A stretch of 51,251 bases of DNA from a virus. Made by a program: the position numbers and the translations under genes. The stretch is from the IMG/VR virus record IMGVR_UViG_3300045912_000471, positions 1 to 51,251 of that record. One strand, 5' to 3'. How positions within the stretch are numbered: the stretch's first letter is position 1; every line of letters starts with the position of its first letter. The notes beneath the pieces are model-generated. The model was given only the letters and a program-made list of their open reading frames with translations. It was not told where the DNA came from and made no database searches. Shown here piece by piece: positions 1 to 51,251 of this stretch.

Positions 1-127
1 GGTTATTTTCTTGCCTCTTGGATGATGTTTGATGAAGAACTGGCTACCGAGTTTAAAGGTTCATGGAAAAAGCGTTGGAACTCCAAAAACGATCATCTAG
101 TAAACTTTCAGAAAAGAGTCAAAAAAA
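1..127. repeat. Terminal direct repeat, left copy (contig overlap)
   Basis: Bases 1-127 are identical to 51125-51251. The overlap lies inside one open frame that reads correctly across the join, so the molecule is circular or circularly permuted. 127 is a common maximum assembly k-mer length, so the overlap is more likely an assembly signature than a biological terminal repeat. Confidence 0.95.
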
Positions 128-468
128 TAAGGGTGAACGCGGGGGAGTATAAATCATACGATATGCCCATCGTCCTACATAACATTAAACAAGTGTGGTT
201 TTATTTCGCTTCTCACGATGTGGCAAGGATGGAGGAACTCATTTCTAAATATCTTTTCGGAATCGGTAAGAAGACGAGTTTTGGACAAGGAGAAATAGAA
301 AAATTTGTAATAGAAGCCATAGATCACAATCCTTTTGAGCAAGTAATACGCCCAATTCCCGCAAATATAGATGATGTCAGAAGTGGCAAGCTAAGCGTAT
401 CCCTGATGGGCTGGAAGCCTCCTTATTGGCTGCCACAAAACCAAACTTTTTGCCTTAACCCCTCCTAA
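1..468 (+). CDS. csf3: Csf3-like (type IV Cas5 family) protein, 3' part
   Basis: This is the C-terminal part of a 216-residue protein whose start is at 50942. Csf3 is the Cas5-type RAMP subunit that holds the crRNA 5' end in type IV complexes. I see a lysine followed by SYDMP, then a strand and helix ending in IGKKTSFGQGEIEKF, which is a glycine-rich RAMP-like loop, and near the C-terminus GWKPPYWLP. These match my recollection of Csf3: an IGKK-S-GxG loop and a terminal PPYW motif. No domain search was possible. The gene ends the long operon starting at 42863 and is followed by hairpins at 472-503 and 591-630. Another Cas5-like RAMP is the main alternative. Confidence 0.75.
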   Translation, partial: GYFLASWMMFDEELATEFKGSWKKRWNSKNDHLVNFQKRVKKIRVNAGEYKSYDMPIVLHNIKQVWFYFASHDVARMEELISKYLFGIGKKTSFGQGEIEKFVIEAIDHNPFEQVIRPIPANIDDVRSGKLSVSLMGWKPPYWLPQNQTFCLNPS

Positions 469-471
469 GCA

Positions 472-503
472 AAGCGGATTTATTTCCGCTTGTTTTATTT
501 TTC
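472..503 (+). terminator. Rho-independent terminator after the csf3-like gene
   Basis: A perfect 7-bp stem (AAGCGGA at 472-478, TCCGCTT at 485-491) has a 6-base loop and a T-rich tail. It starts 3 bases after the csf3-like stop and probably ends the type IV-like operon. Confidence 0.7.
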
Positions 504-590
504 CCGAAAAATGCGGAATATTTTACAAGAATTTTGCGTAAAAAAAAACGCTGTTTCCAATCAATAGAAGCACTTTTTCAAAATATTTTT

Positions 591-629
591 AAAAAACGAT
601 ACTTTATTTTTTTGTAAGTATCGTTTTTT
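591..629. terminator. Perfect 14-bp inverted repeat, likely bidirectional terminator
   Basis: AAAAAACGATACTT at 591-604 pairs perfectly with AAGTATCGTTTTTT at 616-629 across an 11-base loop. A- and T-runs on the two sides suit termination on both strands. The loop contains the TTTG (611-614) that I assign as the -33 box of the next promoter, so hairpin and promoter overlap. Bases 504-590 are AT-rich with nothing else recognisable. Confidence 0.6.
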
Positions 630-642
630 CTTTTTATGTTTG
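611..642 (+). promoter_or_regulatory. Bacteroidota-type promoter for the 680-2524 operon
   Basis: TTTG at 611-614, a 20-base spacer, then TATGTTTG at 635-642, fitting the known TTTG / TAnnTTTG consensus. The recurrent motif AGTTAAACGAAT follows at 647-658, 21 bases before the first start codon. Confidence 0.6.
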
Positions 643-646
643 TAAC

Positions 647-658
647 AGTTAAACGAAT
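647..658 (+). promoter_or_regulatory. GTTAAACGAA-type recurrent site, copy 1
   Basis: AGTTAAACGAAT lies just downstream of the -7 box at 635-642, near the expected transcription start. The same word recurs at 34618-34629, 34932-34943 and 42753-42764 on the minus strand, with partial copies at 22769-22780 and 31065-31074. An operator or initial-transcript element is inferred. Confidence 0.5.
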
Positions 659-679
659 TACAAAATATTAACCGCCCAG

Positions 680-1648
680 ATGGGAAAGTTTATGCCTACA
701 TTCAAGTATCAAAAGGGGCAGGATATTAAGTATATCCCTAATGCGACCCTCTACAAAGGTAAAGTAGTAAGTCAGGAAGGCAATAAGTTCAAGCCTTATT
801 TTAACAAAGAACTTATTACAGATGAGATAAAAGAAAAACTTTCTGCTATCAAGTACATTAACAGCTCAAATGAGGCTACAGCCCTACCGTATATGCTGGT
901 GATGGGTGAAAACGTCGGTGGAGGAATTATGATAGATACAGATATGGAGAAGGCTCAGAAAGAAAAAGAAGAGCAAGAGGCAATCCGAAACGGGGAAAAG
1001 CCTTTGAGGATAGGATATAGCCCTTATGGATTAGGGATGATGTTGCTGGATAGAATTTCTCCTGACCTATTTGCAAAAATAAAGCCTCATGCACAATACT
1101 TTAAGGCAAATGAGGAAGATATGGAGTTTTTGGATGACCAGTACGGAATATTCTGCCCAAATGCCTACGAGGTGAGGGGATGGTACTACGAAAAAGAAAC
1201 CATAGCCATATTACACAATGCTGGTGTAAAAATGGTTTATAGTGATATTTCTATCACTTCTTATGAAGAATTTACGAAAGCTGTAGAGTATGTGAGAGTT
1301 CAGGAAGAGAAAAATGAGAGGGAAAGAAAAGAGAAAAAAAAGCTCGAAGAATCCTTCTCACAAAAAATACGTGATTTGGAGAAGACATATGTTTCAGAAG
1401 AAGAAGCCAAAGAAGCCAAAAAGCTACCTGAAATCCATATTTTAGATTTTCAAGGAGCAACTATCTACGGTGGCGGGAAATGGTTGCACGTCAAGGATGA
1501 TGAAACGGGATATGTGGTGATTAACAACGGACACGATGGCGATGACTGGAGGCTTAATAACTATGATACCGGTGGAGCAGGTGCTATATGCTATAAGGTA
1601 GCAGGTTTAAAGAAAATTTTAGACGAAATTAAACAAGCAAATTTATGA
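680..1648 (+). CDS. Unknown 322-residue phage protein
   Basis: I do not recognise this family. The protein has a glycine-rich patch near residues 75-82, a charged probable coiled coil at about 207-250 rich in E, K and R, and a C-terminal domain of about 70 residues with GGGKWLHVKDDETGYVV and a glycine/asparagine/aspartate-rich stretch. No signal peptide or membrane segment is visible. The start could be the ATG at 680 or at 692. It is the first gene of a four-gene operon with ATGA-type overlaps, directly after the csf3-like gene but behind its own promoter and two hairpins, so a link to the type IV-like operon is only positional. Confidence 0.75.
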   Translation: MGKFMPTFKYQKGQDIKYIPNATLYKGKVVSQEGNKFKPYFNKELITDEIKEKLSAIKYINSSNEATALPYMLVMGENVGGGIMIDTDMEKAQKEKEEQEAIRNGEKPLRIGYSPYGLGMMLLDRISPDLFAKIKPHAQYFKANEEDMEFLDDQYGIFCPNAYEVRGWYYEKETIAILHNAGVKMVYSDISITSYEEFTKAVEYVRVQEEKNERERKEKKKLEESFSQKIRDLEKTYVSEEEAKEAKKLPEIHILDFQGATIYGGGKWLHVKDDETGYVVINNGHDGDDWRLNNYDTGGAGAICYKVAGLKKILDEIKQANL

Positions 1649-2154
1649 TGTACGAAGTAGGGAAACCTTTTCCCGTAAACAACCTAGCCGACGGCACAGA
1701 AAAGTGTGTGGCATCCTTCAATGAAAAGTTCATAGACTTACAAGTCTATGTTATTCCGCAGACGGGAGATGTCAAGGCGATGAAATCAGGACCAATAAAG
1801 TATGGAATGTTTGAATATCAAAACGTACCGTTTTTTCTTATTGATTTTGTCAAAACGTTTTCTTTTGATGCCCCTCTAAACTTCTTGAAAACTCAGGAAG
1901 ACAAGCAAGAAGATTGGCTCAATGAAGAAGCGAACCTAATGACTATTTATTGTATCCACGCCCTAACCAATGAGATACTTGCTATCAGAGCAATCGGTTT
2001 GAAAAGAGATTTCTGTGAAGAAATAAGAGATTGCTTGGAAAAGCAACTCAAAAAATATAAAGAAATATCGGAAGTGGATGCTAAAATCACTATTGCACTC
2101 AGTAAATATACTAATGATATTATGATAGCTAATTCAAAAATGATACGCTTATGA
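1645..2154 (+). CDS. Unknown 169-residue phage protein
   Basis: Not recognised. It looks like a soluble mixed alpha/beta protein. The N-terminal half contains KSGPIKYGMFEYQNVPFF and the C-terminal half is helical and lysine-rich. Its start overlaps the stop of the gene before it and its stop overlaps the next start, so it is translationally coupled within the 680-2524 operon. The first two codons are both ATG, so the start may be 1645 or 1648. Confidence 0.7.
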   Translation: MMYEVGKPFPVNNLADGTEKCVASFNEKFIDLQVYVIPQTGDVKAMKSGPIKYGMFEYQNVPFFLIDFVKTFSFDAPLNFLKTQEDKQEDWLNEEANLMTIYCIHALTNEILAIRAIGLKRDFCEEIRDCLEKQLKKYKEISEVDAKITIALSKYTNDIMIANSKMIRL

Positions 2155-2351
2155 TGCTAACTATTTCACAATACGCCCGACGCTGTGGCGTAAGCCGAAA
2201 CGGAATCCTTTACAGGATAGAAACAAAACAAATTCAATATGAAACCATTGAAGGAGTCAAAATGATAGACTCTGTAAAATATCCTCCTGTACCGAAACAA
2301 AAAACAGGTGGAAAAAAAGGAAACCAAAACGCTAAAAAAATAAAAGTATGA
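2151..2351 (+). CDS. Small helix-turn-helix protein
   Basis: A 66-residue basic protein. Residues 3-30 (LTISQYARRCGVSRNGILYR) fit the helix-turn-helix of MerR/excisionase-type DNA-binding proteins, with a lysine-rich tail (TGGKKGNQNAKKIKV). It overlaps the genes on both sides. A local transcription regulator is likely. An excisionase role would need an integrase, and none is seen. Confidence 0.65.
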   Translation: MMLTISQYARRCGVSRNGILYRIETKQIQYETIEGVKMIDSVKYPPVPKQKTGGKKGNQNAKKIKV

Positions 2352-2524
2352 AACTAATAAAAATTCTACCGCTTTTAATTCTTCTAAGTTGTTCATCAGA
2401 AACTACATCAGAGGAATATCCAAAGTATATTTACTATGTTTTTTTCCCTAAAAACGGAGAACTTGAAGAAAAGAATCAAAGTGAATCTTATCAAAACTTA
2501 CCCCACAAGTTTATTATAAAGTAA
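2348..2524 (+). CDS. Small lipoprotein (58 residues)
   Basis: A short frame starting at an ATG that overlaps the upstream stop as ATGA. It begins MKLIKILPLLILLSCSS: a basic start, a hydrophobic core and a lipobox-like LLSC, so Cys15 would be lipidated after signal cleavage. The remaining 43 residues are polar. It ends the 680-2524 operon just before a strong terminator. Phage lipoproteins of this size can act in lysis or superinfection exclusion, but nothing here tells which. Confidence 0.65.
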   Translation: MKLIKILPLLILLSCSSETTSEEYPKYIYYVFFPKNGELEEKNQSESYQNLPHKFIIK

Positions 2525-2525
2525 C

Positions 2526-2547
2526 AGCCCCCTTCGGGGCTTTTTTT
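2526..2547. terminator. Bidirectional terminator between convergent operons
   Basis: AGCCCC (2526-2531), loop CTTC, GGGGCT (2536-2541), then a run of T. It lies between the end of the + operon at 2524 and the end of terL on the minus strand at 2546. Confidence 0.8.
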
Positions 2548-4147
2548 ACGACATAAACGAAAGATACCCCACCCCCGTATAATGCCCCTTACGCATCCAG
2601 TTCCAATACGCCATGGCATCGGCAAGGTTGGGAGATCTGCCCAATTTCTTGACAATATCCTCTTTGGCTTCGATGGTGATTTTACCAGCTCTCACGGTGA
2701 ATTTCGGAACGATGAGCTCTTCCTCCAAACGATCATACACTCGACCCTCCACGCTGATGCGTATCTTTCCTTGGCGTAAGTCTTCCCGAAGCTCCCAATA
2801 CATCTGAGCCCGTAGGGAGGCAAACTCAAACAACAATTTCCCCTTGTCATCTGTGGCAATCACTTCTTTGAGCTGCCCCCCCTGAAGGGAAATCACCCTC
2901 ATATTTTCGTTGTGAAATGCCTGTACGGTGGAAGTTCCGACACCCACACCGTCCACACCCACATAAGAGGGTTCGAGAAGCAACTCATCCAGCGTGGGCA
3001 GGTGGTAGTCATAGTAACCATAACTACTGAGCATCGCATCGTCATACAATAAATTGTAGGCGAGGTGGGAGGCGTTCGGACAAGCAAACTCCCAAAGGTT
3101 TCGGAGTTCATTGCCAAAGCCGTAGGCAACCGCAGCAGGGTCGCCAGTCCCATCCTGTGAGTTTGCCACGTCCACGCCCAAAGCAGGCATTCCGTCCTGA
3201 TATTCCACATTTAGAGCCTCTTTTATCCATTCCAAACGAATGAGGCTGTCGATGCCCTGCTCAGGAGAAATCCCCCTCACACGGCTTTTAAAGAAGGGAT
3301 TGCTTTCTCCATACTTTTCTCTACGCCTCTCGATGGATTGGAGGGTAACTGCTCCCGGAAACACTTCTTTCCCAAGCACAATGTTGGGGTGATCAAGAGC
3401 CGAGAGACGCACCGACACCACCCCTGGGGACTTGCAATGTTTGTGAAGAGTGTCATTCTGATTATCAGGGTTTCCAAGTGCCAGAATGAGGTTATTAGAA
3501 CCTGTGGAAGTGTTTTCAAAAGCCTTGTAAACGGCTTGATGAATACCGGGGCATTCCTCCAAAACAATTAACATATTCTCCCTGTGAAAACCCTGTGCTT
3601 TCGTGGCTGCCTCCTCAGAAGCTCCCACACCTGCCACGAAACCAATGGCATGCCACGAATCCGCAAAAGCGTTTTCATCCTCCTCTGTGGACTTTTTACC
3701 ATCTGCCTTGAGGCGAAGGGAGAGGAGGTCAGCGTTTGGGCGTACCTTCTTAAATTTAGGATAGATTTTAGAGATTTCCGCCCATAGGTGAAGTTTTAAC
3801 TGACTCTCCTTGGGGGTTACGGTTACCACTAGACTATCCTTAAATACATCCAAGAACCACAAAACAATACGAGCAGCTGTGTAGGTCTTGGAAGTTCCTG
3901 TGGCTGCCTCCACACCGACCCACTTCTTTTCTGCCAGAGCCTGCCAAGCGGTGAGCAGGGGGTCTTTCGTTCCATCCCACTGATGTCCTCCGTATTCGGG
4001 CATAGCTGACCACTTCACCGCCTCGATGGGTTCTCTGAGTCGCTCAGTGAGCCAACGGAGCGGATTGGTTTGGAGCTGCTTGAGGTAAATACGCTGAGCA
4101 AGCTCAACTCTGGCAATCCTGAGTTGTTGTTCTTTGGAGAGTATCAT
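2546..4147 (-). CDS. terL: Terminase large subunit
   Basis: The ATPase-nuclease motor that packages DNA through the portal. At residues 78-90, GVEAATGTSKTYT is a Walker A variant. Residues 191-198, MLIVLEEC, are the Walker B strand with its acidic pair. The C-terminal nuclease shows LGVDVANSQDGTGD from about residue 322, with catalytic Asp325, and YVGVDGVGVGTS near 395. The length of 533 residues is normal. Its start overlaps the stop of the small-subunit gene by ATGA. Family identity is secure. The packaging mode is not shown, though a circularly permuted assembly fits headful packaging. Confidence 0.93.
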   Translation of the reverse strand: MILSKEQQLRIARVELAQRIYLKQLQTNPLRWLTERLREPIEAVKWSAMPEYGGHQWDGTKDPLLTAWQALAEKKWVGVEAATGTSKTYTAARIVLWFLDVFKDSLVVTVTPKESQLKLHLWAEISKIYPKFKKVRPNADLLSLRLKADGKKSTEEDENAFADSWHAIGFVAGVGASEEAATKAQGFHRENMLIVLEECPGIHQAVYKAFENTSTGSNNLILALGNPDNQNDTLHKHCKSPGVVSVRLSALDHPNIVLGKEVFPGAVTLQSIERRREKYGESNPFFKSRVRGISPEQGIDSLIRLEWIKEALNVEYQDGMPALGVDVANSQDGTGDPAAVAYGFGNELRNLWEFACPNASHLAYNLLYDDAMLSSYGYYDYHLPTLDELLLEPSYVGVDGVGVGTSTVQAFHNENMRVISLQGGQLKEVIATDDKGKLLFEFASLRAQMYWELREDLRQGKIRISVEGRVYDRLEEELIVPKFTVRAGKITIEAKEDIVKKLGRSPNLADAMAYWNWMRKGHYTGVGYLSFMS

Positions 4148-4740
4148 TTTTCCAAAACTTCTTTATTGGCATCAATGAAGGCTTTCAACTCCTCATCAGT
4201 CATTTTTGAGAAAGTGGAGACAGTGGCATCCACTTTAATCGGTGAGTTGAGCCCCAACAGCTCAATTCTTTGCTTGCAGATAAAACGGATTTCTGCCAGA
4301 AAGCGAACGTCCCCACCGTGATTGGTGATGCTTGTTTCACCTGAGAACGCTAGCGGATTTTTACCCTTCGGTGTGGGCATCCCCTCCAAAGGAGTCCCCA
4401 ACGCTCCGCTAAAATTCGTTTGCTTGATAGTTCTTGGTTGTTTGCTCTCCTCATACGCCTCCCAACAAACACGTTCCAAATTATCTAGTTTCGAGAGTTC
4501 CTTCCATTTCCAAGCGTCTATTTCGGAGAGGTAGGTTTCTTGCCACTCCTCCAATATCTTTTTAATCTCTTGGCTGATTTGAGATTGCGTGAGAAGATAC
4601 TTCTCTTTTGTCTCTTCCTGAAGCTTCGCTGCTACCTCCACCTGCGAATAACCTTTGAGATACAGTTGAGTAATGATTACTTTATCTCTCTGTATTTGGA
4701 AGGTTGATCGCTTGGGAGTCTTGGGTTTAAAAGTTGTCAT
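4144..4740 (-). CDS. terS: Terminase small subunit-like DNA-binding protein
   Basis: A 198-residue protein directly upstream of terL and overlapping it. The N-terminal region, about residues 16-65 (IQRDKVIITQLYLKGYSQVEVAAKL), is a helix-turn-helix of the kind terminase small subunits use to recognise the packaging site. The middle is helical and lysine/glutamate-rich. A proline/glycine-rich linker near residues 110-130 precedes a short helical C-terminus that could contact the large subunit. The assignment rests on position, HTH and size. Confidence 0.8.
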   Translation of the reverse strand: MTTFKPKTPKRSTFQIQRDKVIITQLYLKGYSQVEVAAKLQEETKEKYLLTQSQISQEIKKILEEWQETYLSEIDAWKWKELSKLDNLERVCWEAYEESKQPRTIKQTNFSGALGTPLEGMPTPKGKNPLAFSGETSITNHGGDVRFLAEIRFICKQRIELLGLNSPIKVDATVSTFSKMTDEELKAFIDANKEVLEK

Positions 4741-4856
4741 ACTTTTTTAATACAAAATAACTATTTTTTTATAAAAAAAGACAATTTAATTATCATTTTT
4801 TATATATTTACACTTTGGTAAAAGTTTTAAGTTTAAAGCTAAAACAATGAGATACA

Positions 4857-4887
4857 AAAAAGCCTCTTCAATATGAAGGGGCTTTTT
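4857..4887. terminator. Terminator after the parB-like gene
   Basis: AGCCTCTTCA (4861-4870) pairs with TGAAGGGGCT (4874-4883) with one G-T pair and a 3-base loop, flanked by A and T runs. It separates the parB-like gene from terS, which should have its own promoter in the AT-rich 4741-4856 region. I found no clear box there. Confidence 0.7.
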
Positions 4888-5379
4888 TTACTTTTTGGGC
4901 TCCCACGCCATCGAGTACCTATGCTGTTTGATTTCCAGCTTCTGAAATACATCCTCCTGCAGGAGTAAATCTATTTCCTTTTCCGTCGCTCCGATAGCGT
5001 AGGCGATGTAGTCCTTTGTGAGTTCAAAGTCCATCACCAGCCTCTTCACTATCTCACTCATCTTGAAGGCAACGTGGGTGCCTTTGGCTCTGTTGATGCG
5101 AATGGTCAGGATCATTCGCTCCGCTTCGCTCAGCTCCATCACACAGCAAGACACCAGCCACCCCTCAAGACGTGCCAGTGTCGTTCTGTGAAACCCGTCT
5201 ATCAATACGCCCTCGTGGGTAATGAGGGTGGGTTGTATCCATCCGTTTTGCATAATGGAGAATTTGAGTAGTTCGAGTTCGCTCGGTTGCACCACGTTGG
5301 GATTATAGTCGTTGGCAACGATGTCGTAGGGATTTTTCCACTCTATACGTTCAATCGGGTTGTTTTGTAGTTTTATCAT
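4888..5379 (-). CDS. ParB/IbrB-like protein near terminase
   Basis: A ParB/sulfiredoxin-superfamily protein of 163 residues. NDYNPN is at 23-28, IDGFHR at 60-65 and RAKGTH follows, giving the ParB N-domain layout. It resembles the protein at 48907-49425: both carry NxYNPN and IDGFHR at nearly the same positions and end in YSxAWE. An ATG at 5379 is preferred over an upstream in-frame TTG at 5385. Just upstream is a decayed PAPS-reductase-like gene, so this is probably the surviving half of a second IbrA/IbrB-type pair. It may bind nucleotides or DNA; its exact role is unknown. Confidence 0.8.
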   Translation of the reverse strand: MIKLQNNPIERIEWKNPYDIVANDYNPNVVQPSELELLKFSIMQNGWIQPTLITHEGVLIDGFHRTTLARLEGWLVSCCVMELSEAERMILTIRINRAKGTHVAFKMSEIVKRLVMDFELTKDYIAYAIGATEKEIDLLLQEDVFQKLEIKQHRYSMAWEPKK

Positions 5380-5437
5380 AATCAAAAAAGTAGTTTCTCA
5401 TACCAAGTGGTGGGTTCTTCCACCATCTCCACAAAGC

Positions 5438-5647
5438 CTATATTCTGAAAAAAACTTTCAACTTTTCTGTTATTCCAAGCTCCCTATACACTTCCTCCAC
5501 CAAGTTCAAAAGCACCCAACTATCCTTCCCGCCACTGAAAGCCACAAGGACATTATCAAACGTATCAATGATATGTTCTATTCGTTTCTTTGCTTCTGTG
5601 AGTACGTCATTGCCGGTGTAAGATACGCTATCCTGAAATTTAGGCAT
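5438..5647 (-). pseudogene. Truncated IbrA/CysH-like PAPS-reductase family gene
   Basis: The first 69 residues of a PP-loop protein: a helix (DVLTEAKKRIEHIIDTFDNV), the nucleotide-binding VAFSGGKDSWVLL, a second helix, then KVFF and a stop. The intact relative at 47771-48910 continues with FFLDEEVVYES and about 300 more residues, so all substrate-binding parts are missing here. The break lies at a run of seven T (coding strand of 5448-5454). A -1 slip would add about 20 residues ending at 5382 next to the parB-like start, but still not the domain. The ATG at 5647 overlaps the preceding remnant. Probably a decayed gene. Confidence 0.7.
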
Positions 5648-5819
5648 AATAATTATTGTCTTTAATGAAAATCTGCAAACGTTCGGCAGTGGTTTCCGCC
5701 TCATTGTATTTGCGTTTCAAGTATTTGATAAAACCGTTGTAGGCTTGCTGTTGCTCCTCATTCTCAAAAACCAGCGTGGTTTTGAGTGTGTAAGAACCCT
5801 CATTTCTGAATATGTAATG
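5640..5819 (-). pseudogene. 5'-truncated remnant of an unknown gene
   Basis: A frame with no ATG start encodes 59 residues ending in a protein-like helical tail (ENEEQQQAYNGFIKYLKRKY, then AETTAERLQIF) and stops at 5640, overlapping the cysH-like ATG. Immediately upstream in frame is a TAA. The normal-looking composition and the gene-overlap geometry suggest the 3' end of a lost gene. The membrane-protein gene at 5717-6241 runs across it in another frame. Confidence 0.5.
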
Positions 5820-6241
5820 TTAATGGGTGCCTGTTTACAGACAGATTCGTTTCTCTCATTTCGGGGAGATACTTGTTTAGAAGCTCCGTTTACACAATAG
5901 ATAACATCATCTTTTATCCAAAACAGCCACATATCGTGTACTAAAACGGCTATACCATTCTCTACCTCCACCACCTCTATCTGGTCAAACGGAATTGATT
6001 TTTTAGTAAACCGCTCTAAGCTTCTTTTTATTTCCTCTTTATTGACTGATGATTTTCGCACAGTCATATCTTGCTGTACTTTATTCACTACTTCATCTTG
6101 TTTGGATACGGCAAATATAAAAAAGAAAATACAAATACCCGCAACCACCCAAAAAGGTTTTTCTATAATCACTTTTTTCCCATCCGATTTTATAAATAAA
6201 AAACCAAACAGACGAGGATATTTTTCTACAAGATTTCTCAT
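5717..6241 (-). CDS. Single-pass membrane protein, C-terminus possibly chimeric
   Basis: 174 residues from the ATG at 6241, 5 bases after the preceding small gene. The N-terminal 30 residues are basic and hydrophobic. One strong membrane helix (FWVVAGICIFFFIFAV) lies at about residues 33-48, followed by a soluble domain. The last 28 residues (from MRVLTHSKPRW) are read in a frame that overlaps the remnant at 5640-5819 and look non-native, so the gene was probably extended or cut by a recombination event. No family recognised. Confidence 0.55.
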   Translation of the reverse strand: MRNLVEKYPRLFGFLFIKSDGKKVIIEKPFWVVAGICIFFFIFAVSKQDEVVNKVQQDMTVRKSSVNKEEIKRSLERFTKKSIPFDQIEVVEVENGIAVLVHDMWLFWIKDDVIYCVNGASKQVSPRNERNESVCKQAPINITYSEMRVLTHSKPRWFLRMRSNSKPTTVLSNT

Positions 6242-6245
6242 ACAA

Positions 6246-6350
6246 TTAACTGAAAAAAAGTTGCTTAATTCCTGCAATAATCGCCACGATTATCAGGATG
6301 ACACCTGCCATAATCAGGTTATCTTTAAAATTTTGTTCTCTGTTATACAT
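6246..6350 (-). CDS. Tiny single-helix membrane protein (34 residues)
   Basis: A short polar N-terminus (MYNREQNFKDN) is followed by one strong transmembrane helix (IMAGVILIIVAIIAGI) and a stop. It sits tightly between the tape-measure gene and the 5717-6241 membrane protein on the same strand, 5 bases before the next ATG. Small one-helix proteins like this can be holin- or antiholin-like, but there is no direct evidence for that. Confidence 0.55.
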   Translation of the reverse strand: MYNREQNFKDNLIMAGVILIIVAIIAGIKQLFFS

Positions 6351-6442
6351 AAGACAAAGTTTTCCCAAACGTATAAAAAAAATTAAAATAAAAAAAGCTA
6401 CACTTAAAAAATGTAGCCTTAAAAGTAATGTATCACCTTTTC

Positions 6443-8998
6443 CTATCTCCTATTATCACTTCGCTCCTCTCTCTCCTTGTAGGATTTGAAAAGCACATCT
6501 CCGTCAAGAGTTAAGACAATAGGGGCTTGTTCTATGTTGTTGTTCACCAGCGGAGCTGCTACGTTCACATCAGGACTTGCCATCAGGGATTTTTGTTTTG
6601 CAACATTATCCTGAAGCTTTTGCATATCCTGACTTTTGACAACGTTTTCCACAGTGGATTTTACAGTTGCCTCATCAGCAAACGGGTTGATGCTATTCAC
6701 CGCATCACTCACAAACTGCTTAAAGTTTTCCCAAGCGGAGATAAAGCCTTCTTTGATTTTATCCACGAGCATCACACCCACCTCCAGAAACTTCAAAGGG
6801 AAACCCAAGAAGTATTCTAAAATGCTTTGCCCGGCTTGTAAAAAGAAACTTACAAAGCTCTCCCAAACACCCACCAGCCAATCCACAATCCCACTGAAAA
6901 AGTTACCAATCGCCTCCCAGGCACTCTGAAATAGGTCAGCAAACCAATCCACAATACTACCCCAGTTGGCAATAGCAGCTACCACCAGAGCAATGATTCC
7001 GAGAATGAGCAGTATTGGCCACGTGCTAGCCAGAACCGCAGCAGCCAGCATAAACATCTTGACGGTGAGCAGGACGACTGCCACTACCAACACCCCTGCA
7101 ATGATGTTTCCGAACCTTGCTCCAGCCACTCTCATATCCTCAATCGTGGTGGTGGCTTTTGAAATGCCCCCCTCAAACTTGTTCAACGGAGCGAACACCG
7201 CTTGAATAGCACTGGAGATAGCATTCCAAACCGTTTGTATCACATTCCAAACGACTTTAAAGGTGTGAGCAACACCCCTGCCGAAAGCTTCCACAAACTC
7301 TTTTGCTCTAATGAAATAGGTGATGAGGTTAAGGGCAAAATCCTTAATTCCCATCTTATCCAACGCTTTCATCATTTCATCAGAAAGGTCGAAGAATTCC
7401 CCGTTCCACGAGGATAACGCCTCTCTCACCGCTCCGATTAAGCCCCCCACCTTCTGCAAGAAACCCAAGAAGCCTGTGGCTGGCTTTGCCGTTCCGCTCA
7501 GTACCTCGCTGAACGCATCCATCGCAGAGGTAACGAGCTTATACACTCCGTAGATAGCCAATCCCACCACGATGTAGGGAAGCATGGGCATGAGGGCAGC
7601 TTTTGCCGTCATTGCCAGAGCTTTAAGTCCTGCCGTCAGATTACCTGTAGCGAAGGCGGTGGATACCTGAGCCATTCCCATTGTTTCAAACGCCATGGCT
7701 GCTTTGAGACTGGCGACTTTGGCTAGATTCGTCATCACAATCCAAGACCCAAGGGCAATCAATGCAATCCCCAAGATACCTGCAAGAATGACAAAGCTCT
7801 TTCCCAAAGGGGTTTGAGCAAACTTGGCAGCAGCAGCCACCACACCCCCCAGCATATCCGTAAGGCTTGTAAGGGTGGGTAGAAACGCGGAGCCAATGGC
7901 TGTTTTAGCATTCTCAACATTAGCCTCCATTCGCTTCTGAGCCTCTGCGTAGGTGTTCATGATGATAGCCGCCTGCTCTGTGGCTGTGGAAGTCCCTGTA
8001 ACCTGCTTTGCAAAACCCTCCAGACGTGGGTCTAGGTCGTCAATGTTTTTCATCAAAAGCATTGCAGCGTTCTTATTCTCCACACCGAAGACTTTGGAAA
8101 CAAGGGCAGCGTCATCCTGTATTTTCGCAAGTTCCCTAATCCTTTCTGAAAAGGGCAAGGTCGTGTCTGAAAGTTTCTGAATGTTCACGCCCGCAGCCGT
8201 AAGCCCCTCCGTTGCATCCTTGGGGAGAAAACGACCCTCTCCTAATTTTCCTAAAACGTTTCTCAGAGCCGTTCCCGCCTCACTGCCATACACGGTGCCT
8301 TTACCCATTACCTGCACAGCTGCATTGAACTCCTCAAAACTCAAATTGGCTGATTTGGCAGCCAAACCCGCCACCTTCAAACTTTCAGCAACCTGTGGCA
8401 CTTCTGCCGATCCCGCTTGAGCACCGGCTGCCATCGTATTCATCATTCGTACCATCTCCTCAGAGGCTTTCACAGGGTCATCGAGTGCCACGTCGTACTG
8501 TAACATCGCTGTGGTAAGGGCGTTTACCGCTCCTTTTGCGTCTCCTCCCATCGTCTTGGAGAGCGTTGCTACACTGTTAGCCATACCCTCAAGGGCAACA
8601 GGGGACTTGGCAATATCAGGACCAAGACGAGAAAGGATAGTCTTAAAGCTATCCACATAATCGGTTGCTTTACCACCAAATGTGGAGGCAAGGCTTTGGG
8701 CTCGCAGACCCAAATCATCGAGTCCAGCTCCACTGATGCCCGTGATGGCAGAGAGGTCTGCGAGTTGTGCCTCAAAGGCTTCCGCTGATTTGATACTCGC
8801 TCCGATGGGAGCTGCAAGAGCCAGACCCGCACCGATGGCAGCCGCTCCCACAGCCATGTTGCTTAGAGCTTGATTTACCTTCTGCTCCATTTCGGTGGCT
8901 GCCCCTGCAATGCCCGCAAGAGAGGATTTTATACCGTCTGCTGAGTTGCTGAACTCATCCTTCAGATAGAAGACAAGTCCCATTCCTAATTCACTCAT
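6443..8998 (-). CDS. Tail tape measure protein
   Basis: An 851-residue protein that sets tail length. It has an alanine/glycine-rich N-terminus (SLAGIAGAATEMEQKVNQAL), a TP901-type tape-measure domain over about residues 70-370, several long hydrophobic helices between about 370 and 750 (for example GKSFVILAGILGIALIALG), and tryptophan-rich membrane-like repeats (IGNFFSGIVDWLVGVWESFV). These are typical of tape measures that also help DNA entry. It follows tube and sheath, with only 33 bases between it and the tube gene and so no room for the usual chaperone genes. Confidence 0.9.
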   Translation of the reverse strand: MSELGMGLVFYLKDEFSNSADGIKSSLAGIAGAATEMEQKVNQALSNMAVGAAAIGAGLALAAPIGASIKSAEAFEAQLADLSAITGISGAGLDDLGLRAQSLASTFGGKATDYVDSFKTILSRLGPDIAKSPVALEGMANSVATLSKTMGGDAKGAVNALTTAMLQYDVALDDPVKASEEMVRMMNTMAAGAQAGSAEVPQVAESLKVAGLAAKSANLSFEEFNAAVQVMGKGTVYGSEAGTALRNVLGKLGEGRFLPKDATEGLTAAGVNIQKLSDTTLPFSERIRELAKIQDDAALVSKVFGVENKNAAMLLMKNIDDLDPRLEGFAKQVTGTSTATEQAAIIMNTYAEAQKRMEANVENAKTAIGSAFLPTLTSLTDMLGGVVAAAAKFAQTPLGKSFVILAGILGIALIALGSWIVMTNLAKVASLKAAMAFETMGMAQVSTAFATGNLTAGLKALAMTAKAALMPMLPYIVVGLAIYGVYKLVTSAMDAFSEVLSGTAKPATGFLGFLQKVGGLIGAVREALSSWNGEFFDLSDEMMKALDKMGIKDFALNLITYFIRAKEFVEAFGRGVAHTFKVVWNVIQTVWNAISSAIQAVFAPLNKFEGGISKATTTIEDMRVAGARFGNIIAGVLVVAVVLLTVKMFMLAAAVLASTWPILLILGIIALVVAAIANWGSIVDWFADLFQSAWEAIGNFFSGIVDWLVGVWESFVSFFLQAGQSILEYFLGFPLKFLEVGVMLVDKIKEGFISAWENFKQFVSDAVNSINPFADEATVKSTVENVVKSQDMQKLQDNVAKQKSLMASPDVNVAAPLVNNNIEQAPIVLTLDGDVLFKSYKEREERSDNRR

Positions 8999-9031
8999 AT
9001 AAAAAAGGGGCTTTTACGCTCCATTTAATGG

Positions 9032-9457
9032 TTATCTAACTTTCTCTAACTCATTTACGACTATTTCAACAGTCGATATCTGGTTTTCTCCTTCCATCGT
9101 GGCAAGGTCTCCCATATCCACGTTTCGCACCCAGCCCCTGACTTCCCAAATTTCGGTGTTGTCTTTGGTTCTGACAGTGAAGTTGAACTCAAAGCCGGGG
9201 TCAATGTCTCGGTTTTGGTTTACCCCCACTTTTCTGAGTTGCTCCCACGCCCAGTTATCCGTAGTCCCTAAGTTGGTTACTTTGGTCATTGTGATGTTGG
9301 GAAAACGAACGGCACCGGGTGTTTTCACTACTTTCCCGCCTTCGTTGTGTTCCACCTCATCCACCTCAGCACCAAGACCCGCGATGCTTTGCACTGATAG
9401 GGCATCTACGCCGTCAATTTCAACGACGTAGTCTTTCTGTTTTCTTTGAACTGCCAT
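9032..9457 (-). CDS. Tail tube protein
   Basis: A 141-residue protein of the T4 gp19-like tube family. It opens with RKQKDYVVEIDGVDALSVQSI and has the pattern VVKTPGAVRFPNITMTKVTN followed by WAWEQLRKV, which fits the beta-barrel tube fold with the strand that contacts the next ring. It lies directly between sheath and tape measure, the usual order in contractile tails. Confidence 0.88.
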   Translation of the reverse strand: MAVQRKQKDYVVEIDGVDALSVQSIAGLGAEVDEVEHNEGGKVVKTPGAVRFPNITMTKVTNLGTTDNWAWEQLRKVGVNQNRDIDPGFEFNFTVRTKDNTEIWEVRGWVRNVDMGDLATMEGENQISTVEIVVNELEKVR

Positions 9458-9459
9458 GA

Positions 9460-11052
9460 TTAAATAACGTTAAATTCTTGATTATTACCTCTTAAAATAC
9501 CCTCAATAGTTACCAGGTCGCTGGGTGTTACAAAACCCTCAATGTACTCCGTGGCGGGTACTGGTGCAAAGGCAAACTTCCACTTCCACTTACCCGCAGA
9601 CAAATCCTCTTTGGTGTTCACCTGCAACTCATCCACGCTTTTAGCGTACTGATCACCAAAGAAACGAGCCTTGCCCTGATAGATAGCTCCTTTTGTCTGA
9701 TACGCCTCAATATGTGGTTTGAGTTTGAGGAATGTCTTTCTGAAAAACGGCAAGTCATTGGGTCTGAAGCTCTGCTCAGCAATAATGACCTTGAAATTTC
9801 GGGCAATGTCAAACACCAAATCCGCCACGTTTTCCTTTGAAAGAATTTTGCTTCTGTCTCTGAATAGACTTCTGTTACCCTCTAAACCCACATTACCAGT
9901 TTCCTTATTTCCCACAGCATTAAAGCCTTCCTCATATAAACTATCCCAAAGGGTTTTGAGAGCTGGAGAAAGTAAATCAAAACTGATTCCGTTCTGATTG
10001 TAAATACGAGCAAAGTCGTTTTCCTCATTATCCTGAGCGGCAGAAAGCCACGTTTCTTTGTTGTCCTTTCGGGCAATACACGCCAGCACATCCCCAAAAC
10101 AAGCAATAGAGCGGGTAGCTCCCACGTTGTCAGGGTCTGATACAGTAATGTTGGGACACAGCACAGCCGTTCCGTACCAAGTATTGAAAGCTGTATTGGA
10201 GGCATGAGAGCCTGTGGCTTGCAAATACCCCTGTATTGCCTCCGCATCCGCTTTTGATTGAACACTTTTAACAATGATGAAACGCAAGTCTTTACGGCTC
10301 TCCGCATAGTTACGCATCGCATTATCCACAGCATACGTGGTACGGGCAATATTGGCAATTCTGAAAGCTCTGCGTTCTGCGTCAAAGGCATAGATACCCG
10401 TTTTGGCATCCTGATCACCCGTGTAATCCGTATCCACGATGTTTGCCACCACCTCCGCACCGGAGGCAAGTGTCGCTGTCGCTGACGTGGGTAGCTGTGT
10501 GGTGATTGCTCCAAGCGACACGTGTTTAAGCATGTCGTTAAGAGCGTTCTTTTGAGCCACAGAGGGTACCTCAGGAATGTCTGTGATGAATTGGTCTTCC
10601 AGACCAGCCACTTTCACACGCAAATCCACGTGGTCAGCTTTGGCAGACTTGGCAGGGGTGAATATTACCTGAATGCCGTTGTAACCAGCTCCTACGGATT
10701 TGGCTTCCACTACCACACTCCCCACACCCGCCTCAGCAGCGGTGGCAGAGGCTTTCGTGCCTGCAAGAGTGGCAGCGTCCGTAATATCCGTGTAGTGTCC
10801 CACACGGCACACGATAAGTTTTGCTCCTCCGTCAAGTGCTCTCTTGCAGAGAAAAGGGAAATCTGTGGTGGTGGTTAAACCTCCGAATTCACGCTTAAAC
10901 TCGTCCCAGTTCCGAACGAGGGTGGGCGTGGCGTGCTTGCCCAATAATGTCGGACCCCACACCAGAACCACTCCCTTCAGGGTAGGTACAGGCAGGGCTG
11001 ACAAATCAACAACCTCAAGGGTGTTTTGTGGAGCTCCAAATATTCCGTTCAT
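9460..11052 (-). CDS. Contractile tail sheath protein
   Basis: A 530-residue sheath protein that surrounds the tube and contracts on infection. The N-terminus (LKGVVLVWGPTLLGKHATP, then VRNWDEFKREFGGL) and the C-terminal domain (FRKTFLKLKPHIEAYQTKGA, then VQVNTKEDLSAGK-like LQVNTKEDLSAGKWKW) match the sheath family. It starts the sheath-tube-tape-measure cassette and its stop is 2 bases from the tube gene. It is the clearest sign that the phage is a myovirus. Confidence 0.92.
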   Translation of the reverse strand: MNGIFGAPQNTLEVVDLSALPVPTLKGVVLVWGPTLLGKHATPTLVRNWDEFKREFGGLTTTTDFPFLCKRALDGGAKLIVCRVGHYTDITDAATLAGTKASATAAEAGVGSVVVEAKSVGAGYNGIQVIFTPAKSAKADHVDLRVKVAGLEDQFITDIPEVPSVAQKNALNDMLKHVSLGAITTQLPTSATATLASGAEVVANIVDTDYTGDQDAKTGIYAFDAERRAFRIANIARTTYAVDNAMRNYAESRKDLRFIIVKSVQSKADAEAIQGYLQATGSHASNTAFNTWYGTAVLCPNITVSDPDNVGATRSIACFGDVLACIARKDNKETWLSAAQDNEENDFARIYNQNGISFDLLSPALKTLWDSLYEEGFNAVGNKETGNVGLEGNRSLFRDRSKILSKENVADLVFDIARNFKVIIAEQSFRPNDLPFFRKTFLKLKPHIEAYQTKGAIYQGKARFFGDQYAKSVDELQVNTKEDLSAGKWKWKFAFAPVPATEYIEGFVTPSDLVTIEGILRGNNQEFNVI

Positions 11053-11061
11053 AGGTTTGTG

Positions 11062-11763
11062 TTAAATTGATTGAAAAAATATGTTTAAATATGTCAAGCC
11101 ATCCTCGGGGTTTGTTTCCTCAGTGGGCGTTTGTTCAATTATATTTACGATTTCGGTGGTGGGGGCGATGTCTCCTAAATCAAAAGGGGCTTGCAGAGCC
11201 ACATTTCTGATTTGATAGGCATATCGAACCTCCATAAATTCGGGTATCGGGATTTGTGTTTGACTTCTGAAAGTCATTTCAAACTCCTCTCCCTCCGTTC
11301 CCACAACATTCAGGGCTTTGAGTATTTTTTGCCCTCCGATGCCCAGTGTCTGCTCCACAATGTTTTTAAGCAGATGCAAGTAAGGGCTTGTTTTTGCCAC
11401 AATCGTAACAGATACATTGGCAGTTACAAGCTCAGGGGCTTCGGTTTTCTTGTAGTTTGTAATCTGCCCTGACACTTCCACAGGCTCATAGTTCAACTCC
11501 CCTCTGGTTTTGAGTGATCCGCTTTCAACACTCAGCCAATCCAAGTAGATTGTATTGATTCTGACATCCTCACGCTCAAAAATCGTTTGAGCCGGGTAAA
11601 GCCAGATAATTTCTTTACCACTATCCCTGATTGCCTCGATAGCAGCCACAAACTGCTCCTCAGTGGTGATGAGAGCGAGGTCGGGGAAATATCCCAACTC
11701 CACTATCCTCAGACGGATGGCGTTGTAAATGCTTCTTTTTATATCGGCTTCGGGCGTGTACAT
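11062..11763 (-). CDS. Tail-completion/terminator-like protein
   Basis: 233 residues, upstream of sheath, where tail terminator or completion proteins normally lie. It is a soluble mixed alpha/beta protein with a helical N-terminus (EADIKRSIYNAIRLRIVELG) and alternating strand patterns (ELVTANVSVTIVAKTSPYLH, then EVRYAYQIRNVALQ). The family is not recognised directly; position in the neck block is the main evidence. Its start is adjacent to the stop of the morphogenesis gene at 11764. Confidence 0.6.
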   Translation of the reverse strand: MYTPEADIKRSIYNAIRLRIVELGYFPDLALITTEEQFVAAIEAIRDSGKEIIWLYPAQTIFEREDVRINTIYLDWLSVESGSLKTRGELNYEPVEVSGQITNYKKTEAPELVTANVSVTIVAKTSPYLHLLKNIVEQTLGIGGQKILKALNVVGTEGEEFEMTFRSQTQIPIPEFMEVRYAYQIRNVALQAPFDLGDIAPTTEIVNIIEQTPTEETNPEDGLTYLNIFFQSI

Positions 11764-12252
11764 TTAAAATCCAAGTTCTTTTTTAACATTTTTGAGGATA
11801 ATGTTCTCTTTCTTAATCCATTCTATTAGCTCCTTTTGTGTCGGCTGCCAGAGTGGTCTTGCCGGGATGTTTTGGGCTTTTGAGCCGTACTCCATAATGG
11901 TAGCGATGTCTGCCACCGAACTACCGTCAGCGTATTTAGCCTCCCGCTTCACACCCACGAAAACCATCTTTTTATCAATGACTTCGCTTCGGATATTTTG
12001 AAAAAGTGTGGAGGTTCTGATAAGGATTTTGTCCGAAAAACCACCTATTTCTTTGGCTCTTTTGTAGGCTTTAGAGAGTGGCTGCCACCCCAAGTCCTGA
12101 CTTTGCAGGTGCTTGATGGCTAGTTGTTCTCCTTTCAAGCCTATTTGCTTCATTCCTTTCTGAACACCCTTGTCTATCTTATCGGACATGGAGGACAGAA
12201 GCGAAAATGCTTTTCCCCACGCTCCAAATTTCTTTACCTTAAAGCCACTCAT
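11764..12252 (-). CDS. Phage virion morphogenesis (gpS-like) protein
   Basis: 162 residues that fit the P2 gpS / Mu gpG tail-completion family. They contain IGLKGEQLAIKHLQ, LGWQPLSKAYKRAKE (the W-x-P-L-S pattern), LIRTSTLFQNIRSEV, then YADGSSVADIATIMEYGSK and IPARPLW, the classic end of this family. The protein acts at the head-tail joint. The start overlaps the upstream stop by ATGA geometry. Confidence 0.78.
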   Translation of the reverse strand: MSGFKVKKFGAWGKAFSLLSSMSDKIDKGVQKGMKQIGLKGEQLAIKHLQSQDLGWQPLSKAYKRAKEIGGFSDKILIRTSTLFQNIRSEVIDKKMVFVGVKREAKYADGSSVADIATIMEYGSKAQNIPARPLWQPTQKELIEWIKKENIILKNVKKELGF

Positions 12253-12668
12253 AACATTTTAGAGATGAAGACTTTCACAACGCTGTATTGATTTACCAAA
12301 AAACCCACTACCACGACGCTGTTTATTCTGTATTCCGTTCCCTCCAGTTTGACTTTATCACGGTTGGGCTTGATGTTTACCTCTCCGTTGCTGGCTAATC
12401 CTGCCGTTTCTAAGTCCTTATAGTTATAGAGGATATAGGAACCGAGATTATCCAAAGCCCCTTTTCCATCAAAAGCAGCGTTTTTATCACCGCTAGCCAC
12501 CCGCATCCCTAAAACCGTTACGGATTCGTATGCTTGTGGTGTTTCCTGCATTACTGAAAGATTTTGTTTTTTCAGAAACACTTCCGTTGAAACTTTCAGA
12601 AACGTATCGGTGGTAGCCTTGATGGCTGTGAAAATCCGTTGTACGGTGCTATCGCTGAGTAGGCTCAT
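12249..12668 (-). CDS. Neck/head-completion protein candidate
   Basis: 139 residues, not recognised. The first half is helical, and the second half has several beta strands (GYRINSVVVVGFLV-like YRINSVVVVGFLVNQYSVV), consistent with a head-closure or stopper-type fold. It lies between the connector-like gene at 12665 and the gpS-like gene and overlaps both, so a virion neck role is inferred from order alone. Confidence 0.55.
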   Translation of the reverse strand: MSLLSDSTVQRIFTAIKATTDTFLKVSTEVFLKKQNLSVMQETPQAYESVTVLGMRVASGDKNAAFDGKGALDNLGSYILYNYKDLETAGLASNGEVNIKPNRDKVKLEGTEYRINSVVVVGFLVNQYSVVKVFISKML

Positions 12669-13138
12669 TCTGTAACGAATTTAAAAATGGGTAGATCCGG
12701 TTCACACTCCCCACATAAGAGAAGCGTAAGCCCTAATTCTCGTGCTAAGGCACATATTTTGAGTACGAGTCCGTCCATCAGCTCCTGAGTGGAAAGCATC
12801 AGGCTATTTTTGGAACTGGTTTCATAAAATTCCGTTTCTACTACGTCCGCTTTTGCCTTCTTAATGGCTTGAGTGGCTTGTGGTTCGCCTCCCGCCTCTC
12901 CTGCCACGTTTGCAAACACCTTTTTTGCAAGCATTGAGTGGGTGGTGAGATAGCCAATCAAAAGGTTCTGACGGTTGGTGTAGTTATTTTCCTCCTCCGT
13001 TTCTGCGTCCTCCTTGCCAAATTTGGATTGCATTTCATAGCATATCAAAACCCTCTGGGTTTCTATCTTTGCAGAAACCTCAGGGGTGTCTTCCAAAAAG
13101 GGAAGTTCGTGTAGGACGATTTGTTTTACAGAAAGCAT
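12665..13138 (-). CDS. Head-tail connector candidate
   Basis: 157 residues, mainly helical, with two clusters of acidic residues. It contains NYTNRQNLLIGYLTTHSMLA and a C-terminal LGLTLLLCGECEP. It is the second gene after the capsid gene on this strand, the place where gp6-like connector proteins lie, but I cannot confirm the family. Its stop overlaps the next start. Confidence 0.5.
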   Translation of the reverse strand: MLSVKQIVLHELPFLEDTPEVSAKIETQRVLICYEMQSKFGKEDAETEEENNYTNRQNLLIGYLTTHSMLAKKVFANVAGEAGGEPQATQAIKKAKADVVETEFYETSSKNSLMLSTQELMDGLVLKICALARELGLTLLLCGECEPDLPIFKFVTE

Positions 13139-13153
13139 CAGAGGAGGAAAATA

Positions 13154-13435
13154 TTATTTTTTAGGTTCTTTAGCTTCAGGAGCTTTCTTTTCGACTGTCT
13201 CAGCAGACTCAAAAGTGTAGCCTGATTCTTTCACAAGCGTTTCCACTTCCTTCTCATTGACAATCAGCAAGCCCGCGTTTCTGATAGAGCCTTGAACCTT
13301 CGGATTGTTTTCTAGCCTTTTGATTTCCTTACCTGATACAGATTTGTTTTCAGGTTGCGTTTCGTCCCAAAAAATCGTGATGCCTTTTTCAGGATTGAGG
13401 CGTACCAAAACACTATTTTCTGATTTCTTTGACAT
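13154..13435 (-). CDS. Small head-region protein
   Basis: 93 residues from the ATG at 13435. An upstream ATG in the same frame would add 15 hydrophobic residues but leaves no normal leader. It has a compact N-terminal domain (VLVRLNPEKGITIFWDE) and a tail rich in K, E, A and P (VEKKAPEAKEPKK). It lies between capsid and connector genes. Proteins like this occur after the capsid in many phages as head-fibre or accessory proteins. No family assigned. Confidence 0.55.
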   Translation of the reverse strand: MSKKSENSVLVRLNPEKGITIFWDETQPENKSVSGKEIKRLENNPKVQGSIRNAGLLIVNEKEVETLVKESGYTFESAETVEKKAPEAKEPKK

Positions 13436-13498
13436 AATTGATATGAATTGAAAATGAATAAAAAATTGAAAAAACCCCACTTTTTGTGGGGGTTGCTA

Positions 13499-14776
13499 TT
13501 ACCAGAATTTGAATAGCTGCTGCAGATAAGCATCCACATCCAACCAGGAGGGGAACGGAGCTGCTCCGATTGTTTGGTCTTTACGCAACATCACACGTGC
13601 CCCACGTAAGATGATGGCAAAGCCACTAAAATCAGACACAAACAACTCGTTTGTCTGGTTCTTGGGGTTACGGCTCTGCTCCATACGCATTGCTCCGAAA
13701 CTCAGTTTCGCCAAGGCGTTGGCTGTGTTGATGAACATCAAATGGTTAGCGGGCAATACGTTGGCATCTGTGGGCAAGCCTGTGTAGCTGCCAATAGTGC
13801 TTCTGTCACGGCTTTGAAGCGTTCTGTTTAAGTCGTAAGACAAATCACTTTCTTGAGCGATGATACGAGTAGCAGGGTAGCCCAAACGGCTCATTCGGTT
13901 TTTCACCATATCCATATCTGTCTCTTTGAAGCCGTCTGTGGTGTTATCAATACCTACAACAGCACAGGACTCATCTCCTCCCGCCTGCTCTCCGTTCACT
14001 AAAACATCCATTGCCAAGGCATCATTTTGGAGGTTCATGTGGTTTCCAACTACTCCCAAAGAGATTTGTGTCAGAGCAATGGTGCTTTCTTGAATGAGCT
14101 CATCACTGATTTTGAAGCCACGTCCCACTTTGAACACTTTGACTTCTTTGTTGTTGAAGTCTAGCGTTCCGAAGGGAATGTCTGCCCCCTCGTCCACATA
14201 TCTCATAAACATATCCCCCTCATTCACATAGGGCATATTGGCTTTTTGAGAGCGGAGAGCCACCTGCGTAGCCACCCAGTTTCTCCACTGCCCGCCACCT
14301 GCATATCCTGTACGGATAAGCTCCAAGAAGAGCTCAGGAATGATAAAACGAAACGGAGCATACTTAGAAACGGTTTCCAGATTGTACTGACCGTGTTCGA
14401 TACACGCTTTTGTCAGTTCCTCTTTGGAGATTGTTCTATCTCCTCCCAAAATACCGATTGCCTCTGCAATGGTGTTATTAGAGAAAATGCCAATTTCACG
14501 CAATACAGCGAAAAAGTCAGCTCCAAAATATGACTTTGACCATTCGTTTGCAGACAAGTCCAACGCGGGGACAACATTGTCGTTTTCGTCCCTTACTCTC
14601 CCGGAACGAGCCGCAATCAGTTGCCCGATAAAGCCTTTTTTGTCAAGATTTGACAAATGGTCTAAAATAGCCTTTTGCACAGCCTTCTCGGTTTCTCTGC
14701 CAGTGCCTCCCGCTGCTCTGTCCTTCATGTGGGCATTTAGTTTTTCAATGCTCAAATTTTCTGTGTGTGTCGTCAT
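13499..14776 (-). CDS. Major capsid protein (HK97-fold)
   Basis: 425 residues. A helical N-terminal arm is followed by the capsid core with RTISKEELTKACIEHGQYNL, VKVFKVGRGFKISDELIQES, a peripheral domain, and ILRGARVMLRKDQTIGAAPF near the end. The pattern of a strand-loop with a GR..KISDE helix and a late IRRGARV-like segment is typical of HK97-fold capsids. It follows the protease/scaffold and decoration genes and precedes the neck genes. Confidence 0.85.
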   Translation of the reverse strand: MTTHTENLSIEKLNAHMKDRAAGGTGRETEKAVQKAILDHLSNLDKKGFIGQLIAARSGRVRDENDNVVPALDLSANEWSKSYFGADFFAVLREIGIFSNNTIAEAIGILGGDRTISKEELTKACIEHGQYNLETVSKYAPFRFIIPELFLELIRTGYAGGGQWRNWVATQVALRSQKANMPYVNEGDMFMRYVDEGADIPFGTLDFNNKEVKVFKVGRGFKISDELIQESTIALTQISLGVVGNHMNLQNDALAMDVLVNGEQAGGDESCAVVGIDNTTDGFKETDMDMVKNRMSRLGYPATRIIAQESDLSYDLNRTLQSRDRSTIGSYTGLPTDANVLPANHLMFINTANALAKLSFGAMRMEQSRNPKNQTNELFVSDFSGFAIILRGARVMLRKDQTIGAAPFPSWLDVDAYLQQLFKFW

Positions 14777-14815
14777 TATGTTATGATGATTGAATGTTAA
14801 ACAAAACTTTATTTA

Positions 14816-15244
14816 TTACCCCACAACTACAGGAGCTTTTAGGATACCTACACGAATGACTGTATCCACAGCCCCACCAGAAATCACAATTCCAAGAGCA
14901 TAATCTCCCGTCGTGGCTGCTACGTACTGAGGCGTACCGTCTCCATTAAAACTTCCGTTAGGCTTTACGAAAGCTCCAGCGTTGATCGTTCCCCCTTTCG
15001 CAATAGCGGCAAGGTCTTGAGCCAAGTTTACACGAACAGCCACATTCTCGCTGTTAGCAGCATCGGCTATCACCACTCCGATTGGATACTGTGTGCCGGT
15101 GCGTGTGTTCACTGTATTGTTTCCTGAGATGCGGACTTCTTGTCCTGCTTTCAGGGCTGCCCCAGCTGAGAACGTAAGCACTAAGCCATCGTGTTCTACA
15201 TTCTGTACCAGCGTGGTTTTCTTTTTGAAAAATTCACTTGCCAT
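14816..15244 (-). CDS. Capsid decoration/cement-like protein (DUF2190-like)
   Basis: 142 residues, glycine/alanine/valine-rich and beta-rich. It begins ASEFFKKKTTLVQNVEHDGL and contains YPIGVVIADAANSENVAVRV and GDYALGIVISGGAVDTVIRV. This resembles small capsid-stabilising trimers of the DUF2190 type, which are coded next to the capsid protein, as here (40 bases upstream of it). Confidence 0.7.
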   Translation of the reverse strand: MASEFFKKKTTLVQNVEHDGLVLTFSAGAALKAGQEVRISGNNTVNTRTGTQYPIGVVIADAANSENVAVRVNLAQDLAAIAKGGTINAGAFVKPNGSFNGDGTPQYVAATTGDYALGIVISGGAVDTVIRVGILKAPVVVG

Positions 15245-15273
15245 TTTTTATATGGTTTTGGTTGGTTAAAAAC

Positions 15274-16635
15274 TTATTTTCTGAATTGACTGATAATATT
15301 TATTTTATTGGCTTCCGGTAACTTATCCTCCTTTTGCTCAGAGGATTGAAGAATAATATCCTCGCTCCCGCAACTCTTGCAACACATTGCAAACTCCTCC
15401 TGAAGCTTTAAGCCAAAGCCTTGAGCAAGCTCAGAAAGCTCGTTGTAGGGTGCTTTGTCAATAAGCCCCAAGATGTATTCGCTCACCTGCTCACTTGCCT
15501 TTAAGCTCTTACGATACAAGCCTTTTAGCTCCTCTCTTTTGGCTGTCTGGATGCTTTGTAGTTGCTCCTGTGTTTTGGTGTGAAGCGTTTGAACCTCTTG
15601 GAGCGTGGTTTCTTTGCTCAATACCTCCGTTTCCAAGTTTTTTACTTTTGCTTCAAGGTTTGCTTTTTCGCTCAAAAGGGTTTTAGTAGCCTCCTTTTCA
15701 TCTTTGAGCTTTTGCTCAAATTCGCTTTTCATAGCCAAAAAAAGCGTTTCGGTGTCTTTGGGTGTAAGGTCTTGATGGAACTTCGTACTCATCACGATCC
15801 TCTCCCCTTTCTGCTCCACCTCTGCCTTGTAGGCTTCTTTTTGCTCTGTGGAAGTGAAATTGAAATCTGTATTGGTGTCGATTGCCAAACCACGTTTCAC
15901 GTTAATAGGGTTACCGTTGCTATCAAGTGCCTTTGCATACACATCAGCAGGGAAGTTCACCAGCGAGCTCTCATCAAAATCAATGATGTTTGTGGCAATT
16001 CTTCTCACCATCTCCTCTTTTCCGTTCACGGACATCATCTTTCCCAAATTCCAGTGAAACATCCAGTGATCCTCATCACCGTTGGAATCGTGGAATACGT
16101 GGCTTGGTTTATATTCAAACTCTAAACCAACGCTAGAGCCTTGAATGGTCGGAGGTTCGCTCATCAAAGCTCTGGCAATATCCGTATGGGATTTGGCATC
16201 AATACGATACACGCCAATAATGCCTGCGGGTACATATTCCCCGTCCTCGTTGATGAAAGCATCTTGCCACTGCACTTTCTCAATGATACCCACAGCCCCT
16301 TTCACAGAGTATTGAGCGTGGTCAATGAGGGCAGGTTTCCCCTCCAACTTCTTCGTAGCTGCTTTCAAGACATCAGCGGGAAACTCCACAGCTTTATAGC
16401 TGTACGCTCCCACAATCGTATTGGCAGAGAGAAGTCTAAAGGCACGACGAACAAAATCGCCTTCTTTGGGAATGAAATCTTTGGAAGTATTGCCTCCCTG
16501 ATAGTCATTGCCCCAAGCGAAAGTGGCTTTTTCCTGCTCAGTGTAACCGAGTTGATTGGCAATGCTTTTGGCTATAATGGGGCTTTTGCTGGCTGTAATG
16601 TCCACGCGAAGCTCTAAATGTGCTTTTCTTGTCAT
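15274..16635 (-). CDS. Prohead protease fused to scaffold-like coiled coil
   Basis: 453 residues. The N-terminal half fits a capsid maturation protease: LEGKPALIDHAQYSVKGAVG (about residues 97-117) offers the conserved His, and PPTIQGSSVGLEFEY (about 160-174) the Ser. Residues 295-395 are a long charged coiled coil (FEQKLKDEKEATKTLLSEKA), as expected of an internal scaffold. The C-terminus carries a cysteine cluster (CCKSCGSED) that could bind zinc. Placing protease and scaffold in one chain just before the capsid gene is a known head-assembly arrangement. Confidence 0.75.
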   Translation of the reverse strand: MTRKAHLELRVDITASKSPIIAKSIANQLGYTEQEKATFAWGNDYQGGNTSKDFIPKEGDFVRRAFRLLSANTIVGAYSYKAVEFPADVLKAATKKLEGKPALIDHAQYSVKGAVGIIEKVQWQDAFINEDGEYVPAGIIGVYRIDAKSHTDIARALMSEPPTIQGSSVGLEFEYKPSHVFHDSNGDEDHWMFHWNLGKMMSVNGKEEMVRRIATNIIDFDESSLVNFPADVYAKALDSNGNPINVKRGLAIDTNTDFNFTSTEQKEAYKAEVEQKGERIVMSTKFHQDLTPKDTETLFLAMKSEFEQKLKDEKEATKTLLSEKANLEAKVKNLETEVLSKETTLQEVQTLHTKTQEQLQSIQTAKREELKGLYRKSLKASEQVSEYILGLIDKAPYNELSELAQGFGLKLQEEFAMCCKSCGSEDIILQSSEQKEDKLPEANKINIISQFRK

Positions 16636-16649
16636 CGTAATTTATTTTT

Positions 16650-16705
16650 CACAAAAGTTGCAAATTTTATTTGCATTTTTTAGAAAAATAATTATTTTTT
16701 TGTTA
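16650..16705. promoter_or_regulatory. TTTGCAAA / AATAATTATT element
   Basis: The gap between two minus-strand genes holds a TTGCAAA word, an ATTTGCAT word and AATAATTATT. The same set recurs near 17471-17530, 22801-22855, 28450-28512, 32041-32120, 40365-40410 and 42785-42840. A shared promoter/operator role is inferred from recurrence at transcription-unit borders. Confidence 0.4.
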
Positions 16706-17005
16706 TTTGATAACATCAAAGAAATCAGGGATAATGAGCTTTTTTCCCACGTAGGGAGATAAGTCCAAAGGGTAGTCGATGCCGTTGATTTCCGCAAGCA
16801 TAATCCACAAGTCCACAGCGTTTTCCGTGAAGTCTTGGTAGTAGGTGTGGGCAATGCTGTCAAGCGTATCTTTCTGATGGATAATGTGGGTGGTCTCGTT
16901 GCCCGTAACAGTGTATTCGTATGGGATACGCTCTAACTCACTGGTGCCATCGGCAAACTCTAAGATATTACTATTGGCGTATGGGTTTGTGTTTTCCAGT
17001 TCCAT
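16703..17005 (-). CDS. LysM-type baseplate/tail protein
   Basis: 100 residues. After an N-terminal strand region, residues 38-95 form a LysM-like module (HIIHQKDTLDSIAHTYYQDF, then LWIMLAEINGID and YVGKKLIIPD). In contractile tails such a protein links hub, tube and tape measure or touches the cell wall. It is coupled to the upstream gene at 17007 (one base apart). Confidence 0.75.
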   Translation of the reverse strand: MELENTNPYANSNILEFADGTSELERIPYEYTVTGNETTHIIHQKDTLDSIAHTYYQDFTENAVDLWIMLAEINGIDYPLDLSPYVGKKLIIPDFFDVIK

Positions 17006-17006
17006 T

Positions 17007-17465
17007 CTACTTACGAATTGAGGTTTTCGTTACGTCTCCCACGAGCTTGAAAGTAATGTCTACCTTCGCTCTCAGGGGGTTGTATTTCTTGGCAGGACGA
17101 AAATCAGAGGTTTTTGCACTGACCGAAGCCACCACAAAGTTAAGCCCTTTGAACACAGAACCCCAAATGATTTGCACGTAGGAGGCTGGTTTCGTTCTCC
17201 CCTCGTTAAACACAAGGCTTTTGAGCCACTTCACTTTCTTTAAAACATACTCAGGGTCATTCTCATAGACCCCGCTCAAACTAATCTGAAAAGAAATATC
17301 ATTGCTCACGCCCGCGTGTTGATATTGTTCCAAGTTCCTGCCTGCCACCGCCACCGCTGGCAACTTGGCAGATGCCGAGTCGCTCAGTTCCTCAGGAATG
17401 TGGTCAATGATTAGTTTTTCGTTGGAGGCTAGTTCCACGATGTATATTTTCTGTGGGCTTGGCAT
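17007..17465 (-). CDS. Baseplate/tube adaptor-like protein
   Basis: 152 residues. It opens with IYIVELASNEKLIIDHIPEE and contains ISFQISLSGVYENDPEYVLK and a C-terminal strand region (YNPLRAKVDITFKLVGDV). This order, followed by a separate LysM protein, resembles the tube-adaptor proteins of contractile injection systems and T4 gp53-like proteins. The identification is moderate. The start is close to the divergent portal promoter region. Confidence 0.6.
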   Translation of the reverse strand: MPSPQKIYIVELASNEKLIIDHIPEELSDSASAKLPAVAVAGRNLEQYQHAGVSNDISFQISLSGVYENDPEYVLKKVKWLKSLVFNEGRTKPASYVQIIWGSVFKGLNFVVASVSAKTSDFRPAKKYNPLRAKVDITFKLVGDVTKTSIRK

Positions 17466-17470
17466 ATAAT

Positions 17471-17530
17471 AATAATTATTTGTGCAAAAATAGTAATTTA
17501 ATTTGCATATTTTTGAGAAAATAATTATTT
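17471..17530 (+). promoter_or_regulatory. Promoter-like region for the portal gene
   Basis: TATTTTTG at 17508-17515 fits the -7 consensus TAnnTTTG. A TTTG at 17479-17482 gives a 25-base spacer, longer than usual. The segment from TTAATTTGC to AATAATTATT is nearly the same as that upstream of the baseplate gene at 28515, so the two + strand structural units probably share control. Confidence 0.45.
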
Positions 17531-17532
17531 CT

Positions 17533-19854
17533 ATGTTTGAAAGAATAAGAAATACTCTGAGAAACTATCTCAGAATTGAAAATAAAGTACAACAGGAAGC
17601 CACCATCCCAAGAGAAACCACCAACATTGCCTCCACCACCAAGAGTAGTGAGCAGTATTGGGAGATATTTGGGATTGAGGAATCACAAATCCCCTCCGAT
17701 TACAGGGGATTATTTGAATTGCTTGAGTGGCTTTCTGTGGAACATCAGGACTTCTCTTTTGCCATTACCAACATTCTGGATTTGGGAAATACCGATTTCG
17801 AGTTTCGTTTTCCTTCCAGCGTTCCCAAACGCTATAAAAAGCAGATGATAGAAGCTCTCTCACTATTCAGAGATAACTGTTACAGAACCAACGGCTCTGT
17901 ATCTTTGGGCTACAAGCCTCTTGTGAGAATGCTCTTACGCCAACTCAGTGTCCATGGGGCATTGAGCGTGGAGGGGGTGTATGATCTGAAGGGCAACGGA
18001 AACGTGGTGCAAGTGCCTCACGACTCTGTGTATCTCTATAACATAAAGGGAGAACCCACCCCCTACCAACAGCAAACGAAGGGGATGACAGCCCTCAACC
18101 CCAACACCTACAAGTATATTCCACTCGACACAAAGGTAAAGAGTCCCTACGGCATCCCTCCTTTTGTGTCTGCGTTGGAGGCTATCGGCATTGAGCAGGA
18201 TATGATTAAAAACTTTGCTCAAATTGTTAAGAAACTAGGGCTTTTCGGCTTTCTGCAAGTGGTCGTTACCCCACCTCAAAAGAAGCCGGGAGAGGATGAG
18301 GAAGCCTACATCAAACGGGCACAGAAGAAACTTCAGGAGGCAGCCGACGAAGCCAAGAAAACCAAGAACGATGGCATTGTGGCAGGGTTCAAAGGGATGC
18401 ACGAGTTCACACTGGAGGCTGCTAACATCAATTCCGCAGGAGCGGAGGCGATGCTTCGTATGATCGATATTCTCAAAATCTCAGGGATGAAGCAAAACGC
18501 CAATATGCTTAACAGGCAGATGAGTACTACCGAAACCTTCGGACGGGTGTTACTGGCTATCTTGGGTAAACAAGTGATTTCGTTTCAGGAGCAAGTGGCT
18601 GTATTTCTGGAGAGCTATTTCAAGATGCATTTGCGTTTCAAGGGCTTCGACCCGAAATATTATAACTCCCTTCAGGTGTGGTTTGAATTACCCCTCACAG
18701 GCGACAAAGTGAAAGAGGAAGAGATTTCCTTAAAGAAGGCAGAGCGTTTGGTGTATTTACGAAACGAGGGCATCATTTCGCAAGATGACGTTGCTATCGG
18801 ACTCGGTTTTGAAAAAGCCTTTGCGGACGCTCCTGTGAGCCACAATGAGCCTGCTCAGAGCGAACCCCTGCCCCCTGACGGAGCGAAGACAGACCCCAAC
18901 AATCCTGATGCTGCCCTATCAAAAGCTATTTTTTATCTGACAAGAGGCAAGGCGGAGTATCTGTATGAAGCTCCTGAAACCTGCGGACACGCGGAACACT
19001 TGGAACTTGCCGGGGAGAGGAAGTATAACAATTTCGTCAGCAACTTCGCTGATGATATCGCCTCTCAGTACAAAAGGGAAATCAAAGCTGTTACCAAAAG
19101 CCTTGGGGCTTTTCTAAAAAAGTTTGACGGTTTGGAGCAGGAGGAATTTACGAAGCGTTTTTTAACGCGTCTGTATGGCGTGTGGGACTTGGAAAGCAGG
19201 ATTGAGGAGGATGTGAAAAGTAACGTCAATGATATTTACAAGTTTTACCGAAAGGATAAAGCTGTATTCAAACTGAATATTCCTGACCCTGTGATTGATG
19301 GTTTCGACAAGCGTGTAATGGAATGGTTCAGAAAGCATAGTTCTCTCTATTTGGGTAAATTCATCACTGACGAGGATACGAAACAACGTATTGCGGCGTG
19401 GATTGCTCAATACTACGTGGAGCAGGGCGGAGAGATTGGAGAGGCTGCCGTAGAAGCCTTCACACAACAGTTTCCAACTGTCCTTGCCGGGGAGGAATGG
19501 AAAATAAAACGCATCACAGACACGGTGGCAAACCAACTTCGTAACGGTGGGAAAGTGGCGTATATGCAACAGGCGGACGTGGAGGAATACGAGATTGTGG
19601 AGGTGATGGATAAGATAACCTGCCCCCACTGCAAGGAGATGAACGCTCGAAAGTTCAAGGTAGCTACAGCCGTTTCGCTTTTAGAGCAAATCATTGAGGG
19701 AGAGGAGGACGCTATCATCAGTGCCAAACCCTTCGCCACTACCATTAAACCAAAAGATATTGCAGATATGACGAGCGAAGAGCTTGCCAGCAAAGGAATA
19801 CTGTCCCCGCCCTTCCACCCTTCCTGCAGGGGGGTTGTGGTGGCAGTTTTGTAG
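17533..19854 (+). CDS. Portal protein fused to MuF-type head protein
   Basis: 773 residues from the ATG at 17533; the earlier in-frame ATG at 17503 lies within the promoter-like element. About residues 50-430 match a phage portal (STVSLGYKPLVRMLL-like GSVSLGYKPLVRMLLRQLSV, VPHDSVYLYNIKGEPTPYQQ and a helical stem region). The C-terminal part, about 480-773, is a Mu gpF-type minor head domain ending in ITCPHCKEMNARKF and LSPPFHPSCRGVVV, the family's conserved C-x2-C and P-x-H-P-x-CRG motifs. The two are separate genes in many phages, so this is a natural fusion. It is the only head gene on the + strand. Confidence 0.87.
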   Translation: MFERIRNTLRNYLRIENKVQQEATIPRETTNIASTTKSSEQYWEIFGIEESQIPSDYRGLFELLEWLSVEHQDFSFAITNILDLGNTDFEFRFPSSVPKRYKKQMIEALSLFRDNCYRTNGSVSLGYKPLVRMLLRQLSVHGALSVEGVYDLKGNGNVVQVPHDSVYLYNIKGEPTPYQQQTKGMTALNPNTYKYIPLDTKVKSPYGIPPFVSALEAIGIEQDMIKNFAQIVKKLGLFGFLQVVVTPPQKKPGEDEEAYIKRAQKKLQEAADEAKKTKNDGIVAGFKGMHEFTLEAANINSAGAEAMLRMIDILKISGMKQNANMLNRQMSTTETFGRVLLAILGKQVISFQEQVAVFLESYFKMHLRFKGFDPKYYNSLQVWFELPLTGDKVKEEEISLKKAERLVYLRNEGIISQDDVAIGLGFEKAFADAPVSHNEPAQSEPLPPDGAKTDPNNPDAALSKAIFYLTRGKAEYLYEAPETCGHAEHLELAGERKYNNFVSNFADDIASQYKREIKAVTKSLGAFLKKFDGLEQEEFTKRFLTRLYGVWDLESRIEEDVKSNVNDIYKFYRKDKAVFKLNIPDPVIDGFDKRVMEWFRKHSSLYLGKFITDEDTKQRIAAWIAQYYVEQGGEIGEAAVEAFTQQFPTVLAGEEWKIKRITDTVANQLRNGGKVAYMQQADVEEYEIVEVMDKITCPHCKEMNARKFKVATAVSLLEQIIEGEEDAIISAKPFATTIKPKDIADMTSEELASKGILSPPFHPSCRGVVVAVL

Positions 19855-20218
19855 TTTTCATAGAAGAAAAAAAAACCCCGATCTTTTGGAACGGGGCTTT
19901 TTTTTGCAGAGTTTTGAATTGTATTTTTTCAGCACTTTTCCATAAAATCAAAGGTTTAAATCCTGTGTTAGATAGCTTATTGAATGGTATGGTAGCCATC
20001 CAGTCATTATCAAATTCAAATATCAGGGGTTCATTTTCGAGAAGTATTTCAGCTATGTGCCAATGTCTGCCGTCTTTCTTGAGGTATTCTATCATCTTAT
20101 CATAGTCTGTGAATACTGTTCCTCCTGCTCCCGCTCCGTTTGGGTGTGTTGGTGTACCATTTTCAAAGTTTTCTGATAAATGATGTTTCCAACACACGCC
20201 TGTATATTTTACTTCCAT
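19745..20218 (-). CDS. Unknown protein, 3' end overlaps the portal gene
   Basis: 157 residues; no family recognised. The first 95 look native (YTGVCWKHHLSENFENGTP, then DYDKMIEYLKKDGRHWHIAE). The last 60 read through the terminator hairpin at 19866-19906 and the antisense of the portal 3' end, and look like run-on sequence. An 18-base direct repeat sits in this gene at 19942-19959 and again upstream at 20223-20240, where a 15-residue frame (20209-20256) ends in a similar peptide. Confidence 0.45.
   Translation of the reverse strand: MEVKYTGVCWKHHLSENFENGTPTHPNGAGAGGTVFTDYDKMIEYLKKDGRHWHIAEILLENEPLIFEFDNDWMATIPFNKLSNTGFKPLILWKSAEKIQFKTLQKKAPFQKIGVFFSSMKTTKLPPQPPCRKGGRAGTVFLCWQALRSSYLQYLLV
19866..19906. 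terminator. Terminator after the portal-MuF gene
   Basis: ACCCCG and CGGGGCT arms at about 19875-19897 enclose a short loop. Runs of A before and T after suit termination in both directions. Confidence 0.7.
19942..19959. repeat. 18-base direct repeat, copy 1
   Basis: TAAAATCAAAGGTTTAAA, identical to 20223-20240. Both copies read FKPLIL in the minus-strand frame, suggesting a local duplication. Confidence 0.6.
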
Positions 20219-20222
20219 TTGC

Positions 20223-20240
20223 CTAAAATCAAAGGTTTAA
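20223..20240. repeat. 18-base direct repeat, copy 2
   Basis: Identical to 19942-19959. It lies in a tiny minus-strand frame (20209-20256) coding MSKRSFKPLILGKWK. Confidence 0.6.
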
Positions 20241-20248
20241 AGCTTCTT

Positions 20249-20491
20249 TTACTCATGCGATTTTTCAGGCACAAAGTCAGAAAGTAAAAATCCTGTACCT
20301 CCAATATTTTGCGGTAAATTGCTTGTAAGCTTCAAAACGTCTAATTCCAATCGGGCTGATTCCACAATGACACTGCCTAAATCAGCAACAGCTTTGGCAG
20401 TTTTGCTGTCCATTTTATCATCAGGGTCTAAAAGCCTCTCAATCGTTTCAAACATCAGGTTTCTTACGTCAGTTATCTTGTTCCTTGCCAT
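20249..20491 (-). CDS. Small conserved phage protein ([10 protein letters not shown] type)
   Basis: 80 residues beginning [20 protein letters not shown] with a helical middle (SKTAKAVADLGSVIVESARL). From memory, proteins of this pattern (KITDLRNHLF...AKAIADVAQVIVNSAK) are frequent in phages and prophages near regulatory or Mu-like early genes. Their role is unknown to me. The start overlaps the end of the HNH gene. Confidence 0.65.
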   Translation of the reverse strand: MARNKITDVRNLMFETIERLLDPDDKMDSKTAKAVADLGSVIVESARLELDVLKLTSNLPQNIGGTGFLLSDFVPEKSHE

Positions 20492-21140
20492 TTTCTTGTA
20501 GGGTTTTATTGATTGTTCTTTTTAAATTTGCTATTGCCAGAGTTGCCTCCTGTATGTCTTTGGGGTATTTCTGTAAGTGGTGATAGTTCCGTCTGGCGTG
20601 TTCAAACCGTGTAACCAGCATTAAATTATCAAGATGAATGTTAGTGCTGTCTCCATCCACAAAAACCAAGATTTGATTTTTTGGTAGTTTGCCGTGTATA
20701 TCTTCCCAAAGTAGGACATGCTTTTGTTTCCAGACGTTTGGATCTGCTACTTTCACATACAAATATCCATCTGTCCACCTTTCACTACCCACTGGTCTGT
20801 AATTGTGGGGCTTATGTCCTTTTTTAAATCTTGTGGATTCAGACTTTTCTATTTGCTCAGGTGTCATGAAATCGGTTTGCTTTTTTCCTTTATTGTAGGG
20901 AATACTACCTTTCTTAAATCGGTAGGAATGTCCCCTATTACCATTCAGTAGTCTTCCTGATAGCTCGCTTTTTTTAAATGCTTCACTCTTTTCAAGTCCC
21001 ATCTTGAAAGCTATACCATAAACAGATCTTACTTTTCTGTTGAGATCCTTAGCTAAATCAGCGGTTCTTGTATCTGCATATTTAGCTTTGATGATTGATA
21101 GCTCCTCTTCACTGTATTTCCCTTTCTTCATATTTAACAT
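20469..21140 (-). CDS. HNH endonuclease with HTH N-terminus
   Basis: 223 residues (220 if the ATG at 21131 is used). The N-terminal 55 residues ([20 protein letters not shown]) form a helix-turn-helix-like DNA-binding region. The centre has NUMOD-like and basic segments ([19 protein letters not shown]). The nuclease core is [20 protein letters not shown] followed by [15 protein letters not shown], an HNH pattern with H, N and H/N in place. It is probably a free-standing homing endonuclease inserted between small genes. Confidence 0.85.
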
Positions 21141-21675
21141 GATTTTCTAGTTTAGGGTATTCCAAATATTTGATGCCATCGAGGGCGTTTACTATTTTTT
21201 CAGAGGTTTTGATAAATCCACAATTTTTATAGCTTGGCTCAATCCAATCATAAGAACCGTCTTTACGGAAGAAATTTATTTCATTTCCCTCTACTTGCTG
21301 ATTTGTTGGTGAATTATACCAATAAGGAGGCTCAGGAGTGTACTCGTAGGGATTCCAAGCTCCCCACTGCTTAAAGAAAAATGCTACTCCATTTTCTTTA
21401 CAAGCATCTCGGATGTCCCTCACCCATTGCGGATTCATGGGTCTGGCTTTGTGTCCTGATTCTCCTCCTACGATTACCCAGTCAATTTTATCACATCCAC
21501 GGTCTGTATAACCTATTGATTTATAATAAGTCCAATACCTACCCAAAAGAGAATTTATGTAAGCATTTGAAGATTCTACTACTATTTTTGTAAAATCTAT
21601 TAGAGGCTCTGCACTTACAAATCTCACTTTTGCTGGAGTCTCCAAAAGAAAAGGGATTCTTTCATTTTTGAACAA
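21109..21675 (-). pseudogene. C-terminal fragment of DUF5131 (phage Gp37/Gp68) family
   Basis: 188 residues matching the second half of DUF5131 proteins: [40 protein letters not shown] and [12 protein letters not shown]. The family normally begins with a segment containing a CxxCYA-like cysteine motif, as in radical-SAM-like enzymes, and that half is absent. The preceding gene (21662-21964) overlaps by 14 bases and is unrelated, so a deletion probably replaced the N-terminal half. Confidence 0.7.
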
Positions 21676-21964
21676 ATTTAGTCTTCACCAATGCCCAACT
21701 AGCAAAGCAATATTCGCCTACTGAGATGTTGATGAAACTGTCTATGTTATCACTGATAGATTTTACCCTGCTGATTTGGCAGGCTTTGTGGCGTGGGAAA
21801 GCTTTGTTTTTTTCGTCTATAATTTCCTCAACGTCTTCTAATAATGATTTCATTTGAGACTCTTCAACCAGTTTGTTGTCCAAGTAGCGTGTAGCGTCCC
21901 AAATTTGCTTTTGAAGTTCGTTTTTACAGACTCTGTGTGATTTTTTTTCGAGAAAGTACATCAT
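21662..21964 (-). CDS. Unknown 100-residue protein
   Basis: Not recognised. Mostly helical and basic at the N-terminus ([20 protein letters not shown]), with [20 protein letters not shown] in the middle. The C-terminus ([20 protein letters not shown]) runs into the truncated DUF5131 gene, so the end may be altered by the same rearrangement. It overlaps the small membrane protein gene upstream. Confidence 0.5.
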
Positions 21965-22101
21965 TTTCTTTTGATTTGAAGAATTAGTAGGATAAACAAT
22001 AGAATAAAAGATACGATACTGAGTAACTTGTAACCATTAAGGGGTTGGTAAGTGAGGGCAAACGCCCCCACCAACACCCAAAGCAAAAAGAGTCCTAACA
22101 T
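21961..22101 (-). CDS. Small two-helix membrane protein (46 residues)
   Basis: The ATG at 22101 overlaps the stop of the gene at 22095. Two hydrophobic helices are visible (LGLFLLWVLVGAFALTY and LLSIVSFILLFILLIL) with a short loop and a KRK tail, giving both termini inside. A longer in-frame version from 22197 overlaps the 22095-22286 gene and is less likely. Holin-like topology, but function not shown. Confidence 0.55.
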   Translation of the reverse strand: MLGLFLLWVLVGAFALTYQPLNGYKLLSIVSFILLFILLILQIKRK

Positions 22102-22286
22102 ACCCACCCGATTTTTCTGTATCTCAAAACCGACACCGATAGTTGGTGTGTACCATAGTATTCTTTTGCCTTCATTGTTGCCACCGCCCCCAAGCAATTT
22201 GGTTCTGGTGCTTCTACTTTTAGGAATATCGGTTGCATCTCACCGCCGAGTACCTTTGCCCTTATCTCTACTTCGTATAGTTGCAT
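22095..22286 (-). CDS. Unknown 63-residue protein
   Basis: A compact protein with strand-helix-strand pattern: LYEVEIRAKVLGGEMQPIFL, then LGAVATMKAKEYYGTHQLSV. It sits between two overlapping genes in an early-type minus-strand operon driven by the promoter at 22784-22814. No family assigned. Confidence 0.55.
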   Translation of the reverse strand: MQLYEVEIRAKVLGGEMQPIFLKVEAPEPNCLGAVATMKAKEYYGTHQLSVSVLRYRKIGWVC

Positions 22287-22753
22287 ATCTCTTCGAGTTC
22301 GCTTTGGTGGTACTTGTAATTTTCCAAAAGAGAGTGATAAAAATTAGTTTGAAAAACCTTACTCAGTGCTTTTTCCGTTAGACGTAATTCTTTTTCTGCT
22401 TTCTCTTTTCGCTCATTCAATACACCGATCAGTACTGAAACCACACTCTCAGGGGCGTTTGCCTTTCTGAGTGCCTCCACCTCTGCAATTATTGCAGAAG
22501 CGGGGGCGTATTCAATATTACAGATGGTTAGCATAATACCACCCTTACGAGCCTCTAATGCCATTGCTTCATCGGGTTGCATATTGATTATACACTGATT
22601 CACTTTCTCCACTAAGCCCGCCTCGCTTTGTGCTATAAAGTGTTTTTCTCTACCCTCAATGAGAGCGGTAGCATAATAACTCATTTTGCTTTGCCAAACC
22701 CTTACTTCTTGGGCTTTGAGCATTTCTTTAATTTGTGCTTTAACTTTTTCCAT
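22268..22753 (-). CDS. Unknown 161-residue helical protein
   Basis: Helix-rich throughout. It begins EKVKAQIKEMLKAQEVRVWQ, has a central KVNQCIINMQPDEAMALEAR, and a coiled-coil-like C-terminal half (VLNERKEKAEKELRLTEKAL). First gene after the promoter at 22784-22814. No family assigned. Confidence 0.6.
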   Translation of the reverse strand: MEKVKAQIKEMLKAQEVRVWQSKMSYYATALIEGREKHFIAQSEAGLVEKVNQCIINMQPDEAMALEARKGGIMLTICNIEYAPASAIIAEVEALRKANAPESVVSVLIGVLNERKEKAEKELRLTEKALSKVFQTNFYHSLLENYKYHQSELEEICNYTK

Positions 22754-22768
22754 TTTTCTTTTTGCTTT

Positions 22769-22780
22769 AATGTTTAACTA
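22769..22780 (-). promoter_or_regulatory. GTTAAAC-type recurrent site, partial copy
   Basis: On the minus strand, TAGTTAAACATT follows the -7 box of the 22784-22814 promoter at the same distance as the full site does at 42753-42764. It keeps TAGTTAAAC but not CGAA. Confidence 0.4.
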
Positions 22781-22783
22781 CTA

Positions 22784-22814
22784 CAAAGTTAATAAAAATA
22801 ATTTAACTTGCAAA
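22784..22814 (-). promoter_or_regulatory. Bacteroidota-type promoter for gene 22268-22753
   Basis: Minus strand: TTTG (22811-22814), a 19-base spacer, TAACTTTG (22784-22791), followed by TAGTAGTTAAAC. Spacer length and downstream words match the promoter at 42769-42799. Confidence 0.65.
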
Positions 22815-22854
22815 ATTTTTGCAAACTAAATTTGCAAAAAATGTAAAAAAATAA

Positions 22855-22892
22855 TTAAAAAAGGTAGGGCGTAACTGCCCTACCTTTTTCTG
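22855..22892 (-). terminator. Terminator of the chaperone gene
   Basis: GGTAGGGC and GCCCTACC (22863-22870 and 22877-22884) form an 8-bp stem with a 6-base loop, with T residues following on the minus strand. The stem overlaps the stop codon (22880-22882) of the frameshifted chaperone product, which supports that product being real. Confidence 0.7.
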
Positions 22893-23859
22893 GATTTTGC
22901 TTTTTCTATTTCCCGGTTCTCCTTTTCCTTCAGCTCGTTTGCCTTCTCCAAAAGCCGTTCCAAGTCTCTGAACGTTATTTTTTCCAGTACGTTTATGGAA
23001 AAGCCCTTGATGTCGGCGGCTGAGAGCCAAAAGGCGAAGTCTAAGAGGTCTGAACCCGTCGCGGGGAAAAAAAACTTGGTTGGAAGATGGAAATGGTTTC
23101 GGTTTTGGAGGGTACATCTCCCTCATTGTATTCAAGTTTGATGGAAATGTCGAAGTCCCCCTCACGCTTAAAAACCTCCTGATACATATAGGAAATGTCA
23201 TATCCCGTTATTCTGTCCAAAAGGATTGGATAGAAATTCCCCTCCTTGCCCTCTGTCTTGGATTCCTCCCAGATGCGGGGATCACGCATTTTAAGAGCCA
23301 AATCGATGTCTGCATTCTTCACGGTGGCGAATTTGTGTTCCTTCTCTCCGTCGAGCAGATGGAGCTTTACGTTTCTACCGTCGTTTGGCAGTTTCACCAC
23401 GAAAGAAAAGTGTTGGAGTACGTCCTCATAGCTGCTATACATTGGCACACGTTCCTCCGGGTTGGCAAAGTCGTAACCTTGTTCTTTGAGCCAATCAGCA
23501 TAGAAGCCATACGGCTTTAATCCGAAATTCTGCTCGTTTAAGTCTATGGAAACCTCTTTTTTGCGTTTGTGGATTTTGCCAAATGCCTCTATGGAGAATG
23601 TGTGTTCAAACTCCAAAGTTTCGGGAAATTCAAAAGTTGCCTGTCTAATCAGAAACACGGCATAAGCTCTGTCGGCAGACCCCATCCGCTTAATCTTCGT
23701 TTCAGTGAGGTTTTTGTCCTCTCCCAAACGGACGATACGTCTGGCCAGCAGTTTCTCCATTCCGTTTTTTCCTCCGTTGAGGTCTTTCTTATCCTCTCCC
23801 ATAAACGGGCTTACTTCTATCTCTATCCCGCTGGGGAGGATGGCTGTGTGTGTTTTCAT
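22880..23859 (-). CDS. Tail/baseplate assembly chaperone with probable -1 frameshift
   Basis: The zero-frame product is 272 residues and stops at 23041. Its opening (LPSGIEIEVSPFMGEDKKDL) resembles T4-like baseplate-hub or tail assembly chaperones. At coding-strand positions 23074-23067 a run of eight T could let ribosomes slip back one base. The -1 frame then stays open to 22880, adding about 62 residues: PATGSDLLDFAFWLSAADIK, then a charged helix (DLERLLEKANELKEKENREI). That extension is protein-like and ends exactly at a terminator. Slippage to make long and short chaperones is well known for phage G/GT and E/E' pairs. The usual slot upstream of the tape measure is empty here. Confidence 0.7.
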
Positions 23860-23925
23860 TTTTTGATAATTTAGTTGTCAAAATTTTTATAAAAATAATT
23901 ATTTTTAACTATGTTTTAAAAAAAG

Positions 23926-23958
23926 TTTGTAAAAAAATTATTTTTGTTGTTATTTTTG
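23926..23958 (+). promoter_or_regulatory. Promoter for gene 23972-24400
   Basis: TTTG (23926-23929), 21-base spacer, TATTTTTG (23951-23958). The start codon is 13 bases after the -7 box, so the leader is only a few bases. Confidence 0.6.
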
Positions 23959-23971
23959 AAAAACATTTTAT

Positions 23972-24400
23972 ATGCCAAGAAAGCCCAAGAATCCTGATAA
24001 AATCACAGTAGCCGTTTATATGCCTTCTCATCTCACGAATGTTTTTGATGCGTTGTGGGACGTGTGGAAACTCAAGAACAAGGGCAAGCAGGAGGATTTA
24101 CTTTTAGAAGTCCTAAAAGACGGTTTGACATTCTTTCACCTGCTCCACGCTGCGGATAAGGATTTTCTTATCAGTTTCACAGTGAGGGAACGGGAGGCGT
24201 TTACACAGAAAAACTTTTATGTTACCGGGGATGATCACGATGCCGTGAAGGAAGCAAAATCCCTGCTGGCAAGAAAAACAATGCGAAAGATTTCCCAAAA
24301 GGAAATCATTGTACAACTGATGGCGTTGGGCGTGGCGTACATGTGCCAGCGTTTGGAGGCGAAAACCATACCCACCCCCAAACTGCACAAATTTACTTAA
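23972..24400 (+). CDS. Unknown basic protein, possible regulator
   Basis: 142 residues. The N-terminus (MPRKPKNPDKITVAVYMPSH) is basic and resembles ribbon-helix-helix DNA-binding starts. Two helical blocks follow (NKGKQEDLLLEVLKDGLTFF and ISQKEIIVQLMALGVAYM). It is a single-gene unit with its own promoter, reading against the minus-strand tail genes on both sides. A regulator is possible, but no family is recognised. Confidence 0.6.
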   Translation: MPRKPKNPDKITVAVYMPSHLTNVFDALWDVWKLKNKGKQEDLLLEVLKDGLTFFHLLHAADKDFLISFTVREREAFTQKNFYVTGDDHDAVKEAKSLLARKTMRKISQKEIIVQLMALGVAYMCQRLEAKTIPTPKLHKFT

Positions 24401-25452
24401 AAACCAGCGTAGAAGGTAATACCGTCAAAATACACGCCGGAAGAGTAGGGTGTTCCTGAGTGGTTTGTGGTAACAGCTCCACTGGTGGTAACCGTCATCA
24501 CTATATCCGTACCATTTGTTTGTTCCACACTGACCCAAAACTGTTGTGTTGTAACAGGTCTGTATCCCACAGGAAGTGTACCAAAGTTCATTCCACCGCC
24601 TCCGGGCCAAGTAGTACTTCCTCTGAAATGAACAAATCCTATTGTATCTTTCATGTACCACAATCCCGAACTGCCAAGTTGCACGAAGTCTTCCTGTGCT
24701 TTGGGGGCATATTGATTGAAGGTATTGTATATCGGTGGTAGCATGTCGCCTGTAACCAAGTACTTCCAAATATCCCACTGATTTTCCGCCAGTACGCCAT
24801 ACATCCTCGTAAAATACACCTTCTGAGTATCAAGCGTAATGAATTGTTGGAGATAGGCTCTTGCTCCAATACGACGAACCATGAGGTAGCCGTTGGCTTC
24901 TTGAGGAAAATTCACATCTCCCGCCTCCAAGGCATCAAGAGAAACATAATAGTTTCCCTCCTGAAATATCGTATTAAGGTCTGTGTCAGGTGGCAGACGT
25001 TTGTAGTGCGTAACCATTTTGGGGAGAGGGGCTTTAAACCACACTACCCCGCTTTGGTTCAAAGCTGTGCAAGCGGCAGGCAGATACAAATACCCAATAA
25101 GCGTTTGGTTCGCTGCGGGTGTGAAGCTATTGGGTTCAACTCCCTGTGAGACCACATAGATAGCCGGTGAACCACCCTCCAACCCGCTGATGTAGGTGTG
25201 TTGAGCAAGGATAGCGTCTATCCTTGGACTTGCCTCTGTAATATTGATGGGAACTACTGTATTAGCCGTTTCCTCTATCTGCAAGCCTGATTGGGTTACC
25301 AGCTTCAGGGGACTGAGTGTGAGGTTCATGTTGGCTGTGGGAACGAGATTTGCCCCCTCGTAAAGTCCCTGAGGAGCCCCCATGAGGCTCTTTAAATTGA
25401 TTTGTTGTGTCGAGTCAGGTGCGAGCCACTCAAATCTTCTTATCTGTGCCAT
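24397..25452 (-). CDS. Tail fibre / receptor-binding protein candidate
   Basis: 351 residues. The N-terminus (RRFEWLAPDSTQQINLKSLM) and a beta-rich body with aromatic and glycine-rich turns (STTWPGGGGMNFGTLPVGYR, then GTPYSSGVYFDGITFYAGF) are typical of fibre tips. Just before the tip is QWDIWKYLVTGDMLPPIYN. No enzymatic motif is seen. It lies at the downstream end of the lysis block on the same strand. Host recognition is inferred. Confidence 0.55.
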   Translation of the reverse strand: MAQIRRFEWLAPDSTQQINLKSLMGAPQGLYEGANLVPTANMNLTLSPLKLVTQSGLQIEETANTVVPINITEASPRIDAILAQHTYISGLEGGSPAIYVVSQGVEPNSFTPAANQTLIGYLYLPAACTALNQSGVVWFKAPLPKMVTHYKRLPPDTDLNTIFQEGNYYVSLDALEAGDVNFPQEANGYLMVRRIGARAYLQQFITLDTQKVYFTRMYGVLAENQWDIWKYLVTGDMLPPIYNTFNQYAPKAQEDFVQLGSSGLWYMKDTIGFVHFRGSTTWPGGGGMNFGTLPVGYRPVTTQQFWVSVEQTNGTDIVMTVTTSGAVTTNHSGTPYSSGVYFDGITFYAGF

Positions 25453-25796
25453 TATATTAAAATTCCTATGATTAAACCTATAATACCCAAGAAAAGGGCT
25501 GTTTTTCTTTGCCTCTTGCGTTTCTTTTCGGAGGCTTGTAATTTCTCCTCTGTTACCTTTAAGTCGCTTCTTGCCTTGTCTAAATCGTTTCTCAGCTTAC
25601 TGATACCACCCTCCAAAACCCTGATGGTTTCGGCTCTGATGGCTGCCAGTTCGCTGGTCTTCTCCAAAGCATCGGCAAGCACTTTACCGTACTTCATTGC
25701 CTTATCCAAACTGTCTTTACAGTTATTTTGAGCGATGCTTGGCGTTGAAAAAATCAACAGCATCAGAAATATCGGAAGTATCTTTATCGATTTCAT
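25452..25796 (-). CDS. Spanin-like protein with signal peptide and C-terminal helix
   Basis: 114 residues: a signal peptide (MKSIKILPIFLMLLIFSTPS then IAQ), a long coiled coil at about residues 40-95 (RAETIRVLEGGISKLRNDLD), then a basic stop-transfer region and a C-terminal membrane helix (TALFLGIIGLIIGILI). It overlaps the preceding gene (25723-25989) in another frame, as Rz/Rz1 pairs do. Size, topology and overlap suggest an envelope-spanning lysis factor. The order of outer and inner parts is unusual. Confidence 0.55.
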   Translation of the reverse strand: MKSIKILPIFLMLLIFSTPSIAQNNCKDSLDKAMKYGKVLADALEKTSELAAIRAETIRVLEGGISKLRNDLDKARSDLKVTEEKLQASEKKRKRQRKTALFLGIIGLIIGILI

Positions 25797-25989
25797 TTTG
25801 TAAGAGGCTGTCCCGCTCCCGCAGGGGTTGTAAATTCAGTAAGAGCCGAAGGCTGTCGTTTTCCCTTTGTAGCTGCTGCTTGTCGTCTGTGGGTTGCTTT
25901 GTGGGCATCCGCCACACAAGGAAATTTATGAGCAACACAACCCCCACGAGAATGAGCGTGAGGGTGTTGATGACGCTGTTATACTGCAT
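25723..25989 (-). CDS. Rz-like inner-membrane spanin candidate
   Basis: 88 residues: an N-terminal membrane helix (LTLILVGVVLLINFLVW) at about 10-26, then a coiled-coil periplasmic domain (DDKQQLQRENDSLRLLLNLQ). This is the Rz topology. Its 3' end overlaps the next gene by 74 bases, and its start overlaps the holin-like gene by 11. Confidence 0.6.
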   Translation of the reverse strand: MQYNSVINTLTLILVGVVLLINFLVWRMPTKQPTDDKQQLQRENDSLRLLLNLQPLRERDSLLQNEIDKDTSDISDAVDFFNAKHRSK

Positions 25990-26206
25990 TGGCGTTGGGG
26001 TTCTTTGGTCCTGAAAACTTTTCGATGGAGTAACCGAAAATCCCTGCGGTTACCACTCCCAAAAACCCAAAGAAGATAAACTCCTCGATGGCTTTGGCAA
26101 AGAACTGATGTGCCACCCACATCACCACGCAGGCAACAAATGCCAGTAAACTTACAAGCTCTCTTAGGGAGAGGGTATTGTTTTTATCTTTTAAAAACTG
26201 TGTCAT
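25979..26206 (-). CDS. Holin-like protein
   Basis: 75 residues with two membrane helices (LVSLLAFVACVVMWVAHQFF and EFIFFGFLGVVTAGIFGY), a charged N-terminus and a polar tail (EKFSGPKNPNANAV). Holins of this size make the inner-membrane lesions that release or activate endolysin. Supported by location among spanin-like, lipoprotein and amidase genes. Confidence 0.6.
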   Translation of the reverse strand: MTQFLKDKNNTLSLRELVSLLAFVACVVMWVAHQFFAKAIEEFIFFGFLGVVTAGIFGYSIEKFSGPKNPNANAV

Positions 26207-26208
26207 AA

Positions 26209-26667
26209 TTATATGAGAGGGGGTTTGATGGTAAGACTTAGGAAAGAGTCCTCTATAGCCAGCAGAAAAAACGCTGAGCCAAGAGGCAGGTGTATGGAGT
26301 CCTCCTGATGGAGTTCGATGTTATTGATCACCACACAACCGGCAATGACCTCGATGTAAAACTCATGGGCTTGGGTGTTCCCCTCAAGGCGAAGGTCTTT
26401 CTCCACTCCCACATCAAAGCATTGAAATTTATATTTTTCTATGTGGAGGCACTCAGGCGGGATTCTTGTCCTCACCCACGCCCCACACAATCCGTTAAAG
26501 CGATTCCTGTAGCCGAACTTATCACTAAGCTCCGGTAAATCAATATTACAAAAGAGTTTTGCCAGCTTATCCTCAAGCTGTCTCACCACCTCTTTTCCGA
26601 TATTCAAGTGTTTTGCCTCCCGCTGGCTAAACCATTCTTTATTTTTTTGTAGTTCTTCTGGTTCCAT
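26209..26667 (-). CDS. Cupin-like protein in the lysis block
   Basis: 152 residues. The first 60 are helical (QLEDKLAKLFCNIDLPELSD). The C-terminal 70 have a jelly-roll look: EFYIEVIAGCVVINNIELHQ, EDSIHLPLGSAFFLLAIEDS, LSLTI. That fits a cupin barrel, but metal-binding histidines are not obvious. It overlaps the gene at 26639. A virion-attached or regulatory protein is possible. Function unknown. Confidence 0.5.
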   Translation of the reverse strand: MEPEELQKNKEWFSQREAKHLNIGKEVVRQLEDKLAKLFCNIDLPELSDKFGYRNRFNGLCGAWVRTRIPPECLHIEKYKFQCFDVGVEKDLRLEGNTQAHEFYIEVIAGCVVINNIELHQEDSIHLPLGSAFFLLAIEDSFLSLTIKPPLI

Positions 26668-27061
26668 TGTTTTGGCTGTTTTTGAAATCCTGTACTGTTT
26701 TTTCCTGACTTATCATAAACTCATTGATGCGTTTGAAACCGTCCTCATTGATGCGTTTTAAATCGGTGAGGATGGCGGTGTAAGCCATATCTGATTTGCC
26801 GAGCTGCTCCCTGCTAATCTTGATGAGCTCGTCATAGAGTTCGTGTTTTTCCACGAGATTTTTAATCTGCTCATCTTTGAGCTGCATCTCTCTGATGTGC
26901 CTGCTCTCCTTTTCCTTGATGAGTTCGTTGGTTCTGTCCTCCCATTTTCTGAAGAAAAACATCACTCCTTTTCCCAAAAAGAAACCTGCTAGCACCAGCA
27001 AAAACACAACAGGACCGTAATTGAGAAGTTGTTCTAATCCTTTGTCAATGAATTTTTCCAT
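26639..27061 (-). CDS. Membrane-anchored coiled-coil protein
   Basis: 140 residues: one membrane helix at about 15-35 (PVVFLLVLAGFFLGKGVMFF), then a long charged helix (DRTNELIKEKESRHIREMQL) to the end. Topology resembles Bacteroidota phage holin/antiholin accessory proteins or a spanin, coded between the lipoprotein and cupin-like genes. No firm family. Confidence 0.55.
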   Translation of the reverse strand: MEKFIDKGLEQLLNYGPVVFLLVLAGFFLGKGVMFFFRKWEDRTNELIKEKESRHIREMQLKDEQIKNLVEKHELYDELIKISREQLGKSDMAYTAILTDLKRINEDGFKRINEFMISQEKTVQDFKNSQNNGTRRTTKK

Positions 27062-27078
27062 AGTCCTGTTGTGTAAAT

Positions 27079-27552
27079 CTAGTTTGGTATATTGGTTTTG
27101 ATGTTGCCGTGGATATAGACTTGCTGTTTTCCTAAGTTATCCATGGCGTTAAATTCAAAATAGTTGCCTTGTAGAAAACCGATACGGTTTGTGTTGCCTT
27201 CTGAATCCAACCACTCATCACAACCACAGCCATTCCTTGTAGGGTCTAGCCAGTGTCTGGTGGAATAATGCTTGTAGGTGGACTCTGTGAAGTATCCTGT
27301 GCTGCCGTTGGTGTTAAACCTCATTTCCAGTTGCCCGTCGGCGGAGGTAATCGTAGTAACGCCATCAGCTTTCTTGAGAGTGGCAGACCCTTCATACACC
27401 AAGCGGGCATAGTTGTATGCCTCTATCTCGATGCGTTGAGTTTGTGGCTCTGGTGTGTGTACTGTGGGAGTGCAGGCAAACGCCAGCAACACCCACAGTA
27501 ACAAGATAGCCCCCAGCAGAATTTTTGTGAGGGTGGGAATTTTGCTTTTCAT
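27079..27552 (-). CDS. Phage lipoprotein
   Basis: 157 residues from the ATG at 27552, which overlaps the amidase stop (TAATG). The N-terminus (PTLTKILLGAILLLWVLLAF then AC) is a signal peptide with lipobox LAFAC. The mature domain is beta-rich (ATLKKADGVTTITSADGQLE, then a GCGCDEW turn). It may be an outer-membrane spanin partner or a virion/exclusion lipoprotein. The lysis context favours the first. Confidence 0.65.
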   Translation of the reverse strand: MKSKIPTLTKILLGAILLLWVLLAFACTPTVHTPEPQTQRIEIEAYNYARLVYEGSATLKKADGVTTITSADGQLEMRFNTNGSTGYFTESTYKHYSTRHWLDPTRNGCGCDEWLDSEGNTNRIGFLQGNYFEFNAMDNLGKQQVYIHGNIKTNIPN

Positions 27553-28424
27553 TACGTAGAAAGGGATTTGAGCATTTCTATCATTTTTGGCTGGGGGCTG
27601 ATGTCCGTTTTCCACGACAAATAGCTGTTGTGTGTGTAGAGTCCGTTGGTGCCTGCAATGGCTCTATCACTCACCTCCCAAAGGTCGTTGTGTCGGTAGG
27701 TGAGGTCTATGTCAAAACGCAAGCTCATCAATAAACACCACCTTTTCAGTGCTTCAATTTCAGCATCTGTATAGATTTCGTAGAACTTTGAGCCTTTGTA
27801 ATTAAGCTCAATGGCTTTGGTTCGTGGGATTTCCACGTTCGTCCACGAATACAGTTTTCCGTTTTTCTCCGTGAGGTTTCCCCAGTTACAGATTTCAACC
27901 GCTACGCTTTGCTGGTTAAGCATGGTGTTATTGACGTGTTTCATTCCGATTTGGTGAGCCCAGAAAGCCTCATCATAGCCTCTGAATACAGTACCATCAT
28001 CCACGATGCCGATTGCTGTGGCAACGTGAACAACTCCGTCATTTTTCCACCAGTCGAACATCCCACGAGCGTTGTCCCATCCTGCGGAGTGGTGCAAGAT
28101 GATTTGTTTTTTGGGATGGGCTTGCGGAAAGAAATGCCCTGCGAAGTTCTGCAAATCTTCTACTTTGAGAATGTCATAGTACATTGCCCGGTAGGTGAGA
28201 TTGCCTAAACTGTTATCCTCTTTAAGAATTTTGGACTTTGCCTTGTCGTTTAAGGCTTTTTGTACCTCTAGGACACTGGAGGCACCGTAATAGTCTTTTG
28301 CAATCTTGGCAAAAGACTGTGGGGAGTATTTTCGGTTTTGTAACATAGTGGTTGGTGATTTACTGTACGTTTGCATTGGCAGTAAGAGGGTCAGCATTAA
28401 AAGCAACCCTAACAGATTTTTCAT
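27552..28424 (-). CDS. N-acetylmuramoyl-L-alanine amidase (endolysin)
   Basis: 290 residues. A cleavable-type signal (MKNLLGLLLMLTLLLPMQTY) leads a helical linker, then an Amidase_2/PGRP domain from about residue 105: KQIILHHSAGWDNARGMFDW with a zinc-ligand His, HVATAIGIVDDGTVFRGYDE, WAHQIG, a central SVAVEICNWG, and RHNDLWEVSDRAI with a likely second zinc His. It cleaves the bond between sugar and peptide in peptidoglycan. The signal suggests Sec export rather than holin release. A strong AAGGAGG lies four bases before the ATG, unusual in this genome. Confidence 0.88.
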   Translation of the reverse strand: MKNLLGLLLMLTLLLPMQTYSKSPTTMLQNRKYSPQSFAKIAKDYYGASSVLEVQKALNDKAKSKILKEDNSLGNLTYRAMYYDILKVEDLQNFAGHFFPQAHPKKQIILHHSAGWDNARGMFDWWKNDGVVHVATAIGIVDDGTVFRGYDEAFWAHQIGMKHVNNTMLNQQSVAVEICNWGNLTEKNGKLYSWTNVEIPRTKAIELNYKGSKFYEIYTDAEIEALKRWCLLMSLRFDIDLTYRHNDLWEVSDRAIAGTNGLYTHNSYLSWKTDISPQPKMIEMLKSLST

Positions 28425-28449
28425 AAGACCTCCTTGTTTTGTGAAATAA

Positions 28450-28512
28450 TAGTTAGCAACTCAAAATTGCTAATTAAATTTGCTTATTTTTGAAAAAATA
28501 ATTATTATTTTT
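28450..28512. promoter_or_regulatory. Divergent regulatory region, lysis and baseplate units
   Basis: A perfect 7-base inverted repeat (TTAGCAA...TTGCTAA, 28452-28472) is followed by TATTTTTG (28485-28492) and AATAATTATT before the + strand gene at 28515. The -7-like box is clear but no TTTG lies at the proper distance. The inverted repeat could be an operator serving both directions. Confidence 0.45.
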
Positions 28513-28514
28513 CT

Positions 28515-29708
28515 ATGAAACTTCTCGACACGCTTTTCGTGGAACTTAGAGCTGGGGAAACGGAATACACTCGTTACCTGGACGGGCTTACCTTTGAGGA
28601 TTGCACCAAAGAGGACGATATCGTCAAGCTCACGATGAAGAACGTTCCTGTGGAGCTTATAGATGACCCCAACTTTGTAGCCGGGAAAGTTTTGGAATAT
28701 CGCTTTGGTTACGTGGGCGGTAGGATGTCCAAGCTCAGAAAAGCACGCATCACCGACATTGATACAAACTTTTCAGAGGTGATTAGCCTCACGGTCACGG
28801 CTCACGACTTTGGGCAAGTGCTTAAAAAAGCGGAAAGCTCTAAGGTTTGGAAGAAGCAGACCAGCAGCCAAATCGTACAGGCGATTGCTGACACCTACGG
28901 AATGAAGGTAGAGGCACAACCCACGAAAAAGATTTGGGACCAACTGCCACAGGGAAACGCCACAGATTGGGACTTTCTGAAAACATTAGCCACGAAAGAG
29001 GGCTATCAGGTGATAGTGAAGGAGGATGTCATTACATTCAAACCTTTAGACCTTTCCAAACCAGCCAAAAGAGCCTATAAGTGGAATGTGGAGAAGAACC
29101 AAAGTGATATTGTGTCGTTCAAACCCTCTTACAAGGACAGCGGAGCGAAGGATGGCAAAGTTCAAACCCCCACTATTGACCTGTCGAAATCAAAAGTAGA
29201 TATCCCCACGATTGACGCAAAGGATTTACCTGCGTTGGGGAAAGAATTGGTGCAGGGGACAACGGAACGAAAGGATGCTAATTTCAACAAAAAGGAAATT
29301 GAAAAGCTCAAAGGCTCCACCCTCCACACTCACGGCAAAGACAGTTACTCCTCCAAAAACCACGCAAAGCACAAAGCCAAAAAGAATGCGATGAAGGTAC
29401 TGACAGCTTCGCTGAGGATGCAGGGAGACCCGCTTGTAAACGCGGGGGAAATCATCACAGTGGAGGGCGTTGGAAAGAAGTTTGGAGGGAATTGGTATGT
29501 GGAGAAGGTGGTGCATAAGATAGATGCCGGGGGCTTTGAAACCACATTGGAACTCACGAAAAACGGTGCAAATGCCTCTCTCACTGCGAAGGGCAAAAAG
29601 GCAGGCGTGGCAGCCAACACGAAGGCAGGAGAACCCTCCAAAACCACAAAGGTTGCTCCGAAACGATATAGATTTGACGGTAACTCAAACCCTGTAAAAG
29701 TAAAATGA
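28515..29708 (+). CDS. Baseplate hub protein, gpD-like (late control D)
   Basis: 397 residues of the P2 gpD / T4 gp27 hub family. The N-terminal half (VELIDDPNFVAGKVLEYRFG, then ITDIDTNFSEVISLTVTAHD) and SSQIVQAIADTYGMKVEAQP followed by WDFLKTLATKEGYQVIVKED are the standard LysM-like and barrel elements. The C-terminal half ends in a lysine-rich tail. It starts a + strand baseplate operon and overlaps the spike gene by four bases. Confidence 0.88.
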   Translation: MKLLDTLFVELRAGETEYTRYLDGLTFEDCTKEDDIVKLTMKNVPVELIDDPNFVAGKVLEYRFGYVGGRMSKLRKARITDIDTNFSEVISLTVTAHDFGQVLKKAESSKVWKKQTSSQIVQAIADTYGMKVEAQPTKKIWDQLPQGNATDWDFLKTLATKEGYQVIVKEDVITFKPLDLSKPAKRAYKWNVEKNQSDIVSFKPSYKDSGAKDGKVQTPTIDLSKSKVDIPTIDAKDLPALGKELVQGTTERKDANFNKKEIEKLKGSTLHTHGKDSYSSKNHAKHKAKKNAMKVLTASLRMQGDPLVNAGEIITVEGVGKKFGGNWYVEKVVHKIDAGGFETTLELTKNGANASLTAKGKKAGVAANTKAGEPSKTTKVAPKRYRFDGNSNPVKVK

Positions 29709-30298
29709 AAATAGATAAAGATATAATCAGAGAAGAGGGATTAGAAGCGTTTGGCGTATTTCTATCTTTCTACGATGCTCAGGTCGTAAGCAACGAAGAC
29801 CCGGAGAACAAACTAAGACTTCGTGTAAAGTGTCCCGCTATCTACGGTGAGGAGGAGGTTTGGGCAAAGCCTCGCAACGTCAATGCGGGCAAAGGATTTG
29901 GAATGTTTATGTTACCTGAAAAGGGGCAGGCGGTGCGGATTACTTGTCAGGGGGGCAGACCAGAGTACCCCTTTTGGGAGTATTGTGATTTGGAGCAAAA
30001 GAAACCTGGTGAGTTGCAATCCAAATCCTACCTTCTCAAATCCCCTCAGGGAGATTATATAAGGGTGGGAAGTGAAAAGATTACTCTGAAGAACAAAAAC
30101 GGCTTTACCGTTACCCTTGACACCGACGGCATCAGCATCCTAAAAGGCAGTGTTTCCCTCAAAGCCATTTTGAGCGACCTTACGGATTTGCTCCAAACGC
30201 TCAAAGTGATGACTCCATCGGGGCAGGGGGTCATTGACCCTACTGAGATTCCGAAGATAACAGCCATCGTCAGCAAGATAAATCAGTTACTCAAATGA
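29705..30298 (+). CDS. Baseplate spike protein, gpV-like
   Basis: 197 residues. An OB-fold near residues 15-85 (NKLRLRVKCPAIYGEEEVWA, then MFMLPEKGQAVRITCQGGRP and YPFWEYCD) is followed by repetitive beta-strand spike sequence (YIRVGSEKITLKNKNGFTVT) and a helical C-terminus. This is the central puncturing spike that sits on the gpD-like hub. Its stop overlaps the next ATG. Confidence 0.85.
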   Translation: MKIDKDIIREEGLEAFGVFLSFYDAQVVSNEDPENKLRLRVKCPAIYGEEEVWAKPRNVNAGKGFGMFMLPEKGQAVRITCQGGRPEYPFWEYCDLEQKKPGELQSKSYLLKSPQGDYIRVGSEKITLKNKNGFTVTLDTDGISILKGSVSLKAILSDLTDLLQTLKVMTPSGQGVIDPTEIPKITAIVSKINQLLK

Positions 30299-30897
30299 TG
30301 GTAGTGGGAACGCTCATCAGTGCTATCAGTAACGCTATGGCACTGGCAGAAACACAAGCGATTGCTGGCACAAACCCCGTAGCAGCTCTCGCCTCCACTA
30401 TTTCAGCGGGGGTACAAGTGTTGCTTCAGTCCGCCACGATACCCACGACAAGTGGCACAACGGTTGGAGCTGGTGCTTACACAGGATCGGGTTTGGTAGC
30501 AGTGGCAGCAGCTCCTTTGTTGTTGCCCGTTTATACGTCTGCGGAAACACAAGCGATTACTGGCACAAACCCGCAAGAAACTTTTGCCCAAGAGTTTGCT
30601 GTAGCTGTGAAGAATGCCCTCCTATCCACCACTCTGAATATCAGTGGTACGACAGGGAGTGGGGCTTTCAGTGGTGGGGCAAGCATCGTGGATAACTTTT
30701 CAGAAACTCCTCTCAAAAACGCTATTTTATCCGCTCTCCAAACGGCAGAGGTGGCAGCCACGAACGGCACAAATCCACGTAGTACGCTTGCTGTGGCGTT
30801 GGCTAATGCCATCTACAACTATCTTGTCAGTCTGACAATCACCTATCAGGGAACGGGTTCTTTTGGTGTTTTTGTGGGCAGTGGTTTAATGAATTGA
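30295..30897 (+). CDS. Triplicated tail-tip protein of unknown family
   Basis: 200 residues made of three related units of about 60 residues. Each has an ALAETQAIAGTNP / SAETQAITGTNP / TAEVAATNGTNP opening, an alanine-rich helix, and a glycine-rich end (GAGAYTGSG, GSGAFSGGA, FGVFVGSG). No signal peptide. As the last gene of the hub-spike operon it may cap, decorate or trimerise on the spike. I do not recognise the family. Confidence 0.65.
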   Translation: MMVVGTLISAISNAMALAETQAIAGTNPVAALASTISAGVQVLLQSATIPTTSGTTVGAGAYTGSGLVAVAAAPLLLPVYTSAETQAITGTNPQETFAQEFAVAVKNALLSTTLNISGTTGSGAFSGGASIVDNFSETPLKNAILSALQTAEVAATNGTNPRSTLAVALANAIYNYLVSLTITYQGTGSFGVFVGSGLMN

Positions 30898-30935
30898 TAA
30901 TCATTTACTTAATAGTTTTACTATTATTTTTTCAG

Positions 30936-30965
30936 AAAAAATGCCTCTGAGGCACTATTTTTGCA
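30936..30965. terminator. Weak terminator after the baseplate operon
   Basis: TGCCT/AGGCA form a short stem around 30942-30954 between A- and T-rich tracts. Short stem, so moderate support only. Confidence 0.4.
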
Positions 30966-31062
30966 TATTTTTAATGCTTTTTAAAATTATCCACGAAAAT
31001 TTTTTGAAGCGTTACTTATTGTTTTTACGGACTAAACACTTTTATTTTCCCGCTTACTTACT

Positions 31063-31512
31063 ATGTTAAACGAACTCGATGAAATGAAATCAATCCGCCT
31101 GACGAACCAAAGGGCAGTGGCGAGCTGTACCCCCATGCCAACGAAGCGGGTAATTGATTTATCCGAACGGTTGCAACAAATCGTTGAAACAAAGGAGAAG
31201 AAGATTCCCAGCAAAGATGAGTTTAGCTTATGTTTGGGCATCTTTACGCTATTGGATGGGTTACCGGACAGCGAGTTTTTGCTGAATGGGTTTTCAAAAA
31301 CGCTTGGCTTGAAAATACAAAGCTATAAGCATTTTCGTTTGGTGATGAGTGAGAATACGTTCTGGAGCACAAAGGACACTTTGCAAATTATTTGTAAAAT
31401 AATTGGGTTTCTGTTACCCTACGCACTTTCTCAAAACGTACACATTCGATACATCAAAGTTTTTGAGAACTACCTCTCAGAGGTGGTAGAGCTGCCGAAA
31501 GACTTTTATTAA
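31063..31512 (+). CDS. Unknown 149-residue protein
   Basis: Soluble, mostly helical. It contains RVIDLSERLQQIVETKEKKI and a C-terminal IICKIIGFLLPYALSQN. Its first codons lie in a GTTAAACGAA word (31065-31074), the recurrent site seen near promoters. Single + strand gene between two terminators. Not recognised. Confidence 0.55.
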   Translation: MLNELDEMKSIRLTNQRAVASCTPMPTKRVIDLSERLQQIVETKEKKIPSKDEFSLCLGIFTLLDGLPDSEFLLNGFSKTLGLKIQSYKHFRLVMSENTFWSTKDTLQIICKIIGFLLPYALSQNVHIRYIKVFENYLSEVVELPKDFY

Positions 31513-31546
31513 AAAAAACCCCGGGGCGAAAGCTTCGGGTTTTTTG
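31511..31546. terminator. GAAA-loop terminator
   Basis: CCCGGGGC, loop GAAA, GCTTCGGG (31520-31539; two G-T pairs) between A8 and T6 runs. It separates the + gene ending at 31512 from the minus gene ending at 31563. Confidence 0.75.
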
Positions 31547-31562
31547 TTGCAAGATTAAATGG

Positions 31563-31805
31563 TTATTCTACTTCTGGATACGGATGCATCTGCTGTGATG
31601 GCGTTTCCGATTCTGCTTTCCGCTCCAAGCGATCCAGTTCAAGGAGAAGTTTGTCAAGCTCTCTGATTTTGTAAGAACTCACCTCTGACATTCCCCCTCC
31701 GATGTAGTGGGCATCCTTTACCACACGGCTTGATTGAGCAATGATTTTGGCTATCACTTCGCAGTTCAGACGACCGCTACCAACAAGGTGTATGAAACCA
31801 ACCAC
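31563..31805 (-). CDS. Small unknown protein, GTG start or 5'-truncated
   Basis: 80 residues. The frame opens with GTG at 31805; reading further upstream gives only AENTP before an in-frame TAG, with no ATG. The body begins VVGFIHLVGSGRLNCEVIAK and ends in a helix (RELDKLLLELDRLERKAESE). GGCGGAGAA lies upstream of the GTG. Either a GTG-started gene or the remainder of a longer one. Confidence 0.45.
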   Translation of the reverse strand: MVGFIHLVGSGRLNCEVIAKIIAQSSRVVKDAHYIGGGMSEVSSYKIRELDKLLLELDRLERKAESETPSQQMHPYPEVE

Positions 31806-31885
31806 TGGCGTGTTCTCCGCCTAAGAGACCTACTCAAAATGAATTACCCCAAAAACAGTTCGGGACTCGCTGTACACATAGGTTG

Positions 31886-31956
31886 AGCAAAAGGTGAGAA
31901 TCGAACTCACACATCCAGCGTGGAAGGCTGGCGTTCTACCATTGAACTACTCTCGC
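31886..31956 (-). tRNA. tRNA-Gly (anticodon TCC)
   Basis: Minus strand. Acceptor GCGAGAG pairs with CTTTTGC (with G-U pairs). D arm contains AGTTCAATGGTAGA, anticodon stem CCAGC/GCTGG with loop CTTCCAC gives anticodon TCC, and T arm is GTGAG-TTCGATT-CTCAC. No CCA is encoded. It reads GGA/GGG glycine codons. A dedicated promoter lies at 32034-32064. The only tRNA I found. Confidence 0.92.
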
Positions 31957-32033
31957 TTGTAGGGGTGAGGAGCGAAACCTTACCCCGCAATCAAAATAGA
32001 AACATCTCTATGCGGCTAAATCACAAAGACACT

Positions 32034-32064
32034 CAAAGTTAAGAAAAATAATTACATTTGCAAA
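32034..32064 (-). promoter_or_regulatory. Promoter for tRNA-Gly
   Basis: Minus strand: TTTG (32061-32064), 19-base spacer, TAACTTTG (32034-32041), about 78 bases upstream of the tRNA. The region 31806-32137 holds this promoter, the tRNA and several TTGCAAAA words (32057-32116), and no other gene. Confidence 0.6.
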
Positions 32065-32118
32065 ATTTTTGCTAATAAAGTTTGCAAAAAAATAATTATT
32101 GCAAAACATAACTTGCAA
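32056..32118. repeat. Cluster of TTGCAAAA words
   Basis: TTGCAAAA or TTTGCAAAA occurs four times within about 60 bases, plus a variant TTTTTGC, with one AATAATTATT. It is adjacent to the helicase 3' end and upstream of the tRNA promoter. Possible binding sites for a phage regulator or replication protein. Confidence 0.5.
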
Positions 32119-32137
32119 AAAGATTACCAGTCAAAGA

Positions 32138-33520
32138 TTACCAGTCTTTGATGCTCTGGCTAGAGCCATCGAATAGAAAAGGAATATCGGCTAGAGTGCC
32201 GTTTCGTTGTTTAGCAATGATGAGTTCGCTGTAGCCTTTGCTGTATGCTACTCCTTCCGCATCACTGGTGATGCCGTAGTATTCCGGTCGATAGAGAAAC
32301 CCTACCATATCAGCATCCTGCTCAATGCTTCCTGACTCTCTGAGGTCTGAGAGTTGTGGGCGTTTATCTGCTCTCTGCTCAACGGCTCTACTGAGCTGTG
32401 AGAGGGCAATCACAGGGCAATCCAATTCCTTTGCCAACGCCTTGAGGCTTTTGGAAATATAGCTAATCTCCTGCTCTCTGAGTTGGGTGGCGTAATCGCC
32501 ACGAATGAGCTGAAGGTAATCCACCAGCACCAAAAACTCCGCCTTTGTTTTTCGTCTTTCCAGATGGGCTTTTGCCTTGATTTCTCCCACCGTTTGTGAG
32601 GGCGTATCGTCAATCGTAAAGGGAAGAGCTGATACCCTTTGCAATGCCTCCTCATAACAACGAAAATCATGCTCATTCATATTCTTAGGGTTTTTGAGCT
32701 TATCCATTGGAGCCCATACGCCCAGATAATCCATCTCATCTGCCAAAAGACGCATAAACAGTTCCTCTCGCCCCATCTCCAGAGAGGGAACGAAACACTC
32801 CACTCCTTCCCTCGCTGCTGCTTTGAGGCAAGCAAGCATAAAAGCAGTCTTTCCCATCGCGGGGCGTGCTGCCACAATGATTAGATTTTTTTTCTGCCAT
32901 CCTCCGATGAGATTATTCAGCTCCAAAAGGGGTGTAGGAACACCGTTTGGGGCGTTATTTTTCATCTTTTCTACCAGTCGCTCGTGAAAACGCATCGCAA
33001 TATCGTTACTTCTGAGGGCTTGTTTGCGAAACAACAGCTGCTGTATTTTTGACATTCCTGCGTTCTGCTCATCCAGCAAATCTAATACATCCACACTGTC
33101 CTCATAGGCTCTGGAAGTGATTTTGGAGCTTTCTTTGATGAGTTCCCGCTTGACAGAGAGTTCCAAGACAACACGGCAGTGATACTCCAAGTTTGCAGAT
33201 GAGTTCACTTTGGAAGTGAGTTCAGCTAAATAGTAAGCCCCTCCTGCCGTTTCGAGTTTCCCCTGCTTTGCAAGTTCTGTTTTTACGGTGAGAATGTCTA
33301 TCGGTTTGGAGCTTGTGTGAAGGCTCTGTATCGCATCAAAAATGATTTGATGTTGCGGATTGTAGAAAACCTCTCTGGAGGGTAGCACGGAAAGCATCAG
33401 GTCAGTAGCCCCCTGCTCCAGCATCACCGCCCCAAGGATAGCCTCTTCCAGCTCTGTGGCTTGTGGTTGTACTTTCCCAAGTGCCTCCACATTTGTTGGC
33501 TTTTTAGTCTTGGGTTGCAT
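32138..33520 (-). CDS. dnaB: Replicative DNA helicase, DnaB family
   Basis: 460 residues from the ATG at 33520; a longer frame upstream overlaps the initiator gene and is less likely. The N-terminal domain (ELEEAILGAVMLEQGATDLM, YNPQHQIIFDAIQSLH) binds primase. The C-terminal RecA-like motor has Walker A AARPAMGKT at 217-225, FVPSLEMGREEL, LVLVDYLQLI (Walker B) near 318, and LSQLSRAVEQRADKRP. It unwinds DNA as a hexamer at the phage fork. It overlaps the upstream initiator gene, as in lambda-type O-P modules. Confidence 0.92.
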   Translation of the reverse strand: MQPKTKKPTNVEALGKVQPQATELEEAILGAVMLEQGATDLMLSVLPSREVFYNPQHQIIFDAIQSLHTSSKPIDILTVKTELAKQGKLETAGGAYYLAELTSKVNSSANLEYHCRVVLELSVKRELIKESSKITSRAYEDSVDVLDLLDEQNAGMSKIQQLLFRKQALRSNDIAMRFHERLVEKMKNNAPNGVPTPLLELNNLIGGWQKKNLIIVAARPAMGKTAFMLACLKAAAREGVECFVPSLEMGREELFMRLLADEMDYLGVWAPMDKLKNPKNMNEHDFRCYEEALQRVSALPFTIDDTPSQTVGEIKAKAHLERRKTKAEFLVLVDYLQLIRGDYATQLREQEISYISKSLKALAKELDCPVIALSQLSRAVEQRADKRPQLSDLRESGSIEQDADMVGFLYRPEYYGITSDAEGVAYSKGYSELIIAKQRNGTLADIPFLFDGSSQSIKDW

Positions 33521-34577
33521 ACTTTCTTGGCTTGATGGTGGTGGTTGATTGCGTGGTTTGGGTGGTTTTGACACCTGCAACAAAATCCTGTTGCTCTTTG
33601 AGCTTTGCCTTCCAGTTATACATCCATTCGCCCTCAAAGTCCTGTGGTTCGCCAAAGAACTTTGTGTATTTCATCTTGAATTTTGGATTATCCAGTTGTT
33701 TCTTGTAGGCTTGATACTGAGCTTTAAACTCATCGAGCAGATGATGCCTTGCAAGATGCACAACAGCTTTATCGACATACGCCTGATGCTTTTGGTCAAG
33801 GGTGGGTCTGTCGATGTTGAAAAACTCGTAAATGTCGCCCCTCAAGTCCTTTTCGCTGTTGAGGATGGTTACTTCCTCCTTGAGACGTTGTTGGTTTTTG
33901 TCAGTGTCAATCGGTTCAACTTTGAACTCAAAAGAGCTTTGGGGTTGGTCTGTTTTTGATTTTTCCAAAACTTTTTCTTTTGGATTTTCTTTTTCTTTCT
34001 TCTGTGTATTCTTCTGTATGTAATCTTCTGTTATATCTAAGTGGGTTTTCCCCACTTCCGTAAGTGGCAAATCCCCATTTACGTAAGTGGGTTTTCCCGA
34101 CTTACGTGAGTCTGTAAGTGGCAAATCCCTACTTACTGTAAGTGGGCTTTCCCCACTTACAGAGAAAACTTTATCTAACTCACTGTCTAACAGCGTATGA
34201 TTTCTAAAATAAAAGGTTACACCACGCATCCTGTCGTGGTAGGAACAGTAAAAATACTTTCCCTCGAAAACGTCTTTATCCTTATCCTCCAGAGCTTCAT
34301 CAAAAGCTTTCTTGGATTTGTATTTCAGACAGATTTTGGAGAAAGCTCCCATGAGCTCTTCTTTGGAAAAGTTGAGTTCCTCCGCCCAGCTCTCCCCCTC
34401 TCGGTAGAGCTTATTGTTACAGGGTTCAAGAAACTTGTAGAAACCATCAGGCATTTTGGCAAACCAATAATCTAACTGCTGCATCAGGATTGACGCTGCG
34501 ATACTACCAGATAGGTTTCTGAGTGCTGGAATGTATGGTATGCTTGAACGTGTCAAGGCGAGCGTTTTATTTTTCAT
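33504..34577 (-). CDS. Replication initiator / helicase-loader-like protein
   Basis: 357 residues. The N-terminal 120 residues form a winged-helix-like region (ALRNLSGSIAASILMQQLDY, WAEELNFSKEELMGAFSKIC) as in phage replication proteins. Residues 139-185 are low complexity with repeated PLT units, and this stretch is encoded by the iteron array at 34038-34160. The C-terminal part (VDKAVVHLARHHLLDEFKAQ) is DnaD/DnaT-like and may load the DnaB helicase coded next to it. Its location, internal iterons and neighbour fit a lambda-O-type initiator. No family domain is certain. Confidence 0.7.
   Translation of the reverse strand: MKNKTLALTRSSIPYIPALRNLSGSIAASILMQQLDYWFAKMPDGFYKFLEPCNNKLYREGESWAEELNFSKEELMGAFSKICLKYKSKKAFDEALEDKDKDVFEGKYFYCSYHDRMRGVTFYFRNHTLLDSELDKVFSVSGESPLTVSRDLPLTDSRKSGKPTYVNGDLPLTEVGKTHLDITEDYIQKNTQKKEKENPKEKVLEKSKTDQPQSSFEFKVEPIDTDKNQQRLKEEVTILNSEKDLRGDIYEFFNIDRPTLDQKHQAYVDKAVVHLARHHLLDEFKAQYQAYKKQLDNPKFKMKYTKFFGEPQDFEGEWMYNWKAKLKEQQDFVAGVKTTQTTQSTTTIKPRKYATQD
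34038..34160. repeat. Iteron array, probable replication origin
   Basis: Five copies of TAAGTGG(G) start at 34038, 34061, 34084, 34115 and 34139. Each is followed after a short AT-rich gap by an inverted copy such as CCCACTT or ACTTAC, making a series of small palindromes spaced 23-31 bases. They lie within the initiator gene, beside the helicase gene, the layout of lambdoid origins. Origin function is inferred. Confidence 0.65.
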
Positions 34578-34617
34578 TTTTTTCTTGCTTTAATAAATTT
34601 TCCCTTTCCCTTTGGAA

Positions 34618-34629
34618 ATTCGTTTAACT
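34618..34629 (-). promoter_or_regulatory. GTTAAACGAA-type recurrent site, copy 2
   Basis: AGTTAAACGAAT on the minus strand, upstream of the initiator gene at 34577 and after the hairpin at 34632-34660. Confidence 0.5.
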
Positions 34630-34631
34630 AT

Positions 34632-34660
34632 AAATAAGCCCTACGCCATATGGCTTATTT
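34632..34660 (-). terminator. Hairpin between HTH and initiator genes
   Basis: AAATAAGCC (34632-34640) pairs perfectly with GGCTTATTT (34652-34660). There is no T-run on the minus side, so it may be an attenuator or operator rather than a full terminator. Confidence 0.45.
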
Positions 34661-34663
34661 ATT

Positions 34664-34924
34664 TTATACCAAATCCTGTAAAACCTGTTCTGTTTTAAAT
34701 TCATTGTCAAGATAAATTCTCTTGCTCTCCTCCACAACATTGATGACATGTTGCCAGTCAGGACGAAAAACTTCGTAATCGGCAACCATTTTCTTGACAA
34801 AACTTTCGGACTTGCCTGTACGGACACATAACTCTTTCACCCAATCCTTAGAGTAGTAGGTCAGGTATTTTTTGATTTTAGTAACCTTTTCTTTAAGGGT
34901 TACATCGATTTCTCTTTTTGCCAT
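34664..34924 (-). CDS. Small HTH protein, possible early regulator
   Basis: 86 residues, basic. The segment DWVKELCVRTGKSESFVKKM at about 28-47 looks like a helix-turn-helix. It lies upstream of the initiator and divergent from the repressor-like gene at 35161, the Cro-like position. A recurrent AGTTAAACGAAT site lies just before its start. Confidence 0.6.
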   Translation of the reverse strand: MAKREIDVTLKEKVTKIKKYLTYYSKDWVKELCVRTGKSESFVKKMVADYEVFRPDWQHVINVVEESKRIYLDNEFKTEQVLQDLV

Positions 34925-35160
34925 AAATTATATTCGTTTAACTATTTGAAAGCTAATTTGTGTCTATTTTAAAACTACTTTGTAGCTATTAAAAATCTTT
35001 TGGCTTACTTTTTGTGCAAAAAAAGTAAAGAGTTTTAAATAGAGTTTACTAAATTTATTTTATTATTGCGTATAACACTATAGAATAGATTTCAAATGTA
35101 TAAACTTTTTATACAAAAAAAAACTTTTGAACAGAATTTTTTTATAAAATACCTAAAATT
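34925..35160. promoter_or_regulatory. Divergent control region
   Basis: A 236-base AT-rich gap between divergent HTH genes. It holds AGTTAAACGAAT (minus, 34932-34943), a GTATAAA...TTTATAC inverted repeat at about 35098-35114, and long A runs. No textbook -33/-7 pair is clear. Likely operators for one or both HTH proteins. Confidence 0.45.
34932..34943 (-). promoter_or_regulatory. GTTAAACGAA-type recurrent site, copy 3
   Basis: AGTTAAACGAAT on the minus strand, 8 bases before the start of the HTH gene at 34924. Confidence 0.5.
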
Positions 35161-35574
35161 ATGAGAAAGGACAGAGATGAAGTAACTGATAGATTTATAG
35201 AAGTAACTGAAAGACTTCGTGAAGATAAGTTTATCAAATCTGACAGGGAACTAGCCAACAAACTAGGAACTTATTTCTCAAAGATAAATAAAATCAAGAC
35301 TGGAGAGCTGAAGGCTGATATTCCAATTATAACCAATCTCTGCAACGTTTTCGAGTTTGTGAACATTGAGTTTATCATGCTTGGAAAAGGTAAAATGTTT
35401 CTTTCCTCTAATTCTAATGATCACTTAGAAGATTGGCTCGAAGAGCAGGGAGTGGAAAACGAGGCGGAAAGAAAGATACTCGTTCAGAACATCGCTGAAT
35501 ACTATCAGCACATGCTCAAAAAATTTAAGATGTTCCAACTCTACCCTCAGGAATACAACGCCTTATTAGCATAG
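35161..35574 (+). CDS. Repressor-like HTH protein
   Basis: 137 residues. The N-terminal 65 residues fit an HTH_3/XRE domain (FIKSDRELANKLGTYFSKIN, then KIKTGELKADIPIITNLCNV), followed by FEFVNIEFIMLGKGKMF, a common extension in Bacteroidota phage repressors. The C-terminal helix may dimerise. Divergent from the Cro-like gene and one base from the next gene. Suggests a lysogeny-type switch, but no integrase accompanies it. Confidence 0.72.
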   Translation: MRKDRDEVTDRFIEVTERLREDKFIKSDRELANKLGTYFSKINKIKTGELKADIPIITNLCNVFEFVNIEFIMLGKGKMFLSSNSNDHLEDWLEEQGVENEAERKILVQNIAEYYQHMLKKFKMFQLYPQEYNALLA

Positions 35575-35575
35575 T

Positions 35576-35980
35576 ATGAAAAAAGTCTACTACCAGCCTA
35601 AAAAACAAGACCCACGCAAAATTCTGAGTGTCTTAAACGTAAATATTTGCCTTAGAGAGAAGTTTGGGCTTGATAACACCCAGACACTCGTGCTTGATGC
35701 GTTGAGACAACTCCAAGGCATTAGCTTCTCTAATCAGAAGCTCTCAGAGGTGGTGGGAAAAACAAGGCATTGGGTAGAGGCTACCTACAAAGAACTACAA
35801 GCAAAAAATCTAATTGACGCAAACCTAAACCTCACTGAATATTTTTTTGAAGAAGCTCAAGAGCTTCTGGACAACCCTCGCCCCTTCCTGAAAGAGGATA
35901 GCAAAGAAGCTCCTGAGACCTTAGAAATGCCCTTCAAAGATTTGATTAAGAAAACCTCCGCCATTCTGGAGGGGATTTAG
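35576..35980 (+). CDS. Winged-helix-like protein after the repressor
   Basis: 134 residues. Residues 30-80 (LDNTQTLVLDALRQLQGISF, then LSEVVGKTRHWVEATYKELQ) look like a winged-helix DNA-binding region. The C-terminal part is acidic. It starts one base after the repressor stop, so the two are coexpressed. A co-regulator is inferred. Confidence 0.6.
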   Translation: MKKVYYQPKKQDPRKILSVLNVNICLREKFGLDNTQTLVLDALRQLQGISFSNQKLSEVVGKTRHWVEATYKELQAKNLIDANLNLTEYFFEEAQELLDNPRPFLKEDSKEAPETLEMPFKDLIKKTSAILEGI

Positions 35981-35983
35981 CCA

Positions 35984-36340
35984 CTACAAATACTGATTTA
36001 ATAATATGGTATTTGCTTCATCATCTGTGATTCCATTGTAGGCTGAAATCCTTTTCACACGTATTCTTGGATATAGTGCAAGCAAGTTGTTGTAAACTCC
36101 TCCAATATTCATAACATTTCCTGTATGACCGCCAGTTAGTTTAACGGCAATCAATACGAAGCCCCCTGCAACTTTTTTTGGGTTTGCACCAATAACATTT
36201 AATGTTAAAGTTGTAGCTTTTGAAGGTGCTGATTTTAAAAAACGGTAGAATTTGCCCCAAACTTTTGGGGTCATATATTCACCAGTAATCGGGTGGTTGC
36301 CACCATGACCGGCATCAACGATTACACAAATTTTTTTCAT
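35984..36340 (-). CDS. Tail-region protein with amidase-like N-terminus
   Basis: 118 residues. The opening ICVIVDAGHGGNHPITGEYM resembles the start of Amidase_3 zinc amidases (D-x-GHGG), but no later His/Glu zinc ligands follow. The rest is beta-rich (SKATTLTLNVIGANPKKVAG) and helical at the end (ITDDEANTILLNQYL). It ends the baseplate/fibre operon. It may be a fusion of an amidase fragment with a fibre-tip domain, or the similarity may be chance. Confidence 0.5.
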   Translation of the reverse strand: MKKICVIVDAGHGGNHPITGEYMTPKVWGKFYRFLKSAPSKATTLTLNVIGANPKKVAGGFVLIAVKLTGGHTGNVMNIGGVYNNLLALYPRIRVKRISAYNGITDDEANTILLNQYL

Positions 36341-36570
36341 AAAATAAAGTTTGAGGGTTGTAATAAATCTTGAATACTTTCTCTTTCATCATCAAAAATA
36401 ACATCTTGTATGTATTGATTTGGTTTTAAAAAAAACCAAATATCTTGTTCGTAGGCTTTTTGGATATTAGCCCAAGTTTCTGTACCATTTTGGTCTGGAA
36501 ACCCCATTGCATTGTCGATTTTTTGCAAGGCTGTTTCTGCTTTTTCGTATGTGTCAAATATATAGTACAT
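36337..36570 (-). CDS. Small tail-operon protein
   Basis: 77 residues from the ATG at 36570, one base after the preceding stop. A longer frame from 36756 would overlap the fibre gene. It contains TYEKAETALQKIDNAMGFPD and an acidic tail. Perhaps a fibre-assembly chaperone by position; no family recognised. Confidence 0.5.
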   Translation of the reverse strand: MYYIFDTYEKAETALQKIDNAMGFPDQNGTETWANIQKAYEQDIWFFLKPNQYIQDVIFDDERESIQDLLQPSNFIL

Positions 36571-36571
36571 A

Positions 36572-37231
36572 TTATGGTGTAAATTCGTGGTATGCTTGTA
36601 AGTATGTTTGCAGGCGGTTTCGTTGGTCTGTGGTGAGTTCTGCTGAAAACAAAATAAGACGTGAAATATTACCTTGCCAACTTCTGAAACCGAAGCCCCT
36701 ATCTTGCCCAATCCATAATTGAGTAGGTTGAGGTGGAATATAACCGAAAAAATCACTTACTGTTTTTTTAGTTAATGCAGGGAGGAATATATTTGTACTT
36801 ATATTATTTACACGCGTCCCTCCCCCAAGTGCTAAAAAAGATGTGCTATTTAAATCTAAAACTAAAGGGATATAACCTGAATTTGATAGTGTTACAAGCC
36901 CATCATATTGTTTCGCAAGAGGTAAATCATAAGTTGCAACAGACCAAATTTCCTGTGGGGTTTGTCCCAAATTTGGATTGAAAAGATGAGACCCTATCCC
37001 ATTAAAATAGCAATCATCTGAAAGTTTCACGGGTTGCTTACTTGCAATTGCTTGTGCTACTGTAATGCCCCTATCCGTATAATCCACAACATAATCAACA
37101 CCAGAATCGGTTCTTAATGTAAACTTGCTATCTTGTTTTGCATCAAAATCAAAAATAACAAGGGCGGCAATATCATTATCTAATGCGGGCTCATTATTGC
37201 CAGCCATCATACTTCCAAAAAAATGCCTCAT
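36572..37231 (-). CDS. LamG-like tail fibre protein
   Basis: 219 residues. The C-terminal 110 have the look of a concanavalin-like lectin domain (YDGLVTLSNSGYIPLVLDLN, then WQGNISRLILFSAELTTDQR, NRLQTYL), a frequent sugar-binding module in fibres. The upstream neighbour is another fibre-region gene and they overlap by 4 bases. A host-binding role is inferred. Confidence 0.6.
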   Translation of the reverse strand: MRHFFGSMMAGNNEPALDNDIAALVIFDFDAKQDSKFTLRTDSGVDYVVDYTDRGITVAQAIASKQPVKLSDDCYFNGIGSHLFNPNLGQTPQEIWSVATYDLPLAKQYDGLVTLSNSGYIPLVLDLNSTSFLALGGGTRVNNISTNIFLPALTKKTVSDFFGYIPPQPTQLWIGQDRGFGFRSWQGNISRLILFSAELTTDQRNRLQTYLQAYHEFTP

Positions 37232-37734
37232 ACGGTTGGTATTTTATAGATGTTCGCATTTAATATCCAAACTCCATTTTGAAAGCTACAAGAAAACACA
37301 ATATACTTTTCAGGTATAGTGGTGGCAGGGAGTTGAAACTCCACATAGCCTGACCCAACAGCAGTCACCAGAAATGGAAAGTCATCGTTGTCCGGAATTA
37401 CAAAATTAGATTGCAAACGCAACTTGTAGCCATTTGGACGGTGAACAAACAACTGAAAATAATCTCCATCTTCTACTTCTCCTTGAAAATGGAAAACAGT
37501 ATCTCCATCCATCGCATTAAAGGTTATAAACAAAGTTTTCCCTGTAATGAAAGGAGCTACATTGTTTATGTTGCCCGAAGTATCTGTATACAAAAAGGTT
37601 TTTCGCCTCTCCTCCACGCTGTCAGCAATATCCTCAAAGTTCCCACCAACTCTAAGAGCGGTGTTGGCTTCAGGAACTGTCTCATTTTTAATGATGAGGG
37701 AGGCTGCTTTTATTTCGCTCAAACGTTTTTCCAT
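37228..37734 (-). CDS. Tail/fibre-region protein
   Basis: 168 residues, beta-rich, with several aromatic strands (GDTVFHFQGEVEDGDYFQLF, YVEFQLPATTIPEKYIVFSC). It follows the gpI-like baseplate gene, where fibre proteins normally attach. No family recognised. Confidence 0.55.
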   Translation of the reverse strand: MEKRLSEIKAASLIIKNETVPEANTALRVGGNFEDIADSVEERRKTFLYTDTSGNINNVAPFITGKTLFITFNAMDGDTVFHFQGEVEDGDYFQLFVHRPNGYKLRLQSNFVIPDNDDFPFLVTAVGSGYVEFQLPATTIPEKYIVFSCSFQNGVWILNANIYKIPTV

Positions 37735-38342
37735 TATCCAAAAGTGTTATCAAAAGTTCTGTCAAAAATTCTTAAAGGAAGTATTTCCAGATTTCTGAAT
37801 CTGGCGTGAATGGGACGATTAAACTCAATAATCCTATTCGCTAATGCTAAAAAATCACTGTCCTGCACAACCGTATTCGGTACGTAGAGAATGATATCAA
37901 ACTCTCCCGTCGCACCACCGGAAACATCAAAAGTACCCACATCGAAAGTGCCGTTGTCAAAGCCCCCTGAATTACTCACCTCCACCACCTCCGCCTTGAT
38001 GCCGAGCCAGTTGAACATTACGATATAGTTTAATGCCTTACCCTTGTTTTGCATGAGTTGGTAGCCATAGCGTACAAACTTTCGCTTGAGGCTTGCTGTC
38101 TCAAATACCTGATTGGCTCCCAAAAGAGCCTCAAAGTACCCCAAGAACTTATCCAATACAAAACTTGGGTGTCTGTTTAAAAGCTCGAAGTTGTCGATAT
38201 AAGGCTTCGTTTGTTCCTCCAGCTCCAAAGCGTGCAGGTCCTGATAACGTTGCCAAATCCCCTTTCCCTCGTTGTTTCGGTTGGTGTCTCTGCTTCTATA
38301 AAAGCTGCCCCAAAGCCTCCAAGCCAAATCCTTTATACTCAT
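37734..38342 (-). CDS. Baseplate protein gpI-like
   Basis: 202 residues directly after the gpJ-like gene, the standard position for P2 gpI. It has a helical N-terminus (SIKDLAWRLWGSFYRSRDTN), a middle LASLKRKFVRYGYQLMQNKG-like helix, and a late LALANRIIEFNRPIHARFRN, which resembles the gpI C-terminal pattern. It links the wedge to the fibres. Confidence 0.7.
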   Translation of the reverse strand: MSIKDLAWRLWGSFYRSRDTNRNNEGKGIWQRYQDLHALELEEQTKPYIDNFELLNRHPSFVLDKFLGYFEALLGANQVFETASLKRKFVRYGYQLMQNKGKALNYIVMFNWLGIKAEVVEVSNSGGFDNGTFDVGTFDVSGGATGEFDIILYVPNTVVQDSDFLALANRIIEFNRPIHARFRNLEILPLRIFDRTFDNTFG

Positions 38343-40006
38343 ACCAAACCTCCTGTTACGTTTAGGGTAATGTCTGTTGCCTTGATAACAGGGATACTCG
38401 GTTCTGCCAGCTCTATCCTCCCACCCCTGTCGCCTAAGTACGGATAACTTTTGAACGTGAAACGGTTGTTGAGAGCGTAAGAGCCACTAATCGTAAAATC
38501 TATTTCCGTTTCCACCACCAACACCCCTGTATTGAAGTTTCCTACAAACATTCCGTTTTTGATGAGTTGAAACGTAGTGGCACCGGTGAATAGCACTTCC
38601 CACTCCACAATCGCTGTGGAAGTGGGTTTGATGACGGGTGTCCAATTCAAGACAATCGTTGTTCCAACGGGTCTGGCATACGGTACAGCGTTGAAATCAT
38701 AGAGCCTTGCCTTCTTGACACGGGGTAGGTTTCTCACAAGCTGATAGATGTCATCAGCCCCCACCGATCCCCCTATCTCCTGATTGGCAAGGCTGCCAAA
38801 CGCCACCAGTGCCTCTCTGATTTCAGAAGCCTTCTGAAGGTTATTCTCTGAGCTCTCCACCTCCACATCCAACGACATTTTCAAGCGAACCTCTCCTGCG
38901 TTTTGTACTCTTGTGGTGGTGCAAATGATTTTTCTAGCGTCAAGACGGGCTTTTACAAACGTCAGGAACGCATCAGAGGCAAGCCCACCCCCTGAAGGAA
39001 CGATGAAGAAATCCACGATGTTCCCTCCTGCATATTGTACCCCTGCCTTTGCCACTCCGGCAATGAGTTCACAAGCATCTGCGTGTCCCTTTTCCGTAAC
39101 CATATTGGAAAGGGTATTGATGAACTTGGGGATATTGCGTTTAAGCTCTGTGAGGTTTTCATAGTCCTTGCCCCCTGTGGCAGAAAGGGCGTTGGTAACG
39201 CTCAACGTTGCCCCGGATTGAACACTAATGAAATCAGAAATATTGGTAATGCTATTCTCTGCTACGTTGCCCTTCGCTCCGTCTGTGATGTAGTAGGTGG
39301 TGGTGATGGGTTGCCCAATGGTGGGAGCAAATCCATTCACTCCATCCCCCCAAACGACTTTCGTGGGGGCAATGCCTGTGTCAAGGTCGATATCCAAGAT
39401 ACTGGAAACAAAGTGTTTTTGTGTGGGAAGGCTCTCAAATAAACTCTCCTGAAAGAAGTATTCATCCGATCCGATGGTCATCTCCACGCTTCCATCCACC
39501 ACACGCTCCGAGATGATAAAGAACCCGTTTGAGGTTACGGCTCCCGCTGACACTGCCGATACCAATATCTTGTTTTCTGCCTCCACAGACACCTCCGTTT
39601 CTCCGATGGGAATGGAAGTACTCTGCTTTGTGAAAAAACGAATGTCATCGTCTGTGCGAAGCTCTGTGCCTGCAGGAATGATAACCTCCTGTGTAGCCTC
39701 CTCAGAGAGCGTAAAGGTAACAAGCACCATAGAAGCGAAATAACCTCTCACTCTGTATCCTACCCCTTCAGCAATATACACAGCGGATTTAAACTTCTTG
39801 CAGGTGAAAAGATGTACCTCCTGACTCTTTCTGTCCAAATAGTAATGCAAACCCTCCACTACCCTAAACCAAATATTCCGCAGTCCTCTGAGCATTACGT
39901 CTTTTTCGTAATCCCTGATTTCAGGTAAAAGCGTGGGTAAGACGGCTTTCGTGTCCTCCCACATTTGGGCAGCCGTTCGGCTTAAATATCCTATGAAATT
40001 ACTCAT
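38339..40006 (-). CDS. Baseplate wedge protein gpJ-like
   Basis: 555 residues of the Baseplate_J family (P2 gpJ / T4 gp6). Features include EVIIPAGTELRTDDDIRFFT, an internal KGNVAENSITNISDF and ENLTELKRNIPKFINTLSNM with VTEKGHADACELIAGVAKAG. It forms the wedge ring that controls sheath contraction. The gpW/gp25-like gene is upstream and overlaps. Confidence 0.9.
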   Translation of the reverse strand: MSNFIGYLSRTAAQMWEDTKAVLPTLLPEIRDYEKDVMLRGLRNIWFRVVEGLHYYLDRKSQEVHLFTCKKFKSAVYIAEGVGYRVRGYFASMVLVTFTLSEEATQEVIIPAGTELRTDDDIRFFTKQSTSIPIGETEVSVEAENKILVSAVSAGAVTSNGFFIISERVVDGSVEMTIGSDEYFFQESLFESLPTQKHFVSSILDIDLDTGIAPTKVVWGDGVNGFAPTIGQPITTTYYITDGAKGNVAENSITNISDFISVQSGATLSVTNALSATGGKDYENLTELKRNIPKFINTLSNMVTEKGHADACELIAGVAKAGVQYAGGNIVDFFIVPSGGGLASDAFLTFVKARLDARKIICTTTRVQNAGEVRLKMSLDVEVESSENNLQKASEIREALVAFGSLANQEIGGSVGADDIYQLVRNLPRVKKARLYDFNAVPYARPVGTTIVLNWTPVIKPTSTAIVEWEVLFTGATTFQLIKNGMFVGNFNTGVLVVETEIDFTISGSYALNNRFTFKSYPYLGDRGGRIELAEPSIPVIKATDITLNVTGGLV

Positions 40007-40350
40007 CTTAATACAAATTCTATGTCTTCCAAAACATTTTGGTAAGTGTACTCCACATTGTATTTAATTACGCCCCCTTCCGTCTGAAAAATATTAACTC
40101 CCTCAAAAGTGATTTCACTAATGGAGCTTAAAGCTGCTGCCACCGTGTTAAATAACCGTTGTTCTACATAATTGAGGTCGTTTGGAGTGAAATCCAGAGA
40201 GCGAAGAAGAGAACCAAACTCCCTATCAAAACCGAATGTGGCTAAAACATTTTCCAAACTTTCCTGTACAAACTGTTTGATAGCTTGTGAAGAATTGTTA
40301 ATTTTAGCCCTGCCATTTGGCTGAATATCAATAGGAAAAGTAAGCGTCAT
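40003..40350 (-). CDS. Baseplate wedge protein gpW/gp25-like
   Basis: 115 residues matching the gp25/gpW lysozyme-like family: NNSSQAIKQFVQESLENVLA, FDREFGSLLRSLDF (the conserved EFGS motif), and a C-terminal strand pair. First gene of the wedge operon. It overlaps the gpJ-like gene by four bases. Confidence 0.88.
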   Translation of the reverse strand: MTLTFPIDIQPNGRAKINNSSQAIKQFVQESLENVLATFGFDREFGSLLRSLDFTPNDLNYVEQRLFNTVAAALSSISEITFEGVNIFQTEGGVIKYNVEYTYQNVLEDIEFVLR

Positions 40351-40364
40351 CTTTTAATTTGATT

Positions 40365-40410
40365 TTCACAAAAATTGCAAATTTAGTTTACAATTTTTAA
40401 AAAAATAACA
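40365..40410. promoter_or_regulatory. TTTGCAAA-type element at divergent promoters
   Basis: The gap between the minus wedge operon and the + parA fragment carries TTGCAAATTT and AT-rich runs like those at the other transcription divides. No clear -33/-7 pair seen. Confidence 0.35.
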
Positions 40411-40421
40411 ACTATTTTATA

Positions 40422-40625
40422 ATGAGAATCATCGCCATCGTGAATCACAAAGGAGGAGTAGGCAAAACTACCACCACCCTGAACCTAGGCAAAGCCCTTG
40501 CCCTCTTGGGAAATAAAGTATTACTCATTGACCTCGACCCGCAAGCCAACCTCTCACAGAGCCTCGGTTATGATGACGAAGAACAAACCGTGTATGAGGT
40601 GCTTTTTTATTCATCATTCAAATAA
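40422..40625 (+). pseudogene. Truncated ParA-type ATPase
   Basis: 67 residues with a perfect deviant Walker A ([20 protein letters not shown]) and Walker A' ([20 protein letters not shown]), then a stop. Full ParA proteins run to about 200-400 residues; the Walker B and C-terminal parts are absent. The minus-strand methylase gene ends 2 bases later, so an insertion or deletion probably cut it. It suggests a plasmid-like past. Confidence 0.75.
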
Positions 40626-40627
40626 TT

Positions 40628-41287
40628 TTAATTGTTGTAAGGCTTTTTTAGTAGCCTCCAAATGCCTAATCCATTCATATTGATTTGCCACACTCTGAAA
40701 TACTGAAGCCTCAGCGTGTCCCCGTTGCAAACCTCCCCCTTCATTCCGTTGATAAAGAAATTCAAGGCACACAGCTTGGCGGTCGTTTGGTTCAAGTCGC
40801 AGCCAACAAAAATATTATTGGGTGCTTGCTCAGCGTATGCTATCAGAGTTCTGCCAGAGCCTACCGCCGGATCATTTACTTTTTGTCCTGTGGTTTCCTT
40901 ATCCGCCCCCTGAAGCATTACCATTAGCTTGCAAATCTCCATGGGTGTAAAAAACTGCCCTAATCTCTCATCTGCAAAATACTCCTCGTAATACTCCCCC
41001 AGCGGGTCGGTGTATGGATTGTGCCAGATGTACTCCATAAAAGAGGCAAGTATTTTGGTAAATACCTCTAAATCCTTTTGAGAGTAGCCTTTTATGGTTT
41101 CACTGTATAGCTTTTCGTTTTCCTCATCCTTTGCCAGCATCCCGGTCATCAGGTTGGTTCTGTGAAAGGTGCAGAGGCAGAGGGTTAAAAAATCATCAAA
41201 TACTTTGTGTCTGGAGAGGTGTTGAAAGTGGTCAAAACCTTTCGCTATCTCGTTACTATTGTGCTTTAGCCTTTGGGAATGTTTCAT
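40628..41287 (-). CDS. N6-adenine DNA methylase-like protein
   Basis: 219 residues from the ATG at 41287, which overlaps the upstream stop. It has ADERLGQFFTPMEICKLMVM and VNDPAVGSGRTLIAYAEQAP, the AdoMet-binding motif of HsdM-type N6 methylases, and FVGCDLNQTTAKLCALNFFI. The NPPY/F catalytic motif is not present before the stop, so the enzyme may be short-form, need a partner, or be inactive. It ends next to the cut parA. Confidence 0.75.
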   Translation of the reverse strand: MKHSQRLKHNSNEIAKGFDHFQHLSRHKVFDDFLTLCLCTFHRTNLMTGMLAKDEENEKLYSETIKGYSQKDLEVFTKILASFMEYIWHNPYTDPLGEYYEEYFADERLGQFFTPMEICKLMVMLQGADKETTGQKVNDPAVGSGRTLIAYAEQAPNNIFVGCDLNQTTAKLCALNFFINGMKGEVCNGDTLRLQYFRVWQINMNGLGIWRLLKKPYNN

Positions 41288-41586
41288 TTCGTGTGTACTC
41301 TTTTGTGTCCGTTCAAAGCGTTTTGAGTGGGAAAACTCTTTTGGCACTCATCACATTCAAAATCTCCCTTTACGCAAGAAAGGGGAGGGGTCGGTTGGGT
41401 TTCTACCACACCCAACATCTTTTTTTCATAGTCTTGCAGTAGTTGGAAAATACTGAATGAATGTTGATGCCTTGACGCTAATATTTTCAGTTCAGTGATG
41501 GCGTAATTCTCGGAGGCGTTATCACCTTTTTTTCTTGCCTCATACCACGTTTCTAATGCCTGTGTTACTCTATAATCTAATATCAT
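41284..41586 (-). CDS. C2H2 zinc-finger protein
   Basis: 100 residues. The C-terminus carries one canonical C2H2 finger: CDEC, F after three residues, L five residues later, then H-x3-H (from FECDECQKSF to HKRVH), the eukaryotic spacing C-x2-C-x12-H-x3-H, unlike the shorter spacing of bacterial Ros-type fingers. The N-terminal 75 residues are helical (VTQALETWYEARKKGDNASE). It overlaps the methylase gene, so the two are coexpressed. It could bind DNA or a protein partner. Confidence 0.75.
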   Translation of the reverse strand: MILDYRVTQALETWYEARKKGDNASENYAITELKILASRHQHSFSIFQLLQDYEKKMLGVVETQPTPPLSCVKGDFECDECQKSFPTQNALNGHKRVHTK

Positions 41587-41592
41587 AATAGG

Positions 41593-41609
41593 GGGAGGGT
41601 TGCCCCTCC
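41593..41609. other. Hairpin before the zinc-finger gene
   Basis: GGAGGG and CCCTCC arms with a 4-base loop lie 7 bases upstream of the zinc-finger start on the minus strand. No T-run on that strand, so it may affect translation start or RNA stability. Confidence 0.35.
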
Positions 41610-41614
41610 GTTTT

Positions 41615-42103
41615 TTAGTTAATCACTAAGTGTTCCTTTTCAATATATTCTACTCCCTTTACGTCTATGCCTTCTTTCAAAGCCTCTTTAATGGCTTCCA
41701 TATTGGCTGTAATCGTCTTTTCCGTTTGGATATACTTCTTAGGCAATAGTGTTAAATCCTTTACGGAAATGCTTGTTTTAACAGCTTTTGTAAAGCTAAA
41801 CAAACCACTTTTAAAACTGCCGTGTAACTTCACCGCCTCGAATAACATACCTCTCAGAAACTCTATTTGGTTTCTCTCCTGTTTAATTACCTTTTCAGCT
41901 TGTTTCTTAATGCTTTCCGCGTAAGCTATTTTTGCATCTTTTGCCTTGATGATAGCCATATAAGCATCTGCTTTCTTGCTCAGGGTTTCTTTGTTGAGCT
42001 CTAATTCTTTTTCCAAATCAGGGGTCAGTTCTCCATCCAATTCAGATATTTTTGCTACCAGTTCTCTGTATTCCTCTGAAATTTCTATTAACGTCTTACT
42101 CAT
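41615..42103 (-). CDS. Gp157-like (Siphovirus Gp157 family) protein
   Basis: 162 residues. Long helices (ISEEYRELVAKISELDGELT, LSKKADAYMAIIKAKDAKIA and YAESIKKQAEKVIKQERNQI) precede a C-terminal strand-rich part (SGLFSFTKAVKTSISVKDLT). This architecture fits the Gp157 family, often found near phage ssDNA-binding genes, as here. Its molecular role is not established. Confidence 0.7.
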   Translation of the reverse strand: MSKTLIEISEEYRELVAKISELDGELTPDLEKELELNKETLSKKADAYMAIIKAKDAKIAYAESIKKQAEKVIKQERNQIEFLRGMLFEAVKLHGSFKSGLFSFTKAVKTSISVKDLTLLPKKYIQTEKTITANMEAIKEALKEGIDVKGVEYIEKEHLVIN

Positions 42104-42133
42104 TTCTATAAAATTTTAGGTTTGAAAATTAGA

Positions 42134-42163
42134 TTAAAAAAAGAGTGGGGTCGCCCCCACCGA
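42134..42163 (-). terminator. Terminator after gene 42164-42727
   Basis: GTGGGG (42145-42150) and CCCCAC (42155-42160) with a T7 run on the minus side. Confidence 0.65.
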
Positions 42164-42727
42164 TTAGTCAAAAGGATAACCACCATCGAACACCTTATCA
42201 ATATCATATTCCAGACTTTCCAAAGTGTCTAAAACTTCTTTTGGGAGACTTTTTGGAATAGAGGTGGTAACCGTGTAATTCGTGTCTAAACTGTTACCAC
42301 TCTTAGTGATAATGTAGTTGTAAGTTTTAGGGTCTGCCCAATCTTCTTTTTTTAGGTACTCCATCATGGTTGTAATAACTCCCTTCTGAGAAACCTCTAA
42401 AACCTGAAATTCTTTTGTTGCATAATTATACACTAAGAACATCCAAAAATATTTGGGTGTCTCAAACATATCTTTATTTTTTTTGTCCTTTCGGGCTTTG
42501 TGATGAATTAGTTCTTCTTTGGAGAACTCAGAACCTTTAAGGACTTTTCCTTCCTCATCTCGTTTAATACGCTTTCTGATAGGCTTGCTTTCCTCTGTGA
42601 AAATCAGATAGCCTTCATAACACTTGCTTAAAATTCTAAACTCATTTTCGCCTTGCTCAAATTTCATAAACTGAGAACTTTTGCTAGGGATTTGGAACTC
42701 TTCTGGAGTTGTTGGTAAGAAACTCAT
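42164..42727 (-). CDS. Possible ssDNA-binding protein
   Basis: 187 residues. The N-terminus (FLPTTPEEFQIPSKSSQFMK, FEQGENEFRILSKCYEGYLI) and the later KYFWMFLVYNYATKEFQVLE look like an OB-fold of the kind in phage single-stranded-DNA-binding proteins, and it is paired with a Gp157-like gene. The C-terminus is short and acidic. It starts its operon from the promoter at 42769-42799. Confidence 0.55.
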   Translation of the reverse strand: MSFLPTTPEEFQIPSKSSQFMKFEQGENEFRILSKCYEGYLIFTEESKPIRKRIKRDEEGKVLKGSEFSKEELIHHKARKDKKNKDMFETPKYFWMFLVYNYATKEFQVLEVSQKGVITTMMEYLKKEDWADPKTYNYIITKSGNSLDTNYTVTTSIPKSLPKEVLDTLESLEYDIDKVFDGGYPFD

Positions 42728-42752
42728 ACGACTTTGGTTTTTTGGGTTTTAC

Positions 42753-42764
42753 ATTCGTTTAACT
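42753..42764 (-). promoter_or_regulatory. GTTAAACGAA-type recurrent site, copy 4
   Basis: AGTTAAACGAAT on the minus strand, just downstream of the -7 box of the 42769-42799 promoter. Confidence 0.5.
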
Positions 42765-42768
42765 ACTA

Positions 42769-42799
42769 CAAATTTAATAAAAATAACTGAAATTGCAAA
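42769..42799 (-). promoter_or_regulatory. Promoter for gene 42164-42727
   Basis: Minus strand: TTTG (42796-42799), 19-base spacer, TAAATTTG (42769-42776). It is back to back with the + promoter at 42828-42858. Confidence 0.65.
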
Positions 42800-42827
42800 T
42801 TTTTTGCAAATTAAATTTGCAATTTTT

Positions 42828-42858
42828 TTTGCAATTAAAATTATTTTGTCTAGATTTG
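42828..42858 (+). promoter_or_regulatory. Promoter of the type IV-like operon
   Basis: TTTG (42828-42831), 19-base spacer, TAGATTTG (42851-42858), and the ATG of the first gene only four bases later, which predicts a leaderless or nearly leaderless transcript. No other good promoter was seen between here and the operon end at 468, so this may drive about 8.7 kb including csf1-, csf2- and csf3-like genes. Confidence 0.65.
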
Positions 42859-42862
42859 TAGT

Positions 42863-43219
42863 ATGAAAAAAGATAATCCTTTCAGAAAGTATTTAACTGA
42901 AGAAGACCTCCTGCAAGAGGCGGTGATGAAGTACATTGCCTTAGAATATCCTTGGGTGTTTGCCTATCACACGACCAACGAGGGCAGGCGTACTGCTTTT
43001 GAACGCTACAAGTTTAAGGTGCTTGGGGGGTGTGCCGGCATACCCGACATTCATATCCCCTCCAAAAACTTGTGGATAGAACTGAAAACCAAAAAAGGCA
43101 AACTGGAGGACACCCAAAAAGAAACCATTGTCAAGCTCAGAGAGTCCGGGCAGACGGTGGAGGTGTGCTTCGGATTTGACCAAGCCAAAGCTGTCATTGA
43201 TAAATATCTAGATGTATGA
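42863..43219 (+). CDS. VRR-NUC domain nuclease
   Basis: 118 residues fitting the VRR-NUC fold: EEDLLQEAVMKYIALEYPWV, a middle GGCAGIPDIHIPSKNLWIEL with the conserved G-x-PD and (I/L)ELK, then KTKKGKLEDTQKETIVKLRE. This makes a single PD-(D/E)XK-type catalytic site, Asp in PD, Glu-x-Lys in ELK. VRR-NUC proteins cut branched or flap DNA in replication and repair. It leads the type IV-like operon and overlaps the next gene. Confidence 0.87.
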   Translation: MKKDNPFRKYLTEEDLLQEAVMKYIALEYPWVFAYHTTNEGRRTAFERYKFKVLGGCAGIPDIHIPSKNLWIELKTKKGKLEDTQKETIVKLRESGQTVEVCFGFDQAKAVIDKYLDV

Positions 43220-43545
43220 GTATTATTTTTAAACCAAAGTTTCGCTTGTCCGTCGCTGACAAGCAAATGGTGGGAGTGTACGCCAACGGGGTGTTTCTCG
43301 CCAACGCCGCCCTTTATGACAAATACAATGGACAAGGCTTCATTGTGGAAGAAGTGGGAACTGGTGTCTTTCTGATGAAGCCTGACGAAGACGGTTTCCG
43401 CATCTCCACCAAACGGAGACAGTTCTTTTCCAGAAAGCTTTCCAAAAGAATTTTTGAGGTTTTTGGAAGTGAAAAAGTCAAAGCCACCAGAATCTATTTT
43501 GAGATTGACCATACCGGAGTCTTTAACTTTGTAGAAGCGAAATGA
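43216..43545 (+). CDS. Unknown 109-residue protein
   Basis: Overlaps both neighbours by 4 bases. Mixed strand/helix (KFRLSVADKQMVGVYANGVF, GFIVEEVGTGVFLMKPDEDG) with a basic centre (TKRRQFFSRKLSKR) that could bind nucleic acid. No family recognised. Confidence 0.65.
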   Translation: MSIIFKPKFRLSVADKQMVGVYANGVFLANAALYDKYNGQGFIVEEVGTGVFLMKPDEDGFRISTKRRQFFSRKLSKRIFEVFGSEKVKATRIYFEIDHTGVFNFVEAK

Positions 43546-43895
43546 TCATCACCCCCACCTCCAAAAAGTTTTACGTTTTGTTGTGCCTTGCCAACGAAAT
43601 GGATAAGTACGCTGATAACCTTGCCGAGCTTGTCGAACCCAACAGCGATATGCAAGTGCAACTCCTGAGAGCTGCAATGGACAATAGGGAACTGGTGAAC
43701 CTGATTAAAAAAGATTTCAGAGAGGAGACTGCTGTGGTAATTGATACGGTGGGAGTGGGGCTGTCGAGTTTCGTGGAGTTCTGTTTAGAGGACACCAAAC
43801 GCCTGACGCTTTTAAGTCAGATAATGACAGAAATTAAGGATAAGAAAATCACGCTGAATAAACTCTGCAAGAAATTAGGCTATGAAGTTAAATAG
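43542..43895 (+). CDS. Unknown helical 117-residue protein
   Basis: Helical throughout: LLCLANEMDKYADNLAELVE, LLRAAMDNRELVNLIKKDFR, LLSQIMTEIKDKKITLNKLC. Overlaps both neighbours. A small helical protein two genes before the csf1-like gene could play the part of the Cas11-like small subunit, which otherwise is not seen, but nothing beyond size and fold type supports this. Confidence 0.6.
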   Translation: MIITPTSKKFYVLLCLANEMDKYADNLAELVEPNSDMQVQLLRAAMDNRELVNLIKKDFREETAVVIDTVGVGLSSFVEFCLEDTKRLTLLSQIMTEIKDKKITLNKLCKKLGYEVK

Positions 43896-44196
43896 AACGC
43901 AAAAGAAGTTTTTACAATACGCTTTGGCATTGATGTTCTCCGAAAAGCCCCTTCAGATTGAGTTGCGTTGGAACGCTACCAAAGAGATGTATGAACCCGC
44001 TCACCTCTGGCTCGGAGACCCTAAGGACGCTCCCAAGAGTGCTGCTGAGGAGGATTTCAGCGACCTCGTTCTAGCGGAGTTTACGAAGGTTTACAGAAAG
44101 TACTGCTCGTGCTTGCAATACACAATGAAAAGAAAAATAATACAAAAAACCGCAGAAATATCAAATCTAAAGAAAGCTCATGAAAATCATTGCTAA
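43882..44196 (+). CDS. Unknown 104-residue protein before csf1
   Basis: Contains QYALALMFSEKPLQIELRWN, an AHLWLGDPKDAPKSAAEEDF segment and a basic C-terminal helix (MKRKIIQKTAEISNLKKAHE). It overlaps the previous gene by 14 bases and the csf1-like gene by 17. No family recognised. Confidence 0.6.
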   Translation: MKLNRTQKKFLQYALALMFSEKPLQIELRWNATKEMYEPAHLWLGDPKDAPKSAAEEDFSDLVLAEFTKVYRKYCSCLQYTMKRKIIQKTAEISNLKKAHENHC

Positions 44197-44878
44197 GCAT
44201 CTCAATCAAAATAATCTCAAAGCCAAGATACATCAAAACATTGATGCGTTGTGTGCTTTCACGGGTCAGGCGATCACTGAAGGGGTATTACTTCACGATT
44301 GCATCAGTGATGTTTTTACGGATTTTGAGTATATCAAATACCCGTCTGATTATGTGTCTGTGGAAACGGCACTGTGCATTGCTGAAGTCATCCAGACAGA
44401 AAAAGGGAAATATAATGCTCTGAGAAGCTACAGCTATTATGCTGATGAAAATGTGTTGAGGTTTCTGAAAAGGGAAGAGATTTTGGAGCTTTTGCTCAAT
44501 ATCCCCTCCGTTCCGTTTCACATTGCTGTATCGTTCAATTTTAAGAAACATACAAGTTTTAAGACTCATTGTAATATCAATACTGATCAGTTTATTATCA
44601 CCACAGACCTTTATCAGGTAGAATTTAAAAAATCCTATATTCTTGAATTTCTTCCAATCCTGCAAAAATGGTATAGGGTGCCTCCAAACAAAGTATCTAC
44701 CTCTACACAGCCTACATACTTCACAAAAGAAGAAATCCTTACAGGCAAGTGTAACATGAAAAAAGTGGATGAATATGGATTGGATCAGTGGTACATGGAA
44801 ACCACAATCCTGCAACATTATAGAAATACCTTAATATTTGAGTTAATTGTTCACCTTTTAAATAAAAATGTATGTTAA
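44180..44878 (+). CDS. csf1: Csf1-like type IV large-subunit protein
   Basis: 232 residues. Known Csf1 proteins, from memory, begin with a zinc-finger block (CxxCG..I..G....S..FTD......S..VC..C). Here residues 25-66 keep its frame: CAFTGQAITEGVLL, then DVFTDFEY and S-x-YVSVETALC, but three of the four cysteines are replaced, so zinc binding is probably lost. A second Csf1-like block, VPFHIAVSFNFKKHTSFKTH at 111-130, matches the family's PF...S.xKH pattern. In type IV complexes Csf1 caps the backbone. It overlaps csf2 by 7 bases. Remote; no search run. Confidence 0.65.
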   Translation: MKIIAKHLNQNNLKAKIHQNIDALCAFTGQAITEGVLLHDCISDVFTDFEYIKYPSDYVSVETALCIAEVIQTEKGKYNALRSYSYYADENVLRFLKREEILELLLNIPSVPFHIAVSFNFKKHTSFKTHCNINTDQFIITTDLYQVEFKKSYILEFLPILQKWYRVPPNKVSTSTQPTYFTKEEILTGKCNMKKVDEYGLDQWYMETTILQHYRNTLIFELIVHLLNKNVC

Positions 44879-46164
44879 GAGTTTATGTAAAATTTACAGC
44901 TATCGAACCTATTCATACCGGTTCTGACCAAAACTTAGGAACACTCAGAACGCTGAGGCGTGAAAAAACGTATGTTTCTAACGTTAAAACAGTGAAATCA
45001 AGATTCAGAAAAGAACAAAAGAAACTGCAATTACAAGCCATTGCCCTGCTGCTCCTTAGGCTTTGGGACAAGATGGACAACAAAGCAAGAGTAACTATTT
45101 ATGAGGAAATAGCATCTAAATTATTGTATGCTTCCACCGCCTCCACGAAGGAGAGTTTTCTTCAGATTCTTGCAGAGAAGTTAGACATCAGAGAAATATC
45201 TACTGACAAAAACAGAAGGTTTGATGTCGTGGATATATTGGAATTGTTTGATGATTATGAGCTTCTTGAACTTGTTAGAAGAAACAGCCAGTACATTGTG
45301 GCTCTCTTTAGAAAAATCAAAGACAATAACTTCTCTTGGAAAAAGAACACTGACAGCTCCAAAGTCTCCCGAAACACCACCGTTTCGGATGCCAACGCTA
45401 CTGAAAGCCCTGAGGTGATTATCAGTAATCAGCTCATAGAAATCCTCTCACAACCCTTTGAGGAAGAAAATATGGTAGGATATGTGGATTATGTCCCCGC
45501 CATCTCCGGTAACAGCATCAGAGGGCTACTGAGGAGACTTGTGATGGAGGATTTCTGTAAAAAAACAGGTATCACATCTCTGTCTCCTGAATGGTATCAC
45601 AGGCTGTTTACGGGAGGGACACTCTCAGAGAGTACAGGGTATGAAGACATAGGAAAACGACTTGAACTTATTAGAATGTGTCCGCCGATTGGCTTGTTCG
45701 GTTCTGCCATCGGCAATCAGACGATACAAGGAGCCTTGAAAGTAGGAGCTCCAAAACTCATCTGCTCCGAAAATAAAAATGGTATGGATTCATATCATAA
45801 TTTCATAGATATTATTTTCGGAACGCGTCTGGATTCCTCTAAGACAGAAACTGCTATAATGATAGTGGGGGAGGATAAAGAAACCCACCAGATGAAGTAT
45901 GAGTACGAGGTGTTCGTCCCCGGTTCTGTATTTGAAATGACTTTAGCAATCGATACTGAAGAACCAATTTTAAAATCTGCTTTTTATACAATGTTGGAAC
46001 TGTTTTCTGAGCATAGTTTTATTTTGGCTAAAAGTAGTGTAGGTCACGGAAATATAAAAATCGATAGCATAGTAGGTGGCGAATCAAAAAACTTACTATA
46101 CCTATACAGTGCGTATTTAAACGAGAACAAAGAAGTTATCCTAAAATACTTCTCCAATGAATAA
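44872..46164 (+). CDS. csf2: Csf2-like (type IV Cas7) backbone protein
   Basis: 430 residues. The RAMP fold opens VYVKFTAIEPIHTGSDQNLG (residues 4-23). A Cas7-type loop, YVDYVPAISGNSIRGLLRRL, is at about 204-223. LFGSAIGNQTIQGALKVGAP at about 275-294 matches the Csf2 segment I recall (LFGAAFGN...GKLKVG). These identify Csf2, the subunit that multiplies along the crRNA in type IV complexes. Residues 30-190 hold a helical insertion with a basic N-terminal part. A Csm3-like Cas7 is the alternative. Strongest of the three csf calls. Confidence 0.82.
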   Translation: MLRVYVKFTAIEPIHTGSDQNLGTLRTLRREKTYVSNVKTVKSRFRKEQKKLQLQAIALLLLRLWDKMDNKARVTIYEEIASKLLYASTASTKESFLQILAEKLDIREISTDKNRRFDVVDILELFDDYELLELVRRNSQYIVALFRKIKDNNFSWKKNTDSSKVSRNTTVSDANATESPEVIISNQLIEILSQPFEEENMVGYVDYVPAISGNSIRGLLRRLVMEDFCKKTGITSLSPEWYHRLFTGGTLSESTGYEDIGKRLELIRMCPPIGLFGSAIGNQTIQGALKVGAPKLICSENKNGMDSYHNFIDIIFGTRLDSSKTETAIMIVGEDKETHQMKYEYEVFVPGSVFEMTLAIDTEEPILKSAFYTMLELFSEHSFILAKSSVGHGNIKIDSIVGGESKNLLYLYSAYLNENKEVILKYFSNE

Positions 46165-46933
46165 TTACACTTTTGAAGAATGGCGTGAATATTATTTACT
46201 TCACGCCTCTTCCGCAACTTTTCGTAAAAAAGTAAACAAAGCACGAGAGGCTATCGCCAACTTTCTGGACTTGGGAATCAAGTCTTATGTATCCGTATCA
46301 GGAGGCAAAGACTCTACAGCTATGATGCATCTTGTTTGGCAGACGGATGCTTCTGTGGCGGTGATGAGCGAAAAAGATGACATGGACTTCCCGGGAGAAT
46401 TAGAGTACATGCACAAGCTTCAGCAGCTTTACAATCTCAATCTCACAATCATTCAGCCAGATGTTTCGCTTTGGGATATAGTAAAAAAGTTTGATTTTAC
46501 GGAAGATATTCACAGCAGGGGTACTGAGTTCTCAGATGAGTTTTTCTACGGACTTATTGAAGAGTTTCAATATAAAAACAACTATAAAGCGGTTTTTCTG
46601 GGACTTAGAGCGGAGGAAAGCAAAGGTAGAATGCACAACTACGCTATCAATCGTTCTATTTATTACAACGAGTCAGAGAGACATCTGGTGTGTCAGCCTA
46701 TTGCTACTTGGACAGGAATTGATGTAATGGCTTATTTGTTTGAAAATGAAGTACCTATTCTGGATGTGTATTTCAAAACGAAATTTGTTTTAGCACCCCA
46801 CGAGATACGCAAGTCATGGGCTCTACCCTCGCATCAGAGCAGTAAAGGACAAGCCCTTTGGCTGAAATACTATTACCCTGAGATATTTCAAAAACTTGCC
46901 GTCATCAATCCTAAAATCAGATCTTACGTATGA
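46157..46933 (+). CDS. cysH: CysH-like PAPS reductase family protein
   Basis: 258 residues. The PP-loop ATP-binding motif SVSGGKDSTAMMHL is at 46-59 and GLRAEESKGR at 149-158 is the sulfate/nucleotide-site motif of PAPS reductases, followed by WTGIDVMAYLFENEVPILDV. A true assimilatory reductase ends with an ECGLH cysteine motif; I see none, so sulfite reduction is doubtful and nucleotide chemistry more likely. It overlaps csf2 by 8 bases, as in type IV-B loci, where the role of cysH is unsolved. Confidence 0.85.
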   Translation: MNNYTFEEWREYYLLHASSATFRKKVNKAREAIANFLDLGIKSYVSVSGGKDSTAMMHLVWQTDASVAVMSEKDDMDFPGELEYMHKLQQLYNLNLTIIQPDVSLWDIVKKFDFTEDIHSRGTEFSDEFFYGLIEEFQYKNNYKAVFLGLRAEESKGRMHNYAINRSIYYNESERHLVCQPIATWTGIDVMAYLFENEVPILDVYFKTKFVLAPHEIRKSWALPSHQSSKGQALWLKYYYPEIFQKLAVINPKIRSYV

Positions 46934-47853
46934 TTTATATAGGCTACCCCAAAGACAAGAAAAGCGAAATAGTAAACGCTTACATAAAAGAGAACGGCAT
47001 TGAAAAGGTTGTGGTGTTAGGTCCTGCGATGTTCTCTTTTCAGTGTATGTATGAAAATGTGGATTATCCAAATTTAATCAAATACGTGTTCTACTACAGG
47101 CTTTTGTCATACATTGATACCAATACGCTTGTGGTGGTGAATGAGTGTCTCCAAAATAAAAAAAGGTATGACCTTACGTTTAATTGTGTGAGAAACTTTT
47201 TGAATCAAACAAATCACCAAATAATTTTCCAGTATCTGCCCATCATTGAGACAAGAGAGGAGTTGATGACAGTGATAGATTTTGATACTAAAAGTCAATG
47301 GAGAAGGATGTCCTTTAATGCCTTGGTGGATTCCGGCTTCGACTTCTCGAAGCACATCACTATTCATGAATCCTTTAAATATCCTGAAATAATACCCCTG
47401 CTTGTAGAGACGAGTAAGGAAACAAAAGCGAAATACGAGGAAGAGAAAGCAAGATTATTTAGTGATTTAGGACAAAAAGACCCTCATACACTCCCTAGAA
47501 ATCTCCATCTAGTCGGCTGGAGGGACAAAAAGAAACACGCTGAGCAGCTCGACTATACTTTCCTTGTAAGGAATGATAGAGCAAAAATAAAAAATGCTCA
47601 GACATACGGGGAAGAAGAGTATCAGGGAACATACTGTATGTTTGACATACCTCACGACTTCATAGAACTTGTAAACTTCTTTGCCCTCTCAGAGCAACAA
47701 CAAATCACCGTATTACTCAATGAAATAAAAGTAGATACATTCTACTACGAAAGAATCAAAAAATGGCTAAATGAAATCAATTATGTTTGTACAAAAATAT
47801 CTCAAAGAGACATGTCTGGAGGCGACCAAGAAAAGATTGAAGTTTATCTTTGA
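46930..47853 (+). CDS. Unknown 307-residue operon protein
   Basis: Not recognised. It begins with a Rossmann-like alternation (MIYIGYPKDKKSEIVNAYIK, then KVVVLGPAMFSFQ) and has a second core near NTLVVVNECLQNKKRYDLTF. The C-terminal half has DPHTLPRNLHLVGWRDKKKH and an acidic/helical end. It sits between two PAPS-reductase-like genes, overlapping the first by 4 bases and the ibrA-like gene by about 70-83, so it is part of the same unit. A partner of one of those enzymes is inferred. Confidence 0.65.
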   Translation: MIYIGYPKDKKSEIVNAYIKENGIEKVVVLGPAMFSFQCMYENVDYPNLIKYVFYYRLLSYIDTNTLVVVNECLQNKKRYDLTFNCVRNFLNQTNHQIIFQYLPIIETREELMTVIDFDTKSQWRRMSFNALVDSGFDFSKHITIHESFKYPEIIPLLVETSKETKAKYEEEKARLFSDLGQKDPHTLPRNLHLVGWRDKKKHAEQLDYTFLVRNDRAKIKNAQTYGEEEYQGTYCMFDIPHDFIELVNFFALSEQQQITVLLNEIKVDTFYYERIKKWLNEINYVCTKISQRDMSGGDQEKIEVYL

Positions 47854-48910
47854 CGCTTTTGAGAACATCATTGTATCTATATCAGGAGGCAAGGATTCTA
47901 CTGTACTAGCTCACTTAGCACTTGAGGAAGCTCATGAGAGAGGCAGAAAAATAGGTTTATTTTTCTTAGATGAAGAGGTAGTTTATGAAAGTACTATTGA
48001 ACAAATAGAATACCTGATGAACCTCTACCCAAAGAATACAATGCCCTACTGGTTACAAATGGAGTTTAACCTTACAAATGCCACAAGCGTGGATGAGGGG
48101 CAACTTTTGTGCTGGGAGGCGGGAAAACATAAGGTTTGGATGCGTCCTAAAAAACAATACTCTATCCATCAGAGAATGTGGTCACTGGAGAGTCAAACCG
48201 TCAGAGATAAAAACAAAGGCTTCGGGTTCTATGATGTCATTGAAAATTTTGAAAGATGCTTTGAAAATACAGCGTTTCTGGTGGGGTTGAGAGCTGCCGG
48301 AGAAAGCCCAAACCGATGGAGAGCCGTAACAAAAAATCCGATTGATATACAAGGTCATTCAGTATTTTGGGGAACTAATAAGGGCAAAAACCAAGTACTC
48401 TACCCTCTTTATGATTGGAACTTTCACGATGTATGGAAGTATATCTTTGACGAAAACCTTAAATATTCAAAAATCTATGATTATCAGTTCAAGAAAGGTT
48501 TCGGTATTTCGGAAATGAGGGTGAGTTCTCTTATCCACGAAAAAAGTTTTAAGAGTATTGTGGAACTGCCAGAGTTTGAACCGAAAACATATGATAAACT
48601 CATAAAAAGACTTAAAGGGATTTCCTTCGCTCAGGAACTGGGGAAAGATAGGACAATGTTCAAGGTTCAAAAACTACCCCAAAATTTCAATTCTTGGACA
48701 GCTTACAGAGACTTTCTTCTCGAAACCTACCAAGACACTACCAAAATAAAAATCTTTCAACAGAGGTTTGCAAAACACCTTAATAATGAATATGTGGCAA
48801 GGCAACAATGTAGGCAGTTAGTTCTTAATGATTACGAAAATAACCTGCCCGTTGATAACAAGCCAGACCCAAGACAAGAACTTATTAACTTTTACCTAGA
48901 AGTATTATGA
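47771..48910 (+). CDS. ibrA: IbrA-like PAPS-reductase family protein (DUF3440)
   Basis: 379 residues; the start may be the ATG at 47771 or 47783. The first 45 residues, KYLKETCLEATKKRLKFIFD then VSISGGKDSTVLAHLA, match IbrA-type proteins. FFLDEEVVYES at 64-74 and VGLRAAGESPNRW at 171-183 are further family motifs, and the C-terminal 170 residues fit the DUF3440 region. IbrA acts with the ParB-like IbrB, coded here next door (4-base overlap); in E. coli the pair controls Eib surface proteins. The biochemical reaction is unknown. Confidence 0.78.
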   Translation: MKSIMFVQKYLKETCLEATKKRLKFIFDAFENIIVSISGGKDSTVLAHLALEEAHERGRKIGLFFLDEEVVYESTIEQIEYLMNLYPKNTMPYWLQMEFNLTNATSVDEGQLLCWEAGKHKVWMRPKKQYSIHQRMWSLESQTVRDKNKGFGFYDVIENFERCFENTAFLVGLRAAGESPNRWRAVTKNPIDIQGHSVFWGTNKGKNQVLYPLYDWNFHDVWKYIFDENLKYSKIYDYQFKKGFGISEMRVSSLIHEKSFKSIVELPEFEPKTYDKLIKRLKGISFAQELGKDRTMFKVQKLPQNFNSWTAYRDFLLETYQDTTKIKIFQQRFAKHLNNEYVARQQCRQLVLNDYENNLPVDNKPDPRQELINFYLEVL

Positions 48911-49425
48911 AACAAGAAATATTATTTCCCTGCCTTAATACGATACTCGTACCACGTGAGAACGTGATAGCTAATACGTACAACCCTAATCATGTATCTC
49001 CTGACAAGATGAATTTGCTCAAGCAAAGTATTCTGGATAATGGGTTCTGCTTTCCCATCGCTACCATTTGGGACAAGGATATAGAAAAACACGTTATCAT
49101 AGACGGTTTTCATAGAAGATTGATTTGTGAACCTGAATGGCTTGATATTCCCGTGTGTCCTATTGTCGTGTTACCCCACGACATTGCCCAGAGAATGATA
49201 GCAACTATTCAGTTCAACAAAGCCAGAGGCGTGCATCAAGTAGATTTAGATGCAGAAGTAATCAGAAAGCTGTTGGAACAAGGCTTGTCTGAAGAGGAAG
49301 TATCTGAAAAGTTGGGGATAGAGATAGAAGCAGTACATCGCTACAAGCAACTCACAGGAATAGCCTCTCTTTTCGCTAAAGCTCAATACTCAACCGCTTG
49401 GGAAATGGTTAGCGATGGAAATTAA
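48907..49425 (+). CDS. ibrB: IbrB-like ParB-superfamily protein
   Basis: 172 residues. NTYNPNHVSP at 23-32, VIIDGFHRRL at 63-72 and NKARGVHQVD at 104-113 define the ParB/Srx N-domain; a helical region (LLEQGLSEEEVSEKLGIEIE) and the terminal YSTAWE follow. ParB-domain proteins can bind CTP or cut DNA; which applies here is unknown. It partners the IbrA-like gene and is a paralogue of the gene at 4888-5379. Confidence 0.82.
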   Translation: MKQEILFPCLNTILVPRENVIANTYNPNHVSPDKMNLLKQSILDNGFCFPIATIWDKDIEKHVIIDGFHRRLICEPEWLDIPVCPIVVLPHDIAQRMIATIQFNKARGVHQVDLDAEVIRKLLEQGLSEEEVSEKLGIEIEAVHRYKQLTGIASLFAKAQYSTAWEMVSDGN

Positions 49426-49789
49426 AACGGTTACGCTCGATCAGATAACCCACATTACAAGTCATCCCGAAACCAAATCCAATGTGATGACTTTTTCAAA
49501 AAAAGCATCGTATCTCGGTTTGTTTATAGACAACGAAATAGTGGGTTGTGTGGGGTATATAGAGTATAAAAACTACATCAAGCTGAAAGCAGGGTTTGTA
49601 CTCCCCAAGTATCGGAACAAAGGCTATTATAGCAAGTTGTGTGAGGAAAGAATAAAGATAGTAGGATGACACAAACCTTTGTATGCAAATTGTACCAAAC
49701 ACGCTTTGCCTTATCACCTCAAACAAGGGGCAGAGATTGTAAAAATTTATAAAGCACCTTCTTATAAAATTAAATATGAGCCAAAGTAA
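49415..49789 (+). pseudogene. GNAT acetyltransferase interrupted by one in-frame TGA
   Basis: Residues 1-84 are a GNAT fold: LGLFIDNEIVGCVGYIEYKN, then KAGFVLPKYRNKGYYSKLCE with an acetyl-CoA loop (YRNKGYY). A single TGA at 49667-49669 stops it after KIVG. The same frame continues for 39 good residues (HKPLYANCTKHALPYHLKQG, then EIVKIYKAPSYKIKY) to a TAA at 49787-49789 that overlaps the next gene's start by 14 bases, as for other genes here. Other genes end normally at TGA, so wholesale recoding is unlikely: either a recent nonsense mutation, readthrough, or a sequencing error. Confidence 0.75.
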
Positions 49790-50423
49790 ATGGGAATACG
49801 GTGGTGTTTACCACCAATACAACATGCAGGATGTTATTGACTTGCCTAATAACAGCAAGTTGAAAGTTTGTGATTTGACTAAAGAGATGCCTGATTTTAT
49901 GTTACAGGCAGATACGCTATTCATTGACCCGCCCTGCTCCTTAGGAAATCTGAAGACATTTCACACGAAAGCGGACAGAAAACTGGAATACACTTTTGAT
50001 GCTTTTACAAAAGCATTATTTGAGAGAATAGAGCAAATAAACCCGAAGCATCTGTTTATAGAGGTATTCAAAAGTAACAAAGATGCTTTTTTAGAGATTG
50101 TCAAAGCAAAATACAAAAGCGTTTCGGTGTATGAATCCTTCTATTATAACAAAAAACAAAATAAATGTTTCATCCTCCACGCCACCAACGAAACGGAAAA
50201 CCAATACTATGAAGCTCTCCAAAACATTGATGAAGAGAAGGCTATCAAATGGATTTGCGAAAACCATAAATTTGATTGCATCGGAGACCTTTGCATGGGA
50301 CGGGGGCTTGTAGGCAAATATGCTTATTTGAATAAAAAGAGCTTTGCAGGTACGGAACTGAATCCCAAAAGATTAGCTGTTTTAGTTGATTTTATCAAGA
50401 AACAAACAAACAATGGACATTAA
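49776..50423 (+). CDS. DNA methyltransferase with DPPC motif
   Basis: 215 residues. FIDPPCSLGN at 49-58 is a catalytic DPPY-type motif (motif IV), and GDLCMGRGLVGKY at 170-182 with SFAGTELNPKRL at 189-200 gives the AdoMet-binding motifs I and X-like in permuted order. This is a beta-class N6-adenine or N4-cytosine methylase pattern. It could mark the phage genome or protect it from its own operon's nuclease. It overlaps the nuclease start by 11 bases. Confidence 0.75.
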   Translation: MSQSKWEYGGVYHQYNMQDVIDLPNNSKLKVCDLTKEMPDFMLQADTLFIDPPCSLGNLKTFHTKADRKLEYTFDAFTKALFERIEQINPKHLFIEVFKSNKDAFLEIVKAKYKSVSVYESFYYNKKQNKCFILHATNETENQYYEALQNIDEEKAIKWICENHKFDCIGDLCMGRGLVGKYAYLNKKSFAGTELNPKRLAVLVDFIKKQTNNGH

Positions 50424-50970
50424 GAAACCTACTATCACCGAGCTCTTGGAAATGCTCAACAAGCCTGCTTTGCTGTATTGGGCAAACAACTTGGGGCTAA
50501 AGGGTGTATCTCTTCAAAAGCACCAACAGGAGCTTCGGAAAACAGGCACTTCACTACACAGACAAATACAAGGGTATGTGGAAAAAGGAGAACCTTTTGA
50601 AAATCCTAATGACCAGGAGCGGTGGCAGATATTTTGCCGAAACAAAGAAATCCTAACGATAGAGAAAAGTATTGAAACCGAATGGTTCGTGGGTCGCTAT
50701 GATGCAAAGTTACGAATTGCAGATACAACATACCTCTGTGATTTCAAAAGCTCTAAGGGCAGAAAAGTATATTTTGAAAATATCTTACAGCTAGTAGCCT
50801 ACCGAATGGCAGAGCCGGACTGTAAGATAGGAATCATAAAAATACCTGATTTCGTGATGATTCCTATACAAATTACAGACTTTCAGGTTTGGGAGTCTTG
50901 CATAAAATGTTTACATTATCTCTATAAAATTAAAAAGACGTATGAATTACAAGATCACATTCAATATTAA
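50413..50970 (+). CDS. RecB/Cas4-like PD-(D/E)XK nuclease
   Basis: 185 residues from the ATG at 50413. Motifs in order: GTSLHRQIQGYV (His49) near 45-56, E at about 90, YDAKLRI with Asp97, LCDFKSSKG with D110-x-K112, and ILQLVAY at 124-130. This is the Cas4/RecB exonuclease pattern (H, D, E/D-x-K, QxxxY). The cysteines needed for a Cas4 iron-sulfur cluster are not evident. It overlaps csf3 by 29 bases. Could process DNA for the phage or the type IV-like complex. Confidence 0.78.
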   Translation: MDIKKPTITELLEMLNKPALLYWANNLGLKGVSLQKHQQELRKTGTSLHRQIQGYVEKGEPFENPNDQERWQIFCRNKEILTIEKSIETEWFVGRYDAKLRIADTTYLCDFKSSKGRKVYFENILQLVAYRMAEPDCKIGIIKIPDFVMIPIQITDFQVWESCIKCLHYLYKIKKTYELQDHIQY

Positions 50971-51251
50971 GTCAGCTATATGCTTTATAGATAAACCCGT
51001 TTTTGACGGTATTTTAGCCTACTGCCACATGAAGGCTAAAAATCCTGACTTTGCTCAAAAACTAATTCTTTCAAAAGAAGAATTAGAAGATTTTAATGAT
51101 TTGCCAATAATCAGACACCAAGACGGTTATTTTCTTGCCTCTTGGATGATGTTTGATGAAGAACTGGCTACCGAGTTTAAAGGTTCATGGAAAAAGCGTT
51201 GGAACTCCAAAAACGATCATCTAGTAAACTTTCAGAAAAGAGTCAAAAAAA
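50942..51251 (+). CDS. csf3: Csf3-like (type IV Cas5 family) protein, 5' part
   Basis: The first 103 residues of the protein finished at 1-468. It opens with a RAMP strand (NYKITFNIKSAICFIDKPVF) leading to DGILAYCHM, similar to the DALLAYA-type start of Csf3. A spacer helix (LSKEELEDFNDLP) and the SWMMFDEELATEFKGSWKKR region follow. The start overlaps the nuclease gene by 29 bases. The frame is continuous across the join of 51251 with 128. Confidence 0.75.
   Translation, partial: MNYKITFNIKSAICFIDKPVFDGILAYCHMKAKNPDFAQKLILSKEELEDFNDLPIIRHQDGYFLASWMMFDEELATEFKGSWKKRWNSKNDHLVNFQKRVKK
51125..51251. repeat. Terminal direct repeat, right copy (contig overlap)
   Basis: Exact copy of bases 1-127. 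Joining 51251 to 128 keeps the Csf3-like reading frame open. Confidence 0.95.

Follow-up and report, generated by a model that had tools for sequence, protein, structure and literature searches.

Annotators usually look for tail-assembly chaperones just upstream of the tape measure gene, and the locus described here raises the question of how a chaperone-like gene that lies elsewhere should be read: whether it encodes a frameshifting chaperone, and whether such a gene has to stand beside the tape measure gene to do its work.

Layout of the locus

The window, meaning the whole stretch of DNA analyzed, is an IMG/VR record of 51,251 bases. Its contractile-tail genes lie on the minus strand and include those for the tape measure protein (6443..8998; phrog_28, 2.3e-48), the tail tube (9032..9457; phrog_4542), and the tail sheath (9460..11052; phrog_23). 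The terminase (2546-4147) and major head protein (13499-14776) genes are also on the minus strand, the portal and hub/spike genes are on the plus strand, and a baseplate wedge gene occupies 38339-40006. The gene under study begins with a zero-frame ORF of 272 aa on the minus strand (23041..23859), which encodes a putative tail-assembly chaperone short form (G-like/TAC-N) resembling T4 gp26. The original prediction that only 33 bases separate the tube and tape measure genes and that the chaperone lies about 14 kb away was confirmed on both counts, as the interval spans 8999-9031 and holds no chaperone.

Several other features of the window were observed. The head and tail genes (2546-40006) are dispersed on both strands, and they follow a canonical one-strand order in the related contig G003; those of a second related contig, G004, are dispersed too, but in another arrangement. 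Positions 4888-5704 (minus) and 47771-49425 (plus) both match G003 58159-59911 and form an opposite-strand gene pair, duplicated or partly degraded. Two minus-strand ORFs at 36337-37231 (36572-37231 and 36337-36756) overlap out of frame by 185 bases and match adjacent G004 genes (5202-6095 and 6097-6327), representing either an overlap or another frame change. At 20469-21675 (minus), an HNH endonuclease gene adjoins a DUF5131 gene whose match covers just the second half of the profile, and the portal ORF (17503-19854, plus) has a C-terminus like that of a minor head protein, the G004 portal being only 448 aa.

A candidate -1 frameshift

On the coding strand, a run of eight T (23074-23067) precedes the zero-frame stop, as originally noted. 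The slippery heptamer T_TTT_TTT occupies 23068..23074 (minus), with the T run reaching 23067, and relatives conserve it as T_TTT_TT(T/C/G). In the window, the zero frame is AGT TTT TTT TCC at this point and ends at a TAG at 23043-23041. The -1 frame continues for 62 codons and a TAG (22880..23068, minus), encoding a putative T-like/TAC-C domain (FPATGSDLLDFAFW...EIEKAKSRKR) that would bring the long form to 326 aa, with the predicted junction peptide ...QPSFFFPATGSDLL.... This TAG, at 22882-22880, lies inside the 5' arm of an intrinsic terminator (22857..22890, minus; -22.5 kcal/mol, z -6.4) composed of a 14-bp hairpin and a T tail, and none of 200 shuffles was equally stable. Both a -1 frame of about 62 residues ending in a terminator hairpin and its protein-like character had been foreseen, and both hold, as the codon use of the extension is coding-like and its pattern is common to relatives.

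The codon-usage score of the extension is 0.193, compared with 0.246 +/- 0.075 for in-frame genes and -0.41 +/- 0.18 for off-frame sequence; off-frame stretches of 62 codons were open in 58 of 1020 cases, and none of the 1020 reached the score of the extension. Because this stretch also gives fairly high scores in two other frames (one sense at 0.10, one antisense at 0.12), the score alone is not decisive, and it is conservation in five relatives that establishes the extension as real. The window phage has 10 in-frame T_TTT_TTN sites in 11,520 codons, giving a chance of ~1% of finding one within any 12 codons. Separate initiation is unlikely, since ATG, GTG, and TTG are absent from the first 35 codons of the extension, which is modelled as helical (pLDDT 69). 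Folding revealed no stable RNA structure 3' of the window slip site (z 0.33). Downstream folds are stable in the related contigs G003, G001, and G005 (z -2.1 to -3.5) and absent from the window, G004, and L024, and for this reason a stimulatory RNA structure is not claimed as a conserved element.

Conservation in divergent relatives

The window and L021 proteins had no match when searched directly against GenBank phages, single-sequence scans of IMG/VR and GTDB yielded no relatives, and sheath scans gave no match. A terminase search led to three related IMG/VR contigs, two of which encode a chaperone homologue, and an alignment of these led to further homologues; a later scan with seven sequences added no contig. 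Five relatives have a readable 3' end (G003/L020, G001, G004/L019, G005/L021, and L024, a homologue from a Planctomycetota MAG), and they are divergent, at 24-32% identity.

In all five, a heptamer T_TTT_TTC, T_TTT_TTT, or T_TTT_TTG is read in frame, the zero frame stops 22-31 bases away from it, and the -1 frame goes on for 55-80 residues; the extensions share a common pattern and mostly end in charged helices. Most relatives have six T followed by C or G (CTTTTTTC etc.), with the heptamer strictly in the zero frame. The comparison with related phages that had been proposed as a check of the original prediction thus found the heptamer, the early stop, and the extension kept in every relative, and at the level of sequence the frameshift reading of the chaperone gene is supported.

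Family membership and predicted fold

The window protein has no match in Pfam or PHROGs, and hence falls below the curated cut-off of PF12322. It does match an ORF of the L024 contig (E 1e-10 over 268 aa), which in turn matches PF12322 T4_baseplate at 5.5e-14 (score 52.8, cut-off 24.5), and phrog_150 'baseplate hub' is hit by members of the homologue alignment with values down to 3.4e-20. The AlphaFold2 model (pLDDT 85) was matched by Foldseek, in the predicted models of BFVD, to named T4-like baseplate hub assembly proteins with a probability of 1.00, TM 0.50-0.60, and E down to 9e-10; fold and sequence searches of the PDB gave no convincing match. Through L024 and the predicted fold, the window protein belongs with the T4 gp26/PF12322 'baseplate hub' family. 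The link is drawn through the intermediate and the fold because direct profile-profile comparison with the gp26 set gave weak evidence (probability 13%, 78 columns).

A putative chaperone unit apart from the tape measure gene

Four of the five relatives have the chaperone directly before the tape measure gene. In G003 and G001 the chaperone stands between the tube and tape measure genes, and its extension stops only a few bases short of the tape-measure ATG; in G005 the chaperone adjoins the tape measure gene, and in the L024 contig sheath, chaperone, and tape measure follow in line. The original likening to the G/GT and E/E' chaperones is supported by this arrangement. The exception is G004, where the chaperone (9695-10486, plus) is followed by its own terminator and the tape measure gene lies at 39412-41616 (minus). 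In neither the window nor G004 does the gene have the location between the tube and tape measure genes that serves as a membership criterion, and we therefore file the window gene as one that 'works like' G/GT, its homologues being found in that location. The displacement thus occurs in two divergent contigs, both extensively rearranged. In the terL tree, the window groups with G001/G002 and G004 with G003 (89/92 support), and in the chaperone tree the window and G004 are weakly paired (63/25), so that the trees are compatible with either one move or two.

Beyond the terminator, the next gene has a Bacteroidota-type promoter, TTTG-N19-TAACTTTG (22784..22814, minus), consistent with a chaperone unit that ends at the terminator. 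On the other side of the gene is an AT-rich divergent intergenic region (23860..23971) with a palindrome, AAATAATTATTT, at 23893-23904, and it is likely that this region carries the chaperone's own promoter. The consensus Bacteroidota promoter was not found on its minus strand, and because a motif model for promoters, started from seed sites, shifted towards AT-rich sequence between genes and was rejected, no chaperone promoter is claimed. The palindrome AATAATTATT occurs at seven window sites (5648, 16687, 17471, 17520, 23894, 28497, and 32091) against 0.2 expected from base composition, several copies being directly upstream of structural genes, and three relatives have at most one copy; it is possibly a phage-specific control element.

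The most plausible explanation, in which we place considerable confidence on the strength of the sequence, its conservation, gene order in relatives, the tie to the family, and the modelled fold, is that this is a tail-assembly chaperone gene that works like lambda G/GT and P2 E/E', has moved into a unit of its own, and would yield two forms by a -1 slip. Most ribosomes would produce the 272-aa short form by normal decoding, and a minority would produce the 326-aa long form, with its helical C-terminal domain, after stepping back one base on T_TTT_TTT through -1 tandem slippage of tRNA-Phe at U_UUU_UUU. In lambda, coating of the tape measure falls to the short form and recruitment of tube subunits to the long form (PMC5009743); by analogy, the presumed partner of the short form would be the tape measure protein, which it would coat, and that of the long form would be the tube subunit, which it would bring in. 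The gene would have shifted from the tube-tape measure interval to a terminator-ended unit amid extensively rearranged structural genes, and the two forms would act in trans.

Alternative explanations

The long form could also arise if RNA polymerase, and not the ribosome, slipped on the eight T and made transcripts with an extra base. A run of this length is long enough for transcription slippage to be plausible, and the window site has no obvious downstream stimulator. However, most relatives have only six T and a C or G, and their heptamer is still held strictly in the zero frame, while the in-frame position of all 79 cyanophage T_TTT_TTC sites considered below is the pattern of tandem tRNA slippage, leaving polymerase slippage an unlikely source. 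That the split gene is an artefact, with a miscounted homopolymer dividing one frame or a chimeric contig feigning the distance to the tape measure gene, might be suspected of a single metagenomic contig with a homopolymer of eight. The same split occurs at the T6 sites of relatives, which speaks against a T8 miscount, G004 offers an independent case of the gene lying far from the tape measure and followed by a terminator of its own, and the upstream AT palindrome recurs at other structural genes of the window genome and is nearly absent from relatives; we regard an artefact as highly improbable. About 6% of off-frame stretches of 62 codons are open, but the idea of a fortuitously open frame 3' of an ordinary gene is refuted by conservation, the heptamer and extension being common to six of six loci, and chance can be given practically no weight.

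A different objection concerns function, namely that the product stays in the particle as a structural protein of the baseplate hub, whereas a chaperone would leave it. The family names 'baseplate hub' and 'T4_baseplate' borne by phrog_150 and PF12322 members point this way, as does older T4 genetics, which placed gp26 in the hub (PMC3004832). The same review, however, classes gp26 and gp51 among the chaperones of hub assembly and has gp51 missing from the particle, and the position before the tape measure gene in relatives and the frameshift pair are both marks of a chaperone. A structural role is accordingly judged rather improbable, and a displaced frameshifting chaperone remains our preferred reading.

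Implications

What is unusual is that a frameshifting chaperone stands in its own unit, far from the tape measure gene, in two divergent, rearranged contigs. We lean slightly towards the broader view that frameshifting tail chaperones can leave the tape measure gene and work in trans from their own unit, that they have done so more than once, that placement in cis is not needed, and that phages regarded as 'chaperone-less' may carry one elsewhere. More than one move is proposed because the window and G004 fall apart in the terL tree. The displaced gene also makes it possible to ask, in a natural setting, whether chaperone and tape measure must be co-expressed in cis. Gordonia cluster DJ was reported without a chaperone, with an atypical location raised as a possibility (PMC12859696), and a conserved slip site with its extension can reveal a chaperone anywhere in a genome. 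The findings would also extend the T4 gp26-type frameshifting chaperone to contractile-tailed phages of about 50-70 kb with probable Bacteroidota hosts.

Comparison with known systems

Obtaining two forms of a tail chaperone by programmed slippage is commonplace among tailed phages. Lambda G/GT and P2 E/E' share with the window gene a short and a long form and a -1 slip shortly before the first frame ends, a likeness that is drawn here without sequence similarity. Both lie immediately before the tape measure gene, and their proteins are much smaller than the window's. As in the window, the chaperones of Vandenendeviridae and Andersonviridae, such as that of phage Adele, have a conserved poly-T -1 site where TAC-N ends, but they are encoded upstream of the tape measure and their motif is given as GTTTTT (PMC12846349).

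All 79 cyanophage gp26 loci (L046-L125, L044) have T_TTT_TTC in frame, only a few codons ahead of the stop, and in all 79 the short 'gp51' is the -1 frame; the codon before the heptamer varies (AGT, TCT, GGT, AAT, or GAT), and the heptamer is always in frame. The -1 extension is of about 60 aa. Unlike in the window, the cyanophage gene is immediately followed by a large gene that probably encodes the tape measure, and in many cases its extension possesses an ATG and has been annotated as a gene in its own right, whereas the window extension has no early start. Annotated cyanophage records that we examined enter gp26 and gp51 as two separate genes, and a 2010 comparison found cyanophage gp51 to be without the first ~200 residues of T4 gp51 (PMC3037559). 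T_TTT_TTC with a -1 extension was also found in Astolliot, Moby, Vibrio 6E35.1a, ME01, P-RSM6, and PA5oct, with T_TTT_TTG in Rhizobium RHph_I9 and T_TTT_TTT (a T7 site) in XacN1; CBA120 and Vibrio D532 have a -1 ORF without the heptamer. An extension-like frame lies at +1 in gp26-family genes of Streptomyces LuckySocke and pSt2308, Streptococcus GXN1, and LR756508 (L040, L045, L041, and L043, one of them from a huge phage), and both Streptomyces genes end in CTC TGA, reminiscent of the RF2 site.

In T4 itself there are two paralogues with PF12322: nothing follows the domain in gp26, and in gp51 it is followed by about 48 residues at the C-terminus, which the extension profile matches, in a tiny database where E-values are only relative. 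T4 gp26 (TAC-N) resembles the window's short protein, to which it appears homologous through L024 and the fold, and it likewise does not lie directly upstream of the tape measure, being on the opposite strand with genes 51, 27, and 28 between it and tape measure gene 29. The difference is that T4 has two separate paralogous genes (gp26 short, gp51 TAC-NC), and the window has one gene with a slip site. As cited in PMC10885494, Vladimirov et al. 2022 (doi: 10.1016/j.virol.2021.11.003) described T4-like phages as having one short and one long chaperone gene instead of frameshifting, and, as cited in PMC12846349, poly-T slippage signals in T4-like TAC-N genes. The gp26/gp51 scheme is not claimed as new because these citing papers credit it to that study; the count of 79 of 79 is our own.

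Pseudomonas phage PA5oct also has a PF12322 'baseplate hub' gene with an in-frame T_TTT_TTC and a -1 extension; it differs in being a jumbo phage whose frameshift is unannotated. Its tape measure was not located with PF10145, and as the next gene is on the other strand, the PF12322 gene is not directly before a tape measure. Since T4 gp26 and the PA5oct gene are partial precedents, the surprise of the displacement is limited: the kind of gene found in the window is already known, and it is its place that is unusual.

Follow-up and report, generated by a model that had tools for sequence, protein, structure and literature searches.

The window, by which we mean the whole stretch of 51,251 nucleotides analysed here, is a circular myovirus contig in which a single operon of overlapping genes includes csf1, csf2, csf3 and cysH (Table 1). 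Its ends share an exact 127-bp overlap, which reduces the unit to a circle of 51,124 bp, so that csf3 crosses the join (50942 to 468) and encodes 216 residues. From 42863 to 468 adjacent genes overlap by 4-83 bp (7 bp for csf1 and csf2), with a single gap of 106 bp; one overlap hinges on a TTG start. In line with the preliminary description of this DNA as a myovirus, genes for tail sheath, tape measure, baseplate, portal and terminase are present. The overlapping operon to base 468 that it proposed, with cysH between csf2 and csf3, is confirmed, but six further genes separate cysH from csf3. The phage promoter it assigned to the operon is unproven: a repeated element of 66 bp at 42757-42822 lies closer to a leftward gene starting at 42727.

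Table 1 Features of the csf operon and its accessory genes
Feature	Position	Strand	Evidence
Four small genes opening the row; the first a VRR-NUC nuclease	42863..44196	+	VRR_NUC 1.1e-7; successive overlaps of 4, 4, 14 and 17 bp, the last with csf1
csf1 (Cas8-like large subunit), 232 aa	44180..44878	+	PADLOC Csf1_0_IV 5e-19; TIGR03114 3.6e-08, under cut-off; 52% identity to L001 Csf1
csf2 (Cas7) with very probable Cas11 insert between residues 33 and 208, 430 aa	44872..46164	+	PADLOC typeIV_Cas7 2.2e-41, typeIV_Cas11 1.9e-6; AF2 pLDDT 81.5
Predicted helical Cas11-like domain within csf2, model residues about 46-161	45007..45354	+	AF2 helices; profile matches at residues 63-148 and 65-154
cysH-like PP-loop enzyme without ECGxH, 258 aa	46157..46933	+	Pfam PAPS_reduct 8.4e-21; 48% identity to L011 CysH
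307-aa protein, first gene of cassette	46930..47853	+	No Pfam match at E 1; relatives at 9 viral loci
DUF3440 PP-loop protein, 379 aa	47771..48910	+	PAPS_reduct 1.7e-12; DUF3440 3.2e-9; phrog_2302 4e-81; 67% identity to L056
ParB-like protein	48907..49425	+	phrog_2159 8.1e-43
Short GNAT acetyltransferase-like protein, 84 aa	49415..49669	+	Pfam Acetyltransf_1 1.1e-5
Methyltransferase-like protein, last gene of cassette	49776..50423	+	Aligns with L056, L055 and L019 homologues
Exonuclease-like protein, probably PD-(D/E)XK (fold name from motif)	50386..50970	+	phrog_298 exonuclease 2.1e-8; phrog_1706 'CRISPR/Cas system associated' 8e-4
csf3 (Cas5), N-terminal part, crossing the join	50942..51251	+	Joined ORF 216 aa; 62% identity to L001 Csf3
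csf3 (Cas5), C-terminal part	1..468	+	PADLOC Csf3_0_IV 2.9e-25, C-terminal 155 residues

Assignment to type IV-B and nearest known systems

The Csf1-, Csf2- and Csf3-like proteins first recognised by motif are recovered by profile searches: type IV Csf families are the best PADLOC matches for all three (5e-19, 2.2e-41 and 2.9e-25), and NCBIfam returns the same three families, each under its curated cut-off (Csf1 3.6e-08, Csf2 0.0015, Csf3 3.7e-09). Judged by these profiles, Csf1 is the predicted Cas8-like subunit and Csf3 the predicted Cas5 of type IV. Two outcomes named in the preliminary description as speaking against its reading, namely an absence of RAMP folds, or best matches to unrelated families for at least two of these proteins, were not encountered, the Csf2 model aligning with the solved IV-B Csf2 (7jhy) and Csf1 and Csf3 being recognised by profiles.

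The system is almost certainly a IV-B-like Csf effector. It has a CysH-like gene without ECGxH, which we take to be the catalytic-cysteine motif of CysH-type enzymes, and lacks an array, Cas6 and Cas1; it departs from IV-B in that Cas11, expected as a gene of its own, sits as a domain within Csf2. The marks of IV-A (DinG helicase, Cas6/Csf5, array) are missing, and the large subunit is a 232-aa Csf1 rather than the Cas10-like protein with an HD domain of IV-C.

The IV-B system of Mycobacterium sp. JS623 (PDB 7jhy; PMC7937560) shares with the window the Csf1, Csf2, Csf3 and Cas11 parts, the Csf2 fold and an operon without array or Cas6; it has a separate cas11 and lies on a megaplasmid, whereas here a phage is the carrier and Cas11 is placed within Csf2. 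Phage carriage is what the preliminary description implied to be new; carriage by viruses is already in print, as the accessible portions of PMC10848311 (an archaeal virus) and PMC11656645 ('some phages and prophages') report virus-borne IV-B. The former concerns the Fuxivirus system of Bathyarchaeia viruses, which also has a CysH-like protein, there adjoining csf3; it differs by its carrier, an archaeal virus, and by a two-repeat mini-array, and the part of the paper at hand lists Cas11 in its methods, with a tree of its own, and mentions no fusion. The cultured Skermania phage SPI1 (KR011061) carries csf1, cas11, csf2, csf3 and cysH in a row as Orf40-44, deposited as hypothetical proteins; unlike the window, it has a separate cas11, and its Csf2 falls on a distant branch.

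A Cas11 domain within Csf2

No separate cas11 gene is present in the window operon, and a Cas11 domain is very probably embedded in Csf2, after residue 32. Neither this domain nor the cassette described below figures in the preliminary description. PADLOC Cas11 profiles match the Csf2 insert in the window (1.9e-6) and in the loci L001 (1e-7), L008 (3.4e-14), L016 (6.4e-14) and L047 (6.8e-16). An HMM made from 14 stand-alone Cas11 proteins recognises each of the 15 fused Csf2 proteins, at 33.7-75.1 bits (hhalign probability 99.5); on the window Csf2 it is the insert that is matched, the 33.7 bits referring to the whole protein. This HMM replaced an earlier one that contained fused sequences and was discarded as circular for the claim about the insert.

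The Csf2 fold is supported by profiles and by a good AlphaFold model, calculated from 23 sequences in place of a poor three-sequence job (pLDDT 50.7). The model aligns with the solved IV-B Csf2 7jhy (Z 18.6, rmsd 3.1, 220 residues) and with IV-A Csf2 (Z up to 19.3), and predicts helices in the insert at residues 47-66, 77-87, 93-103, 119-123 and 128-161. In a library of viral structures nothing matched at E 0.001 or better.

The fused Csf2 proteins gathered, 15 in number, all come from viral contigs: a terminase family search was positive in 4 of the 15, and the viral status of the others is that of their IMG/VR listing, supplemented for L013 by capsid and portal genes. In a tree calculated on columns without the insert they form one clade with support 100/100, adjoining viral loci with separate cas11, mostly cysH-bearing, and a Thermococcus plasmid locus. 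The tree holds 41 sequences, none of them a labelled IV-A, IV-C, IV-D or IV-E reference; the rows of L019 and L053, without the expected motif, were trimmed at another one, and L029, L031, L049, L057, L058, L059, L062 and L066 are left out. Among the loci, L012 is identical to L011, and close kin are L038/L039, L048/L049/L050, L055/L057/L058, L056/L059/L062 and L065/L066. Matches to csf2 occur in 1 of 50,697 phage records and in 58 plasmid records, 3 of which were examined. Separately, the metagenome-assembled locus L033 has a 473-aa Csf2 whose long N-terminal part gives no Cas11 match with the profile containing fused sequences.

Within type III, Cas7 and Cas11 are joined in a single polypeptide in Cas7-11 (III-E) and Cas7-11i (III-I), where, in the available text of PMC12669027, several Cas7 domains make up one effector; here one Csf2 would hold one Cas11 within its fold, in type IV and with separate Csf1 and Csf3. 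Csf2-Cas11 would be a further route to Cas7 and Cas11 as one protein. We found no Csf2-Cas11 fusion in the literature searched, which included the available parts of PMC11437467, PMC10910872 and PMC11127173 and did not cover PMC8658065 and PMC7038947; with that scope, the fused clade, the exchangeable slot and the cassette link described below appear to be new.

The cysH slot and the accessory cassette

The window CysH retains the SGGKDS loop, and ECGxH is absent in all 13 aligned CysH sequences. One cysteine column is common to 7 of the 13, the window among them, in a context other than ECGxH. The loop and the missing motif are in line with the IV-B CasCysH of PMC8175902, whose available part proposes an ATP alpha-hydrolase action for that protein.

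CysH was found on 12 of the 14 other fused contigs. On the remaining two the slot is taken by other genes: a methyltransferase-like one in L008 (Pfam Cons_hypoth95 0.0053, under cut-off) and, in L035, one with a weak queuine-transglycosylase match (PHROG_887 0.0067; L024 homologue 0.00071). A transglycosylase identity as an established fact was rejected, as PDB profile hits appear only at E above 1 and hhalign against four cellular TGTs gives a probability of 2.2. The window Csf1, Csf2 and Csf3 are nearest to those of L001 (52, 48 and 62% identity), with the same Csf ranking among 10 loci, but its CysH is nearer to that of L011 (48% identity, against 27% to L001), which points to exchange at the slot. 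Together, these comparisons show that the cysH slot can exchange its gene.

Inside the operon lies a cassette of the 307-aa, DUF3440, ParB-like and methyltransferase-like genes. The csf genes thereby stand beside several enzymes that probably modify nucleic acids. The last has no clear family match of its own; its L056, L055 and L019 homologues match methylase families under Pfam cut-offs, and a joint profile of the cassette methyltransferase-like proteins matches a DpnA-like methyltransferase at 6e-4. We take the DUF3440 protein to be IbrA-like and the ParB-like protein IbrB-like: the likeness consists in the two genes standing side by side, while here the pair sits in a csf operon with the 307-aa and methyltransferase-like genes.

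Whether the cassette belongs to the effector can be argued both ways. It directly adjoins csf genes at 5 of its 9 loci, in two gene orders unlike that of the window, and among 24 csf contigs chosen without regard to DUF3440, 5 have the full-length protein, versus 0.37% of phage records (binomial 3e-8, ignoring kinship; two of the 5, L056 and L059, are close kin). At the other 4 loci no csf gene is seen in the stretch examined, nor csf2 on the contig (by a csf2 search without positive control), so the cassette need not work with the ribonucleoprotein (RNP). DUF3440 relatives are found in 189 of the 50,697 phage records, as against csf2 in one, and a further DUF3440/ParB-like pair, this one partial, lies at 4888-5704 of the window. 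We give nearly even weight, falling just short of it, to the cassette being a DNA-modification or regulatory module in its own right, found in the same variable region by chance.

Guide RNAs and possible function of the viral effector

The preliminary description saw no CRISPR array, Cas6 or DinG, and indeed no array, PF10040 or PF13307 was found in the window, nor Cas1 (PF01867). No array was recognised in 12 of the 14 other fused contigs either; Cas6 (PF10040) is absent in 27 of 27 records (counts that omit L012, L049, L057, L058 and L066), and the DinG C-terminal helicase PF13307 in all 15 fused contigs. L013, of the fused clade, carries an 11-repeat array at 10416-11106, about 1 kb after its operon. 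Three other sets of repeats were set aside: the array on the L016 contig (L083, from 3348) adjoins a Cas12f gene (PADLOC 1.2e-74) and was rejected as a IV-B array; the tandem repeat at 34038-34166 of the window has copies about 23-31 nt apart, with no space for spacers; and two- or three-copy matches on contigs L011, L016, L018, L035, L048 and L050 were treated as chance or coding, a two-repeat mini-array being possible there.

The L013 array, like the mini-array in the available text on Fuxivirus (PMC10848311), favours RNA-guided interference, in which the complex would load crRNAs from a host type I/III or phage array and silence genes of rivals or of the host in the manner of IV-A, with CysH only in a helping role. 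Against it stand the arrays and Cas6 missing elsewhere, the L013 repeat recurring on seven other viral contigs with no csf gene found in the stretch examined, and the spacers themselves: none of 14 matches 138 loci over more than 19 nt, and a search of the phage collection with three of them found at most a 19-nt match. We regard this reading as rather unlikely. The missing array and Cas6 agree as well with a sponge, proposed in the available part of PMC7937560, where the RNA bound by the solved IV-B complex is heterogeneous and about 55-60 nt long: a filament would take up crRNAs or small RNAs unspecifically and block host RNA-guided defence, CysH being secondary. As it leaves unexplained both the prevalence of CysH on fused contigs and the other enzyme-like genes in the slot of the remaining two, it seems improbable. 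A decayed or non-functional remnant, suggested by the want of a nuclease subunit, array and Cas6 and by the shortened csf2 and csf3 frames of the kin locus L062, is the least credible: the window genes are all intact and tightly overlapping, and residues are conserved across the 15 fused viral proteins.

We lean, by a small degree, towards a joint explanation: a phage IV-B effector belonging to a variant found so far in viruses alone, with Cas11 in Csf2, whose RNP directs a neighbouring enzyme. Csf1, several Csf2-Cas11 and Csf3 would assemble on a short RNA, every backbone subunit bringing its own Cas11 in a 1:1 ratio; because the phage has no array, the RNA may come from host or phage transcripts or be crRNAs. 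The RNP would hold nucleic acid for, or recruit, the neighbouring small enzyme (CysH here, a methyltransferase-like protein in one relative), which might modify that nucleic acid or make a nucleotide product via ATP alpha-hydrolysis, in the end serving counter-defence or keeping out rival elements. The enzyme-directing mechanism itself is put forward tentatively: the solved IV-B complex, in the accessible text of PMC7937560, consists of Csf1, Cas11, Csf2 and Csf3 on heterogeneous RNA, without CysH. The available part of PMC11656645 adds that IV-B function might not involve target recognition.

More speculatively, and with rather low likelihood, viral IV-B systems at large may be RNA-addressed or RNA-scaffolded machines for nucleic-acid modification: a virus-only lineage would hard-wire Cas11 into Csf2, the chemistry would come from an interchangeable enzyme (CysH, a methyltransferase-like or possibly a transglycosylase-like protein), the DUF3440/ParB/methyltransferase cassette would extend it, and some members would have their own guide array. 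Altogether, this viral clade, compact with its three subunits, open to exchange at the enzyme slot and with an array adjacent in one member, offers a handle on IV-B function, and lets one ask directly what RNA the complex binds, whether that RNA is acted on by CysH and what role the swapped enzyme plays.

The Csf proteins and the Cas11 insert

Open reading frame calls bore out the gene positions of the preliminary description, and the identities it had assigned from motifs to Csf1, Csf2 and Csf3 were upheld by PADLOC (E-values of 5e-19, 2.2e-41 and 2.9e-25, respectively). NCBIfam gives the same three names, all under its curated cut-offs. A profile made from two Csf2 proteins matches Csf2 of the solved IV-B complex (7jhy) at 6.6e-5. 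The structural comparison also holds: the AlphaFold model of Csf2 (23-sequence alignment, mean pLDDT 81.5, pTM 0.74) aligns 220 residues to chain a of 7jhy (Z 18.6, rmsd 3.1), and its comparison with IV-A Csf2 gives Z-scores as high as 19.3.

In the window csf2 begins 7 bp before the end of csf1, leaving no space for an intervening cas11 gene; in separate-cas11 loci this gene, where found, occupies that very position. Csf2 itself is 430 aa long, compared with 272-344 aa for the type IV Cas7 profiles that it matches, and its residues 65-154 match the type IV Cas11 profile (E 1.9e-6). The same profile recognises the same insert in L001 (1e-7), L008 (3.4e-14), L016 (6.4e-14) and L047 (6.8e-16), all viral fused loci. 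An independent HMM, built from 14 stand-alone Cas11 proteins only, matches the insert in 15/15 fused proteins with 33.7-75.1 bits, the window's being the weakest, and hhalign relates the inserts to stand-alone Cas11 with a probability of 99.5. Across the 15 proteins the insert begins after residue 31-40 and measures 139-179 aa; in the AlphaFold model it consists of helices (47-161) flanked by strands 30-43 and 197-209. Judged from sequence, a Cas11 domain is embedded in Csf2 of the window and of 14 further contigs.

These contigs come from scanning IMG/VR with successive Csf2 queries, a search among related viruses that had been proposed earlier; other contigs carry a separate cas11, and the ratio of the two forms is biased, since fused proteins served as seeds for most of the queries. 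No ORF with both Csf2 and Cas11 matches was found in 14 csf2 loci of the species-genome collection, one of which (L029) is truncated at its contig end; L033, from this collection, encodes a 473-aa Csf2 with a long N-terminal part that gives no Cas11 match. Matches to csf2 occur in 58 plasmid records; the three examined all have a separate cas11. When 41 Csf2 sequences are placed on a tree using only the region downstream of the insert, all 15 fused proteins fall together as one side of a branch with support 100/100. So far, the fused clade is virus-only. The cultured Skermania phage SPI1 has a complete IV-B locus deposited as hypothetical proteins.

The enzyme slot and the accessory cassette

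The gene in the enzyme slot, occupied by cysH in the window, is exchangeable. The Csf1, Csf2 and Csf3 proteins of the window are nearest to those of L001 (52, 48 and 62% identity); its CysH is 48% identical to that of L011, but only 27% to that of L001. Of the 14 other fused contigs, 12 carry CysH; it was not found anywhere along the remaining two, those of L008 (28.9 kb) and L035 (39.9 kb). The gene that follows csf2 in L008 matches Pfam Cons_hypoth95 at 0.0053, under the cut-off, and from its motifs we take it to be methyltransferase-like. The slot genes of L035 and of L024, a separate-cas11 locus in a Massilibacteroides MAG, are homologues (40% identity) whose sole functional match is PHROG_887, queuine tRNA-ribosyltransferase (0.0067 and 0.00071, respectively); this transglycosylase reading was unconfirmed by a PDB profile search and by hhalign against cellular TGTs. 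The SxGKDS loop is kept in 13/13 aligned CysH proteins and ECGxH in none, while one cysteine column is common to seven, window included. They agree in this with CasCysH, described as being without the catalytic cysteine (PMC8175902).

From cysH to csf3, the window encodes a 307-aa protein of unassigned family, followed by DUF3440 PP-loop, ParB-like, GNAT-like, methyltransferase-like and exonuclease-like proteins. A scan with the 307-aa protein yielded nine viral loci: the order 307-aa, DUF3440, ParB-like is found in eight, with a methyltransferase-like gene next in seven; L060 and L068 show a weak methyltransferase match upstream only, and L068 stops within the 307-aa gene. A csf operon adjoins the cassette in five of the nine, in two gene orders both unlike the window's. 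Among these, L063 and L064 represent contigs already known with csf2 (L056 and L059), and L065 and L066 are close kin; the csf2 and csf3 frames of L062 are shortened. The other four loci hold no csf gene in the stretch examined, and a csf2 search of their contigs, run with no positive control, found none.

A full-length DUF3440 match (E < 1e-100) occurs on 8/27 csf contigs. Leaving out the window and two contigs found via the cassette, the count is 5/24, versus 189 of 50,697 phage records (E limit 1e-20), with a binomial P of 3e-8 uncorrected for kinship. DUF3440 and ParB-like genes lie near IV-B genes on haloarchaeal plasmids as well.

Arrays, carrier and host

As the preliminary description had it, the operon comes with no array, Cas6 or DinG: array scans found none in the window, PF10040 is absent from 27/27 records and the DinG helicase domain from 15/15 fused contigs, many of these being fragmentary. 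Cas1 is likewise absent from the 15, with the same fragmentation. Clear arrays exist on 2/15 fused contigs and on 0/11 separate-cas11 viral contigs scanned, some covered in part only; two- and three-copy repeat matches on six contigs were left out of these counts. The 11.2-kb contig of L013, on which capsid, protease and portal genes are also present, has an array about 1 kb past csf1-csf2(Cas11)-csf3-cysH. Its 32-nt repeat recurs on eight viral contigs (L097-L104), its own among them; on each of the seven others one or two exact copies are present, and the stretch examined contains no csf gene. On the L016 contig, four repeats adjoin Cas12f, distant from the csf operon, and this array therefore more likely serves Cas12f. 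One virus here holds two CRISPR types. No spacer target was found among the comparison loci, nor in the phage collection for three spacers searched. It is on these arrays that a rival explanation bears, namely guided silencing by the Csf complex using borrowed or own crRNAs.

The carrier is indeed a myovirus, with tail sheath (7.6e-18), tape measure (2.3e-48), baseplate wedge (1.2e-20), portal (1.9e-57) and terminase (5.9e-23) genes. An exact 127-bp repeat stands at both ends of its contig, making the unit a 51,124-bp circle in which csf3 spans the join. The phage collection gave no near match to its first 12 kb. The motif TANNTTTG, presumably the Bacteroidota -7 motif, occurs 75 times in the window versus 49 expected, a count reached in 0/100 shuffles, and this excess suggests a Bacteroidota host. 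A group of neighbouring genes at 40422-41586 is possibly a recombination scar.

Positions of features in the window and in comparison loci
Source	Position	Strand	Feature	Remark
Window	4888-5385	-	ParB-like ORF	by eye; beside partial DUF3440 fragment
Window	5438-5704	-	second, partial DUF3440 PP-loop fragment	distant from csf operon
Window	31885-31956	-	phage-encoded tRNA-Gly (TCC)	
Window	34038-34166		tandem stem-like repeats TAAGTGGG...CCCACTTA	within ORF 33504-34577; not CRISPR
Window	within 40422-41586		ParA-like ORF, 67 aa	by eye; possible scar
Window	within 40422-41586	opposite to ParA-like ORF	N6-methylase fragment	N6_Mtase 8.3e-15; possible scar
Window	within 40422-41586		C2H2 zinc-finger protein	1.1e-9; possible scar
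Window	42851-42858		TANNTTTG copy	directly ahead of gene row's first ATG
L006 (phage SPI1)	4729-8362		csf1, cas11, csf2, csf3, cysH	KR011061 Orf40-44
L013	10416-11106		array, 11 repeats	
L027 (Peptococcaceae)	9483-12115		type IV-like csf locus	then genes with B12-binding and radical-SAM features
L065 (viral IV-B)	13924-15341		two tandem csf3-like genes	cassette upstream
L083 (L016's contig, IMGVR_UViG_3300009506_000044)	from 3348		array	
L083	3591-4895		Cas12f	

Relation to known systems and proposed mechanism

Virus carriage of IV-B is not new: for Fuxiviridae, PMC10848311 describes a virus-borne IV-B system that includes CysH and has a mini-array, and PMC11656645 places type IV in 'some phages and prophages'. 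In the portion at hand of the 2025 classification, fused Cas7-Cas11 effectors are listed for III-E and III-I, with no mention of one for type IV (PMC12669027). With respect to the part of the type IV diversity literature covered, three features appear to be new: the Cas11 domain embedded in Csf2, the exchangeability of the slot and the link to the cassette.

In the solved IV-B complex, Cas11 is a separate subunit and the bound RNA is heterogeneous (PMC7937560); a rival explanation sees in the Csf complex a plain RNA sponge. We favour an RNA-loaded Csf filament directing a small nucleic-acid- or nucleotide-modifying enzyme. What the analysis shows of this are the parts, the Cas11 insert (from sequence) and the slot exchange. 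In this mechanism the Csf complex would load RNA, with Csf2 and Cas11 probably at 1:1 stoichiometry, and the filament would recruit the slot enzyme; the latter may then modify nucleic acid or a nucleotide, with a chemistry and a biological role that we infer.
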